Assembly (NCBI GenBank): GCA_001692895.1
Contig: KV748181.1
Coordinates: 1,741,640-1,805,639 of the forward strand
Length of the DNA: 64,000 nucleotides
DNA from: Cenococcum geophilum 1.58
Lineage: Eukaryota; Ascomycota; Dothideomycetes; Gloniales; Gloniaceae
Direction: 5' to 3'
The notes below the pieces were generated by a model, which saw only the letters and a list, made by a program, of their open reading frames with translations, ran no database searches and was not told the origin of the DNA. This document shows positions 1 to 64,000 of the stretch, in pieces (within the stretch, counting starts at the first letter, position 1; every line of letters begins with the position of its first letter). A program made the translations under genes and the position numbers.

Positions 1-720
1 TCGCTGCCCGCTAACTATTACACTATTAGCTAGCTATCTATAAGAGGCCAGTTTAACTAGAACGTATAATTATTTAATTAATAGTATAGAATAAAAGTTA
101 TAGGTAAATAAGAGATAAGTTAAAGGTAGAATAAGCTTTATATAATAAAGGACAAACGCTTTCTAACCTCTTCTATTTAGAGACTAATTGTTAGTTCTTC
201 TCTAGAGGAGAACTAGCTCCCTATATAATCCTTTTAAGCCGCTAGTAAAACCCTTCGCCCCTTATCTATCTAACTATGTTTTTAAGGACGTAGATAGGAT
301 ATAGGTGGGATATAGATAAAACCTCCTACTATTTTATCTAATATATGCCTTCTAGGGGATTCCACTATAATTGCCTCCCCTTTAAGGGTCTTAGTCCTCT
401 AAGACTTCGCCTCTACTAAGCTTTTATAGAGTTCCGGCTAAAACCACTAGGGAAAACCCTTAGTGGAAAGGTACTCTATAATGCGGCCTATTACTAGCTC
501 TTTACTAGCGTAGAACCTTACTTTGTCTTCTATTCCTTCGCTCTTCTTTTACTATAGCTCTTTATAATGCCTTTGTAATGGAACTTTAATAATAATAATA
601 AAAATTGGATAGGATTTACCTTTCTTATTATAAGAGTTTATTATAAGCTAATCTAAAGGTTGTTCTATATAACGCGTCCACTAGCTACTATCCCTATTTA
701 CCTAAAATATGTTCTAATAA
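1..720. other. RIP-degraded AT-rich sequence, no gene seen
   Basis: Strongly TpA-rich, CpA-poor sequence with stops in all frames. It lies immediately left of the family-A LTR at 721 and is probably decayed transposon sequence. I could not identify any protein motif or terminal repeat in it. Confidence 0.6.
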
Positions 721-957
721 TGTGGGAGGGTACAACTACTCTTAGATAGGAAAGTCACGGTACTGTCTATCTGTCTGTCTATCTATCGGTCGGTTAGTTA
801 GTTATAATTAGTTAGAAGTAATTAGTAAAACAGTTAGTAAGAAGAGAAGAAAAGAATGTATTCTATAGGTTTGTAATATTAAGAAGGAGGGAAGCCAAAG
901 GCTTTATAAATATAGGAAAATGCTAAGGTATTAGGCGTAAGCCATTTTACCCTATTA
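721..957 (-). repeat. LTR of retroelement family A (RIPed copy)
   Basis: Starts TGTGGGAGGG and ends with a RIPed form of CCCACCA. It aligns throughout with the solo LTR at 16787-17017 and partly with the LTRs at 18602 and 25356, sharing the block AGATAGGAAAGTCAC and the block around AGAAGAGAAGAAAAGA. A C-rich tract (CCTCCCCCAC) follows directly to the right. On the minus strand this reads as a polypurine tract, so this is probably a 3' LTR of a minus-strand element whose interior extends right. C-to-T and G-to-A differences from the 16787 copy show RIP. Confidence 0.7.
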
Positions 958-3948
958 TATGCCTCCCCCACTAAGAGCGTTGTTCCCTAACGTTCTATAT
1001 AATAGAAGAATAGCTAAATAAAAGCATTGCAAAAGCAGAATAAAAAAAGGAAAGTATATCTCTAAAAGAACGCAGATAACCTCGTCCTTAGCCCTCCTAT
1101 AGAACTGTTCTACGGCGTCCTTCCATTACCCATAGCTAAGACCTAATCTTCCTACTAGTAGCGACCAGGGCAGCAGTAAACTAGAAATAATAACGGCAGC
1201 AGTAGCAGCAGTAATAGCAGTAATAGTAGTAGTAGTAACGGCGATAGAAATAGCAATAAAAGCAGATATCTAGTATAGTAAAATAAAACAGGACGGTTAG
1301 CGGTAAAGCGGTTAGTAATAGAACAGTCGGTAGAAAAACTCGGTCCGTATAGTAAGTAGTAAGATACCTAGTAGTAGAACTTTTAATAGCAGAGCTCTTT
1401 ATAGAAGTAGAATGGTTAGTAGTAGTTAGTTAATATAGTAGTAGCAAAATAATCGGAATAGTGGAACGGAACGGTTAGTAGAAACAGCAGTTAGAGCAGT
1501 TAGAGTAGTAGTAATAGCAGCAGCAGCAGTAATAGAACGGTTAATAATAAAACGGTTAGTAGTAGTCAGTTAGAGGCGGCTAGTTAGGTAGCGGCGGCGG
1601 GGCGATTAAAACGGTAGGGTATGGCGGTTAGGAGAGCAATAGTAAAATAGTTAAAATAGTATTAGGCCTAGAACAGGTTGGTTAGAACAGTTAGACAATA
1701 TAATAGATTTAGTAGATCTAGTAGCGGTATAGATTTAGAACAGTAGAGGCGAAGCAGTTAGTTAAGATAGTAAGGACAAAATAGCCGGATAGAGTAGTGG
1801 TAGTAATAGTAGCGGCGGCGGCAGGGCAGTTAATCAAAATAGCAGAGGCTCTAGCTTAGTTTAATTAATATTAAACTTCTATATCTAGCAGACTAGCTCT
1901 ATATCGGTCTGTATTATACATAGCCTTAGTTAAAGCTTTGTCCATAGATTTGCATTAGGCCCTACATCTAGCTATATATCTAGCTATATATTAGTAGCTT
2001 TACATTGCATATTCTGCGTCTATATCCGTGTCTATATCCGCGTCCGTGTCTATATACATGCCTATATGCTTACTTTTAACTACTAGCCAAGGACTGTCTA
2101 ATTAGTTAGCGACAATATGCTGCATCTAATCGTTCGGTCATTCGATTAAGATAGAAAGTTAGCCTAGTTAAAGGCTCTAATTATCCTAATTTAAATATAG
2201 AGATGGCGTTTAGCTAATTAAAACTTAATAAGGCCCTGGCTTAACTTAAGGTATCTTCTACTATATACACAACTGGGGCTTTACATCCGTAAACAGTTTA
2301 TTAAAGCTTCTATATAGACGTCTAATCGGTTAAGGCTCTGTATTTACTATTTAATTAAGGCCTTATATCTATAGGCGTCCAGTTAAGCTGCTGTACTATT
2401 ATCCAATTAAGGCTCTATACCTATATACTCTATATTTATAGGCTCCGTATAAGACTCTATATAAAGCTCTATATCTATATCTATAGAAAAAATCATTCTA
2501 GTTAGCCAATCCGTAGGCGTTAAGATAGGCGGCAGTTAATTAATACGGGGGTAGGCAGTTAAGGGAAGAGGCTCTTACAAAGGCTCTAAAACGTATTTCT
2601 AACGTTCTTTTAGCTGTATACTAGTTTCCTAATTAGGTCTAGTGCCTACATGCCTACGTGCCTACGGTAATACATCCTTAACTACTAATTAAAGACGTCT
2701 AACGGCAACGGGTAACTAATTTAATTTAACTATAACAACGTATAATTAACGGACGTTTAAATAGGGTGTTGGGTCGGTCCGACTAAAAGCTCTAGCTAAT
2801 CTAACTTAACTGCGGAGATAGTGTCTAATTAAGATTTAACTAAGGCTCTAGCTTAACTTAAGTTGTTTTCTACTATACGTACAACCTAGGCTCTATATCC
2901 GTACGTGTTTAGTTAAACTCCTATATTATTATCTAATTAAGACTCTATATTATCGCATAATTGATTAAGGCTTTAAATCCGTTAACATTCCTCTAAGGCT
3001 CTATATTTACGGATAATTAATTAAGACTTTAGCTGTTTTCTTCCTCTTCTAGGCCGTCCTTGCCTTTGGCTTTTTTAGTACATCCTTAGGCTTTTACGGC
3101 TGCTTCTTTATCCCCGTTGCTAGCAGTACACTTATATATCTTTAATCTTCTTCCAGCCTAAAAGCCTCCTTAGAATTGTCTTTTGCTTTTAGTCCTTTTA
3201 TTATTATCCTACTAACTCTACACTTCGTCTAAGTCATCCTTAATATCTTTAAAGCCATCCAGCGGCAGCTTCTCGGTTATTATAACTACCTCTATTATAT
3301 ATCCCTTGCCCTTATATCTATAATACAGTCCTTTATTATAACAACCTCTAAGGAAAAGTACCGGCTCCTATACGTTTAATTCCTGTTCCTTTTATAATCC
3401 TTAATAAGGTCCTCTACTAGCTTGGCTAAATACGGCTTAGTTCCGTCTTTAGTTATATAAGGACGGCTTAGGCTTAATATAGTTAGCCGTGCCCTATATA
3501 CGGTCTCTTATAAAGTATCTTTATTAGCGCCTCTTTATATACTACCCTTATATAGGTCCCTTCCTTACCGTGGTGTCCATTCTTATTATACAGCTAGCGT
3601 AGTACTAAATTTGGATAGCAGTGACAGTCGTGCTGTAATTATTTGTCGTTTAAATAAGGAATAAGGTCGACCTGGTTAAAGGCTCTAATTTAACAACATT
3701 TAAATCATTTAATTTAGTGACGGTAACGTGCTAACATTAAGGCTCTAGCTTAATTCGATTCCTTAACTAACAGTAGCTTCTATACAGCTATTTAATTAAT
3801 TAAGGCTTCCGTGTAGTTATTTAACTAAGGCTCTATATATAGCTCTACATTAGGCTTTACATTATATAATCGGCTCTATATCTATATAATTAACTAAGGC
3901 TCTTAGTATCCGTTCTTATTATATAGCCGTATTATTAAATTCTAGGGG
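958..3948. other. RIPed interior sequence, low complexity, no gene resolved
   Basis: Presumed interior of the family-A element. Apart from the AGT/AGC block it is dominated by degenerate copies of a motif like TTAATTAAGGCTCTATAT, repeated irregularly from about 2150 to 3950. I found no reverse transcriptase, integrase or zinc-knuckle motif on either strand. Coding content has either been destroyed by RIP or was never present. Confidence 0.5.
1150..1860. repeat. AGT/AGC trinucleotide-rich low-complexity block
   Basis: About 700 bases made largely of AGTAGC, AGTAAT and CGGTTAGTAG units. It looks like a decayed trinucleotide or minisatellite array inside transposon sequence. Many CAG units have probably become TAG by RIP. 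Confidence 0.7.
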
Positions 3949-4183
3949 CGGTATAGAGTTCTGCTGGCTCTATTACTAAATAAACTAATTAGGATTTTCC
4001 ATCCCTAGGATAGAAAATCGCTATTAGCTTAGTAATAGGCAGTAAGCTAAGCTAATATCTTTATAGCAGTAGGTTGTTGTAATTATCGCGTTACGACTAA
4101 GAAAGTAAATTAAAAAAAGGAGCTTTAGGAAATATAATAATTAAGCAGACAAATAGAAATCTTTTATACGGCCGTTACCTACG
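3949..4183 (-). repeat. LTR of retroelement family B (copy 1)
   Basis: Shares with 21907-22186 the start GGTATAGAGTTCTG, an internal inverted repeat built on CTATCCC/GGATAG, the block AGCTTTAGGAAATATA and the end near TACCTAC. Just outside the right end both copies continue with a C-rich tract followed by AACTTAACTGYCCCCTAGTT. That tract is a minus-strand polypurine tract plus element interior, so this is a 3' LTR read on the minus strand. Exact ends are uncertain because RIP has blurred the TG and CA termini. Confidence 0.6.
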
Positions 4184-5127
4184 TCCCCTCCCCTACCTTA
4201 GAACTTAACTGTCCCCTAGTTAAATATTCTACCCTTTAGCGGAGCCTATTGCGGAACCTATTACGGCGCCTACTACGGAGCCTATTATAAGTTAATGGCT
4301 AACCTAGTTAAGCGTCCGTCTTTAAAACCGTCTCTAAGAATTAAATGATTTATTCTTCTTTTTAGCTTCAGCTATCTTATCTATAGGCTATAACCCAATC
4401 CGGATGTAATCTCCTAGTCGTATATTCCTCTCCTACAGCTATACCTGCTGCTACTTAACGGTTATCCTAGTTGTACAGCTATCTTTAAGGGTTAAGTAAG
4501 TCTGCGGACGTTGCTAGCTAGGCGTTACTAAGTTTATAGGCCGTACTTAATAATAGTCCTCCCAGTTCGTCTATACTTCGTCACTATTCTATAGTACTAC
4601 TCCGTTATAAAATGTAGTAAAATCCGTTTATACTATTAGGGCCCGTTACTATATCTATCCTTATTCTTCCCTTTTCTAATTTATAGCTAGGTCTATTCCT
4701 TAGTACGTACAGAGCCAGTTCTTAATGTTTTTTAATTATCCTTTATTGCCAAGCTATAGTAGTTTAGGTCTAAATCGCTCGCGCGTCCTAGCTATTAGTC
4801 TTCCTCAGTGTGTCCAACAGTCAGCTTAGCTGCGATCTTGAGAAAAATAGCTAACTAACTGCGTCAATTGGATCGCTTGCTGTCCGCTAGCTATTAGATA
4901 ACGTACGCTAACTATAAAGCTGCCAGCTAGCTAGGAAAGTAGTATAGACTTTATAGTATTTTATTGCGGGTTTTAGCAATACCTCTCTATATATAAATAT
5001 AAATATAACTTAATTAAAATTCGACCCTAATTTACCTAATATACTATTTAAATATAGCTAAATTTATCTTATATACCTATAAAAGCTTAAAAAAATAGGT
5101 AAAATAGTTAGTAGTAAAGGTTCTAAA
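4184..5127. other. RIPed transposon interior, no gene seen
   Basis: Begins with the family-B interior sequence and becomes featureless AT-rich sequence. The last five bases (5123-5127, CTAAA) are the left target duplication of the next element. No open frame or motif was recognised. Confidence 0.5.
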
Positions 5128-5331
5128 TGTTACGGCTCGTACAAATGTTACGGCTCGTACAAATGCCTCTGAACCGAAGCTTGTAGAATGCTATATTACG
5201 AAGATACTAAGCTGAGGAGCAGAAGGAGGTCAAGGAAAGGACAGGTCTATATACACAAGCCAAGCCTCTAAGCGAGCCCCTGACTAGGCTGCATGTAGAC
5301 GTCGCAGGGGCGGTGCCCCAGCGCCGTTACA
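5128..5331 (-). repeat. 3' LTR of C1, with terminal 18-bp duplication
   Basis: LTR of 186 bp (5146-5331) preceded by a second copy of its own first 18 bases (5128-5145, TGTTACGGCTCGTACAAA). The target duplication sits outside the extra copy, so the duplication arose in or after integration of this end. Confidence 0.85.
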
Positions 5332-5829
5332 TCACCCCCCCCTTCCAAAAAAGCCTGCCCTTAGGCTTTATCCCCTCGTAGAAAAGAAAAAGAAGAAAAA
5401 GAAAAAAAAACCTAACATCTGGCGCTTAATCGCGATGCTAGTTAACATAGGACTTGCAGCAGTCCTACAGCTCCTACTGCTGCGAGGGTATATTACTATA
5501 CCTAGTTGCCGTGGCAGGAAGCCGTCCTATAGCTCCTGTAAGGGGTATATCGCTATACCCAGTTAACGTAGGGCAGGCAGCCGTCCTGCAGCTCCTGCTG
5601 CTGCGAGAGGTATATTGCTAGGAGCCCTCCGTTAGTCGTCGTTCCTCCTCCTAGGACTTCCTAGAACTCCGGTACCTCCTAGCTCTACTATCCCCCCTTT
5701 TATTATGGCGCGCCCCAAGCCATAAAAAAAAGCCCCCCTAATCCCCCTCTTATAAAAAGGTAGGTAAAAAAGTTTTAATAAAGGGTGGGAGAGTTAGGGA
5801 GTTATAGCTCGCATATATATTGGCACGAG

Positions 5830-7030
5830 CTCTTATCCGTTTAGTAGTAGTACGGTGCCAGCAACAGGTTGTTTGGGTAGCAGTACAATGCCAGCAATAG
5901 GGTCGTATTCTAGGGAGCAAAGCTCTCCCTTATATACAGTTAATACTGCAGGCGAAGCAATAGAAGTCGTTTATGGTGCTGCAGGCAGAGCAGCAGAAGT
6001 CGATTATAGTGCTATAGGCGAGGCAGTAAGGTATTAGTTTAGCTACAGGCGAGGCAGTAGAGGTCTAGTAGCAGTACGGTGCTAGCGTCAGATAGTAGAT
6101 AGTAGGCATATCGGCGCTATCATTGGTTAATTAATCGCAGGCGTATTAGCACGATCATTTAGTTGATTAAACTATAGGCGTATTGGTACAGCCGTTGTCT
6201 ATTTAGGGGTAGTAGTATAGTGCAAGCGGCAGGGTTGTATAAGGGGCAAAGGTCCTCCTTATATACGGTTATTACTGTAAGCAGGGTAGTAGAAGTTAGT
6301 TGGCTGCAGGCAGAGCAGCAATAGTTAAATCGGGATTAGCTGCAGGTAGAGCAGCAAGGGTCTGTTCGTTTAGCTATAGGTAGAGCAGCAAGGGTCTATT
6401 GTAATAGCAGGCGTATTAGCGCTATTATTGTCTAGTTCATGGTTCGTAATCGCAGGCGTATTAGCGCGATTGTTCGGTTAGTGGATTATAGGTATAACGG
6501 CATAATCGGTTGGTCGGTTTGCATTTAAAGCACATTCAGGCCGCATTTAAATCGCAGGCGTATCGCAGGCGTATCAGCGCGACGGTAATCAAGATCGTAG
6601 GCATATCAGCATAATTATTATCTCGTTCGTAGATCGCGGGCGTATCGGCGCGATTATTTAGTTGGTAGATCGCAGGCAGATTAGCGCAATTATTCGGTCG
6701 GTCGGCTGTAGGCAAAGCAGTAGAAGTCGGTTAGCTGTAGGTAGGGTAGCAAGTGGTTAATTAGGGTACGGGCAGAGCAGCAAAGGTAGTCGGCTGCTGA
6801 TAAAGCAGCGAGGGTTAATCGGCTGCAGGTAGAGCAGCGGAGGTCTATCGTAATAGCAGTACGGTGCAAGCGTCGGGTAGTAATAGTAGGTTAAACATTC
6901 AGAGCTCAATCTATCAGTTAGCCGGTAAATTGCTGGCGTATCAGCACAATTAGTTAATCGGTTTATATTTAAATTATATTTAAATCGCATTTAGATCACA
7001 GGCGTATTAGCGCGATTATTATCTAGTTTA
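5830..7030. repeat. Interspersed minisatellite array inside C1
   Basis: Two unit types alternate irregularly. One resembles CGCAGGCGTATCAGCGCGAT followed by a TTNGGTTGGT spacer. The other resembles GCAGGCAGAGCAGCAGAAG. Many copies carry C-to-T changes. More copies of the first unit recur near 8210-8370. Not CRISPR-like: spacers are themselves repetitive and unit length varies. Confidence 0.8.
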
Positions 7031-9087
7031 TCTAAATCAATTTCGTTATTAAAGCTTATACAGCTTAGTATTAACCTTGTTATCAGAGTATATAAATGCC
7101 TAAGGTAAAGCTTATATAACTCAGTATTAACTATAGTTATTCCTCAGTATATATAGCTTAGTATTAGTTAAAAAGAATTACCGTAGGCAGAGAAGAAGAC
7201 AATCGAATTAGTAAGGAAGGTAGTTAATCGTTAACGAACTTATACAGTCGTTGTTAAAGTCGTAATAGTAGGCATATCGGTGCTATTATTCGGTTAGTAG
7301 ATTATAGGCATAACGGCACGATTAGTTAGTCGGCTTCTTAAGATCTACCGTTAATCAGTAGGTAGTTTAAGACGTTGTTAATTATTCGATTAATTAATAT
7401 ACCGTTAACTAGCAGAGATGCTATTGTATTACTAGTTATAGTTAATTAATTAGTTAAAGGTATACTATTAATCGTAGCATATTTAACCAGTTATTATACG
7501 AGTAGGGTATTAAGGGAGACGCGCCAATATATTAATTCTTGTTAAGGTATTCAATTAAGGTATCGGTATATAGTCTATTAATATTCTTATAATTCTTAGA
7601 ACAGGTTATCGTTAAATAGTAGACGTATTTAAGTGCTATTAGGATATTTAAAGGTACGCTATAGAGTTAATAGGCGTATTCGAATACTTATATTTAATTA
7701 AGGATATTATTATAAGTAGTAGATATCTAGAATCAATTAAGGACTTATAGGAATGCCGTTATAATTTAGCATATTAAATTGTTGTCTAAAAGGTATTAAA
7801 AGAGGTATTAAGAAGGTACGTATTAATATTTCAATTCTTATTATAACTAGTAAGACATCCTTTTATAATAGCAGGCTATCTCGTTTATAGAAGGTCGTAT
7901 AAATAGTAATTAAGAGAAACGCGTTAATAGTTTATAAGAGGTTATATTAATAAACAGGCTCATCTATAGGGCTATTAGAGAGTGCCATAAATCGGAATAA
8001 TTCTCCTAATCTGTTCTCCTAATTAAAAGTACCATAAATTACTCAAATTCTCCCCTAGGTTCCTAGTACCCTATATATAGGACTGTAATGCTTATAGATA
8101 TATTCGGCCGTAAGATCAAGAGACTGTCTAGGTTAATAGTAAGGTTCAGGTCAATTAGGTATGGTAGTTGTTAATAAGAACTTAACATATGTCTATAAGG
8201 CGTTTATAGACAAGTCGGAGAGTCATATTATAGGCATATCGGCATAATAGGTTATCAGGTTTACTTTCGAATTATATTTAGGCCGCATTCAAATCGTATT
8301 TAGATCGTAGGCGTATCAGCGCGATCGTTCGGTTAGTGGGACTATAGGCGTATTAGCACAGTTAGTAATCGGGTTTAGGGGTTTAGGGTAGCAGTATAGT
8401 GTTAGCATTAGGTCCTTCCCAATCGATTTCATCTCTCCTTATATAGCTTAGTATTAATTAGGGTAGTTATCGCAGCGTAGTAGCTAAAGAATAATGGGTA
8501 GGATTCGTTTTAGAGGACTCCGCGGACAATATACACCTACCACCCAATAGCACGGCACGGGTTATAAGTTAGCTTATCTTAGCCGTCGGCCCGAACCTAA
8601 TATATACTAAAGGACTTCGCGGATAATATATACCTACCGCCTAATAGCACAGCGCGGGTTATAAGTTAGCTCGTCTTAGCCATTACTACGGGATTAGTGC
8701 TAGGCTTAGTAATAGGATTACTATATCGTTCTCCGCAGTACTAGGCTAAGTCTTAACCAGGGTCGTCTCTACAGCTCGTACAACTCCGTATTAGTTAAAA
8801 AGGTTAAAGGGGTAAGATATTTTAAGCCTTCCCAGGCACGTGTCCTTGGCTATTAAAGTCGGCATTTAATCGCAACCATAGGAGACCTTCTAGCTGCTTA
8901 AGTACCGGCTCCTAGTAACTTAATAGTAGCGACTTAACGCGTCGACGACGCGCAGCTAGGGGTATTTAACGCGAGTCCTCAAGGACCTACGGAATGGGGG
9001 TAGGAGATTATCTAGGCCTTCCCAGGTAAGGTAAAGAGGGAGCTCCAAACAAATAAAGTCCCCCCTAGGTGGGTAAGCTTAGTATAA

Positions 9088-9273
9088 TATTACGGCTCAT
9101 ACAAATGCCTCTAAACCGAAGCTTGTAGAATGCTATATTACGAAGATACTAAGCTAAGGAGCAGAAGGAGGTTGAGGAAAGGACAGGTCTATATACACGA
9201 GCCAAGCCTCTAAGCGAGCCCCTAACTAGGCTGCATGTAGACGTCGCAGGGGCGGTGCCCCAGCGCCGTCATA
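9088..9273 (-). repeat. 5' LTR of C1
   Basis: 186 bp, the same length as the left LTR without its duplicated end. Begins TATTACGG (RIPed TGTTACGG) and ends CCGTCATA (from CCGTTACA). Followed by the target duplication CTAAA. Confidence 0.85.
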
Positions 9274-11160
9274 CTAAAGGCTCTATTTCTATGTTAATTT
9301 TAATTAAATATAAAGCTCTATTAAATATATTTTACTAAGCTAGCCTTTTTACCTCTATAGTTAGCTTATAGCTAATAAGATTAATATTTAAACTTATTAA
9401 CTAGGGTATATTTAAAGCCCTACTAGAGTTAATATAGTTAATTAAACTACTTAATAAAAGGCCTTTAATTAACTGCTACTTCTAATATTAATCTACTATA
9501 CTTATTAATAATAAATCTTTTATCCTAATTTAAGGCTCGGTTATATATAGAGAGTTTATTACTAGTATAGAGAATATATTAAGAGTAAGTTTAGTAAGTA
9601 TTAGATAAAGAATTTAACTAATTTTAAGCTACTAGTTAAGAGGATTAGAAATAATAATATTCCGCTTATTACTATTATTAAAATTAATCTTAATAGACTT
9701 AAAGCCTATATTATAGTAGCGGTTAAGCTTAATACGCTTTTAATTATACTTTAAGGAAGTAAAACTCCTATTTAGAACTAAGAACTGTATATTTATTATT
9801 TAAATTATTATTAGATTTATAAGGAGCCTTTTTACATTATTACTTAACTAGTTCCTTATCTTCCTTATTTACTTACTTATTAATATAGCTATTAAATAGA
9901 GTATCTATATACCGCTTGGCGTACTTCTATTACTAGGGTTACTATTTCTACTTAGTAAAGGTGGACGCGTTTAAAAAATAGATAAAGCATTAATATAGTA
10001 AAATAGTAAGGGTTCTTAGCCTTTATTTTATTAAAATATTTATTAATCTTTTTAATAGCTATATTAACGCCTAATTTAAAGAAGATGTTATACTTATTTT
10101 TAAGGCTTTATATTAGTAATTAACTTCTATAAAGCGTTATATAAGTCGTTACCGTTAGGAATATTAATGTTGCCTTTTATATATTTAGTAGTTAATATAA
10201 AAGGCTTTAAGATTTTAGTAAGCTACTCTAGTTACTACTAATTTTTATTAATAAACACATTCTATAATAGATTATAGCTAATATTAATGGACTTTCTTTA
10301 AGCTTAAGGTTAATAATATAGCCAACGCACTTAAGCTACTCCTTTTTAGCTACTAAGAGGCTTTATAAAAGGTAGTTATAGAGCTTATTATTATTACTAG
10401 TATTATTAGCTATTAAGAAGCCAAGCTTATAATTAAATTAATACTTTTAAATTATTAGTACTAGGGCCGTTAATATATTTTTAGTAGAGTATAATCCTTA
10501 TAGTTATAAAAGGCCTAAAAGTACTAATTAAAGCCTTTTATATTTATTAATAAAATAAGCTACAATACTAAGTAGCAATATTCTATTTATAGATATCTAG
10601 ATATTATAGATAAGATTAATTTTACTAAGTACAGCAAGAAGGAGGTCTTTATTATTAATACGTTGCTATTTAAATATAGTTTTAATCTAATTGCTTAGTA
10701 ATATAGGCGCCTTTATAATATAGTCCTAGATCTAAAGACTGTTAAATATTAGTAGAGCGCGTATAAAAGGACTTATAGCTTAACGGAAGGTAATATCTTA
10801 TAGAATTATTTAATTAATATAGACCTAAATATAGCTAGCTGTCTAAAACAGCTAGCGTTTATAACTACTATAACTTTTAGAGTTAATAATAAGGTTATAC
10901 TTTAATTTTATATAGCTGTTAATATAATTATTACTACTAATTATAAGTAAAGCGCGTAGTCTTTAAGTTAGAGCCTCTTTTTACCTAAAAGATCGTATTA
11001 AAAAAGGATTACTTTATACTTTCATATTAGTAATATAGGAGCTTTACCTAATAGTAACCGCTTATTAATAACTTAGTATTTATATTTATTAGTAAGCTTA
11101 ACTAGATCTTAGCTAAAGGTCTAAATATCCTTAACTTCTAATAAAAGCTTTAACTTACTA
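9274..11160 (+). pseudogene. RIPed transposon coding remnant, plus strand, unidentified
   Basis: Reading the plus strand while tolerating RIP-type stops (TAA/TAG from CAA/CAG) gives long stretches of plausible protein, for example around 9640-9760 and from about 10540 to 11160, the latter rich in Tyr, Ile, Lys and Asn. The frame is most open at 10560-11150. I could not match it to reverse transcriptase, integrase, DDE transposase or helicase motifs. The sequence continues the target into which C1 (5128-9273) inserted, so the original element may extend left of 5123. It is the only large coding remnant in the first 45 kb, apart from one gene of the DNA transposon, that reads on the plus strand. 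Confidence 0.4.
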
Positions 11161-12330
11161 CTAAATCTCATCGCCAAGACAGCGAGCTGCTAGCTAGCTG
11201 TAGTTTTATAGCTAACTGACTGTTATAACTCTATAAGCTCGCTAACTGCTTACCTTATTAGCCTCTTGGCAGCGAAGCTAATAGCGTAGCTAACTCTTAA
11301 ACACACTGCGTAAGAGGCTAGTAAAGATAACAGTAAGAGAGAGAAAGGAGCTAAAGTAGAGTATAAAAAAACGCCGCGAAACTATCTACCGCAATGTAAT
11401 ACTAGTTAGACTAACGCTAAAGAAGTATATGGGAGTTAAAGGTATAGAGGCTGACTTAGGCAAGAAGAACCTAAGCTATAGCGTAGTTAACGCTATAGGG
11501 GGCAAATACTTAAGGGCTCTAAGAAGGCCTAACAAAGGTAGAAAATATAATAGCAATACTCTTAAGAACAGGAATAATAGGACTAAAAGATTGGCTCTAC
11601 TAGGTTGGTGCCTTAGTAGGTAGCCTAAGATGCGAATATGGCTAGCTAAAACAGACACTAAAATACGTAATACTATTATGCCCCTTACGTACTAACTAAG
11701 AAGCTATACTTTTAATAGCTGGCGTAGGGAACTATAATACACTACTCTTAATATAAAAAGGTCTTAAGGCAGTTACCTAGTGGCTTATTAGCTAAAATAT
11801 GCTAAACCAGTTCCGGGTTATAAAGGAAATAGTAATAAAAGGTAAAGGGGCGAGCAATAGGCGCCCCCTAATAACTCTACAGTAGTAAAGTAAAGTTTAT
11901 AATACTAGCGCGTCCGTAGGCTTATTACAGCAGCAGTGGTTTTTAAGGAGGTTAAAAAGTAAGGTAGTAGAGCACTATAGGTAACTTGTAAGTATTAAGT
12001 AAGCGAGTCCTAAAAGGCGAGGAGATGGATTACAGGTTTTCTTAATTTGAGTTTTCTCCCTATATGTAAATAAGGAGTAGTCCGCGTGGGCCTAATAAGG
12101 ATTAGAATCGGATGTTAAGTAATAAATAATTATTATATTATTATTACTATATTAAGTAAAGAAAATAAGTAGTATAGTTAAATAAATAATAGAGACTTTA
12201 ATAAATCTTTATAAAAATCTCTATATAATAGTAGGGTTAGTATAAAAAAAGAATAAAAAGGAACTATAACACTAAAAAATCTAAGGGACTAAATCTTAAG
12301 AAGGTAGATAAAGTATAGCTATTAATAATA
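11161..12330. other. Degenerate repeat sequence, no gene assigned
   Basis: Opens with GCTAGCTAGCTG-type inverted repeat fragments (11165-11300). A short open stretch at 11429-11623 (64 codons, Lys/Arg/Asn-rich) is not supported by any motif. The right part (12110-12330) is AT-rich with AATAAT runs, as expected downstream of the LINE 3' end. Confidence 0.4.
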
Positions 12331-14957
12331 ATTTCAATTTACCGCCCGTCCTAGTTTCCCTAGTTAGTCTATATAGGCTAACACCTTCTATAGGAAAAAC
12401 TCTAACTTAGAGAAAACCTAATCGCGGGCCACACTAGAGATACGGCAGCGTTCCAACATTAGAGCGCTAGCGGCTCGCCTTCTTCCTGCCTATAAGTCTA
12501 TATATTAAGCCTACTAACTACGCTTCGCGGACGATCTTACTCTACCCCTTTTTCCCTTATCCTTTTACGCTTAATCTTTTATTAGTTCTTTTACCAGTCC
12601 TCTAAGCTTTAGAATGGCTAGTATTTACTTATATTCTCTATATCTATTACCTTTATAGCTTAAAACTGGGTTAAGGCACCTAATTATACTAGCTATTTTA
12701 TAGCCGCTTAGGCGCTTTTTATTATTATTTAAACCCTTTTTAAGGCGTTTAAAAGCGCATTTTTCTATTAAGTCCGCCCTTTAGTAGTATAGACACTAAA
12801 ATAGTATATAGTAAACTATCTACCTTATTTAGCTATATTTATACTATAGGAGAATCTCTAGTACTCTAATAGATATAAGCTATACATTAAGCCCTATTAC
12901 CTCTATACGAAGAAGAAATAGTGCTATAGCCTCTTCCTTTACTAGGTCTTTATATAGTAGAATTAAAGACTTTCCCTATAGGGTTTTCTACGTAGTTTCT
13001 ATATAGTCTTTAGCCTTTACCTACTACTATTAGCGCTATTTTAGGTCTACCTATTTCGCGATAAGGGTAGTTGCTTACTAGCGGTGCTGGTAACCTATAT
13101 AGTGGCGGCACTCTGTTTACGCTTTACTAACGTTCCGCTAGCTACGCTTATAGGGATTTATTATAGCTTCCCGCTCTATATAATCCTTCTAGTATATAAG
13201 GAAGTCCTATATTTTATTCTTATAGTCCCTTACACGGTCCCTAAGCGCTGTTACTATTACTAATAGCCGTTTTGCTTTTTACTAGCGTTTTACTAGCGTT
13301 TTTTAGATACCATTAAGTGCTTGTACTTATTCCTTTTCTACCCTATTAAGAGCTATCTTAGTAGCTCTTTAAAGGGCTACCGTTTTAATATAGAGCTAGA
13401 TTAGGGGAATGGCCACTTCCTTCTCTATTATAGCTATTAGTGTTTGCTAGTATACCTCTATAATCCTACAAAGACACTTATTCTAGACCTTCTATAGCGG
13501 TTTAAGTAAGCTTTTTACTGGCATTCCGCCGTTATCCCGTACTCCTTATACTTAGGCACTATATAGTATTACTGGTTAGACGGTGGCCGTATATAGGAGT
13601 TATAAGCGGAGCATTAATGGGCCCTATATAGATGTGGTGATCCTTAATATTACCTTAAAGGCCACTAAGCCCTTACTTATAGCCTTCTTAACCTATTCTT
13701 TCTACTAGAGCTTAGGGTCCACTTAGATCCTTAGAACTCGCATACTAGTTTTCTAAAGAGCTATCTTGTAGCTGGCGATGCGTATGGTAGACGCAAGGTC
13801 TATAGTAGCGTAGCGCTATCGGCTTATAAAATGTATAAGCTAGTACTTCTTAGGGGCGAACGTCGCACCGTATCAGTTTGCCTATGCAGTATAGTATTTA
13901 TATATAGCCTCTAATTGTTAATAGTTCTCTACTGCGGAGTCCCTCTAAGTAGTAAGGATTATATTATCTATAAAGCTAAACCCTAGCGTGCCGCTATTAG
14001 GGCTTTAGAATTTCTTTAGGAGCTTTAATATAAAGAAGAGAAATAGAATTAGTAATAAGGGTAACCCCTAGGGGATACTTATCTACGTTTAGATCTAGTT
14101 ACTCTTATATTATATAAACTTAATACGGGTTTTATATACTGTTAAGAAGCTTTATATAAAGTTTATAAGCTATTTTAAAAAGCCTTTCTTTTTAGAATAT
14201 AGAGAAGCCTTTTATAGGAGATATTACTAAATGCCCCTACTAGGTCTAGGCTTAGCATTAACGCTATACATCTATAGCGCGTTTGCTACGCTATCTATAT
14301 ATAGGAGGTAAGTAGTTTTACTGCTAATATTATAGATCGCTTACGCCTTACTCCTATCTAGTTCTAAGAAAGTAGCCTATATTCCTCTACTGCCTTAGAT
14401 ATAATATTGGCTACGTACTTTTCTAGAACTTTTACTAGCGTATTTTTAAGGGCGATTGGTATATAACTACTAGGGAGAGAGTAGTCTTTCTTTCCTTTTT
14501 ATATAATACTACTGTTATAGATTCTTTAAGGCTTTCTAGTATTATTTCACTGGTAAAGTAATAACTAGGGCAACTACTTTAAGGACCTTATTTGGTATGC
14601 TATTAAGCTCTAAAGCTTTTCTATTTAGGAGGCTCCTAATTAGCTTACTAATTTCTTTTACTAAAATAATAGGGCTAATATTAAGTACCCTTTGTTTTAT
14701 TATTGTCTCTATATTACTAAGGTCTACTATTTTAGTTTTAGGGAAGAACTTAGCTATAAGGATATTAACCTTTATAGTATTATTGTTTATTAAGGGGTCC
14801 TTAGTAAACCTCCTAAGGTTTAGTAAATAGGGGTCCGCCTTTACTACACTTACTTTTCTACTCCACTTTAATAAAATTTAAAGTCCCTTATTATGTGGTT
14901 TTAATTAGTTCTTAGTAAGTTTATAAATAAAGCGTTTTAGTTATTACGACTAACTCT
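12331..14957 (-). pseudogene. LINE reverse transcriptase remnant (3' half of a split LINE)
   Basis: On the minus strand, about 14030-14090, the frame reads SIPxGLPLLLILFLLY, where x is a TAG stop replacing Gln. This is the non-LTR retrotransposon motif normally written GxPQGSPLSPxLFxLY. Downstream, near 13950-13985, GFSFIDNIIL corresponds to the catalytic FxDD box with the second Asp changed to Asn by G-to-A. Stops are spread through the frame. The 5' half, with the endonuclease, lies at 28646-29700, separated by the 13.7-kb Gypsy insertion. The left (3') end of the LINE is not sharply defined; 12331 is an estimate. Confidence 0.75.
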
Positions 14958-14962
14958 CCTAG

Positions 14963-15173
14963 TGTTACGGCTTATATAAATGCCTCTAAACCAAAGCTTG
15001 TAGAATGCTATATTACGAAGATACTAAGCTAAGGAGAAGGAAAAGGGGGTCGCTAGGACCGATATAAATAAATATATAGGGTAAGTCGCTAAGGCGCTAG
15101 CTCTGGGCGAGCTAATTATAGGTTAGTAGAATATGGCAGAATTTGGTAGGTAACGTACAATAGCGCCATTACA
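14963..15173 (-). repeat. 3' LTR of C2
   Basis: Begins TGTTACGGCTTATATAAATG and ends GCGCCATTACA. A C-rich tract (TTACCCCCCTC) follows, which is the polypurine tract on the minus strand. Confidence 0.9.
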
Positions 15174-18100
15174 TTACCCCCCTCTTTAAAAAAAGCCTGC
15201 CCTTACGCTTAGTTAGAGATAGGGTAGTACTAGGCTTATAAAACGTAAGATTACAAAATAAGATAAGGAGGAAAGGGGGATATAAGTGCGTCCAGACTAA
15301 GTATAAAAGGTAATTATAGGTTAAGTGGAAGCACTAGGCTAGGAAGAGTAGCTGCTAAAAGTCTAGGCATGGATCTAATTAATTGGATAACTTTAACCGG
15401 TGGTTAAAGTTCCTAGATATCTAAATTTTTATAGTACTAGTAGAAAACGGCAGAAAATAGCAGAATTTGGTAGATTAGCTATATTAGGGCTTTAGGGCGT
15501 TCTTATCCCTATACTCCTCCGGTAACTTATTATCTTTATTATATTAATATTTTATCTACTTATCTAGGTACTTTAGGGGTTTAGGTATATTAGGGTATTA
15601 GTTATAGAACTCTTTAAGCTTTTAGAGGTAGCCTATAAAGTTCTATATAAGGTACTAAGTTAGGTCTAGGTTATAGCCCTATTATTAAATATAGTATTTT
15701 AATATTCCCCGTACTATCTTACAGGCCAGTATTTTATTAACTTCCTATTTATTGTCACCGTTTACTTAAATTAGTAGAAGAGGCTTATTCTTTTATCCGG
15801 GTAATAGGTTGTTTATAGCTTTCTATAGCTTATCTAGTAAGAAAATAGGGTATACCCTAATTAAATCTAGGAGCTTTACCTTATACAAGTTACCTATCTT
15901 CTTAAGGACCTTATATAGCCCTGCTATTTAATAGTCTAACTTATAGCTAGATCGTTTAGTCTTCCAATTCCTTATTATAACTTAGACTATATCGCTAGGG
16001 GTAAAGTTAGGCTCTTAACGGTGTTTATTCGCCTACTGTTTTATTAATCTTTAGGCTTTTCTTAGGTTCTTATAGGCTACCATTTAAGCTTCCTTTAAGC
16101 GCTTAGCGTACTATTAGGCCTTACTATAGGATAGCTTTTCTTATATAGTTTAGGGTTCTTTTAGCCTTTTCTAGTTAAAGCTTATATAGGGTAAGTATTC
16201 TATTTCTAGCTAAATTAGGGTAAACCCTGTAGAGTTATAGGGTAGGGTTACTTAGGCGTAGTCTATTAAGGGTAGTAGTTTAGACTAGTTGTCCTAAAAG
16301 TAGTTAATAAAGGGCCTAAGCCTCTAGTCTAGGTACTAATTTATAATCTTTATCTAACCATTTGTTTAGGGGTAGCAAGCTATAAAAAGCTTTAGCTTAA
16401 TACTTAGGATTTAGGTAAACTTATTCTAAAAAGCTAATATAAACTATAGCCTATAATTAGATATAATAGTATCTAGTAGTCCGTAAATTTGGTAGACGTA
16501 GTAAACGTATAGCTAGGCTACCTCTTTAGCATTAATATTCTTATAATAGGGAATTAAAAATAGGTATTTACTAAAACGGTTAACTATAACTATAACTATA
16601 TTATATCTATTACGGTCTATAGGTAGTTTATAAAAGTTTATAAAAATATACTACTAAGGGCGCTTTAGTATTAGGAGTGGCTTAAGTAGTCCTAGGGTTT
16701 TATCCTATAGGGTTATAGCTCTCTAGTAGTTCTTGCAGTTCTATATATATTAATTAATATCTACAATTATTCTTAGTTAGTAGTAGTGTGGGAGGGTACG
16801 ACCACTCTCAGATAGGAAAGTCACAGTGCTGTCTGTCTGTCGGTCGGTCGGTCGGTCGGTCAGTCAGTCGTAATCAATCAGTAGGAAAGCAGTCAGTAAG
16901 AAGAAAGGAAAGAATGTATTCCCGGTCGGTCGTGATAGAGAGAAGGAGAGAAGCCAAAGGCTCGATATATACAGGAAAATGCCAAGGCACTAAGTAGTGG
17001 CCCATTTTACCCCACCATAGTAGCGGCAGTTAATAATTTTATAGGTCTTATTCTTGCTATGGTATACTATAAAAACTTAGCAATAAGCTTCGCGGATTAG
17101 TTCTGTCTATAGGTTATTAATATTAGGGACTATAAGCCGCTCCTAATATAGGAGTAATCCTTCCTCTATTTTAAAATTGGGGTTTCCTTTTATAGCTTAA
17201 TTACGAAAGGCCCTTAAGGCGTTAGCCGTGTGGTTTATAGTTAAGAGGCGGTTAATTAGCCCTATTAGCTTATCTAAGGACTCCTCTATTAGTACTAGCT
17301 TATTTTACTAAAAGTCTAGCTCCTTAAGGATCTATAGGTTAGGCTATTCTAAATAGAGGAGGGCGCGCGTCTAATATTAGGTCTTTAGCTTATTCTAAGG
17401 TCCTATATTTTATTCTCTTTAGGTTAAAGTATTAGCCTTAGAGTTTTACTTACTAGAACAATGTATAATTATAAAGAAGAATTAGGAGAGTATTTCGGCC
17501 TACTAGGCTTATTATTTAGTAAGCTGCTTTATAGTTATAAAGTACTCTAGGGCTTTATAATCTATATATATCTTAATCTAGGGGTTTATACCTTTAAGAG
17601 AGTAATTAAATAATAGCTAGCATTTCTTTATTATATACTTTATAGTTATACTTAGTTAAGTTTATTATTTTTAAGAAAAAGGCAATAGGGTACTATTTAC
17701 TGTCTAGATATAACTATAATAGGATTCCCGCTATAATCCTATTAGAAGCATCTATTTTTAGTATTAATTTAAGGTCTGGGCTATAGTAATAAAGGATTAG
17801 GAAAGAGATAAGCCAATCCTTTATCTCTTTAAAGGCCTTTATATAGTTATTATTAAAGATAAAAGGCGTATCCTTTCTAGTTAGTTATATAAGAGGTTTT
17901 ACTATAGTTCTATAATTATGGATAAACTAGTAGTAGAAGTTATAAAAGCTAAGGAAGGATTAGATCCCTTTTACTATATAAGGGGGCTTCTAGTTATAAA
18001 TTGCCTCTACCTTCTTAGGGTTAACCTTAATTCCTTTTATAGTTATAATAAACCTAAGATATTTTATACGTTTTACTCTAAACTTATATTTCTTAATATT

Positions 18101-18595
18101 AACCTATAAGCCTGCGTTCCGTAGTCTCTCTAAAACCTTTTTAATATAAACTTAATACTTAAGTTCGTTATCTAAGTATATAAGAATATTATCTAGGTAT
18201 ACTATGCAGAATTTATTAAGATAATTAAAAAGAATGTTATTTATATACCTTTAGTATATAGCCGGTCCGTTTATTAGTTTAAAAAGAAAAACTTTATATT
18301 TATAGGAACTATAATAGGTATAGAATATTATTAAATTTTTAGATGTAAAGTCTATCCTAATTTAGTAGAAAGCTTAGCGGATATTAAGTTTAGTAAAGAT
18401 CTTTACCTAGCTTAGACATATAAGGGTCTTATTAATTAAAGGAATAGGATACTAGTCCTTTTAAGTAATAGCGTTTAGCTTTTAATAGTTAATATAAAAA
18501 CAAAGGCCTTTATTAGGCTTTTCTTTAAATAAGATAAGGGAAGTAAAAGGGGTTTAACTTAGCTTAATAAACCCTTTATCTAGGTTATTAATTAA
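15174..18595 (-). pseudogene. C2 pol remnant: reverse transcriptase, RNase H, integrase
   Basis: Minus-strand frames with many RIP stops. Near 18175-18215 the translation FCIVYLDNILIYL matches the Ty3/Gypsy reverse transcriptase box FxxVYLDDILIYS, with the second catalytic Asp changed to Asn. Near 15890-16020, NWKTKRSSYKLDY followed by GLYKVLKKIGNLYKVKL matches the GPF/GPY-type C-terminal region of Gypsy integrases. RNase H and the integrase core should lie between (about 16.4-17.6 kb) but I did not resolve their motifs. The upstream part of pol and gag is displaced to 25625-28060 by a nested element. Confidence 0.75.
16787..17017. mobile_element. Solo LTR of family A, essentially un-RIPed
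   Basis: 231 bp, TGTGGGAGGG to ACCCCACCA, flanked by TAGTAG at 16781-16786 and 17018-17023. It contains a (GTCT)n/(GTCG)n microsatellite at about 16830-16865 and keeps many CpA dinucleotides, unlike everything around it. It therefore appears to have inserted into the C2 pol region after that region had been RIPed. Confidence 0.85.
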
Positions 18596-18601
18596 GTACT
18601 A

Positions 18602-18863
18602 TAGTGGTGTACGCGGTCCCTCTAGATAGGAAGTCACAGTGCTGTTAGGTCTGTCGGTCGGTTGTAATCAGTTAGTGGAAATTAGTAGGAAAGCAGTTAG
18701 TAAGAAGAGAAGAAAAGAGTGTATTATATATCCGTTGTACCTACCTAAGTTATTAAAGACTCTAAAGGTACCAGACCGATCTATATAACTTATAGAAGGC
18801 CTAAGCTCTCTTAAAGCTATGCCTAATCTAGATATTAAATCTAGGGGCCATATTACACTACTA
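18602..18863 (-). repeat. 3' LTR of nested family-A element
   Basis: Aligns with 25356-25618 along its whole length. Differences are mostly C/T or G/A, as expected for RIP acting on both copies independently. Confidence 0.8.
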
Positions 18864-21800
18864 TATACCTCCCCTACCTAAGTCGTTGTCCCCTAACGAC
18901 TTCTAAAACTCTAAAACTCCTTATCTTCGAAATAAAGGCGCGGTAGGTAATTATATGCGCTCCTTACCCTTACTATAAACTTAAAATAGTAAATAAGGAG
19001 ACTCCGTTCTGGTTAAATAAGACCATTCTCGTCTACTTGGCTAAGTAGCACGAGAGACTTTAGACTAAAGGCTCTTAGATAACATGGCTCTTTTATACCC
19101 TTCTATTTACTTAGTTCTATCCCATAATTCTTTAGGCAACTCTATATAACTCTATCCTTCTATAATAACCGGGGGCACTCTACTTAGATCTACTGTAATA
19201 GCTAAAGGATTAATTCCATTATTAATGCAGTAGAAGTAAGAGCGGCTATTAAAGCGTTCTATTTTAGTTGTATATATTAGCCTAAACGCATCTTTATAAT
19301 TCTTAACGGCCCTGAAATAATAGGAATATATTTATTTCCTAACTTCGTTCCCGTTACCATTAAAAAGAAGGTTATAATCTTAAATTATTACTAGAGAATC
19401 CCATTACTGTTTATTAAGAAGGGCGTTAAATAGAGCGCTAGCTGCTATAAGCTTAACTACTATAGGGAAGCGATATAGAATTGCGCTGTAGAGATTAGTA
19501 TGTCTAGACGGCGTACAGGGCAGCGCTTTTAAGTCTTAGTGCGCATCTACTAACTCTGCCTAAGTACCTCCTTTAGTGACCTTAAGGTTATTATAATTGT
19601 CCTAAATACTAATAAACTATAGTAGTATTATTCGCCGGGTTCCGGTTAAAGGTCCTTTCGCTTTATAAGGAAGATAAAGTATAGTTATACATATATCTCC
19701 TTTCTTATATAGCTAAGCTACTTAGTTAGTTGTATACTTTTCTACATCTTTAGTAGTCTAGTCTTAGTTAGAGATCTTATAAATAAATCTATCGCCCTTA
19801 GTTGATCCTTGCGCCTTAAGATCCTCCTATTATAATTTTAGATAGTAATACATACTAGGTAGGATAATTATGCAGTTATCCTTAATTTTATTATCTAGAG
19901 AAATGCTCCCTTAGATTATATTAGCACCGCGTCTACTTTTAAGGAGTAAGGGAGTATTAACGTTAATATAGCGGAAAGCTATAGAGTCTCCTTTAACCGT
20001 GAATTTTGTATAATAAGGGTAGAAAATAAGTCGCCACTAGCTATTAGGTCTAAGAGCGTAATAGAGATAATAATACTAAGGGTCTTATCTTATTAGCTAT
20101 TAGTAAAGACTATAGACTATTGTTCTTAACTAGCTATAATTTAGCCGCCTATTAATTAGACGCTAATAGTGGCGGTATATACGTATTTCCTTATTAATTA
20201 TCGCCAAGATACTAGAATCCCACTACTATCTAAACATATTTAAAATTACAGATCCTTCTCACTACCACATTTCTTAGTCTTTTAGTAATATTATCCAATT
20301 AAGCAAAGCCTCTCTATTGTATAAAAACCTTGGCGCTAAGTTATAAATAAACTTATACGGTCCTAAGGAATTAAACGGAACTAGAGGTTTATAAGCCTTT
20401 TTAAACTAAGAGTACGTAGTAGGATTGGTCTTTATAGTGCTAAGGTGGTTATAAGCGTAATATATTAAACGGAGTCTGTAATATAGTGCGGTATAGTTTA
20501 AACCCTTTATCGCTAAACCTATACGTCCTCCTATGGCTTGCGTATATATCTAGTAGACCTTATATATTTCTAAATTAGAACCAGCCGCCCTATACTAACT
20601 ACGCAAGAGCTTTATAACCTTAGTTAGTTTAATTTTAGTAGTTTAGTTTAGGGACGCCTTAAAATAAGCGGGCATATTATCCTTATAGTTACACCCTCGT
20701 TTTGCGCGGAGTATTGCTATAGTATCTACGGCCTCCTTAATATACTCCTTATTATCTCCCAGCTTAATAACGTTTTTATTAAATATTAATTCTACTTCTA
20801 GCCCTCCTACTTCCGGGTAAGCAATTATCAGCCCTCTTCTTAGATTCCTTTTTAATAAAGATACTAGCAGCTATAAGGGTAAGCTAATAGGCGTTCTAGC
20901 TATAAGAATGCTCTTATTTATAGATAATAAAGGCGAGTCAACTAATATAGGTAATCTTTATTAGGACGGACTTAGTATAATACTAACGCCTCCTTAAATA
21001 GGTGTTAATAGCTAAAAGGCTAAGGGATTTATTACGTTAGAAGTATATTATAAGTGTGTTTATAGTATAAGAGCTAAGCTCTCTCCTACTTATCTAATTC
21101 CGATATTAGTGACCTCTAGTCCTATAGTAGTTAGTCTCCTACTTCTTAGTAGTAGGTTCTTATTTGGAATAAGGAAGCCAGTTAAGTGTCTTTCTAGGCC
21201 ATACTTATTTACTACCTAGTTTAATACTACCCTTCTTAATATCTTTAGCGCGAGCACAAAATCAGTTAGCTATAGTTAAGTAGTGTTCTTAATGCCGCGT
21301 CCTAGATGTTTAAGCCTATTAATTAGGGCCTTATTAACTCGTACCATTACTTTATAAAGTAGGTAAATAGTAAGCTTTTGGGCGATAAAAAGGAAGTAGT
21401 AGAAGACCGCGTGTTTAGGTAGACCATTAAGAACACCTTATCCCTAGAACTTTTGGATAGTTTCTCTAGCTTTATTATACTAATTTCTTTAATCTTTTAC
21501 TATTTTACTAACGTTAGAGATGTCCTTAAAGATTAATAAAAACGCGTCCCTTCTTAGAAATACTTATAGCCTATTATCCTGGTTAATAAAATTAACTACC
21601 ACACTAGCAGTATCTACGTAGTTTTCTTAAGAGAGCGGAATCTCGTTATAGATTTAGAGGAGCACTACCTAATGCTAATTAACTACGAAGCCTCTAACTT
21701 CTATAAAGACGTTACTAATCTATTACTTAGCTCCTTTATATAGTACTAGAGGTCTGCTAGATAAAGATATAATAAATATACTATTATTAATTCTGTTTAA

Positions 21801-21906
21801 TTTGTGACTTTAACTAATTATAGCTGTGTTTAAGGTTTATTAAGGGTAAAAAGGTAAAGTTCTAAATAGGGTTTCCTAATCTAAATAGTTTACTAAATCT
21901 AGGTGG

Positions 21907-22186
21907 TGGTATAGAGTTCTGCCGGCTCTAATTGTTAAATAAACTAATTATAATTTTCTATCCCTGGGATAGAAAATCACTATTAGCTTAGTAGAGGCGG
22001 TAAGCGGAACTAATATCTTTGTAGTAAATAATACTAGATAGTTATACGCAAACATTCTTCTATTCTTACCTTACTGCTACTATATATTAGATTCCTATAA
22101 CTAAAAAAGCAAATAAAAAAGCGCAATAGAAAGAGCTTTAGGAAATATAGTAAATAAATAAATAAATTACACAGCTGGTATCTACA
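21907..22186 (-). repeat. LTR of retroelement family B (copy 2)
   Basis: Matches 3949-4183. Contains a near-perfect palindrome at about 21953-21978 with arms ATTTTCTATCCC. Followed by TCTCCTCCCCCACC, a polypurine tract on the minus strand, and then the same interior start as copy 1. I found no matching right-hand LTR, so it is either a truncated element or a solo-like remnant with attached interior. Confidence 0.6.
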
Positions 22187-25069
22187 TCTCCTCCCCCACC
22201 TCAAAACTTAACTGCCCCCTAGTTAAATGTTTTATACTTAGTTTTATTAAACAATCCTTCTAAAACGCGCACTTCTTAAACTATACGGCGTGGCGATACT
22301 AGTAGATTTTATATGGCATCCTCCTTAGGTTCTAGCTCTGCTGTTATTTCTTATAGTATAGTTCCGCTTAACTAGTTAAGCTAGTCTTCCTAGCGGACCT
22401 TAGATATCTATTGTTGATAAAACTTCTTTAATTTATTCCCTAAAGTTTAATCACGGAACGGCGTGCTGTTAAGATCCTTAATTAAGTACTATCCTTTAGA
22501 CATTGTTGTTGAAACTAGGTAAATCCTGCTTCCCGTTTAATCTGGTCTACCTCCGCAGTTATTAGGCCAGCTTAATTAGCATAAAACGTCAGGTATACCG
22601 ACAATGTAGATGCCTTAACGCCCTCTTGCTTTTATTGGTAAGGCTCTATAAGAGGTAGTAAGAGAGGCTTAAAGAATAACCTTACGACTTTAGGCATATA
22701 TACAAGGCAGTCACTAATAGTTTTTAACAAGATCTTGCCCGCCATTACGGTTAAGCTTAGGACGTTCCCTTTTAGTATGTCTATTATCCTAACCGGCTTT
22801 AGTTGCGATGCTTTAGCGGTCGCAGTCGCTTCTATTCCTTACTCTACTTCTCTTCTTAGCTATTTAGCATAGTCTATTTTATTAGTCTCCTTATTATTTA
22901 CTAGTGATTAGGGAACCTGCCACTATAGTTATGGTATAATTTAGATATGTTCTCCTAGTTATATATTTTAAACTATTGCCGGTTATAAACTAGTTAGTTT
23001 TAGAGGTGGTTTTATTACCCTTACGTCTCCTCTTAGCTTCCTAAGATTATATAACCATATCGTAGGCTACGACTAGGTTACTACTCCTACTAAATTAATA
23101 TATACTAACTCCACTTAATATATATCTTCCCAGGACTCGCTAAACTCTTCTTTACTTTTAGCGCTATTACTTTCTACAAGCTCTACTAAGGACGCATTTA
23201 GTTAGATGCCTATTATTGTTATATTAGGATCGATATTCGCATTCTACCTTAGCTAGTCTTTAAGGAACTAAATTTAATGGTTGCTTGGTAAATAAGGGAG
23301 TGTATTTCCTAGGCGCTAGCGTGTTTTAGTATAGATTTGGTTGTTCTTGTTTATATATAGAAACCCCTAGCTAACTAGTTCTTAGAGCTCTAGGTATTAG
23401 TTAATAAAACAATAAGGGCCTCTATATCTATAATACGTCTTAGCTTATACCTAGTATGCACTAAAGTTTCCTAGTCCTCTATACCTTCTTAGGCCTAGCT
23501 TATATCGCTCTTATAGCGCCCCCTTATAGGACAGCAGTAGTCCGTTATTATTTGTTACTAATTATAGACCTACTTATTCTTAACGCACTAACGCCTTATT
23601 TAGGAGCTGCATATACTATATTAGGTCTTAGCGAATCCTATTAAGGAATAGCATTAAAGATATAACGCTTACTAATTTAACCGTCCTAAGGTTAAGCTTC
23701 CGGAGTTAACTAGTAAGGTTCTCTAGCTTAGGGTCCGTCTCTTAGGTTATTTAACAGGCACTTACCAACTTATTTAGCTAAGAGACTATAGGTGGCTAAA
23801 GAGTAGCATCTCTCTAGTTTAATATAGCCGGCTACTGCTTATAGAATTATCTAACTAGCTAACGGAGACCTTGCTCCTTAGGGTTTATTATTAATAAGCG
23901 GTCTGCGCCCTTATACAAATTAAGCCTATCTTTTACAGCCCTCCTTAGTAGGTAGAAGTTAAAAGACTCTCGTTTATCCAGGTTAGCTCCTGTCTTAGTT
24001 ATAATATATTTTTAATATTTAAACAGGAGTCCTTTTATAAACTAGTATCCTTATTTACAGTTTTCTAAATTGCCAGCTTTAGTAACCTTCTAGGAAATTA
24101 GTGTAAATTGTCTGTAGTACTTGCGTATACTACTAGGTGGGTTATTCCTGTACTATAGTATATACGCTTTTAAGAATTCTACCGTCTTAACTTATCGAAA
24201 GTAGTTACTTCCTTAGTAGTCTATCTAAAGCTTTCCTATAAGTTCCGTCCATCTACTAATAATAAACTTAGGTAGACTTCGGATCTAGGTCCCTATTTAA
24301 TAGTCGCAATATTCCGGAAGTCCTTAATACTTCTTATCGTTTATAATACGGTGTTAAATATATAGTTACTCGTATTGTTTAATAAATTATAATACGTTTT
24401 GTCCCGTAAAGTAAGAAGTCTCTAGAGTCCCTAGAGCTAGTATAGGTTGGGCCATAATATATACCTTATCTTGTTCTATTAGTGGTTTATTATAAAGTAA
24501 CGGACTGGCAGTTTCTCTTAGAGTAGGTAAGTTAACCTCCTGGTTCTTATCCTCTCTTTACTAAAGGTTATTAGTTTTAGACGTTATAGGAGTTAGGTCT
24601 AGTACCGCATTCTTTAGGTTAGAAAAACTTTATAGGCTAATAGGCTACCTACTTCCTTCTCCGCCATTATTATAGAATAGGCCTAGCATCCCTAGTATTC
24701 CCTTTATCGGTCCTGTCGCTATTACTCTTATAAATTTAAGGGAGGCTTATATAAATGCTAAAAGAATTGTATAGACCGTTGCAAATATAGTAAATTAAAA
24801 ATTAAAAACTTCTTTCTGCTGGTCCTAATGCCTTATAACCCTCTCTTTTATCCTCCGTCCTACTATACCCCATACTCGCATTCCCACTCCTAGTCGTCTA
24901 TTCTATCTACTATAGGTCTTAAATAACAATTTCTAAAAGTATTATTAACTTATCTTAATAATGGTAGTGCCTATATATATGTTGCTAGTAGTTCCGTACT
25001 TAATTTCTGTACTTATTAGTGACTTAACGGCTTCCGGTAATAGTAACTTAACAGTTTTTAGTCCTTTTA

Positions 25070-25355
25070 TAGCTGCAGCATGTTCCTATGCGTCTCCTAT
25101 ATATATAGCGCTTGTCACAGTACGTGCGGACTGTCAAGGTACGATGTACGAGGTGACTGTATATGATTGACAAACGATGTCGTGTGAGGATCTATGTAGG
25201 AGGTGAGGCGGTATATATACACGTCGCTCAGGGGTCAGGTCCGTGCTCATGCATACGCGTACACGAGCCATAACAACGCGTCAGGTCAGTGCCGTGACAG
25301 CGCTGGACTTCTAATCTAAAGAGCTTGCCGTCGTCCCCATGTGGAATGCCATATA
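25070..25355. other. CpA-retaining segment next to family-A 5' LTR
   Basis: Normal-composition stretch containing CACAG, GTCAGG and CGCGTACACGAGCC-type sequence within an otherwise RIPed interior. It lies where the primer-binding site and leader of the minus-strand element would be. No tRNA-complementary site was recognised with confidence. Confidence 0.5.
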
Positions 25356-25618
25356 TAGTGGTGTACGCGGTCCCTCTCAGATAGGAAGTCACAGTGCTAT
25401 TAGGTCTGTTAGTCAGTCATAATTAGTTAGTGGAAATTAGTAGGAAAGCAGTTAGTAAGAAGAGAAGAAAAGAGTATATTGTGTATCCATCGTGCCTATC
25501 TAAGTTATTAAAGACTCTAAAGGCACTAAACCGATCTATATAACTTATAGAAGGCCTAGGCTTTCTTAAAGCTATACCTAATCTAAATGTTAAATCTAGG
25601 GGCCATATCACACCACCA
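25356..25618 (-). repeat. 5' LTR of nested family-A element
   Basis: 263 bp, partner of 18602-18863. Followed by TAGTAC and then the interrupted C2 gag-pol sequence. Confidence 0.8.
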
Positions 25619-25624
25619 TAGTAC

Positions 25625-28060
25625 TACTTTATTACTTTTAGCTTATCTATTAATTATTAGTAAAGGGGACTATAGCCTAGCAAGTTATTAGCTTTTAATT
25701 AAATTTTATAATTATATATCTGGTAAGGGGGTAACTTATTAAAAGCCGCTTTTAAAAATACATCCTTATAATCTGTATAGATAGTAAAAAAAAGGTATTT
25801 AATTAGTTTCTTATTAGTTTCCTTAGCTAGCTTTTCCTCCCTATTATTAATAATTTAGTTAATCTTATATAGGCTTATTATAAAGACCTTATTATTCTTC
25901 TAGTACATATTAAAGTAGAACGCTATAGTGCTAATTACGGCAATATTTACTATAGGGGGGTTATATAACCTTAGGGGCTTCTAGGGTATTAGTGTTATTA
26001 TTACTCCTTTTAGCTCCTATTGTATCTTTTAAAGGTTATCTCTTATATCCTATTAATACGTTCTTTTCTATACTAGTTAAATCTACGCAATTTAAACGTT
26101 GTCTATGTTACTATTTACCCCGCTTCTGTATATAGAGTCCTCTTTAAACGTAGCGCTTTAGGAGAGTATCTTTATTAGTACAGAGTTCTTTCTAGCTTCG
26201 CAGCGGGCATTTTTTTAGGCAAGGGCTAGGTTACGGGCCTGGATATCCTATTAGTAGGTAGGGTTAGCCTTTACAGCTAGTGTCTTATAATTAGTTTAAA
26301 TTTCCCTAATAAAGGAGGGTAGTTTTAGTCTATCCTCTAGTTAGATAAATTATCTTTATTATATGTTTAGCTAAATATTAAAATAGGATATCTATTTCCG
26401 GCTAAGGATTATATTATAGGAACCTAAGTCTAGAATATAGAAAGGGATACCGTATTAGCGTTATCTATTAAGAGCAATATATAATTTTAAGATATAGGTA
26501 ACCGGCTAACCAGCTTAGCCGTTATAGCCTTTTACCTAAATAGGCTTCTCTAATTAGGTGGCTTTTATATTTAGAAATTTGGCAACATTATTTATATAGG
26601 CAATATTTATAAAGGCAAAGCTATTTGCTCTAGTATTAATAAAGGCGGTTATCTTTACTCTATATCTATTTTAAGATACTATATATAGAATAGTAAAATA
26701 CTTTCTACCTATTAACTAACTAAGATTAATTTCTTTAAGATTAATAGGATTCCCTAAGGGGGAGTCTTTCCCTAGGGTTCTTTTTTTCCTAACTTATTAG
26801 ATATTTTTCCTTCCTCTAACTCTTTAATATTGCCTATATCCCTTAGCTCTAGGCAAGATAAGGTAAAGTAACCCTCCTTATTATAGTTATAGCGCGTAGC
26901 TAAGGTAGGGTTAATTAGGGTATTATAATGCGTACTAGTTAGGGGTGTAGTACGTAGCTAGTTAGGCGAGGCTCGCTAGTGCGTAAATATAACCGCTTTT
27001 AATATAAGAGCAATTATGGCTTATCTTCCTACTCTGGCTCCTATAGGTGTAACTAATAAGTTTTAATTATTTTAGGGTCGTTTCTGCCAATTAGGGCAAG
27101 TGTTAATTTGCTTTAGTTTTAAGTTTAATAATAGGTAATAATTTATAAGTCTATTATACGTTAGAAGGTTATCTAAGGTTATAGTAATCTTCTCTTATAG
27201 CTGGATTATTAGCTTATTATATAGGTCTAATTAGTAGTTTTTAAGGGGGACCTAGCCTTCTCCTGTAAGGTATAGGAATTAAGTCTAAAATTTAGTAAAG
27301 GCTTAGTTTAGTTTTATTATTAGGCGATTATAGTTATACTAGGCGTCCTATACTTTGTTTGGGTTAATATAAATAGCCGCTAGGTGCTGTATTATCTCGT
27401 TAATAGATATAAATTAGATAGGGGAATTGTCCTTAAACTTGGCTTAAAGGTGCTGTTAGGCGTCTCTAGTGGTTTAACCAAAGAGGTAAAGTATTTTAGC
27501 TTCTTTAGAAAGGAAATAGTTATAGTTAACGCGAAGCTTTCCTTATACTTAAATTCTCTAATTCTTAAAGGTAGGGTCTATTCTGTTAAATAGTGGTTAG
27601 GGGTTAAAGAGCTTAACAGACTTTAATTACTTTATTATTATATCTATACTCCCTAGTATATTATATTTAGTAAAGTAAATAGGTTAGCTAGGGCTTTAAA
27701 AAGGGAAAGCTAGGCTATTTTATAGGGCTGTAAAGCTTTTTAGGATCTCTTATAGGGTCTTTTATATATTTCTTACCTTAAGATAATTGGCTTTCTAGCT
27801 AGCTATAAGGGCGCGAATCTACTCGCGTACGTCTACGACGTTATTATTATCTTTAATTTCTAATCCTAATTAGATCTTAGGTTTCTCTTAGGTAAAGGCA
27901 GCTCTCTTAAATAAGCTAGCTTTAGGTACTATTGTTAGCTTTCTAGGGTTCGTTAGTATTATACGCTTTGGTTTTAATTCTAGGGGTATAGGTCTAGTCC
28001 TATCTAGCTTATAAAGTGGGATATTATTAAGGCCTTCCTAAGCAGTATAGGGTGAGCTTA
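25625..28060 (-). pseudogene. C2 gag and 5' pol remnant with zinc knuckle
   Basis: Near 26830-26900 on the minus strand the translation RYNYNKEGYFTLSC is a decayed CCHC zinc knuckle (C-x2-C-x4-H-x4-C): the first Cys reads Arg, the second Cys and the His read Tyr, and the last Cys is kept. This places gag upstream, to the right, of pol in a minus-strand element. The right end (28040-28066) carries the leader next to the 5' LTR. The sequence shared with element C1, GAGCTTAGTATAATATTACG, is here. Confidence 0.65.
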
Positions 28061-28066
28061 GTATAA

Positions 28067-28640
28067 TATTACGGCTTATATAAATGCCTCTAAACCAAAG
28101 CTTATAGAATGCTGTATTACGAAAATACTATTATAGGACACCCCTATAACACCTTGCACACATCTACCTATTTTTACTAACTTAGTAATTAGAGACTAAC
28201 CATAAAATGGCAGTCTAATAGCAATCTAACGGCAATCTACGGCATTTTGCTATATTCTGCCAAGTTCCACTAAATTCTACTAAGTTCTGCTAGGACCATA
28301 ACCTAAACCCTATTCTACCCTATATATATATTAACTAAGCAACTAAGTTAATGATATATACCCTTTCTTCCTATTTCCTACCTTCTCTCCTTACATAACG
28401 TCTTAACTTTTTACACAGTTTATATATATAGCTTAATAATATCTACCTTGCTATATATTATCGCCGCTTATACTTACTCCGTAACAAATACTAAGCTAAA
28501 AAAAAGGAAAAGGGGGTCGCTAGGACCGATGTAAATAAATATATAGGGTAAGTTGCTAAGGCGCTAGCTCTGGGCGAGCTAATCGCAGATTAGCAAAATA
28601 TAGTAGAATTTAGTAGGTAATATACAATAGCGCCGTTACA
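28067..28640 (-). repeat. 5' LTR of C2, interrupted
   Basis: Starts TATTACGG (RIPed TGTTACGG) and ends GCGCCGTTACA. Interrupted at 28129-28486 by a solo LTR. Subtracting the insert and one AATAC copy gives 211 bp, identical in length to the left LTR. Confidence 0.9.
28129..28486. mobile_element. Solo LTR of an unrelated family inserted in C2 5' LTR
   Basis: 358 bp beginning TATTATAGG (from TGTTATAGG) and ending CCGTAACA. It is flanked by the 5-bp duplication AATAC at 28124-28128 and 28487-28491. It shows no similarity to families A, B or C and is itself RIPed. Confidence 0.85.
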
Positions 28641-28645
28641 CCTAG

Positions 28646-29750
28646 TCTTTTTTATAGTTAATTACTTAGTACTAGATATCTTTAATAGTCCTAGGGTTTA
28701 TTATAATCTTAGAGCTATTATTGCGCCTAGTAGGCGCTAGCGTGTAGCTATATAGTATATAGCGACTATTTTTAACAGGCCTACTGGCTAGGCTGTACTT
28801 ATAGGTAGTATTCTTTAAGTACTTACTTAATCCCTTTCTAGAGGGTATAGAGGGGATCTCTAAATATAGCCTAGTTAAGCCCTTAGATACTTTAGAGGAA
28901 GTCTTATAAGTTTAGCTTCCTAAGGGCGAAGCGCTAGCGTTTCGCTAGCGGATAGCCTATATTATTAATTTAAATACAAATAGGTATATAGTCTTTTATA
29001 AGGGCCTATTACTTAATTATACTACAAAAATTAACTTTCCTATATAGGTCTAGAGATATAAATATAAGGTCGATTATACTTTCCTATTGCCCTCTTTTCC
29101 ATATAGGTTCTCCTTTTAGTATAGTGAGTATAAGACCTCTAGTATTAGTTTTGGCTAAAAGGCGTTCTGCCTGCTCTTTATTAGCTATATATTTTCCACC
29201 CTATATTAGGTAGTAAGCATTAAAATCGCCTAAAAGTATAATTTCTCCCTTAGCCTTTTTAATAGCCGTTTTAACCTTAGGCTATATTCTAATCTAGGGG
29301 CTATCTCCGTATAGGTTATAGATATTAATAATTATAATCTTTAGTCCTTTTAGGCGTAACTAGAGAGCTATAATAAAGAGGCCGTACTATCTGCGTTTCT
29401 AATATACAGTATTAATATTTTGGCTAATTATAAAGCAGACCTTTATTATAGGGAGAGCGTTATATATAAGTATAAATCTCCTAGGGTAGTATATTAATTT
29501 AGTATACCTATTATATACCAGCTCTTAAACTATAAGGACTTAGTAGTCCACTAGTATAACACTATTAAAGAAGAGGTAATACTATAACGGAACCTTATAG
29601 TAAGTACTACGGTGGGCTTATTAATAGGCTAGGTATATAGGTGATATAAATTAAAGTTAACAACGTAATAATAATTGGTAGAGTAGTTGCCTAATAAATT
29701 AACTCTAATTATATTCTAAGAATTACTATAAGGAAGGAACTATCTAGGTA
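28646..29750 (-). pseudogene. LINE endonuclease remnant (5' half of split LINE)
   Basis: On the minus strand near 29205-29245 the sequence translates GEIILLGDFNAYY, the apurinic-type endonuclease motif GDFNAHH of LINEs. It joins, across the C2 insertion and its CCTAG duplication, to the reverse transcriptase half at 12331-14957, giving endonuclease then reverse transcriptase in the expected order. ORF1 and the 5' end were not recognised; the right limit is approximate. Confidence 0.75.
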
Positions 29751-30690
29751 GGGACTAAGGGTCCTTAAATACACAACCGTATTCCTATAAAATCCTTCTT
29801 ATATATAATATACGTGTTATACATATTATACGTACATTCCCTTTATACACTGCGTATACTGCGTATAACGTTATATAACCTTAGTTACTATTCCTCGTTA
29901 TATAGCTCTATCGGCTCTATTTTAGACCATGCCTAAATTAACTAACTAGCTTCTTTTAACTCTTCTCTAAGTAGTTATAATATTATACTTAAAGCGTCTA
30001 TAATACTATCTCCCTTCTCTTTATCTTTATCCTTAAAGATTCTAAATATCTCTAAGTTATTTACTAGAGGTATAATATCCGTCTAATTAATTTGGTTAAT
30101 ATTATTACTTATTATACCTAAGGCTCTTTCTTCTTCGCAAGCGCAACGTCGTGCTTATACTATTGCTGCGATATTATCTTTTAGTAAGATTATACTATCT
30201 CCGTATTCCCGCTATGCGAAAAAGGGGTTAGTTTATATTACGTTGGTAAACCTATCTTCTTAATAACCGTTCTTTTACTTAGAGTGCACTAAAGTAAATA
30301 TTTATTTGTTCTATAACGTTCGCTCTATCTCTAATACTAAATATGCGCGACCTATTACCCTAAATAGTCGTCTGGTTCTAATTAATTTATCTTAGGGTCT
30401 TATATTTAATCTACTACTACGCGGCTAGATAGTAAACTGTCTTAGGCTCTTACTAAGCTAAAATGTTATAATATAAAGTAGAAGGCCCTTAAAGCCTATA
30501 TCGCGGCGTCCGCTTAGTTACTCTGTCTTAAAAAGGTTTATAAAAAGGTCTGTTTTAAAAAGTAGAAGCTTATAGAATAAGGTCTATAGGAACTTAGAAT
30601 AAAAGAATAGATTTTCTTCTAACCAAGAAGGAAACAAATCTAAGTAGTTTGGCAACTACTCTTCTTAGGTCCCCCTTAGGTAACTTATTC
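29751..30690. other. RIPed sequence between LINE and Gypsy G2, nothing assigned
   Basis: AT-rich, with TATACG-type runs near 29800-29880. It should include the 3' untranslated region and perhaps the 3' LTR of the Gypsy element to its right, but I found no matching LTR in the window. Confidence 0.4.
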
Positions 30691-30699
30691 TTTAGTAAT

Positions 30700-31325
30700 C
30701 CTTTTTTATTAATACTACCTAACCTAATTTCTTTTAATACTCCTATACCTTTCCTATAGCGTTTTTTAAATTCTCTAGTAGTTCCTAGGTAGTCCTATTA
30801 TAGCCTATTTACTTAACCTTATACTATATTTTATCGTTAATATCCTTATAACTAACGATCTTTAAAACTTACTATTTATCCTCTTCTTACCCTCTATATA
30901 TATCTGCCTTATAAACTAGTAGCTTAACGTTCCTATATACTGGCTTTAGCATCGCGATATACTATATAGGGTAGATTTTTATCTTAGCTAATAGGTCTAA
31001 CTTAAACGTAATTAGTAAAATCCTCTATATAATTTTAAAAGGTCCTAGTCTAACATAGTCCAATTTCTTACTTAGTTATTAACTCTTAAAATTTTTGTAT
31101 AGTAGCCACACTTTATCTCCCTCCTTAAGATCTAGTCCCTTAGATCTCTTAGTATTATAGTACTTCTTTATTCTTTCTTATACTGTTTTTACTAATTCTA
31201 TAAGGTCTATATAAAGATTTATTAGTGTCTTTATTTTTTCTTTAGCTGTACTACTTATTTTCTTCGCTTATTATAGTAATAATAATATTCTTAGCTTATA
31301 CCTATAATTTGCCTTAAATAGTAAT
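30700..31325 (-). pseudogene. Gypsy chromovirus G2: integrase C-terminus and chromodomain
   Basis: Minus-strand translation contains YYNTKRSKGLDLKEGDKVWL, then KKLDYVRLGPFKII (GPF-type integrase C-terminus), and later YKVKxIGYNRTTWELLENLKN, a chromodomain-like end (x is a RIP stop). This is the 3' part of a Ty3/Gypsy chromovirus. Its upstream part continues at 43470-45066 after removal of the Copia insertion: the interrupted codon region rejoins across the ATACC duplication. Confidence 0.85.
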
Positions 31326-31330
31326 ATACC

Positions 31331-31601
31331 TATTTATACCAACTTAATAGTATAGGCGAGTCGTATCCAGGGGCACGAAATACGTATAGTATTGTATGCT
31401 TATTTGGATAGTGGTAACTGTCGATTCTATTAAGGTAGACTACGTGGTCTATATACTAACGCACCTCCCCCTAATTAGTTAGTGCTTTAGGAGTGCACCA
31501 GACGCGTAAGCGGGTGGTTAGTGCACCGAACGCGTAAACGCGTACCCGGCGTACCGAACGCGTAAGCACGCGGTTAGTATAAAAGGTGCTATAATTATAC
31601 A
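31331..31601 (-). repeat. 3' LTR of Copia element
   Basis: 271 bp, same length as the split right LTR. Contains four ACGCGT boxes between 31502 and 31563 and the shared block TCGTATCCAGGGGCACGAAA. Confidence 0.9.
31502..31563. promoter_or_regulatory. Cluster of four ACGCGT boxes in Copia LTR U3
   Basis: ACGCGT at 31502, 31530, 31538 and 31558. The right LTR has four as well (43365, 43393, 43401, 43421). In the minus-strand element this end is U3, where the promoter lies. ACGCGT is the known MluI cell-cycle box bound by MBF in yeasts; function here is inferred. Confidence 0.5.
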
Positions 31602-31699
31602 CTGGCGGTACTTGGAAAATGAAACCACTTATATATAGCCTCCGTAATTGCCTTAATAGAACTATAAAACACATAAGAAAATATATAGGAGACCCCCCC

Positions 31700-34600
31700 T
31701 AAGGTGCCTTCTGGGTTGCCTTCCAAATGGTGCTCCAATCTAGCCGTAAGTCCTACTTACAGTCCGTAAAATAAACCGTACGGCCTTTTAGCGGGCCGTA
31801 AATATACCGTACGGCCTTCCGACGGGCCGTAACTGAACCATAAATACTCCGTTAGTCTCGCTCTACCCATTTTATAACTTTTAGGTTAAGCTTATTCATG
31901 TTAATTAGGGTTTTAAGGGCTTAACACGGCTTTGCCTTAGTTATAGCGTCTGCTAGGTTGTTTCCGCCGCTAATCTATTTAACCTCCGCAATTTCACGTT
32001 GTTCGTAGGCCTGACGTAAGCACATTAGGTCGATTATAAGTCTCTTCTCTTATATCGTACCTAGTTTAACTAGGCAGTTATAGAGGGACTTTAAATTAGT
32101 GTATAAAACTAGGGGTAACTGCTCCAGTTATAGAATCTTCTAAACCGTTAATTTAATTGCGGCTGCTATATTAAAGCTATAAGCTAGTATATATAGTTTA
32201 GAAGCTAGTACACTGCGGGTTACTCATTTGCATTTAATTAAGGACTAGTGCAGTATATTTACGTCTTAATTATAGTCCATAAGTATAATTACAAAGCCGA
32301 TTTATAATAATAGGTCTTTATTATTAGTAAAGAAGGCGTTTATAAATGCCAGTAAGCTAAGGGAACTTAGGTCTAGTGGTATAAAAGTAAGTCCCCTTAC
32401 TGCATTGTTAATTTGCCACTAAATGCGCTTATTAAGCTGCTTAATATTTTCTTCTTACGGATCTACTGCCTGGGCCGCAAAGGATAAATTATAGGCAGAT
32501 TTAGGTTAACAGACTGTGGTAATATAGGCGCCTCTTGCACACTGTGCAACGTATTAGTCCTTTATATTTATAGTCTTACGGGCCTCTTTACGGGAGCTAG
32601 TGAGGTCCGTAGGCTTTACTGTAATAGGCTTTAGGTTTTAAGCTTGGCGTTCCTAAGTCAGCTTAATTAGGTTGCCCTTTTATGTAATTAGGCCTCCATT
32701 AAACTTAATCAGATTCTACTTAGTTAACTATTCTTGCGGCTTTACTAAGAACTTGGCCTTTTATAGTTTAGTTTCTTTAGTGTCTATAAAGGTCTGGTCT
32801 GCTAGGAATAGGGTATTATCTATTTAGAGTCTAATAATACTAAGGCCGTTTAATGGGCTATATAGGAGGTAGGGGTTATAGGTTGACTGTTCCATTTTAA
32901 GCTTACTAACGTAATGCTAGTGGTATGTCTTAAACTAATGGTTTCTAGCTTCTGGTACTCCGTAAAGGGGTTTTATAACCTATAAAATTGTTCCTAGTTG
33001 CAGATTAAGCTTAAGTAGTGGCCGTATAAAGATGTCCCTATTTAGGTAGGTATTAGACTGCACGTAGGCTTATAAGATATCCCATAGGTAAAGGGCTATA
33101 GGTTTACTTTACTGTAATCTAGGCGTAAGTGTAAGTATAATCTATTAACTAACCCGCTAAATTATAGGCGATTGCGTAAGGATAAGGTCCTTTCCCTAGT
33201 CATTATAAGCTTATATAATAAGCCTTAACTTTTTAAAGGCTTTATTAGTACTAGGGTACTTAATTTCGTTAATAAAGCGCGAGTTAAATATACGGACGCC
33301 TTGTAGAACGTCTCTCTCTATTATAACCGCAAAGACGCCCTTTTTAAGTAGTCCGTTAATCTTTTTGCGTTATAAGTCCGTAAAAGGGGTTTCTTATACT
33401 AGAACTAATATATCTATAGGCGGAGATTACTTTACAGATATACCTGTAGAGGTTAAGTAATTCTCCGTTACGGGGTTCTTATAGGGGCATCCTCGGCTAT
33501 ATTTTACAGTAGGTTTAGCGGGTTTAGTGGGTTTCTAGGGGACCTCTAGAGTAGGCAAAGGTGCTTCCAGTTTATCTAATTTAGTGGGTTCTTTTAGTTC
33601 GTCTGGCTCAGTAGATACTTCTAGTTTATCTAGCTTAGTAGGTGCTTCTATTTCGTCTGGCTTGACGTTATAGGTATATTTAGGCCGAAAATAGGGTTTT
33701 ACGGACGTGCTTCTAAAGTTAGTTGGTCCGCTAGGAAGTTATACACAACAGGTCTTGTTTTCTACGGCTAGTAAATAGTAAGGTCTAGTCTAATTACCGC
33801 TTTTATGCTATATAAGGACTTTAGAATTAAGCGGGAGGTTATATACTAAGGCTATATTAGGTCCGTTGCGGTAATATAAGGCGTTATTAACAGTTTGTTT
33901 AGCCCATAATTTAACTATTTCGGCTATTACCTTCCGTATTGCAGCTGCTCAGTCCATAACGGACAGGGCAGGAGGGTCCAGTTTGCCTATCCTTAGGTAG
34001 GCTCCATAAACCAAGAGGGTAGGTACCAGTCCGTTAGGTTTAGCGGTATTATTAACAGCTTTTACGGCTATCTATAAAGCTAGTTCCTTTTAAATATTTT
34101 TACACTCGTCCGTAATAATCTAGTAAGCTCTCCGTAGAGCTAGGTAAGCTTACTTAATAAGTCTAACGGACTAGTACGCCTTAACTAGAATGGCTTTTGT
34201 TAAAATAGCCATGGCCGTAGCATACTGCTGGAATTCCTTGCTAATAAAGTTCCTACTAGCGTTATGGGTAATATACTCGGGGGGTCCAAGATATATATTA
34301 ATCCAGTAGGTCCGTAAAATGTCCTAAGTATATTTTACGGATATATTTTATAACTAACGGGCGGCTTAATAGCGGGTTGCCTTGTTAATTATATATAATA
34401 CTAGACTGCCGTTAATGTATATAATGTCTACGTATACTAAGTAGTTAAAGTTAAGATCCTTATAAAGGGTAAACTTAAATCGGCCTAGGGAATGTCTGTA
34501 TTTCTAGCAAAAGGAGCAGTATTTAGTTAGGTGGTTAATTGCCTTCTTATTAACGTTATTATATCTAGAGCGTTTAAGGACTCTATATAGCTTTTCGGCT

Positions 34601-37200
34601 AATAGGTAGCCGAAGCGGCGGTATAGGTGGTGGATCTTAGTACTAGTAAGGTAGCATGGGTTATAGTTAAAGGATTCCTAAATATAGGTCCGTAAAGTCT
34701 CTCCCTATATAAGGAATGGGTGTCCAAATTGTTATATAATTGGTAGGGTAATATAGTTGCTTTTTAGGGCAGTTGTGGGGCCAATTAAGGTGTCCGTAAT
34801 ATTGTTATAGTAAACCTATAGCCTATCTATGTCCGCAAGGCAGAGTAAGAAAGAAGTGTCCGCTTTTACTATATGGAAGTTAACTAGGCTAATTAGGGTT
34901 TTAACTTTAACTGATCTAATTAATACGGTTGAGCTAATACTAAATTAAACGTTTACGGCCCCAGTTTACATAGTATTAATATCCATATTATTATTTGTGG
35001 TGGTCTTATATGTAAGGTATTATCCGTAACCTATAGTAGACTTCTTAGAGGCACCTGTATTAATTATAACGCCGTAGAATTCTTTAGGGGTGTAGCGTTT
35101 AGTGGTAATATATATAAATGGGTCCTATTCGCGGTCTGTAACGTCTGTAATAGGTCTAACGGGTATACTTACGGGCTATTTTTTAGGTGCAATTAAGTGT
35201 ATAAAGGAGCGGTCGGCTAATACGGTCGTAATATTAAAGGCTTAGCCGTCCGTAAAAGGTCTAAAAGTAGTTAGGAACGTCTCTAAGGTCTCCTATTCCT
35301 AAGTGTCTAAGTTAAAGTTAATTATAAGGGCTTTTATTAACTCGTTAAGAGACTCCTCTACTTCCTTTCCTTTATAGTCTAAGATAAACTAGTTAATCCA
35401 ATTGTTAAATCTCTTTTTAGACTTATTACGTTCTTCCTGGGTATGCCTTATAGACTAATATCCTTCCTTACCGCACACAAAGCACTTCTGGCTAGTTTGT
35501 CTGTGGGGGTATACTTTTATACGGGAGTCGCTATAGGGGTTATAGGTAGGACTTAGTCGGTATAGGTACTGCCGGCGGTAGCGGCGGTCCGTAAAGTAGG
35601 CGTCTAAGTCTATTTATGGGTTTTATAGGTTTGTAATAAAGGCTTAAGTACTGCCTAGCGGGTTTAAGACTTTGTACGTTATAATAGAGGACCATAAATC
35701 GTTAATAAGGCTAGTTAAGATGTCTGTAGGCTTATAACAGGCATATTTACAGGGCTCTACTTCCTAGTAAGCCGTAATGAGTTTATTATATAGAAAGTCG
35801 TCTGTCTAAAGCTTAATATTAAGGCTATACTATAGGTGCCGAAGGTCTTTAATAAGGATTTGCAGGCACTCTATAGTCGATTTTTCGGTATTCTTATTGA
35901 TTACGGTCCGTAACTTAGTTGTATTCCATTAGGTAAGGATATTACGCCTATATTCCGGTCCTTTAAAGTAGTTGCGTATAGCTTTGCATAGCTTATTAAA
36001 GGAAATACTAAGGGGGTTGCTCTTAAGGTTAGTGTAGTAGTAGTTAAGGGCTAGGCCGCGCAGTATAGTGGAATAGGCTTGGCTAAATTCCTATTTAGGA
36101 ATATCAGCCTTCCAATAGAGGTCCGTAAAGATTATAAGTTTAAAGTTAAAGTTATCGTTTTTACCGCTATATTTGGATTTGTTAGTATAGAGCTTAGCTA
36201 AGTTAGCTAGCTCCTTACCGTAGGTCTTTACTTAAGTAGGTTGCAGATTTATAACTTAGGTAAGTTATGGATCTATAGCTTAGGTAACAGGAGGGTTTTA
36301 GTCCATATTTTGGTTTTTAGGGGTATTTTAGTCTGTATTTTAGTTTACAGGGGTGTTATAGTCTATAACTTAAGTATCGGGTATACTTTAGCCAGTAAGG
36401 TTAATTTTAAAGCCACTTAGGTCTATAGGACAAATTTAGTTAAATAGGTTAGCTATAAGGCCAAAGATCCTATTAAGTTTAAAGGAGGTAAAAAAGTCAT
36501 TAGTTTTGATATAATCTAAGATCTACTCTTTAGTCTATTCCATTTGGTCCTCCTCCTATATTATATTATATAAGGACCGTATAATAGTAACTTATTTATC
36601 CCTTTTAACCTATACACCCTAGTAACGTAAAAGGGTTTATAGGTTACGGATGGCATTAGGGTTATAAGTCTTAAGAATAGCTTCCGTAAAGTCCGCGAAG
36701 TCTTCCTTATATTACTCCCACAGGTCGTTATTTATAAGCTTAAAGTATCCGTATTTAAGGATTTTATACTTAATGTAGTTATTAACATTAGTTATAGACG
36801 TAAGGTTAACTCCTTATCTCTATTTCTCTTAACCTTTATTAATCTGCTTACTTATATCTGCTATTTTGTATAGTATAGTACGTAGTGGGTAGTAGTAGCT
36901 TATAACGGGTGGGGGAGGTCTTATAACGGTCCGTAAAATCAATTAACGGGTCCATAATAGTTTAAGAGGTCTTATAATAGTCTGTAACAGCGATTAATAA
37001 GTCTATAATGGTTCGCATAAGGGTAGGGGGTTTCCGTAAAGGTCTATATTCGCGTCTATAAACTTCCGGTAAACCGTATTAAGACTTAAATAAGTATATA
37101 GAGTTGGTAATAGTCCGTAATCCCTAGCTTCCGACCTTTTAGCAAGTCGTACTAGGAGTCTAAACGGGTAGTTGCTGTCGTGTATCGCTCGGGGGAGGCG
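31700..37200 (-). pseudogene. Copia gag-pol polyprotein remnant
   Basis: Minus-strand translation near 35465-35510 gives KCFVCGKEGY followed by HTQEER, close to the CCHC/CxHC knuckle typical of fungal Copia elements. Near 34290-34320, FYGPTGLIYILDPP fits the integrase region. Near 32780-32850, LNGLSIIRLQIDNTLFLADQ fits the fungal Copia reverse transcriptase segment with a decayed LQxDDTL box. Frames are interrupted by TAA/TAG from CAA/CAG. No other gene was seen in the interval. The 9-mer GTCCGTAAA occurs at least eight times on the plus strand in this region. Confidence 0.8.
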
Positions 37201-37237
37201 TTAAGTAATTGCTGATCTATGCGCGCTTACTGATTAG

Positions 37238-37411
37238 TGTTTATACTAACTTAATAGTATAGGCGAGTCGTATCCAGGGGCACGAAATACGTATAGTATT
37301 ATATACTTATTTGGATAGTAGTGACTGTCGATTCTATTAAGGTAGACTACGTGGTCTATATACTAACGCACCTCCCCCTAATTAGTTAGTGCTTCAGGAG
37401 TGCACCAAACG
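37238..37411 (-). repeat. 5' LTR of Copia, left part
   Basis: First 174 bases of the right-hand LTR, from TGTTTATACTAAC to CACCAAACG, where the DNA transposon inserted. It resumes at 43368. Confidence 0.9.
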
Positions 37412-37441
37412 GTGCGTATAGGTCGGTCGGACCACGCTAAA
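37412..37441. repeat. Left terminal inverted repeat of the DNA transposon
   Basis: GTGCGTATAGGTCGGTCGG and onward to CCACGCTAAA. Pairs imperfectly with 43329-43358, the best-conserved block being CCACGCTAAA. Confidence 0.8.
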
Positions 37442-37561
37442 ATGTCGGCCCGATAGGCGAAACCTCCGCCTACCACACTAAATTTGACTTTCCCTGTCAA
37501 ACTTTGACCTTACCTTCCATCACTAATTTATTAAATCCATTTAAAACCGATTTAAAATACG

Positions 37562-38696
37562 ATGTCTAGCACATTGAAGAGCTGTGTAAGCTATCTATAA
37601 CCCGTTCTAAACGTATTCTAACAGTTTAGGCCGCCTATAAAGCCTACCTAAAAATGGAAAGGCTTCCTAAAGGCGTTAATGCTTTCGTTGTGGTAAGTAG
37701 TTTTAAATATATTTAGAACACGTTGCTAATGTGATACTAGCGTAGTAATAAGGTGGATTTGACCATGGGGGAGGTTTTCTGTTGGTATAATGTCTCGCCT
37801 AATCTAGAGAATCCGGTACTGTGTGGTGTAAGTGGATAAATATATTGGGTTTGTAATATATTGCTAATATATTCGTAACGCGTTTAGAAGAAGGTTAGAG
37901 ATTACGGCGCCCTTAGAAACTATATAAAGAAGCATGGCCTTAGAACCAGGAACATTGGAAAAAAAGGGGCTCCTTCTATTAAGAAGTAGGAAGAAGTAAT
38001 GGGTATATGTTCTAAACGTGTTCTTAACCTATTTATAACTAGTTACTAACCTATTACAGCCTTCTATTCCGCTATTATAGCTATATATAATCAGAACGTG
38101 TTAGGAACTGCTTCTAAATATAATCCTGCTAGTCTAGGCCGCTCTACTACTACCCAACCCCCCTATACCCCCACCCCGGCTCCCCCTAGCCGCCCTTCTA
38201 GGACTACTGCCCTATAATTAATAGCTCCCATTTAAGAGAAGGTTATGCCCATTAGATTTAAGAGTAGGCCTTAAAAAGGTAATATAAGATATTCTTAACG
38301 TGTTTATAACATGTTCTAATTAAGTTCCTAGTATAACTTTCCAAGAATGGTTACTCTGCTTAAGGAATTGGGTGCTAAGGTTCTATATACTAAGTGTTTA
38401 GACACGACTTCTATAGGTAAGTTAATTTGGAACCCGTTTTAAACCGGTTAAAAATATATTCTGAATTTATTATAGCCTGCTTGTTTAAGGGTTATCTTAA
38501 TTAGAGCTACTTTATTAATAATAGGTTGGATAATACTGAGGCTCCTACTACTCCGGCTTCTGCTACTCCGGCTCCTACTAAGACTTTTAAAAAGCGTTTA
38601 AAGAAATCTAGTTTAAAAGGTTTAAAGGCTGTAAAGAGAAATGTTACTAAACCTGCTGGACTTACGGAGGAGGATATTACGGCGGATCTGTTTTAA
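37562..38696 (+). pseudogene. Transposon gene A: basic protein of unknown function, many introns
   Basis: Coding starts ATG TCT AGC (MSSTLKSC). Well-supported introns are 37586-37629, 37693-37740, 37828-37887, 38003-38059 and 38417-38475, each GT-AG. At least two more are likely near 38080-38130 and 38279-38345. Exons 2-4 join in frame: 21 codons (AAYKAYLKMERLPKGVNAF...), 29 codons, then 38 codons plus one base (KKVRDYGALRNY...). A Pro/Thr-rich segment follows (TTTQPPYTPTPAPPSRPSR). The C-terminal exon is Lys-rich and ends SLKGLKAVKRNVTK...ITADLF before TAA at 38694-38696. In-frame TAG/TAA codons sit where Gln is expected (RIP). I recognise no domain; a basic DNA-binding partner of the transposase is a guess. 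The gene points toward gene B. Confidence 0.65.
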
Positions 38697-39860
38697 TAGA
38701 TGACCTGGAATCTAATTTATAATATATTTGTAACACGTTACGAATTAAATCTTATAGATGGAGTTTGGACTTGAATTTTGATAGGGTTCTATACCACTTT
38801 AGAACGTGTTTATAATACGTTAGGTAGCGAAAATAAAAGTCATTAGTTAAATTATAATATTTATTAAAATTTACTAACTTTAGCTCTTTTTAATAACTCC
38901 CTTTATATACTTTATAATTCTAATAATTTAATTATAAACTAATTATTATTTAAATTTTAATAAAATAAGAGTTTTAATTTTTAAAAATAGTATAAATATA
39001 TAGTAAAAAAAGCCTATTAAATTAAATTATTTTATAATAAATATAATTTTAAATAAAAATTATATATTTAATAAAAATTTAAAGTATATTTACTTTAAGC
39101 AATTATAATAGTATTTTTTTTAAGTATTTATTTAAATATAAAAAATTATTAAACCTTTAAATAATATATATATATATAAATAAAATATAAAATTAGTTAA
39201 TATAAAACTTATTTTATTTAATATATTTTTAATTAAGTATTAGCTAATAGTTTTTATAAGTAACTATATTTATATATATAGTAGTAGTTCTTTAATTAAT
39301 GTCTAATACGGATCCTATCTAGGCCTACGCAGACTACTCCATTATAGGGGGAAAACTTGTATATTTATAGGAAGAAAACCCTGCAGTTTGGGGGAGGAAA
39401 AACCCTATAAGCTACCTTAGTTGGATAATATTTATATATATAGATAAGGCTTAAATATATAGATAGTAAGTAGTAAAATAATACATTTTTTTTAAATAGA
39501 ATAAAGATAAATGTTTAGATTTCTTATAGCCTTTTCTCCTATTTTTTACTATTTAATAGTTATTAGTACCTTAGTATTTTATTAAGTAACTATAAACCCC
39601 TAATTAAAAGATTTATAAATTATTAAAATATAATTACTAATATATATTAAGCTGCTTAAAAAGGATTTATATATATAGAACTATAGTGCTATAGTCTAGA
39701 GACTGTATATATAGTATTATATATAGTATTAGACGTTATATAATAAAACAATTATTAAAAAAGGCCTAAATGTAAGTATATCTTAATAGGAACTTAATAA
39801 GAACATATTTAGAATATATTTAGAACATATTTAGAACGTATTTTATATTTAGTATACTCG
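38697..39860. other. AT-rich spacer between the convergent transposon genes, with LINE-like tail
   Basis: 38830-39290 is almost pure A/T. At 39296-39420 a segment beginning GTCTAATACGGATCC and including GCAGACTACT resembles 52924-52980 (GTCTGATGCGGTCCC and GCAGACTACT), suggesting a small LINE-derived insertion. A run of RIPed AACNNGTT boxes lies at about 39790-39845, probably one more gene-B intron. Confidence 0.5.
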
Positions 39861-42800
39861 TTATTGCATATAAGCCTTTATTACCTCTAATTAAATTCTT
39901 TTTTCTATATTCTTTAGCTCCCTTACCTCTAATTTAATCTCTATTTTACGAAGTTTAAGTCTCTAACGTCTTTCTTAAATATCCTGGTTATTGCTTAAGG
40001 CCTGACGCTTTAGTAACTGCGAGAGACTAGTACTAATACGTTTAGAACGTGTTAGTAACTAGTTACGTATACATTAGAATATAAAGGCGGCTTTATAATT
40101 CCTTAAATGCTATAGAGGATAACCTAGAACGCAATATAGATCTAGATCTTGGCCCCCTTAAACGCCGAGCAGAACTAGATTGTGACCTTACTATACCTAA
40201 TAATAATGCCTGAAATAAAATATCATCCTCGTTATTATTAGCAGCGGCCTACTCCAATTCTTCTTAAAGTTATTAATGTTTTCGTTCTAAACGTGTTAGG
40301 AACCGGTTTAGAAGAGGATCGCAATAAATATATACTCTCTCTGCCTATATAGTTTGTATATCGGGCCAATATTAATGTGTTTCTTTATATATATTATATT
40401 CCGAACTGGTTCCTAGCAAAATACTAATTAACATCCCGTTGATCTAGTTTTTGTGCGCTAAATATAATATAAGCATATTATAAACGGGTTAGGAACGTAT
40501 TAATACCTTATAACAGTAGGAAGAAGAAACTGCCGTATACCAAATGTATATAATTTATTTGCTATTTATTCTACTGCATTTATATAGTATCTTAATCTAT
40601 TAAATAGCTCGTAATTAATTAGAGAGCAGTGCTTATTTAAGCCTAAAGCGATAACTGGGTGTCTCTTATGTCTCGCCCAGTTGGCAACTAATCGAGATTT
40701 GTGTGCTATGCTATTAACACCTTCTAAACGAATTATAAACGGGTTTAGAATAACTTACTAATTAGTAAATTATAGAGTTCTTTGTATTCTGACTGGCTCT
40801 TACATATAAGAAGAGCTTTTATCCATTTATGTACAGAGTAGGCCGTTTCATAGTTACCCGCGGCTCTTGAGATACTTTATAGGAAGTATACTTGGTAGAA
40901 AACTAGTGTTTTCCTAAGATGCCACGTCTAATCGCGCCTGTGAGGATTAATATGCTGTAGATACCGCCTAAACCCTTTTATAATACGTTAGGAAGGCGTT
41001 CTAATTGCGTTCTAGGTATCCTACTAGCCATTTGCTTGCTATTTATATCGGATATAATAGCTTTAAAGCCTTTCTTACTACTATAAATGTGTTTCTAACA
41101 AATCTATTTCTAAAGACATTTAGAAAGCAATTAAAAGACTCGCTTAAAGCATAACTAGTAAGTACGCCTTGTTTCCGTATTAGTAATAACGCGTATAAGC
41201 GTAAATACTATTAGAATATATTAGTATCGCGTTCTAAACGGGTTTATATTATATTCTAATACTTTTACTATACTCTTTAAGCCAAACAGCAAATATAATC
41301 TCGTTTATATTTCTTTTAATAATACGTTTAAAAGACATATTAACTTCAAATGTGTTTTAGGCTAGGAAGATCTTAGCTTGCTCTTATAGAAAGCAGATTA
41401 TTATAAACCCGTTTTGATTATTGTAAATCTGTTAGATATAAGCCTATAACGTGTTAGCAAGCTAATTAGAACGTGTTCGTAACGTATTTATTACCATTTC
41501 GGGATTTTAATGCTTTTAATTAAACTTATATACTACCCCTACTAGTCCTTTTCCTTTTGGGTATAGAGTAAGCTTCTCTTTTTAAATTATTCTAGTAATA
41601 CGATCCATAGTAGCAAAGCTTGCGTAGATCTGTGCTAAAGAAGCCTTTCTATACTGTATATAAAACTGTTTAAGGGCAGGACTTCAAAGAAACTTTCCTA
41701 TAAAGACGTTAGGTATTTATTCGCAATTGGTTTAGAACGTGTTTACTAAGAGTAAGATCTAGATTACGCATTCAACAAACCAACTTAATTACCTCATTTA
41801 ATATCTCTAGAGGCGGCTTATTTGGGGGGAGTGGTGTATAACTATGTACCTTATGCAAGGTAAAATGAATATAAGAAGTCTCTTCTAAGTCGTCTGGAAC
41901 AAAAATATAAAAAGTAACCTCGCAGTCCTAATGGATAAGTTTCCCTAGTCCCTAGGGGTGGTTAATTCCTATAAATACGTTATAAACATATTACGAACGT
42001 AACCGGAATACGTTCTAAGCAGGTTATATTTTTTTCTTACTATAGTCTACCCTTCTATACAGATTTGATTTAATAACTCCGCATTTCTCCGTTATATCGG
42101 CACCTATATTGCCTAGTTAAATAAGAGATATTAAATACGCAGTATCGTATTTCTCATTTACTAGTAATACTTTTCGGAAGTACTCTAAATGTATTTCTAT
42201 AGTAGCCTGCGTATAGGTAAGAAATGAGTGCCGAACGTTAGCAATATCCTAATGTAATTAGTTCTAAACGTAATCTGGTTAGGTTCTAAACATATTTAGG
42301 TAAGATAATTACATACAGAGTATCTTTATTGCTTAATTGTTAGTATATAAGCCTCTGTTTAAGAGCTACATACATTTCCAGCTTAAAATTGTCTTTGAGC
42401 TGCTAAAAATAAGCTTATATATATTAACTTGAGTACTAAATATATTTAGAACCAGTTCCGTACCTATTTATATTACGTTTGCGAATATCCAGGTCGCTTC
42501 TATCTAGGGCCGCCCGCTCTCTCTATATTAGACCCCACGTCTCTTTAGTAACTATAGTGTGGCTTAAAGATTATAACCAATTCTAAAGATATTCGTAATG
42601 TTTTACTCCTAAACAACGCATTTTATATTTTTTACCTCTTATATTTAAAAGAGCGGATATTATAGGCTTAGGAGTATATACTTGTCTAGTTCTATATTAG
42701 ATCTAAACGCGTTATAAACTAGTTATAAATATAGTTAGGGCATAATTTAGATTTTTATTAACTTACCTGTATGGCTTTTTATGCATCTATGCCTCTTAAG

Positions 42801-43184
42801 TTAATACGGTAAGTATAACCTTTATATAGCGTCTATAGGTACTCTAGAAGACTTAAACAATCCTCAATTATAAGTGTAGTAAGAGGATTAGTAGATGCCT
42901 TAGTAAGAAATATAATATAAGGAACTTCGGGCTAAATATGTTTAGAACTGGATTAGAACGCGTTTAGAACGTATTAAAAACTTACCTTAATCTAATCTTA
43001 CGGCTGTGTTCGACTCTCTTCTAGCATATAATCTTCTAACCCAAGGATACTGTCTTCTAAATCAATTTCAAACTCATTTTTATTATTACTAGAGAAATCC
43101 AGTGGCTGGTAATTATTAGATAGATCTGTTTAAATTAGAATACATTCCAAACACGTTACAAACACGTTATAACTAGTTACCCAT
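39861..43184 (-). pseudogene. Transposon gene B: multi-intron transposase-like protein
   Basis: Starts ATG G at 43184-43181, split by intron 43126-43180, giving MDLSNNYQPLDF and an acidic N-terminus. Further clear introns are 42932-42985 and about 42686-42766, with roughly ten more downstream. Exons read well apart from RIP stops. Segments in order: PEVPYIIFLTK; GLGKLIHxDCEVTFYIFVPD; HSYTPLPPNKPP; NTFEVNMSFKRI; KGFKAIISDINSKQM; RYLQHINPH; and VIALGLNKHCSLINYELFN before a VExIANKL segment. These resemble, from memory, a family of fungal multi-exon transposase-like proteins with TFEVDMSFKR and AIVxDMDxxQ motifs; I cannot give a superfamily name. A probable RIP stop lies at 40093, after which a charged coiled-coil-like tail continues to the TAA at 39861, which may itself be RIP-derived. 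Confidence 0.7.
43126..43180 (-). other. Intron 1 of transposon gene B, four AACNNGTT boxes
   Basis: 55-base GT-AG intron. On the minus strand it reads AACTAGTT, AT, AACGTGTT, TGT, AACGTGTT, TGG, AATGTATT: four boxes at 10-11-bp steps, the last decayed. It is the clearest array in the element. Confidence 0.8.
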
Positions 43185-43328
43185 GATGGTTGGTTCTGTT
43201 TTAGAGCCAAGAGGTAAGTTGTGTAGTGGGATAAGCGATTTACGCTCGGTTGACCACGTAATCTTATATTTTCAGCTGAGGCTGCCCCGTGCAGGGATTG
43301 TGCATTAGCGCTTATAGTAGACCCACCC

Positions 43329-43358
43329 TTTAGCGTGGCCTAACCGACTTGTAACCAC
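43329..43358. repeat. Right terminal inverted repeat of the DNA transposon
   Basis: Reverse complement starts GTGGTTACAAGTCGG and includes CCACGCTAAA, matching 37412-37441 imperfectly. Confidence 0.8.
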
Positions 43359-43367
43359 CACCAAACG

Positions 43368-43464
43368 CGTAAGTAGGTAGTTGGTGCACCGAACGCGTAA
43401 ACGCGTACCCGGCGTACCGAACGCGTAAGCACGCGGTTGGTACGAAAGGTGCTGTAATTATACA
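43368..43464 (-). repeat. 5' LTR of Copia, right part
   Basis: Last 97 bases of the LTR, ending GTAATTATACA, followed by the ATACC duplication and the resumed Gypsy G2 sequence. Confidence 0.9.
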
Positions 43465-43469
43465 ATACC

Positions 43470-45066
43470 TATCCCTTTTTATAGTGTTATATTATATATA
43501 AACTATATAACTAGTAATAATAATACCTAATTATTCTATATATAATTAATATAGTGTCTTAAATACTATTCTAATATCTAATTTAGTTTTTCTGTTTAAC
43601 TGTATATCTGTAGATAATATACGGTAAAAGTTGCTGCTCTAACTCCTTATTCCGCCAAGAATACCTCCTAAAATACTGCTACGAATCTTAGATCTCTATC
43701 CGATATAATTTTGCTTAGTACTCTATATCTTATAAATACTTCTTTAATATAGATTCTAGCAATATCTTCTGCTAATATTTCCTTTATATATGCTATAAAG
43801 TATCCCTACTTTATAAGCTTATCTACTATTACTAAGATTGCGTTATAATCTTATCCGGTAATAGGGTTTTTTTTTAACTTTAGCAACTTTATAATAAAGT
43901 CCTATAATATAACCTCCTATAGTCTTTCTGGTATTTTAATAGGTTATAGCCCTCTATACGGCTTATACCTTATTAGTTTATTTCTTTAGTAATCTAGATA
44001 TTCCTTTATAACTTTTCGCGCTAAGCCCTAAATTCTATTAATAATATATTCTTCTTGTAGTCTTAACACTAAGCCCCTAGCTCTATTATGCCCTTAAGTT
44101 ATTCCTTTATAAAAATCTTCTATAAAGTACTTTGCTATACTTCTTAGGATATAATTTACCTCTCTATACTTATATAATATTTCTTCTTCTAGATATTCTA
44201 ACTATTCTTCTAGCTATACTTTAAAGATCCTTTATGCTTAAAAGCTTTTTAGTGACTTATAAACTCTATCTAGTTCCTCTTAAGTTATTATAATTTTTAA
44301 TAATTATATCTAATTAGTCTATTTATATCCTTTTGTAGTAAAGCCCCTAATAGCTTTTCGTTATTTTATAGTTTAGCCTTTTAACTTAGAGTATCTGCTT
44401 ATATATTGTCTGTACCCTTAGTGTACTAAATCTTAAAATAGTATTCTATAAGAGTCTCTACTTATCTAACCTATCTTTAATTAAGTTCCTTTGTTATTAG
44501 AAATTCTATTAGGTTCTTATAATCCGTTTTAACTATAAATAGTTTCTTTATACCCTATAAAAATGCTCTTTATTTCTTTAATACTATAACTATACCTAAT
44601 AACTCTTTATTATAGATGTTATAGTTTAACTCTAGTAGTATTATCTTCCGACTATAGTATATTACTAGGTGCTATTTATCTTAATATTTCTATATAAAGC
44701 ACGCCCCTAGTATAAAGTCTAATATATCTATTTCCACAACTATCTCTAATTTTAGTTAATAGATCTTAAGAACTAGCTCCTAGGTAAATAACTCTTTAAC
44801 TTTCTTAAATAATTTTCGCTGTTCCTCTCCCTATACCTATAGTTCTTCTTTCTTTATTAATCGCGTAAATGGTTTAATATCCTTTAACTATTATACTATA
44901 AACCTTCTATAGTAATTATAAAACCCTAGGAACGATCTTAACTATATAATATTCTCTAGTTCTTACTAATTTACTATAGCCTCGATCTTCTTTAGATCTA
45001 TACTAAGTTAGCCTAGTTTAATAATAAATCTAATAAAATTGGTCTTCCTAATAAAGAACTTATATT
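43470..45066 (-). pseudogene. Gypsy chromovirus G2: integrase core, RNase H and end of reverse transcriptase
   Basis: Minus-strand translation from the right end reads SFLGFYNYYRRFI (connection after the reverse transcriptase, start of RNase H) near 44.9 kb. Near 44.0 kb it gives RNKLIRYKPYRGL, and then IPERLxEVILQDFI and AILVIVDKL, the start of the integrase core. Near 43.7 kb SKIISDRDLRF is the integrase core motif. It rejoins the chromodomain part at 30700-31325 once the Copia element is removed. The sequence stops abruptly near 45066: the catalytic part of the reverse transcriptase, protease and gag are missing, so the element is truncated at the edge of the gene island. Confidence 0.85.
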
Positions 45067-45285
45067 TTTTTTCTTGACGGCGCATGGGATAGACAGGGGG
45101 CTATAAGGCACAATTATAGGAACAGATAGATTGTAGAGGAGACGAATTTTTGAGGAGGTAAGGCCTCTAGGATTGTAGAGACTATACTACGGTTACGTGC
45201 CGGAGGCACGTAACCGGCGACCATCCGAGGGGTGTCCGGGGGTTGTCCTAAGGGCAACCCAAGGTGACCGCAATGATATCCCTTA
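45067..45285. other. Island edge, non-coding, with strong hairpin
   Basis: Base composition returns to normal. A perfect 12-bp inverted repeat at 45190-45216 (arms CGGTTACGTGCC, 3-base loop) and a smaller one near 45237-45260 (GGGTTG / CAACCC) are present. No gene supported. Confidence 0.5.
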
Positions 45286-45424
45286 TCCCTTGACACGGCA
45301 ATTTGGGTCCTCAGGCTATCGATAAGAATCGACCAATCGGAAAAGCTAGGTTAATATAAATATCCAATTGAATCCGGTCGTCAATATAAGCGAACTTGGC
45401 AAAGGACCCTGCCGTGTCAAGGGA
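45286..45424. mobile_element. MITE with TCCCTTGACACGGC ends and TA duplication
   Basis: 139 bp, inverted terminal repeats TCCCTTGACACGGCA, with TA on both sides (45284-45285 and 45425-45426). The repeats extend imperfectly inward (GGGTCCT / AGGACCC). Too short to code. TA duplication points to a Tc1/mariner/pogo-type source. Confidence 0.8.
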
Positions 45425-46602
45425 TAATACCCAGCCTATTAACAAGTCCACCGTAGTTCCTACTACAAGACTTTGTTACATTAGGCTCGTTATAAGGCTA
45501 TACCCGTAATATCGCACGTAACGGTATACTACTACCCTAAGCTATATATTTAGTAGAGCCTATAGCACGTAATACCCTTACAAGAATATAGAGTTGCTAA
45601 AGCTGCATTCTACGTTTAAAGATATCACGTGGGGGAAGAAAGAGGCATTAGCTTCGTATCTACTAGGGGAGCCTTGTTAAGTGTATCGCGCTATTTACCA
45701 AATTTGGCGCTAGCTGCATGCGGCAGCTGGTTCGACGATCCTCATTTTCCAGAAAAAACCGCTACTTGCGCTGACGTGTCTTCTAATCAGGGGTGACTTG
45801 TATGGCTTTGATTATTCGCGACATTGAACTACGCTGGACTCTACACAGATACATGTACGTACACCATTTAGCAGCAAGAAAAAAGTGCCCGGTTATCGAG
45901 AGGTAGCCGATCGTCGTCGCATTTCTCTTGCGTGTATGAAGTGTTGCTCTGGATAAAGCCCCCTCAGGCTTATCGGTGATTACCTTTATGCCGGGAGTGC
46001 GGAGAACCAGTCAACAAAGCCGGGAGAGCATCGGCTATATGCAACGGACTGCAATCTGATGCATGTGTGATGTGGAGGTCATCGGGAACTAATTACAAGG
46101 ATCCCGTGGCCCAGGCTGCCGCCATATCAGCGCCCCATTTCTGAGGAGTTGTTTGCCGAGACACGTATCAGGTCCTCCAAAAGCCATAGCGCCCAAGCAG
46201 CGCCTATCAGGGACCACAATAGGCAGATTGGGCGAACCCGGTCAGCTGCAGCCTGGCTTGCTACAGTGAGTGGCCCGAAAAAGCACTGCCTGAAGAGGCG
46301 GAAGAAGGCGTTACATCCAACCGGCGAGAAATGCGCAAGAAAAACACGCACTCAGCCGCGGCAAGGAGGATTCGGTTACAGCCTCGTGTCATCGGGAAGG
46401 CAAAGTGCGGATTCAAGAGGCAGCTAGTGACATCAGGCCAACACACCTTTCCAGACTGAGTGGGCGGCCTCAATGGAGCCTTGTCGAATAATGAGTGCTG
46501 CGTTAGGGCGTGGGCGGCCCTTGCCTCAGCTGATGCAACTGGGCGGCCCTCGCCTCAGCTTCTCCACCTCCTGATTCCGTTGTGGAAATCAAAAAGGCTG
46601 TG
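45425..46602. other. Intergenic, no supported gene
   Basis: Normal composition. Short overlapping open frames at 46127-46473 on both strands share no motif and are likely chance. A 20-bp direct repeat GGGCGGCCCTYGCCTCAGCT occurs at 46512-46531 and 46541-46560. Confidence 0.5.
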
Positions 46603-46875
46603 AACGTAGGTAACGGGGTTTTGACCAAAATTGGTCAAGTTGGCCCCCAATGTCGCTAGTCAACTCGGGTTCCTCATCTGAGGACTCTTCAACATATTAT
46701 TGTCCTCCTCCCTTCCGGGGTCCTCTGGTAGAGCAGCTTCTTCTGCCACCTTCCTGGCGGTCTTTTAAACGCCTGGAGAGGCAGTATACTTTTTAGACTA
46801 TGCTAGCTATAAAAAGAAAGCTGTCTACTAGCACGGTCATAACCACGGAGCGGTCAAAACCCCGTTACCTACGTT
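46603..46875. mobile_element. MITE-like element with 24-bp perfect inverted repeats
   Basis: Left arm 46603-46626 (starts AACGTAGGTAACGGGG, ends TTTTGACC) is the exact reverse complement of 46852-46875. Length 273 bp, no coding. I could not define a target duplication. Confidence 0.75.
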
Positions 46876-47547
46876 ATGTATATCCAAGGGCGTCCATTAC
46901 CCTAAATCGGGGTTGGAAAAGTTAAGAGTTTTGTTCTGGAGTGAGTTCACGCACGTTGGCTGAGATATGCACAAGTACACGCGCGCGCGCAGAGCATACT
47001 AACACCTTTTGATTAGGAAACTCTAATTCATTATTTATCCAGGCAACCCAAAGTAATTTCATTAGATTCGAAGCAACAATTCGAAGGAGAGAAACAATTC
47101 AAAGCGGAAATTCAGAGGAGCAATTCAACCCAACAATTCAAATCTGCAGTCAAAGCCACACCAGTTCAGTCACACCTCAAATCCACAACCTCAAACAACA
47201 ACTACGTGTAACTCGTAACCATCAACTCATAACAATAACAACCAATTCCAATTCCAATTCCAAAAAAAGCCATCCACTGTAACAACCCACAGCAATGTTA
47301 CATACGAGAAGAGGGAACACAATGCTTGAGACGCCTTCGCCTGGGCAATAGGGTCTTGTCTATTGCTATGTCACCCATTCTAAGATGCGGTACATAATGG
47401 AAGATGCTGCAGTACGACCGAGCAAACCGCTAAGTCCACGAACGGTCCACATCATCACTGTACAAAAATGGAATGGAAAATACACTGCCGAGCAGCTCGT
47501 CATGTTACGATGTCTGTGGTTCTTGCCTCTGCTTCAACTTGTCAGAG
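46876..47547. other. Intergenic; CA/AATTCA-rich stretch
   Basis: A short CG/AC dinucleotide run lies at about 46976-46991. 47060-47280 is rich in CAATTCA and CAACA units, like a fungal leader or promoter tract on the plus strand, but no gene begins to its right in that direction. The rest is the 3' flank of the gene at 47548. Confidence 0.5.
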
Positions 47548-48693
47548 CTAAAGATATCGGGGGGGCTTCTTGGCAAAGAAGAGCACGCCGGCAGCGAGAG
47601 CGAGGGCACCAGCTACAACATAGAACACGATGTCAGTTCGGCACTTGGCGTCTAGTTCAGCGGATTCCAGAGGCCACTTTTCGACGTCCTGACTGTGCGG
47701 ATCCTCGTCCGTCAGCGCGACATTGCTGTGGGACTGCCCAGTCTTGGTGCTACTCTTGAGGTATTGAACGTTTGATTCAGCCCAGAAGGGACCAAGGACG
47801 GAGGTAGGAGAGGAGGAACCCTCGGTTTCCTCCGAAATATTTTCTGGGATGTTTCCATGCATGTCTACATGCTTGGAGTGGCCTAGCACTTGGCCCACGA
47901 TGGGCATAGTGTGGGCGCGGGAAGGACCTTCACGAGAAGTGTCAGGACAAGAAGTTCTGAGTCATACTTTTGATATGACGCGAAGTGGGCAGCATGTGGG
48001 AAGGCAAAAGGACATGTACAGGTGGGCCACGTACCTTCGTGCTCGAAGGGCTTGTCTCTGCTGTGATTGCCCAAGAGTCCGGCCAGGGTGTGGGGGCAGA
48101 AGTGGCTGCCTTCAGCTTGGACGAGTTCTTTATACAGCTCGACCGTTCTCGCGGCCAGCGTGTTCCCAGAATACTTGTCTGAGTGGATTCGGTGTGCTGC
48201 CTTCCTGGCGCTGAGAACCAGCTCGCTATCACTCTCCTTGATTTGAGCGAGTTCGCCCGGCGGGAAGAACTCTAAGATAAGAAGTTAGCTGTGCTTATAG
48301 GCTGAAAGCATCGTCAGTATTTACTGGAGCCGATCCGGTGGATGGGCTCTCGAATGGTGTCTTTATTAACATCTAAAGGACTGCATGTCAGCCAGGCTTT
48401 TCTGCGACCGGTCTCGATGACTTCTTTTAGGGGTCTCACTTACCTAGGTTGTGAAGGTGTTTGCACTTTGTGCCGCCTGGGCAACCGCTGTGCTCGCCCT
48501 CCCCTATGCTGGACACGGGCGTGGTCGAATATCGCTGGAGAGTCGGTTTCATCTTCAGAATGATGACGACGAAGATGACGAATACTACGATGAAGGAACA
48601 ATAGAATACCTGTAGATGAGATGAAAGACGGCGGGGCTGTGTGGATGACCAACAGCTAAGAAAGAGAATGGGAACGAATGTCGCACGCAACAA
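47548..48693 (-). CDS. Conserved-looking membrane protein of unknown function, three exons
   Basis: Exons 48444-48693, 48271-48035 and 47882-47548 join in frame to 273 codons plus stop. The introns are GTAAGTGAG...CTTAG and GTACGTGG...GCTAG. Residues about 29-46 (VFYCSFIVVFVIFVVIIL) form a first membrane segment. A conserved-looking stretch with GCPGGTKCKHLHNL follows, then a helix-rich region (PPGELAQIKESDSELVLSAR) and HFCPHTLAGLLGNHSRDKPF. The Ser/Thr-rich linker is followed by a C-terminal membrane segment (FYVVAGALALAAGVLFF) and a short KKPPRYL tail. No named domain recognised. The Cys/His pairs could bind metal, but this is only an inference. The start is uncertain: CAG precedes the first membrane segment, so an upstream intron and different first exon are possible. 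Confidence 0.7.
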
Positions 48694-49095
48694 TAGGGAA
48701 TCAACCGACGGCGGCGTGGTGAAGAGAAGTGGAGGTGTGCACTGGACGAAGGACAGTGGTGATGAAGAAGGGATTGGGGTGGGAGGAGACCAGCGTCCAC
48801 AGGCTCAGTAGCGGTGGCAAACCCAAACGGGCACAGAAGACGAATCGTCCCGTTGGCCGACGCGGGCTGCGAGCCTGGCAGCCTGGGTGCACCGGCAGCC
48901 AGTCGACTGACAGACATCCACCCGGCCCGGCCAATCGTGCCCGTCGCCCGCCCTCAGCTCGCGTGCTCATCGCTCTCGCTGGCTCCGAGCTGGCGCTGGC
49001 TCCACTCCGATTCGTCCTTCGGCCGCGAGCGAAGCCCAAACCGCTCCGCGTAGACCCTCCGCTCATCTCATCCAACCGTTTCATACAGTTTCAAA
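48694..49095. other. Upstream region of the membrane-protein gene
   Basis: GC-rich. Overlapping open frames on both strands (for example 48729-49160 plus and 48701-49084 minus) have Arg/Pro/Ser-rich chance-like composition and no motif. Probably promoter and leader. Confidence 0.5.
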
Positions 49096-49478
49096 GGGGG
49101 GGTTTCGATAAACTGACGGAAGGTAAGGCAACTCGAATCGAGGTGATCTTCGCATACTAGCAGTATATAGTTAGGGACCTTCCGTCAGATTCGATTCTTG
49201 GTAAATATCAAAAGTTTTGATGAATATTTTCATCAGAACTTTAAGCCAACCCCCTATTTTGTTAATAACGGCCAGCGACTCCAAATTTCGCACAGTTAAT
49301 CCTTGCCACTATGTCTTTTGATCCCGCGCGCCAAGTTGATCAAACCATCGAGTTGGTGAGGAGCAAGGATTGCTCTCTATCGAAATCCCTACTTGACCAC
49401 TTGCCGGAAGGTCGCGCTAAATGTATATGTAAGCACTAAAAATTAGCCTTACCTTCCGTCAGTTCATCGAAACCCCCC
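49096..49478. mobile_element. MITE-like element with ~32-bp inverted repeats
   Basis: Left arm begins GGGGGTTTCGATAAACTGAC and continues through GGAAGGTAAGGC to about 49129. The right arm, 49446-49478, is its reverse complement with one mismatch in the paired part. An extra internal CCTTCCGTCAG copy lies near 49180. No coding. Target duplication unclear because of the G-runs at the ends. Confidence 0.75.
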
Positions 49479-50654
49479 TAATGGAAAGGTAGGTGCGGGC
49501 CGAGAGGAAGACTGGCTTGGCAGGATTTGACAGTTGCAAGTTCAGACGAAGATTAGGAACCCCCAGTGAGCGAAAACGTCACCGAGAGCTCCGGCACCCT
49601 TCCTTCATTCACGCCCAGTTCAATAGTCCAGCGGAACGAGCTCGTGACGGCAGCCCCTTCTTGCTTGATTTGCTGACGTAGTTTTGCCATTTTGTTTCGG
49701 GCCCGTTGCATCCCACGTTAATCCCGCGCTCTGCCTGCACCCTTGCCAGCTGGGTGGTCCGGCTGAGACTAGCTTTTGGCGCCGGAAAACCCAGTACGAG
49801 CAAGAGAAACGGCGGCGGGAAGAGTTGCTCTGCGTTTCGCTGAATCGACTTGTAGCAGGAAGCGCCTAAGTCCAGCTGCTCGTGCCGGGCGGGACTCCCA
49901 CGCGATGCGACATCCCCCAAGGGCGGCGGCAGCGCAGAGAGAGGCTGTGTAAGAAATAGGCTGGCGTAGTGGTGTGCGGAGGTAGGTCATGCTCGGTGCA
50001 ATTTTACTCATCTCCACCTTGCTGCCCAACTAGCAAGGAACCGTGGTCATAGGTGGGCGACGGAGCGCGGAAACTAGAAGACCGCAGAAAGCGAAAGAGA
50101 CGGCCGAAGAGGTAGGTTTCGCTGAGCACACCCTCTCGCGAGGCATCGGGGCAGGGTCCATGCTCAGGCGCGGGCGTCCAATGACGTGCGGCACCGGTAG
50201 TGCACCAGCAGAAGGCTGGGCCCTTGCTCTGACGCGTCCCGGCTGCAGCCACGGTCCGTAGTGTGTTCAGCCTGCTCAGAAGTCAAATACATTTTCGACC
50301 CTTTTTGAATGGCTGGTTTTGCGGTGCAGTTCGATTTGAGTGTCCGCCAGCAAGACGCAGCTCCGCTTGATCCGCCTCTCCGCCCCGCGCCGTCCAACCA
50401 GCCAGCGGGACCTAACAAGAAGAACTAGCGGAGGACTGCCGCAGTCTATTGCCACCCGGGGCCCCTGCTCCGCGGTTCCCGCCTGGTGCCACCAGCCGTG
50501 TCTGTCACCCTGTCGCCCTCCCTCCCTCTCACACTCCCTCGTTTCTCCGCTCCTTGGTCTTCTCTCTGCCTTGCTTCCTTAGTCTGCCTTGCGTGTAGAA
50601 TTATTATATATTTTGACCGAGAAGTCCTACATCTTTGCGTATTGGGTTTGCTCT
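49479..50654. other. Probable promoter and leader of the zinc-finger gene
   Basis: GC-rich, with several short open frames on both strands that look like chance. 50500-50600 is strongly CT-rich (CCCTCCCTCTCAC type), typical just upstream of fungal start sites. No conserved coding seen. Confidence 0.5.
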
Positions 50655-51848
50655 ATGTATTCTCAGACTCCAGTGCTCTCGCCTGCATATCCTTACACAG
50701 AGCTAGATTCCAGGGCCCTACCTTGGATTCCTGAGCCCTTTGGTGTCTCGTCCCGAACAGCGACAGCACCACCGTCAAGCTCATCCGAATATGGCTCGAG
50801 CTCGTACTATGCAGACTCTGATACTATCGTCGCGCCCAGTCCCTTCTTGGATCAGAGCTGGGATATCATACCACTGTCTATAAGCTCAGCGTCCAGCCTT
50901 TTCACCCAAGATAAAGACACGTCGTTGCACTTTATGCATGATGCCGACTTGACCTCGCCCTCCGGAGCCTGGCTAAAAGACTCGATAGCAAGTCTCTCAT
51001 CGTCAACCACATTCTCCTATGAAGAATCGGAGGTAGAGAGTTGGAGACAATTGCCTCCGCTGTCGGATGCATTATTAGACGCCTCTCAGGGCAAATCGCG
51101 CGTTTGCGATCGGTGTGGTAAATGCTTCGGCTGGCCGAGTCAGTTGAGGTACGTCTGTCGCATAGCCCTCTTGAGGAAACACGAACAATCACTTACCGCA
51201 TGCAGAAAACATCAAAAGATCCATGACCAAAGCAATCGCGCGCACCACTGTACACAATGCGACATGAGCTTTTTGTACCGGAAGGACCTCAAACGCCATC
51301 AGAACACGAAGCATCGACTTTCAGGGTCTCCCTCGGAGATCTTCAGGTGTCGGGTCGCAGGCTGTCAGCTCAAGAAAGAGTTTACGCGTCGGGACAAGCG
51401 AAGGGAGCACGAGGAGAAGCAACACTCCTCTCAGTCGAGTTCGCAAGATTCCTGTGACCTCTCGGAGGACATTATGAACTACAGCGACGCGAACGCAAGC
51501 CCGCGCTCACCTTGCTCTAGCCCTCGGAGTATGATAGTTGAACCTACTTCCTATCTGAGGACGACAACTCCGACAATGCAGCAGAACTCGAATGAAAAAC
51601 CATTTGCGTGTCCATTCAGAGGCAAAGGCTGCGATAGGACCGATAGCTTCAATAGCTACGTCGACCTAGCACGACACGGGAGGAGCGTTCATAATTCTCT
51701 GCTGCCTGCAGATTCACATGGCTTCTACAAGTGCGCCTACCAAGGCTGTAAAAATTCGTCAAAACTATATCCTCGCAAAGATAACTTCAAGCGCCACGTC
51801 GCGGCCATGCACCCAGACGTGGAGACAGACGGTCTGGTCGAGAGGTAA
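50655..51848 (+). CDS. C2H2 zinc-finger protein, probable transcription factor
   Basis: The first ATG of the frame is 50655 (MYSQTPVLSPAYPY). Exons 50655-51148 and 51206-51848 give 378 residues. The 57-base intron (GTACGT...GCAG) is in frame and free of stops, but its removal restores a perfect finger, CDRC-x12-HQKIH, so splicing is real. The N-terminal ~145 residues are Ser/Pro/Thr-rich and acidic. Fingers start near residues 151, 180 (CTQC...HQNTKH), 213 (CRVAGC...HEEKQH), 298 (CPFRGKGC...HGRSVH) and 339 (CAYQGC...HVAAMH). The last three have longer loops. The role is inferred: DNA-binding regulator in the nucleus; no target can be read from the sequence. Confidence 0.85.
   Translation: MYSQTPVLSPAYPYTELDSRALPWIPEPFGVSSRTATAPPSSSSEYGSSSYYADSDTIVAPSPFLDQSWDIIPLSISSASSLFTQDKDTSLHFMHDADLTSPSGAWLKDSIASLSSSTTFSYEESEVESWRQLPPLSDALLDASQGKSRVCDRCGKCFGWPSQLRYVCRIALLRKHEQSLTACRKHQKIHDQSNRAHHCTQCDMSFLYRKDLKRHQNTKHRLSGSPSEIFRCRVAGCQLKKEFTRRDKRREHEEKQHSSQSSSQDSCDLSEDIMNYSDANASPRSPCSSPRSMIVEPTSYLRTTTPTMQQNSNEKPFACPFRGKGCDRTDSFNSYVDLARHGRSVHNSLLPADSHGFYKCAYQGCKNSSKLYPRKDNFKRHVAAMHPDVETDGLVER
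51149..51205 (+). other. In-frame 57-base intron inside the first zinc finger
   Basis: GTACGTCTG...CATGCAG, length divisible by three, no stop. Retention would insert 19 residues between the second Cys and first His of finger 1 and destroy the finger. Confidence 0.8.
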
Positions 51849-52329
51849 AGTTGCTTCCCTATTCAATACTCTCTACGCATTTGCTGAACAGCGAAGGTCA
51901 AAATGTGTCCCCAACAACGCGAAGGTCAAGAGTCTGCCCCTCACAGCATTTGATACGTTCCAGAGCCTCGATGAAAGCGGCCCCGTTCTCCCCTCGTTCG
52001 GCATCTCTACGCAACCGAGCCGCCTTTACCTCTGAAATTTGAGGAAGAGTGAGCTACGTAGCAGGTTTACCTGGCTGTTTTGTTCTTGAGTGTAATTCTT
52101 GCATTTGTAGACGGTTGCATAGATAGCGGTTGAATCCAATGTTGAGAGGTTGTGCCAAATCCAATCTTTGGAGGTGGCCAAAATACGGCCCTAAGATAAC
52201 CTTAATCGAATCTTCATATTTCATACCACTATCCGTGGCCTTCGTAGCTGCGCCTTGACCATCCACCAGAAGGGTGGGTGGTGGACACCCTAATCGCCAG
52301 GACACGTCAATTGCCAGGATTAAAGGAAT
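51849..52329. other. 3' flank of zinc-finger gene, no gene supported
   Basis: The minus-strand open frame at 52054-52305 (83 codons) has no recognised motif. An imperfect inverted repeat (CCACCAGAAGGGTGGGTGGTGG) lies at about 52260-52285. Confidence 0.45.
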
Positions 52330-52904
52330 TAATTATATAACACTACCACATTAATAATTATAAGTCTTCCAACTACTCACGCGCTTCATCCTATTCACTA
52401 TATCTATCCCTAGAATTATTAGAAGTCTTAGGCTCTGGTATTAGTGTTTTAGCCTTTTTGCGCTTATTTGCGACCTTTTTATTATCTATCTTCCTCTTTT
52501 TAGCTAGTGAGTGGCCTTTAACTACTATAATTACCTTAAACTTCTATATAACCTTTCTAGTACTAGCCTTCTGCTTTTAGCGTCGCTTATTCTTAACCTT
52601 AGTCTCTTTTAGCTGCCATTTAAAAGATCTAAATACTTAAAGCTAAATCTCTACGCCGTATATATATTTCTATATAGCCTTATTTAGGTCCTTATTCTCC
52701 TACTCCCACCAGTTTTACCTAATATACTAAGCTAAGTCGCCTGCCTGCCTAATCGCCTTTAGTATAGCAATATTAATATTCGTTAATATTGGGTCTTTCC
52801 TTAGTGTAGCCTTATGTAGTAGAGATAGCTTATTAAGTACCTTCTTTAAATCAAATAGGTAAAGGCAAGTCTCTATAAAAGCCGCTTTAATTATTGCCTT
52901 CTTA
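52330..52904 (-). pseudogene. pogo/Fot1-like transposase C-terminus, RIPed fragment
   Basis: Minus-strand translation runs from AFIETCLYLFDLKKVLNKLS, similar to the segment usually reading GFxxTGLxPFDPxxVLxKL in pogo transposases, to a Lys/Arg-rich tail. Stops are RIP-type. Part of the same AT-rich remnant continues at 53869-54040 after an inserted LINE fragment. No terminal repeats found. Confidence 0.6.
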
Positions 52905-53854
52905 TTATTCTTGATTCTTGATTAACGTCTGATGCGGTCCCAATTAAGGTCCATGCAGACTACTGCCGTGATGTAGGTACAAAAAACCTCTAAGGGAGAC
53001 GTGGGTGGTAATACAAAGTGTACCCCCTCTAGGTAGCACGCCCGTACTACATCAACGGGAGGAAAAATACCGTTAGGTCGCTGCTCTGAGACTCCTGTAA
53101 GGAGTGTCCTGATTGCCTATCTTGCCCTGTCTGCCATTCGTACCATGCTTCCTTTTGAATTTGTAAGTACCATGAGATTAATATCATTTTGCCCTTGCTC
53201 CTATTCGAATGCCCTATGTATACGTATACGCCTATAGCCCTCCTACTTGCAGCATGATTTCTACCCCAAAGGAACAGCGGGACGAATGTAGATCTAGATC
53301 TAGGTGCCTTGTCCTAGGGCCCCAACCTAGGTCCCCTATGCACACCCCCAGCCAAAGGTGTAGAGGAAGACGGAATACCGCGCGGTAAGTCCAGGCTGTC
53401 GGGTAGGGTAGGGAATGAGAGGCTCATTACAGGCTTCCTAGGGCGTATGCGGTTTATTCGGTCGCCGTGTACGGCTCGTTCGGTCGCCGTATGTGGCTCG
53501 TCGGTCGCCGCGTGCGGCTCGTTCGGTCGTCAGGCTATGTAGGTGTTCGTATAGGAGGAAGGGGGACGCCGGATATAGATGCCGTGGTACGAGTAGTATT
53601 TTCGATAGACAGATGTGATTGATGACCGAGATTGAGACGTGGTAGTCGTTTTTGAAGCTTCCGTTGGGGCTCACCTCCCAGTGAAAAATTCTCCACGCCA
53701 CCACCACATCACAACGCCGGCGCGCTGCTGTATACACGTCTCTGCGTTTGCTCTGGTAGTCTATTGGCACGATCCTGGTGGAACGCCGATAGCTGCATAC
53801 CAGGTTCTCGGGCTCCACCACGTGGAGGTGCAGAGGCCGATTTTCATGGAGCCC
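52905..53854 (-). mobile_element. Truncated LINE insertion with 14-bp target duplication
   Basis: TTATTGCCTTCTTA flanks the insert at 52891-52904 and 53855-53868. The left end carries TTGATTCTTGATT repeats, which on the minus strand form a short simple-repeat tail like fungal LINE 3' ends. A minus-strand open frame (53438-53821) ends in Arg-rich repeats and may be the LINE C-terminus. Composition is normal, not RIPed. Confidence 0.6.
53452..53533. repeat. Minisatellite, ~24-bp unit
   Basis: Four imperfect copies of a unit like CGGCTCGTTCGGTCGCCGT in tandem, inside the minus-strand open frame of the LINE fragment, where they encode repeated Arg/Thr/Asp residues. Confidence 0.75.
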
Positions 53855-53868
53855 TTATTGCCTTCTTA

Positions 53869-54040
53869 AATATATGCTAATATAGTAAGCCTAATTTATA
53901 GCCTTACTGTACTAGTACTTAAAAGGCTAAAATACAACTATATTAAGCGGCTATATCTTATATATAAGATATAAAAAAAAGTAGGCTAGTAAAATCTTAT
54001 AATTAATATAGTATTACGTAAACTCTAGTATTTTATAAAA
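53869..54040 (-). other. AT-rich transposon remnant next to beta-galactosidase pseudogene
   Basis: RIPed continuation of the pogo-like remnant. It abuts the C-terminal end of the GH35 remnant and probably marks the break point that truncated that gene. Confidence 0.5.
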
Positions 54041-54880
54041 GCCGTAGCCGTTAAAAATAAGGAGTCGTCGTAAGTGCGAGCAACTTCAGGGAGCGAGTCT
54101 GCCATTCCCCGTCGCGTTAATGTTGGAAGTTCAGCCCTGCAATTTGCTACTCCAGATATCGAGGCCACAAGAAAACCATAGGCAGTTTTTTTTCTGGCAA
54201 GAAGTTTGCCATTCCATTGGATTGTCTTAACCCGCTCGCCCCCTACGTAGACTTCGACAGTTGTCTGGTTAGTATTGTCGCCTGACACTCGCATCACTCC
54301 GTTGCTGGTAGGGGCACTCCGAACGCTGTCATGACCTAAAACGAAGCTTTGCTCGTTGGGGACGACGTCCGGATTAAAAACTGTTGGCGGGGCGAAAAAC
54401 GAATAGCCCGTATCGAGGTCAAGCAAGTATATGACTAGGCCGTTGGGAAGTTGGATGAAAGTCGCTCCATCAGTCTGAGCATAAGTGTATCCGACAGTGC
54501 TGTTTGACTTGGGTTTAAAACCGGCCTCAACTTAGTACGTTTTGAATTCCCTCACGGATCCTGATTTGAAAGCAAACTCGCCCACTTGACCAATTTTGAG
54601 GTAGAAGACGATAACGGGGGCGTCGAACGTGCCATATATGGGCACTTCAGCGGATGAGTGGGGTAGCGTCTCATCCCCAAAGACATAATCCGTCACAACA
54701 AATCGGCTCTGACGGTTACTTAGTTGCATATTCGGTATCGTTATGGGCCCCGAAGTTGTGTTGACAGTTATGGAGAAATTAGTGATAGCTCTTGAGCTAG
54801 AGGTCGTATGCTCGGCTAAATAGAAGCCGGCCTTCGTGTCTAGGTTCCTCAATACCCATGTGTATATCGCAGTTGAAACG
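54025..54880 (-). pseudogene. GH35 beta-galactosidase remnant (C-terminal domains only)
   Basis: Minus-strand translation contains YTWVLRNLDTKAGFYLAEHT, SRFVVTDYVFGD, YLLDLDTGYSFFAPP, VVPNEQSFVLGHDSVRSA, VKTIQWNGKLL and LPEVARTYDDS. All are landmarks of the post-barrel domains of fungal extracellular beta-galactosidase (LacA type). One in-frame TAA (54532-54534) interrupts an otherwise continuous frame, consistent with CAA to TAA. The N-terminal TIM barrel with the catalytic Glu pair, and the signal peptide, are absent, and the C-terminal domains after YDDS are replaced by transposon sequence. It cannot be a functional enzyme. Family usual length is near 1000 residues; about 285 remain. Confidence 0.85.
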
Positions 54881-55506
54881 CAAAGTTAGTTGAATCATGG
54901 GATACTATTCTTATTAGGCAAAATGACCGAATTCCAGGTTGACGTATTTTCAGGGATGAAGCTTTTAAATGACACCGAAAGACCGAGGCTCTATTGGCTC
55001 TGCCGCTCAGGACTACCCCTCCTCAACCGATCCTCATCAGACAGGACTTTTGGAGTAGCTTCCGCGAGCTTTATAGGGAACGAAGAGGGTTGTGCCTGAA
55101 CGTGCTTCATTGGAGTGTGGGGAAACACAAGGAAGCCGCGTCTGCCAAGCCAGAGGTAAAGCCACTCCGCGTTTCCCCACTACTCCCTCCCAGACATCTC
55201 TTTGGCGTGCTATCATGTTTAAAATATTCCAATACAAATATTTACAATCTGAAATTTCCAGGCGCACTTTAGTCCCCTTTTACACTTCTCTCAGATAAGC
55301 ACGAAATTCACTCCCCCACTAGCTCCTAGGGGAAGACTATTTGCGACCATACCCACCGGACTATCCACCTTTCTTTCCTGGTCCACTTGTCAATGTGCCT
55401 CCTTTTACGCTCGAAATCCCGCTCCACTGCAGCCTACTCGGAACCAATGGCTGAATAGCCTTCAGCCAAACTGTCTCATACAGCCTACGCACATCACAAG
55501 ACTTCA
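54881..55506. other. Intergenic between GH35 remnant and GH5 gene
   Basis: Several overlapping open frames of 60-90 codons at 54890-55298 on both strands, none with motifs. No trace of the missing GH35 catalytic domain was seen here. Confidence 0.5.
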
Positions 55507-57006
55507 TTAGCAAAACCGCACTTTCGTTGAAATCGAGGTTGAGAGGAGAGCATACCCTGGCGACCCATCGCCTGCTTTACTCCCAGGCTCAAAGCTCCCA
55601 TATTGTTTGTTATTAGTGCAGCATGGGCTTGCAGTACCCCACAAGGGTCCAGCAGCCCAAGCGGTCCAGCCAATGTATTCATCATTGGCAGCCATATAGT
55701 TTATGAGATCAGCGAGGTAAGTATCGCACTAACCCATTCATCCGAACGTCGTTAGCCATGTGTTCCAATCCAGAGGGTACCAATGATGGACTTAGTACAT
55801 AGATAAAGAGATGAGACAACAGCTTACCTGCGTGTTATTATCCCCTCCGAACTCGGTGATCATGGCCTACGTATTTATCAGCGCTTTTGCAGTTCCCTTC
55901 GAATTCGCCAACCTTCACTGGACAGGTTTCTCCGTACCTTCAACCCGTACTGCTTCAGCCATCCCGTGACTCCCGCCAAATTTGCCGGGCCAGACTGATT
56001 GCATACTGAGTAACGGCCGCTAAAATCCGTATCCAGGTACTCGTGAATGTCGATGGCCGTATTATTAAGCGGATCAGAGATTTTATAAAGATAATTTCCT
56101 GATGGCTCATCTCCTTGAGAGCTCTGAAGCCAGGAATGGCCACCAGTGTAGCCATTTCCGGGCGCAATGATGAGCTGTTTAGCTCCGGCCGCGCGGATGG
56201 CAGTGATGGCAGCTTGGTTATTTTGAAGAATGAGGGAGGTTGGTATATCGTGGGGCTAGTAATAAATGGCAATTTGGTAAGCGGATGCACTTTCTTGGGG
56301 TTGAGATTCAAATTCGCACGTCCTTACCTCATTCATGAGACCGAATATAACCCTCTCATTGCCTTTGAACCGCCTAGCCAGTTCTCCCCAAAAAGCCCCA
56401 AATTGCGCAGTCGTTGCGGCTTTAGAATCCGATGTGTTTCCAATCACGCTTCCCGTCATAGGTTGCTGAGACGGGTCATTGTAGCGCATGTAGTTGTGTG
56501 GGTCGAGAATTGCGTAGGCTCCTACAATTTCACTTAATTATTTTGCCCGAACGCTCTCTCAAAACGAACCTTTAGTGATAGTGATGTAATCTATGGCATC
56601 CTTATAGTACCCAAAATGCTGGAAATTCATCAGCAACTAGAAATCTTCTCTTGATTCTATTACGCACCGTCTCATTAAATATGCTTCCAAGCCCACACCA
56701 GAGCGGGCACATCCTCTCCAGCAGAAAGGCAACTCTAAATAAATTTACCTGCCATCGATTAATATAGGCCGCCTTCAAATTGGCCCACTGAGCACTACTT
56801 ACTTTGTTTTGGTCAACATATATATCTAGAGCACTTTTATTAATAAAAGCATAATCGACGCCGAATGCCCCTGGCAGTCCAGTTCCTGGCGTTGCGGTGC
56901 TACTCCAGGCGCCGAACTCGCCCGAACTCTCCGCCACACCAGCATAGAATATTTTTGCAGACGCCACAGCCACAAGCGACAATATCAACGAGAAGGCGGA
57001 AACCAT
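55507..57006 (-). CDS. GH5 endo-beta-1,4-glucanase (cellulase), secreted, seven exons
   Basis: Exons 56803-57006, 56668-56748, 56570-56618, 56328-56521, 55938-56255, 55828-55866 and 55507-55728 join in frame to 368 residues, all introns GT-AG. Signal peptide MVSAFSLILSLVAVASA. Landmarks: FRVAFLLERM; DPHNYMRYND; VIFGLMNEPHD with proton donor Glu near residue 176; QLIIAPGNGYTGGHSW; IDIHEYLDTDFSG; MITEFGGDNNT with nucleophile Glu near 287; and YIGWTAWAAGPLWG. No cellulose-binding module. The reaction would be internal cleavage of beta-1,4-glucan outside the cell. The first intron (54 bases) is in frame without stops. The frame is undamaged despite flanking transposon debris. Confidence 0.9.
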
Positions 57007-57699
57007 TTTGAACGAACAGGGAGAAAAAGATGCTGCCCCGAGACAGTTGCTGGAGTTGTGTCTAATATAAGGACACCAACGTATTCATCTGGCTCAGCCA
57101 GCGTTTTTCCGCCGCTTCATTTTTAAGAAAGCAAAGTCCATTGGTAGACTTCCTCGCAGCCGAAGGTCCGCGTTCAATTGAGTACAAGCTGCGATCGACC
57201 TTAAATTTCGACAAGGTGGAGAGGCATTTACCGGCCTGGGCAATTAGCCGGACTAGCCATAGCCAAGGGGTAAAATGAATAGTCAATAAAACGAGGGGTG
57301 GAATGACTGTTTGATGAGAAATATATTGGGATGATTTTTTCTAGAAATCATTTAGAGTCCGGTGTTTTGCATATAATTTCACATTCTTGGCAGGTGCTGC
57401 GAGCGTATTATTAGAGAGTGAAAAAGCGAGGGGATAAAGGATTAGGAGTGTGCTATTTGTGAAAGAGGCAAGCGATTCCGGATTAGAGAATTTTTTCCTT
57501 TTGGGCTCATGAACACATAACATTCATATATTACGTACAGGTTCACTCATTCGAAGCAAAAGGTGGCTTGACCAGAGTCGCATGCAGGCATATCTCTGCT
57601 ATCCCCGTGGCCGTATTATTAAGGAAATCTTGCGCGGTCCATTGGCCACCGAAGTGCTAGCACTTGGTCGCACTAACAAGAGCCGTTATGAAAAACCGT
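57007..57699. other. Intergenic between GH5 and carboxypeptidase genes
   Basis: Promoter side of the GH5 gene and 3' side of the carboxypeptidase gene. Short minus-strand frames at 57062-57286 and 57341-57523 have no motif. Confidence 0.5.
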
Positions 57700-59855
57700 T
57701 CATGGGGAAATTTTGATACCTTTTTGAACACTCCGCAGCTTCCTAGGGTCCTTTAGCGTATCTCTCTTTGCTGTGTTGTTTGTAGATGCAGGGTTTGGTC
57801 CGTTGAGAGTAGTGTTATAAATAGCATTCGAAGGTAAAACTTCGAACTGAACAGTGGCATTGCCCTCCCTGTATGTACTCGTTGGTAGCCCCACAGTTTT
57901 GTATTTGTGAGTCACATTGACTTTCCCGGTAGCAATATCCTTATTGCCTAGCGCACGTTCGAACATCTCCAATGCAGCAAGCGGCTGATAAAACGGAACT
58001 TCGTGGCCAGACTCATAAATTCTGACAAAGCTGTACGAGCCACTCTGTTTGACTTGACCATGAACAATGCCGTCTGAGGTCGTAACGTTGACAAATCCGG
58101 CGCTATAAAAGCCTGGTGCGTCAATCTCTCTGGCTGCGACTTGACCTCCGAGCCAGTTGCAGCTGTAGTCAGCATCTCCGAAGTACATCACGACTTGCAC
58201 TCCCTGCTTTAGAAGCTTTCGGACGTCTTGAATGGTATTGGATTCTCTGTCATCATCCCCAGTTGTCCCGAAAGCAGTTCCAACTGTGTTTGAATATTCA
58301 GAAAAGTTTTGATATGCGCCGATAGCGGACTGGACTGCCGGAGTGTTGAGATAAGAAACGTAGAACCCGTAGGGGAAGGGATCAGGCGTCAGCTCTCTCA
58401 TATCATATTCGTCTCTTCCGAGATGATTATCATAGAGGCTCTCTACCTGTGAGGCGCAGAAGTTATCCGCTGCGCTGCATATTGAGTTTATGCCACGAGC
58501 ATAGCAATCGAGTGTCTGGTCCACACAATTGCCAGGTCCATACAAACTGTTGTACATCTGTGCCTTGACAGATGCACTGAATGGATCATAATCGTACGTG
58601 TTGCCGGGATAAACAGTGAAGTTATAGTGTGCTTGGTACTGAATCAAGGGGTCAAACCACCCATTTCCAATAAGCACACTCTCAAGGTTGATTTTATGAG
58701 CACTTGGAATGTTTTTTGCATTCTGCATTTCGATGTACTCTGAAAAACGTCAGTTAGCGCTTTTAAGAAAGCAAATCCACAATTGCTAGTTATTACCATT
58801 GAAGACAGGAGCATAGTGGCCACCGTAGCTCTCAGTTGTGAAATGAAATCCATGGCGTGAGTATTGTGGGAAAGCTCCCATAAAACCTTGAAGAGTCTTC
58901 CACATGTTTGGCGCTGCTGCTTGAGTTGTATCTGCAGTGAGAGTTTCGTTGGGAGACGAATAGGTCCCGCAGGTTCCAAGCTCCAAGGCATAATCCGGGC
59001 AGGTATCATTTGGAAGTTGTACGATAGTCTGATTGATAACGTAGCCGGGGATCGGAATCGAGTAAGAGAAGCCGACTTGTGTGGGCTGGTCAATGAAGAG
59101 CTATTCTTATTGTCAGCTTAAGTGGTGTTTCCACGCTTCTCATAGTTTACCATATTGCTTGCATTCGACCAAGAGTATGGGTTGTTATAGACGTTCCCAT
59201 CAATGTCGACACCGCAAGGTCCTAACTCCTGAAAGAGTCCAATCATAGATGACGATCCCGGGCCTCCATTGATCCAAACTGTCAGCGGCGCAGTTGTGGG
59301 GTCTTGATTGCGGGCTTCAAAGAACCACCTGAATGGGCATGTCAGTCTCCATGAAGTATACTGTCAAACCCAACACATAGGTAATTGTGCTCAATGGGTG
59401 CTAGTGACTGCTTCAAAATACTACAATCTTGCCTGTGCAGTATATGCTTCAAGATTGGGTTTCAGCGTATGAAAAGTGTCTCGTTATGTTCTTTAGCGGA
59501 AGATGGTTCTCTTTCGATCCTACTTAGGCATTCTAATAGATGTTAAAAGGTAAAAATGTTCTTCACCCTTTGACAATGGGTGTGGCTTGAATGGCAATAA
59601 CTTTTTGAGGCGAATCTTTGCCAGTGCATGAAGATCTGCCTACCAGAAGATATGCTCATTTTCCTCCACATCGGCATAGCCGGAGAAGCTCTTAACCTTA
59701 GGGTCTAGCTCACAAATTCCCGTGGGAACCTGCTTGTATCGCACGTTGATGCCGGCATAGCCTTTCTTTGTGATCAAATTCGTGGGTGCCGGGACGAATT
59801 GCGCAATGACAGTTAAGATGAACGCAAAAGCGAAACCAGAGCTGTACGAAAACAT
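57700..59855 (-). CDS. Serine carboxypeptidase, peptidase family S10, secreted
   Basis: Exons 59644-59855, 59151-59328, 58797-59100 and 57700-58739 join in frame to 577 residues. The N-terminus [20 protein letters not shown] is a signal peptide; an in-frame ATG 27 bases upstream (59882) is an alternative start. Landmarks: [39 protein letters not shown] (oxyanion-hole region); [10 protein letters not shown]; catalytic Ser near residue 221 in ESYGGHY; catalytic Asp near 422 in [12 protein letters not shown]; catalytic His near 477 in [11 protein letters not shown]. Many NxT/S sites suggest N-glycosylation. The reaction is removal of C-terminal residues from peptides at acid pH outside the cell, as in fungal carboxypeptidase S1 enzymes. 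Intron 1 is long (about 314 bases). Confidence 0.9.
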
Positions 59856-61430
59856 ATCATGCAAATTGAGCAGGTAAAGCAAGATGATGCTGCCTGTTCA
59901 ATCAGCAATTTAATCAGAGAAGATGTGGTGTCGTGGTGTTGTGACATGGATTAAAAGAATGCAAAACGCTGCGTACCCGCCGAGAACAGCAATGCACCGT
60001 AAAAAAGGGGCACACAGGGATTGCGGTGAAGCTATTGCGACTTCAATTGAGGAGAGGATAGGACTTGACCGAGGAATTGAAACTCGTGAAAGGGACAGAA
60101 TGAAAATAAAGAGACCCGGGCAGCGGGGAAGCAGCGAGGGGAGCTCTGATATGAACCAGGGTAGCTTCAAGAAAATCTCACCTTCCCTGTCAGGCAACCC
60201 CCGTAGAAGGTCATGGCATTTGAGTCACACAGAGAACGCAGACGCGAAAGGCTTAGAAGGACGATAGGGCGAATGCCTCTTAGGTAGGTAATTAGCGTAA
60301 AAAACAAGAGACGGCTTTCCCGAGGCCTAGGTAGCCAATTACGTCACCAGACGTACTTTGCTTTGCTGCAAAAGGTGAAAGTTCCGAAGCAGATCTAAAG
60401 CGGCTTTGAGGGATTCATGTCAGCATCTAAACTCATTTGCGGCTTTGATTCGCGTGCTAAGAGGCTCGTGAAGTCTAGAAGTGCGTAGCTAGGTCGATGT
60501 CGCGTGTTTCCTTTGTCGCTGGCTATGGAAGATGATGAAAAAGCAAGATTCTGCAAGACGGTGAGCTCGATAGTAAGGATTAGGGCCCTTTTCCCCAGGG
60601 CTTCTATGTTATTTTGGGCAGGTGGGACAAAGCTTCATCAGATTGCTGGCCGTTATCAAGCGGTAATCTCGATACTACCGGGCTCAGGGTCAGCCTGCCT
60701 ATCAGACACTCGCCCCTCCTCGCTCATGATGTATGGGTGCGTGGGTGTGTCGGCTTGTGGTTGCGCGTCGAGAAAACAAGCTCCACCGCCTCTGCTGTAG
60801 GAACGCCCACCCCCGCAAGTTCTCCAAGTCATGAAGATCATCATCGCTTTGGCGCGCCTCCGCCAAATTACACGGAAATCAAAATGACCCTAAGACATAC
60901 AACCCGCACTTCTACTCGACCTTTGACATTCGCAGATCCCCTCTCTGCTATGCCTCCTTTCGGCCGTTCTGCCGCTTGCCCCGATGACAACGCCGCAATT
61001 GCATCCCGGACTTCACTATTCACTCGTCTCCAATTCAGCGCCCTTGATACTTCCTCCTTAGCAAACGCTATGACGCCACGCATCGCTGAGAACATGAAGA
61101 AACCCCGCTCCCGTTTCATCACAATGCGCGACTAAGGAAGCAGAGAAGTCGCTAGTGTCGCGCAATGGACAATTCCATCCAGAAGATACCGCAAAGACTG
61201 AAACCGCGGAGGACGCAGAGGAAAGTCAAGAGACGGGAGATGAGGCATACAGAAAGAGACTACCGGAAAATTCAAATAAAGATTTAATTATGGAGTTCGA
61301 GGTACAATTGAGGAAGATAAGAAACAAGTGCTTGGGAGGTGGAATTCCCTTACTCAGGATTGTTTTGGATAATGCGAATAAGCGAGCATAAAATATCCTT
61401 TATCCAATAGAAAATGCATAAAATATCACA
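59856..61430. other. Intergenic, no well-supported gene
   Basis: Promoter of the carboxypeptidase gene, then open frames on both strands (60614-61135 plus, 173 codons; 60868-61122 minus; 61155-61391 plus, 78 codons). None shows a domain, signal peptide or plausible splice structure that I could follow. The 61155-61391 frame is Glu/Lys-rich and could be a gene fragment. Confidence 0.4.
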
Positions 61431-61801
61431 ATCGATAAGGATAAAAGTGCCCTCTGCGGGGCTTTTTTACCCCAACTAAGCAGAATTTGGCAGAATTTGG
61501 CAGATATTGTAGATAATGCAGATATTGCAGATATTGCGGATATTGCGGATATTGCGGATATTATAGTAGAAACAGGTCCCTATATACCTCTCCCCCTGAC
61601 TATATAGTAGTTAAATACTTAAAGAAAAATTCTCTATCCCTTTTATAGTTCTTCTCTAATGCTAATTCTTTAAATACTTTGTTTTCTTAAGAGTTTTAGA
61701 ATCTATCTATATTCTCTCCTATAATACCATATAACGTCCTCCTAAAAAGACTTTTTCTAGCTTATTACTTATTACTAGAATTAAGAGAATTTTAATTACT
61801 A
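61431..61801. repeat. Repeat remnant with 9-bp tandem array
   Basis: 61484-61566 holds CAGAATTTGG twice and then about six copies of a 9-bp unit like GATATTGCG. 61580-61800 is RIPed AT-rich sequence. Probably the end of a decayed element. Similar CAGAATTTGG pieces occur in the C2 LTRs near 15137-15150. Confidence 0.55.
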
Positions 61802-61803
61802 TA

Positions 61804-61846
61804 ACCGTGCGTATTACCAAATGCACGGCCTCACCAAATGCACGGT
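61804..61846. repeat. Left inverted repeat of pogo element
   Basis: Begins ACCGTGCGTATTACC, ends AAATGCACGGT, preceded by TA (61802-61803). Confidence 0.9.
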
Positions 61847-61957
61847 CCTCCACCATTTTCACAAATAAGTTCAGCGACCTATAACTCCACCATTTCTTGA
61901 CGCATTTAATTTATTTTTAGCAAAATTTGAAGCTTAAAGGAATGCGAAACTTTCTAT

Positions 61958-63873
61958 CTAATTGTCCCTCTCTAAAACCTTCCGTGTAGGTTTGGGTTGC
62001 CTCCTAGGTCGCTCGTATTGAGATACCACCTCGGCATCATTATTTACACTTTTAGGCTTAACCTCCACCTTTTTAGGAGATAGCTTCCTAATAGGTGCTT
62101 TCCTAGGCTTCTTATTAGCCTGCTTAGCCTCTACTTTCAACTATCTATCTATTGCTTGCTGCTCTTTCTTTACCTATCTCTGTGCCTTCAATTTAGCTTC
62201 CCTTTTTAGCCTTTCCTCCTTTACAATCTCCCTATCAATCTTCCGCTGTTTAAGGTCTCTTTCTTTCTACTGTTTATTAAACTGTTGCTCAACCTTCCTA
62301 GCCTCTTTTCGGAGCTGTTCTTGAGCCTCTTCCCTCTCTTTCTATGCAAAATAATCACGTGCCTGCTGGATCTTATTAGGACTAAAGATTAAGGCCTTAC
62401 TCGGCTGATTATCGCGCATTTGCTTAAAAAGGCCTTTGCCACGGGTACGCTGTCCCTTCTCCTTAATAAGAGAACCCCTAAGGTTGTTGTTTTTGTGTTT
62501 AAGAAGCTTATTTTACGCGGTTAACGCCTCTACCGTATTAACTAATTTGCGAGTCTTCTTACTCACACTTTGGTCCACTATACTCTTAATTAGCTTCCGT
62601 ATAACCCTAATTTTAAAGCTCAAAAGGACTAATAATCTAGAAGAGTATTTATCTTCCTCCGGAGGTTGCCGGGTTACTGCTTTAACCACATAGTTATACT
62701 CTCTCGGCTAAAGACCGGTCTTCTTAAAGGCGCTTAGAATGTTCTTTTTTAAGAAGGCCTTTATAAAAGCTGCCCAGAAAATAGTAAAGAAGTCTCTCTT
62801 TGTAAACAACCTTAAGCTAGTACACTGTTGAAGCCATAGGTCTGCTTCTTCTAAGTAAAATTGCGCAAGTGGTCCGAAGAGACTAACGTCAAGTGGTTAA
62901 AGGCGGTGAGTTAAATGCAACGGAAAGAATGCTAGGATAATCCTATATAGACTACACCAGTCTATAAAGCGCATATTTAGATGGCTATTGTGCCCATCCA
63001 ATATTAGGAGGCGGTAGTCTCTCCCTTGCCTAGCCTTCCCTTTCGTAAATCGGTCGAAAATGTTAGTAAGCCACTTAAATCCCAGGTTCTTATTAGTCCA
63101 CCCTATCGCAGTTAATGCAAAGTGTACATTGTAATCTATAGGGTTTACCTTAGTAACCTATGTATCTTGCACGTCTCCTGAGACAGCCTGGTAGATTAAT
63201 GTTAGGGGAATCCAGGAGCCATCCATACAGATTGAGGCGACCAGGGTGATCCACTCACGATTGCCATCCTGGCCTGCAGCGACAATATTGCCTTTCTGGA
63301 AAGCTTCTTTTGAATAGACTCTTCGCATTTTGCGAAGTACTCCTATTAGGAAACCTTTCTCATCCATATTATATGAGTTTTGCGGAGATATATTATATTC
63401 TCATATTTTGGCGTATAACTACTAATAATTAGCTACAACCTTATAAGCTAGGAACCTCATACTTGTTCAAACCATGCACGGTAGACCTCTAAAGAGTCTG
63501 CCTTCCTTCTAGCTAAATTAATGCTCCGTAGGAAGCCGTGGTTAAGGCAATCCAAATGAGCTTTCACAAAACGCCAAGTCCAGCACTTTCCAGGCCTGGT
63601 TTTACAGATATCTATAGCAAGCAATCGGACAACTGGTATGGTAGGAGGAATCCCTTTATTAGAGAGTCTATTAATATAGTTTACTAGCTCATTCTACTGG
63701 GCTTTTGATAACAAAGAGTAGTATATAGCTGTGATATTCTCACGGGACGTTGTAACACCTCTGTGCCTCCTAGAGAGGGTAGATCGATTGCATCCAAATT
63801 CATCTACAACGGCAGTATAATTAACATCTTTTTAGCCACAAATTAATGCCAATGCCTTGTCAATCGGCTTCAT
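61958..63873 (-). pseudogene. pogo/Fot1 transposase, RIP-inactivated
   Basis: Minus-strand frame starts MKPIDKALALICG. It has an N-terminal helix-turn-helix region (VVDEFGCNRSTLSRRH) and a CENP-B-type segment (GKCWTWRFVKAHLDC). The catalytic domain shows NMDEKGFLIGVL (first Asp), QDGNREWITLVASICMDGSW, LILDGHNSHLNMR (second Asp) and HRLxPLDVSLFGPL (third Asp; x is a TAA/TAG replacing Gln), a DDD triad. A long Lys/Glu/Gln-rich tail follows. At least six RIP-type stops and a frameshift near 63440, before NMDEKGF, inactivate it. Family length is about 500-600 residues, consistent with the span. Confidence 0.85.
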
Positions 63874-63921
63874 ATTGATGGAGATATCAAGTGTTAAAAT
63901 TCAATGTGTGTGGCGAGAGGC

Positions 63922-63964
63922 ACCGTGCATTTGCCGAGACCGTGCATTTGGTGATACGCACGGT
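63922..63964. repeat. Right inverted repeat of pogo element
   Basis: Reverse complement begins ACCGTGCGTATCACC. Followed by TA (63965-63966). Confidence 0.9.
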
Positions 63965-64000
63965 TAAGTAAGAGCCGTAGCCAGTGCTTTTATTATTATT

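What the first reader, a model, noticed from the sequence alone, without database searches (positions are those of the whole stretch)
37586..43180. Phased AACNNGTT box arrays sit in nearly every intron of both genes of one DNA transposon
Seen: introns of the plus-strand gene (for example 37586-37629, 38003-38059, 38417-38475) and of the minus-strand gene (43126-43180, 42932-42985, 42686-42766 and about ten more) carry palindromes AACGTGTT, AACGCGTT, AACCGGTT or AACTAGTT. They are often tandem with 2-3-base spacers, so GTT and AAC half-sites recur every 10-11 bp, one helical turn. The exons between them do not carry such arrays. The introns are otherwise dissimilar. Inference: either one box-bearing intron seeded many (introner-like spread inside a transposon), or introns are used as a sink for transposase or regulator binding sites spread across the whole element without constraining the protein. 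I know of no described transposon with this design.
Basis: partly seen in the sequence, partly recalled or inferred. Interest (0 to 1): 0.9.

Follow-up and report, generated by a model that had tools for sequence, protein, structure and literature searches.

The report
Fungal transposon with binding-site-like introns
A fungal jumping gene keeps a repeating 11-base DNA motif in its introns and rarely in its coding parts, which looks like a ladder of protein-docking sites placed where splicing removes it from the message; a plant transposon is known to use a similar layout.

Summary
The element (37412-43358, 9-bp target duplications) is a Mutator-like DNA transposon in a 177-Mb genome, probably Cenococcum geophilum. 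I defined 20 introns; the 14 of the transposase gene rest on P0001, a contiguous 849-aa protein, and L037, an intact gene of the same genome coding for nearly that protein. In the window 26 of 31 perfect AACNNGTT boxes lie in introns (18% of the element; 0.57 expected), 3 in exons. All 20 introns carry a box at one mismatch or fewer. The lattice period is 11 bp and is phased to the acceptor. In L037 the introns hold 12 boxes, the exons 0. Introns are evenly spaced. Splice signals, base composition and RIP do not explain this. The design is not unprecedented: Arabidopsis VANDAL21, also a MULE, carries VANC-binding motif arrays in non-coding regions including introns. Best reading: a lattice for an element-encoded DNA-binding protein, convergent with VANDAL/VANC. 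Main rival: introns born from arrays and decaying since. Binding is untested, individual boxes are not conserved against L037, and one-mismatch boxes are mildly above chance in window exons too.

The parts
37403..37411 (.). 9-bp target site duplication, left copy (CACCAAACG)
   Evidence: identical to 43359-43367. Of 11 copies with both flanks in the slice, 9 have an exact 9-bp duplication, L015 has two mismatches, L011 reads as 10 bp with one mismatch
37412..37448 (+). left terminal inverted repeat (GTGCGTATAGGTCGG...)
   Evidence: 38-nt arms, 74% complementary
37562..38696 (+). gene A, small protein with no Pfam family, RIP-damaged, 6 introns
   Evidence: related to Cenococcum geophilum gene models P0002 and P0004 and to metagenome protein P0003
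37586..37629 (+). gene A intron 1: 1 perfect box, 3 at <=1 mismatch
   Evidence: gene model P0004 skips it
37693..37740 (+). gene A intron 2: 1 perfect, 2 at <=1 mismatch
   Evidence: skipped in P0002 and P0004
37828..37887 (+). gene A intron 3: 1 perfect
   Evidence: skipped in P0002 and P0004
38003..38059 (+). gene A intron 4: 2 perfect, 4 at <=1 mismatch; least certain intron (57 nt, open but for one TAA; lies inside a larger skipped stretch in P0002 and P0004)
38284..38331 (+). gene A intron 5: 2 perfect; donor reads AT in the window copy, GTAAGA in L032 and in the subfamily B consensus
   Evidence: P0003 skips it
38417..38475 (+). gene A intron 6: 2 perfect
   Evidence: P0003 skips it
38725..38825 (+). 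two perfect boxes after the gene A stop codon (38732, 38803)
39780..39850 (-). degraded 11-bp tandem array just after the gene B stop (no perfect box, 3 at one mismatch); segment 86 bp in 8 of 8 subfamily A rows, 64 bp in 6 of 7 subfamily B rows, 46 bp in 1 of 7
39861..43184 (-). gene B, MULE-type transposase, 14 introns, many in-frame TAA/TAG (RIP)
   Evidence: collinear with intact P0001 at 61% identity
43126..43180 (-). gene B intron 1: 3 perfect boxes in tandem
42932..42985 (-). gene B intron 2: 1 perfect, 4 at <=1 mismatch
42703..42766 (-). gene B intron 3: 2 perfect
42414..42463 (-). gene B intron 4: 1 perfect
42249..42316 (-). gene B intron 5: 0 perfect, 3 at one mismatch; exactly 22 bp shorter in L009 and L014
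41969..42040 (-). gene B intron 6: 0 perfect, 4 at one mismatch
41698..41746 (-). gene B intron 7: 1 perfect, 3 at <=1 mismatch
41444..41494 (-). gene B intron 8: 2 perfect, 3 at <=1 mismatch
41208..41262 (-). gene B intron 9: 1 perfect, 2 at <=1 mismatch
40975..41024 (-). gene B intron 10: 0 perfect, 2 at one mismatch
40706..40758 (-). gene B intron 11: 1 perfect, 3 at <=1 mismatch
40458..40506 (-). gene B intron 12: 1 perfect, 2 at <=1 mismatch
40287..40335 (-). gene B intron 13: 2 perfect
40033..40072 (-). gene B intron 14: 2 perfect, 3 at <=1 mismatch; its donor is less certain (spliced model has 5 residues more than P0001 there)
43322..43358 (-). right terminal inverted repeat
43359..43367 (.). 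9-bp target site duplication, right copy (CACCAAACG)

Best explanation
Shown: a two-gene Mutator-like DNA transposon carries an 11-bp lattice of AACNNGTT palindromes in its introns, with few perfect boxes in exons, and the lattice persists in a relative at about 61% protein identity. Inferred: the lattice is a set of binding sites for a DNA-binding protein made by the element (the small gene A product, or the WRKY-like domain of the transposase). One palindrome per turn of the helix would let the protein line up on one face of the DNA. Placing the sites about every 240 bp in introns covers the element without altering either protein. Likely purpose: keeping the element's chromatin open against silencing in a genome that heavily mutates repeats, as VANC does for VANDAL21; coating the DNA for transposition is the alternative purpose.
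For: Enrichment: 26 boxes in introns versus 0.57 expected. Period 11 bp: mean matches of 6 at offsets 11, 22 and 33 from a perfect box are 4.61, 3.81 and 3.25, against roughly 0.8-1.7 away from multiples of 11. Relative L037, introns fixed against P0001: 12 boxes in 764 bp of introns, 0 in about 2.5 kb of exons; offsets 4.37, 3.81, 3.67; 14 of 14 introns with a box at one mismatch or fewer. With donor, acceptor and branch site held fixed, 1.65 expected (maximum 5) against 26, and 1.40 (maximum 4) against 12 in L037. Near-specific: of the 50 listed sites (of 118) with a perfect 11-bp pair in the genome, I place 45 by coordinates in this family or its fragments. Copies differ by 22 bp, two lattice lengths, in intron 5 and in the array after the gene B stop. 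Even intron spacing: exon CV 0.23 against 0.94 at random. Intron interiors differ less by transversions between subfamilies A and B (10/833) than other non-coding DNA of the element (45/1262, p = 0.0005) and not detectably more than transposase exons (20/2543, p = 0.29). Layout as in VANDAL21/VANC21 (PMC5735166, passages).
Against: No binding protein is identified and no binding was measured. Between the window family and L037, box sites are no more conserved than other intron sites (165/244 versus 219/329 identical), and intron transversions (0.171) exceed those at third codon positions (0.123). Between subfamilies A and B box cores differ at 8/156 sites against 60/643 other intron sites, p = 0.058. 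Lattice match fractions (0.77 and 0.73) would also fit neutral decay from a once perfect lattice. In the window, exons too exceed every shuffle at one mismatch (29 versus 16.1), though not in L037 (19 versus 13.9, maximum 24). Non-coding DNA outside introns is hardly enriched. L038 and L042 show no perfect box between exon matches. L037 keeps boxes although no gene A match better than E 0.05 was seen in the roughly 9 kb beside it (L037 and L044, tblastn), which counts against gene A as the sole reason. Gene A introns are more conserved than exons against subfamily C (difference 0.131 versus 0.185), but not among sites involving G or C (0.431 versus 0.353), and the transversion contrast is p = 0.07.
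Confidence: 0.5

Rival explanations
1. Array-born introns: 11-bp tandem arrays were inserted or expanded in the coding sequences and are spliced out because the palindromic lattice itself supplies CTAAC branch sites and TAG acceptors on either strand. What is seen today is the decaying remnant and need not bind anything.
For: Lattice phase is tied to the acceptor: 22 of 26 window boxes end at a distance of 2-5 modulo 11 from it; by hand, 8 of 12 in L037. Evenly spaced introns recall the linker-biased insertion reported for introners (PMC9860276, passages). Match fractions 0.77 and 0.73 fit neutral decay; no site-level conservation against L037. Introner-like elements are known in Dothideomycetes (PMC4457414, passages).
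Against: Fungal introner families have copies of high identity in host genes; here no two introns are near-identical (best intron-to-intron matches 64-84% over 29-51 nt), and most listed genomic pair sites lie in this one family. Some boxes lie outside introns after the stop codons. Low transversion rate of intron interiors between subfamilies A and B.
Confidence: 0.27
2. A host protein (a transcription factor or a nucleosome-positioning factor) binds the lattice, and the element exploits it for expression or for an open chromatin state.
For: Regular 11-bp period and about 240-bp spacing of introns; boxes persist at L037, beside which no gene A was detected.
Against: Perfect pairs outside the family are few (5 of 50 listed sites) and no perfect box lies in the 20.6 kb downstream of the element, so an ordinary host regulon is unlikely.
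Confidence: 0.12
3. Splicing signals alone: the boxes are branch sites, acceptors or splicing enhancers of small fungal introns.
For: CTAAC and TAG overlap the lattice in many introns, and boxes are phased to the acceptor.
Against: 26 boxes against 1.65 expected with the splice signals held fixed; often several boxes per intron; 11 of 26 lie too near or too far from the acceptor to be the branch site by my judgement (3-4 nt, or 32 nt and more). Two host introns that I read by eye in this window (59150-59101, 58796-58740) have no perfect box; this control is small.
Confidence: 0.08
4. Artefact of AT-richness or of repeat-induced point mutation (RIP).
For: The window copy is heavily mutated (CpA depleted, TA/AT 1.46).
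Against: Dinucleotide shuffles give 0.57; L037 shows no RIP signature (TA/AT 0.89) and carries the lattice; the flanks, RIP-mutated on the left, have no 11-bp pairs.
Confidence: 0.01

Closest known systems
VANDAL21 / VANC21 and VANDAL6 / VANC6 of Arabidopsis (MULE DNA transposons with an anti-silencing protein)
   Same: A Mutator-like element with a further protein besides the transposase; short motif arrayed at high density, often in tandem, in non-coding regions including introns, weak in coding regions; repeat number differs between copies; motif highly enriched in that family and rare in other TEs (PMC5735166, passages; PMC10398659, passages).
   Different: The VANC21 motif is YAGTATTAY in one orientation; here AACNNGTT is palindromic at 11 bp. 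Here all 20 small introns carry it. Gene A was not compared with VANC; binding and anti-silencing are untested. Fungus, not plant.
Introners / introner-like elements (Dothideomycetes and others)
   Same: Many introns sharing sequence, even spacing, Dothideomycete host (PMC9860276, PMC4457414, passages).
   Different: Most listed pair sites are in one transposon family; introns share an 11-bp lattice, not near-identity over their length; some boxes lie after the stop codons.
En/Spm (CACTA) subterminal TnpA repeats (recalled, not looked up)
   Same: Short repeated binding motif of an element protein within a DNA transposon.
   Different: Those cluster near the ends; here 37412-37562 and 43185-43358 have no perfect box.
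Ascomycete MULE-like transposases P0005-P0010 (Bimuria, Aspergillus, Penicillium)
   Same: 34-39% identity over 62-97% of P0001; invariant D461 and Cys/His positions such as C271, H326 and H328 in the alignment.

Membership tests
Mutator-like (MULE) superfamily | 9-bp (8-11) target site duplication | tested here: met
   9 of 11 copies with both flanks in the slice have an exact 9-bp duplication; the 8-11 bp range is recalled
Mutator-like (MULE) superfamily | MULE-type DDE transposase domain | tested here: inconclusive
Mutator-like (MULE) superfamily | WRKY-GCM1-like zinc finger common in MULE transposases (recalled) | tested here: inconclusive
Mutator-like (MULE) superfamily | terminal inverted repeats | tested here: met
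   37412-37448 / 43322-43358, 74%; copies share the ends
VANDAL/VANC-type anti-silencing system | tandem short motif in non-coding regions including introns, poor in coding | tested here: met
   the excess is in introns, other non-coding DNA is hardly enriched
VANDAL/VANC-type anti-silencing system | motif dense in the element family and rare elsewhere | tested here: met
   118 pair sites against 12-20 expected from base composition; 45 of the 50 listed placed in the family. The built-in control (2 sites) is biased low because RIP destroys CA/TG; 68 sites were not listed
VANDAL/VANC-type anti-silencing system | element encodes a VANC protein that binds the motif | not tested
   gene A has no Pfam match; VANC itself was not fetched or compared; binding needs experiment
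VANDAL/VANC-type anti-silencing system | loss of silencing marks on the element when the protein is made | not testable with these tools
   needs experiment
Introner-like elements | near-identical introns | tested here: not met
   best matches between introns of the element are 64-84% over 29-51 nt
Introner-like elements | copies spread in host genes | tested here: inconclusive
   only the perfect 11-bp pair was searched genome-wide; 5 of 50 listed sites lie outside the family, 3 of these not inspected

The most novel reading that the evidence does not exclude
A transposon that makes its own introns out of its protein-binding array: the palindromic 11-bp lattice carries branch site and acceptor on both strands, so an array placed in either gene is a docking site in DNA and a removable intron in RNA. 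Binding-site arrays would thus have seeded an intron-rich, evenly segmented gene pair.
Probability: 0.22. Interest if true: 0.92.

Novelty: new variant of a known kind. Interest (0 to 1): 0.74.

Why it matters
It would extend to fungi, with a different motif and geometry, the strategy described for plant VANDAL elements, pointing to convergent evolution of non-coding docking arrays in MULEs. It links three open questions: how transposons resist repeat-directed mutation and silencing in fungi, why some transposon genes are intron-rich, and whether introns can arise from binding-site arrays. The intact relative gives a testable protein and a testable lattice.

Tried and rejected
Rejected: chance or AT-richness, RIP artefact, splicing signals only, near-identical introners. 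First splice drafts with a 36-nt intron 4, a 43-nt intron 5 and a 35-nt intron 11 were dropped after comparison with P0001 and agree with L037 as revised. A reading of 37586-37629 as coding was dropped because gene model P0004 skips it; this rests on annotation.

Led nowhere: Pfam and NCBIfam on the proteins gave nothing above cut-off; PDB sequence search empty; the single-sequence fold was poor (mean pLDDT 37) and Foldseek on the second model had no match at E <= 0.001; the paper search for the exact box listed 3 papers on bacteria; the listings (11 papers; 6 listed) showed no fungal case by title and abstract start, and one search found 0 papers. A larger control set of host introns (family PF00022) and a search for other MULE families (P0006) did not complete. 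Intron positions in Bimuria, Aspergillus and Penicillium could not be checked: no eukaryotic collection is offered beyond this genome. Of the 118 pair sites only 50 were listed; of these I looked at four places outside the main copies and left three sites (two on C9, one on C16) uninspected.

Rows dropped before counts: the 15-row alignment (the window plus 14 copies) left out L016, L017, L023-L025 and L028 (truncated or interrupted in the stretch fetched) and the diverged L029-L036. Subfamily counts used 8 A rows (the window included) and 7 B rows; some rows lack some introns. The gene A comparison used 5 subfamily C loci. The intron-gap test counted only gaps of at most 150 bp between exon matches.
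Full report
Setting. The window lies in a 177-Mb assembly of 162 contigs. Two of gene A's three database relatives are Cenococcum geophilum gene models, and the published genome of that fungus is 178 Mb (PMC5023957, passages); the host is therefore probably C. geophilum, a Dothideomycete (inference). Roughly the first 45 kb show a strong signature of repeat-induced point mutation: CpA depletion and high TA/AT.

The element. It runs from 37412 to 43358 between 9-bp duplications CACCAAACG. Of 11 copies with both flanks in the slice, 9 have an exact 9-bp duplication, L015 has two mismatches and L011 reads as 10 bp with one mismatch. The terminal repeats begin GTGCGTA and are 74% complementary. 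A DNA search with its left quarter gave 43 matches in the genome, a lower bound by the tool's note; I fetched 28 places and 8 further stretches. Two main subfamilies align with the window copy mostly at 92-94% (A) and 82-90% (B).

Gene models. In the protein search with P0001, 95 of the 97 matches outside contig C110 contain in-frame stops, by my count of the 109 rows. Reading stops as glutamine for search only, I had found P0001, a contiguous 849-aa protein at 61% identity and 99% coverage; its source label is 'lgn' (I take this to be the Logan assemblies, recalled). The C110 locus, L037, encodes P0001 nearly exactly: 92-100% in nine exon matches, 80-84% in three matches that run across introns, with no stop in its spliced frame and no RIP signature. 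Because P0001 is one open frame and L037 is interrupted, P0001 is most likely from spliced RNA (inference). A spliced alignment gives 14 introns of 45-68 nt, all GT-AG; the same 14 were modelled in the window copy, with the donor of intron 14 less certain. Gene A has 6 introns, supported less strongly: metagenome protein P0003 (on a 1074-bp contig) skips introns 5 and 6, gene models P0002 and P0004 skip introns 2 and 3, and P0004 intron 1; intron 4 rests on splice signals.

The boxes. In the window element 26 of 31 perfect AACNNGTT boxes are in introns, 3 in exons and 2 elsewhere; introns are expected to hold 0.57. All 20 introns hold at least one box with at most one mismatch and 17 hold a perfect one. 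At one mismatch or fewer, introns have 51 against 9.0 expected, but exons also have 29 against 16.1 (above the maximum of 26 in 300 shuffles), so the window exons are not wholly free; in L037 exons the count is 19 against 13.9 (maximum 24). The period is 11 bp, with harmonics at 22 and 33. Among the fetched loci, most family copies show an excess of pairs at 11 bp; L036, L042 and L043 show no pair at 11 bp and L038 one. The window flanks show none in 58 kb. A pattern of two perfect boxes at 11 bp occurs at 118 places in the genome, against 12-20 expected from base composition; 50 were listed and I place 45 of these by coordinates in this family or its fragments. The tool's own control (2 sites) is biased low because it contains CA and TG. 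Two of the five others lie in a different repeat (L046, L047), three were not inspected.

Persistence. In L037, introns (764 bp) hold 12 perfect boxes and exons (about 2.5 kb) none (Fisher p = 2e-8), with the same 11-22-33 signature; 14 of 14 introns have a box at one mismatch or fewer. Individual boxes have changed places on the lattice: identity at box sites (165/244) equals that at other intron sites (219/329), and intron transversions (0.171) exceed third-position ones (0.123). So the lattice, not the individual site, is what persists. Over the shorter span between subfamilies A and B, intron interiors (splice sites removed) show 10/833 transversions against 45/1262 in other non-coding DNA and 20/2543 in transposase exons, a sign of constraint; box cores alone (8/156 against 60/643, p = 0.058) do not reach significance. 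RIP makes transitions, so transversions are the fairer measure; alignment quality in the AT-rich spacer is a caveat. Copies differ by lattice multiples: the segment after the gene B stop is 86 bp in 8 of 8 A rows, 64 bp in 6 of 7 B rows and 46 bp in one, and intron 5 has lost exactly 22 bp in L009 and L014. Gaps between exon matches of seven relatives hold perfect boxes in five and not in L038 and L042.

Geometry. Boxes end 3, 14, 25 or 36 nt (give or take one or two) before the acceptor in most cases, 22 of 26 at 2-5 modulo 11; by hand the same holds for 8 of 12 in L037. The 13 internal exons of L037 have a mean of 182 nt and a CV of 0.23, against 0.94 for random placement, P = 0.001 even when exons are forced to be at least 90 nt. 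In the window, intron centres of gene B are 239 bp apart on average.

Reading. [quoted passage not shown] passages). I judge that this fungal MULE works in a similar way: an element-encoded protein lines up on an 11-bp lattice in non-coding DNA. Shown: lattice, location, near-specificity, persistence, 22-bp length changes. Inferred: protein binding, its identity and its purpose. The rival that the lattice is the fossil of array-born introns remains open, and both may be true in sequence: arrays as docking sites that became introns because the motif carries splice signals. My literature searches (listings only) did not show a fungal case; the library lacks most subscription journals.

Noticed in passing
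L037 (G000:C110:136300-143300), gene at about 2968-6277: A transposase gene without stops in a genome whose other copies are mutated; right terminal repeat remnant at 6410-6441, no left-end or gene A match seen in L037 (gene A also not in L044). It may be a solitary or domesticated gene.
   Followed up: partly
window 39282-39428: About 147 bp present in the window copy and absent from other aligned copies at that point, flanked by similar ATATTTATATATATA stretches; looks like a small nested insertion.
   Followed up: no
window 38880-39780: Intergenic spacer with 17% G+C between the two genes.
   Followed up: no
window 43359-43445: The right flank carries repeated ACCGAACGCGTA / GGTTGGTGCAC-like motifs around the insertion site; possibly another repeat's end used as target.
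   Followed up: no
window 1-45000 versus 46000-64000: Border near 45-46 kb between RIP-mutated DNA (TA/AT about 1.5-2.0) and mostly normal DNA (0.7-0.9, with 52001-54000 and 62001-64000 at about 1.3).
   Followed up: partly
L046 1486-1504 and L047 1530-1575: A different repeat, present twice on contig C12, also carries two perfect boxes at 11 bp (AACGCGTTTTTAAC(G/A)TGTT).
   Followed up: partly
subfamily A and B consensus: Many A/B differences read as CG to TA double changes, as if CpG to TpG was followed by RIP of the new TpG; not counted.
   Followed up: no
L045 1485-1514: A short family fragment has three boxes in tandem where intron 3 of the window copy has two, another sign of unit gain or loss.
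   Followed up: no
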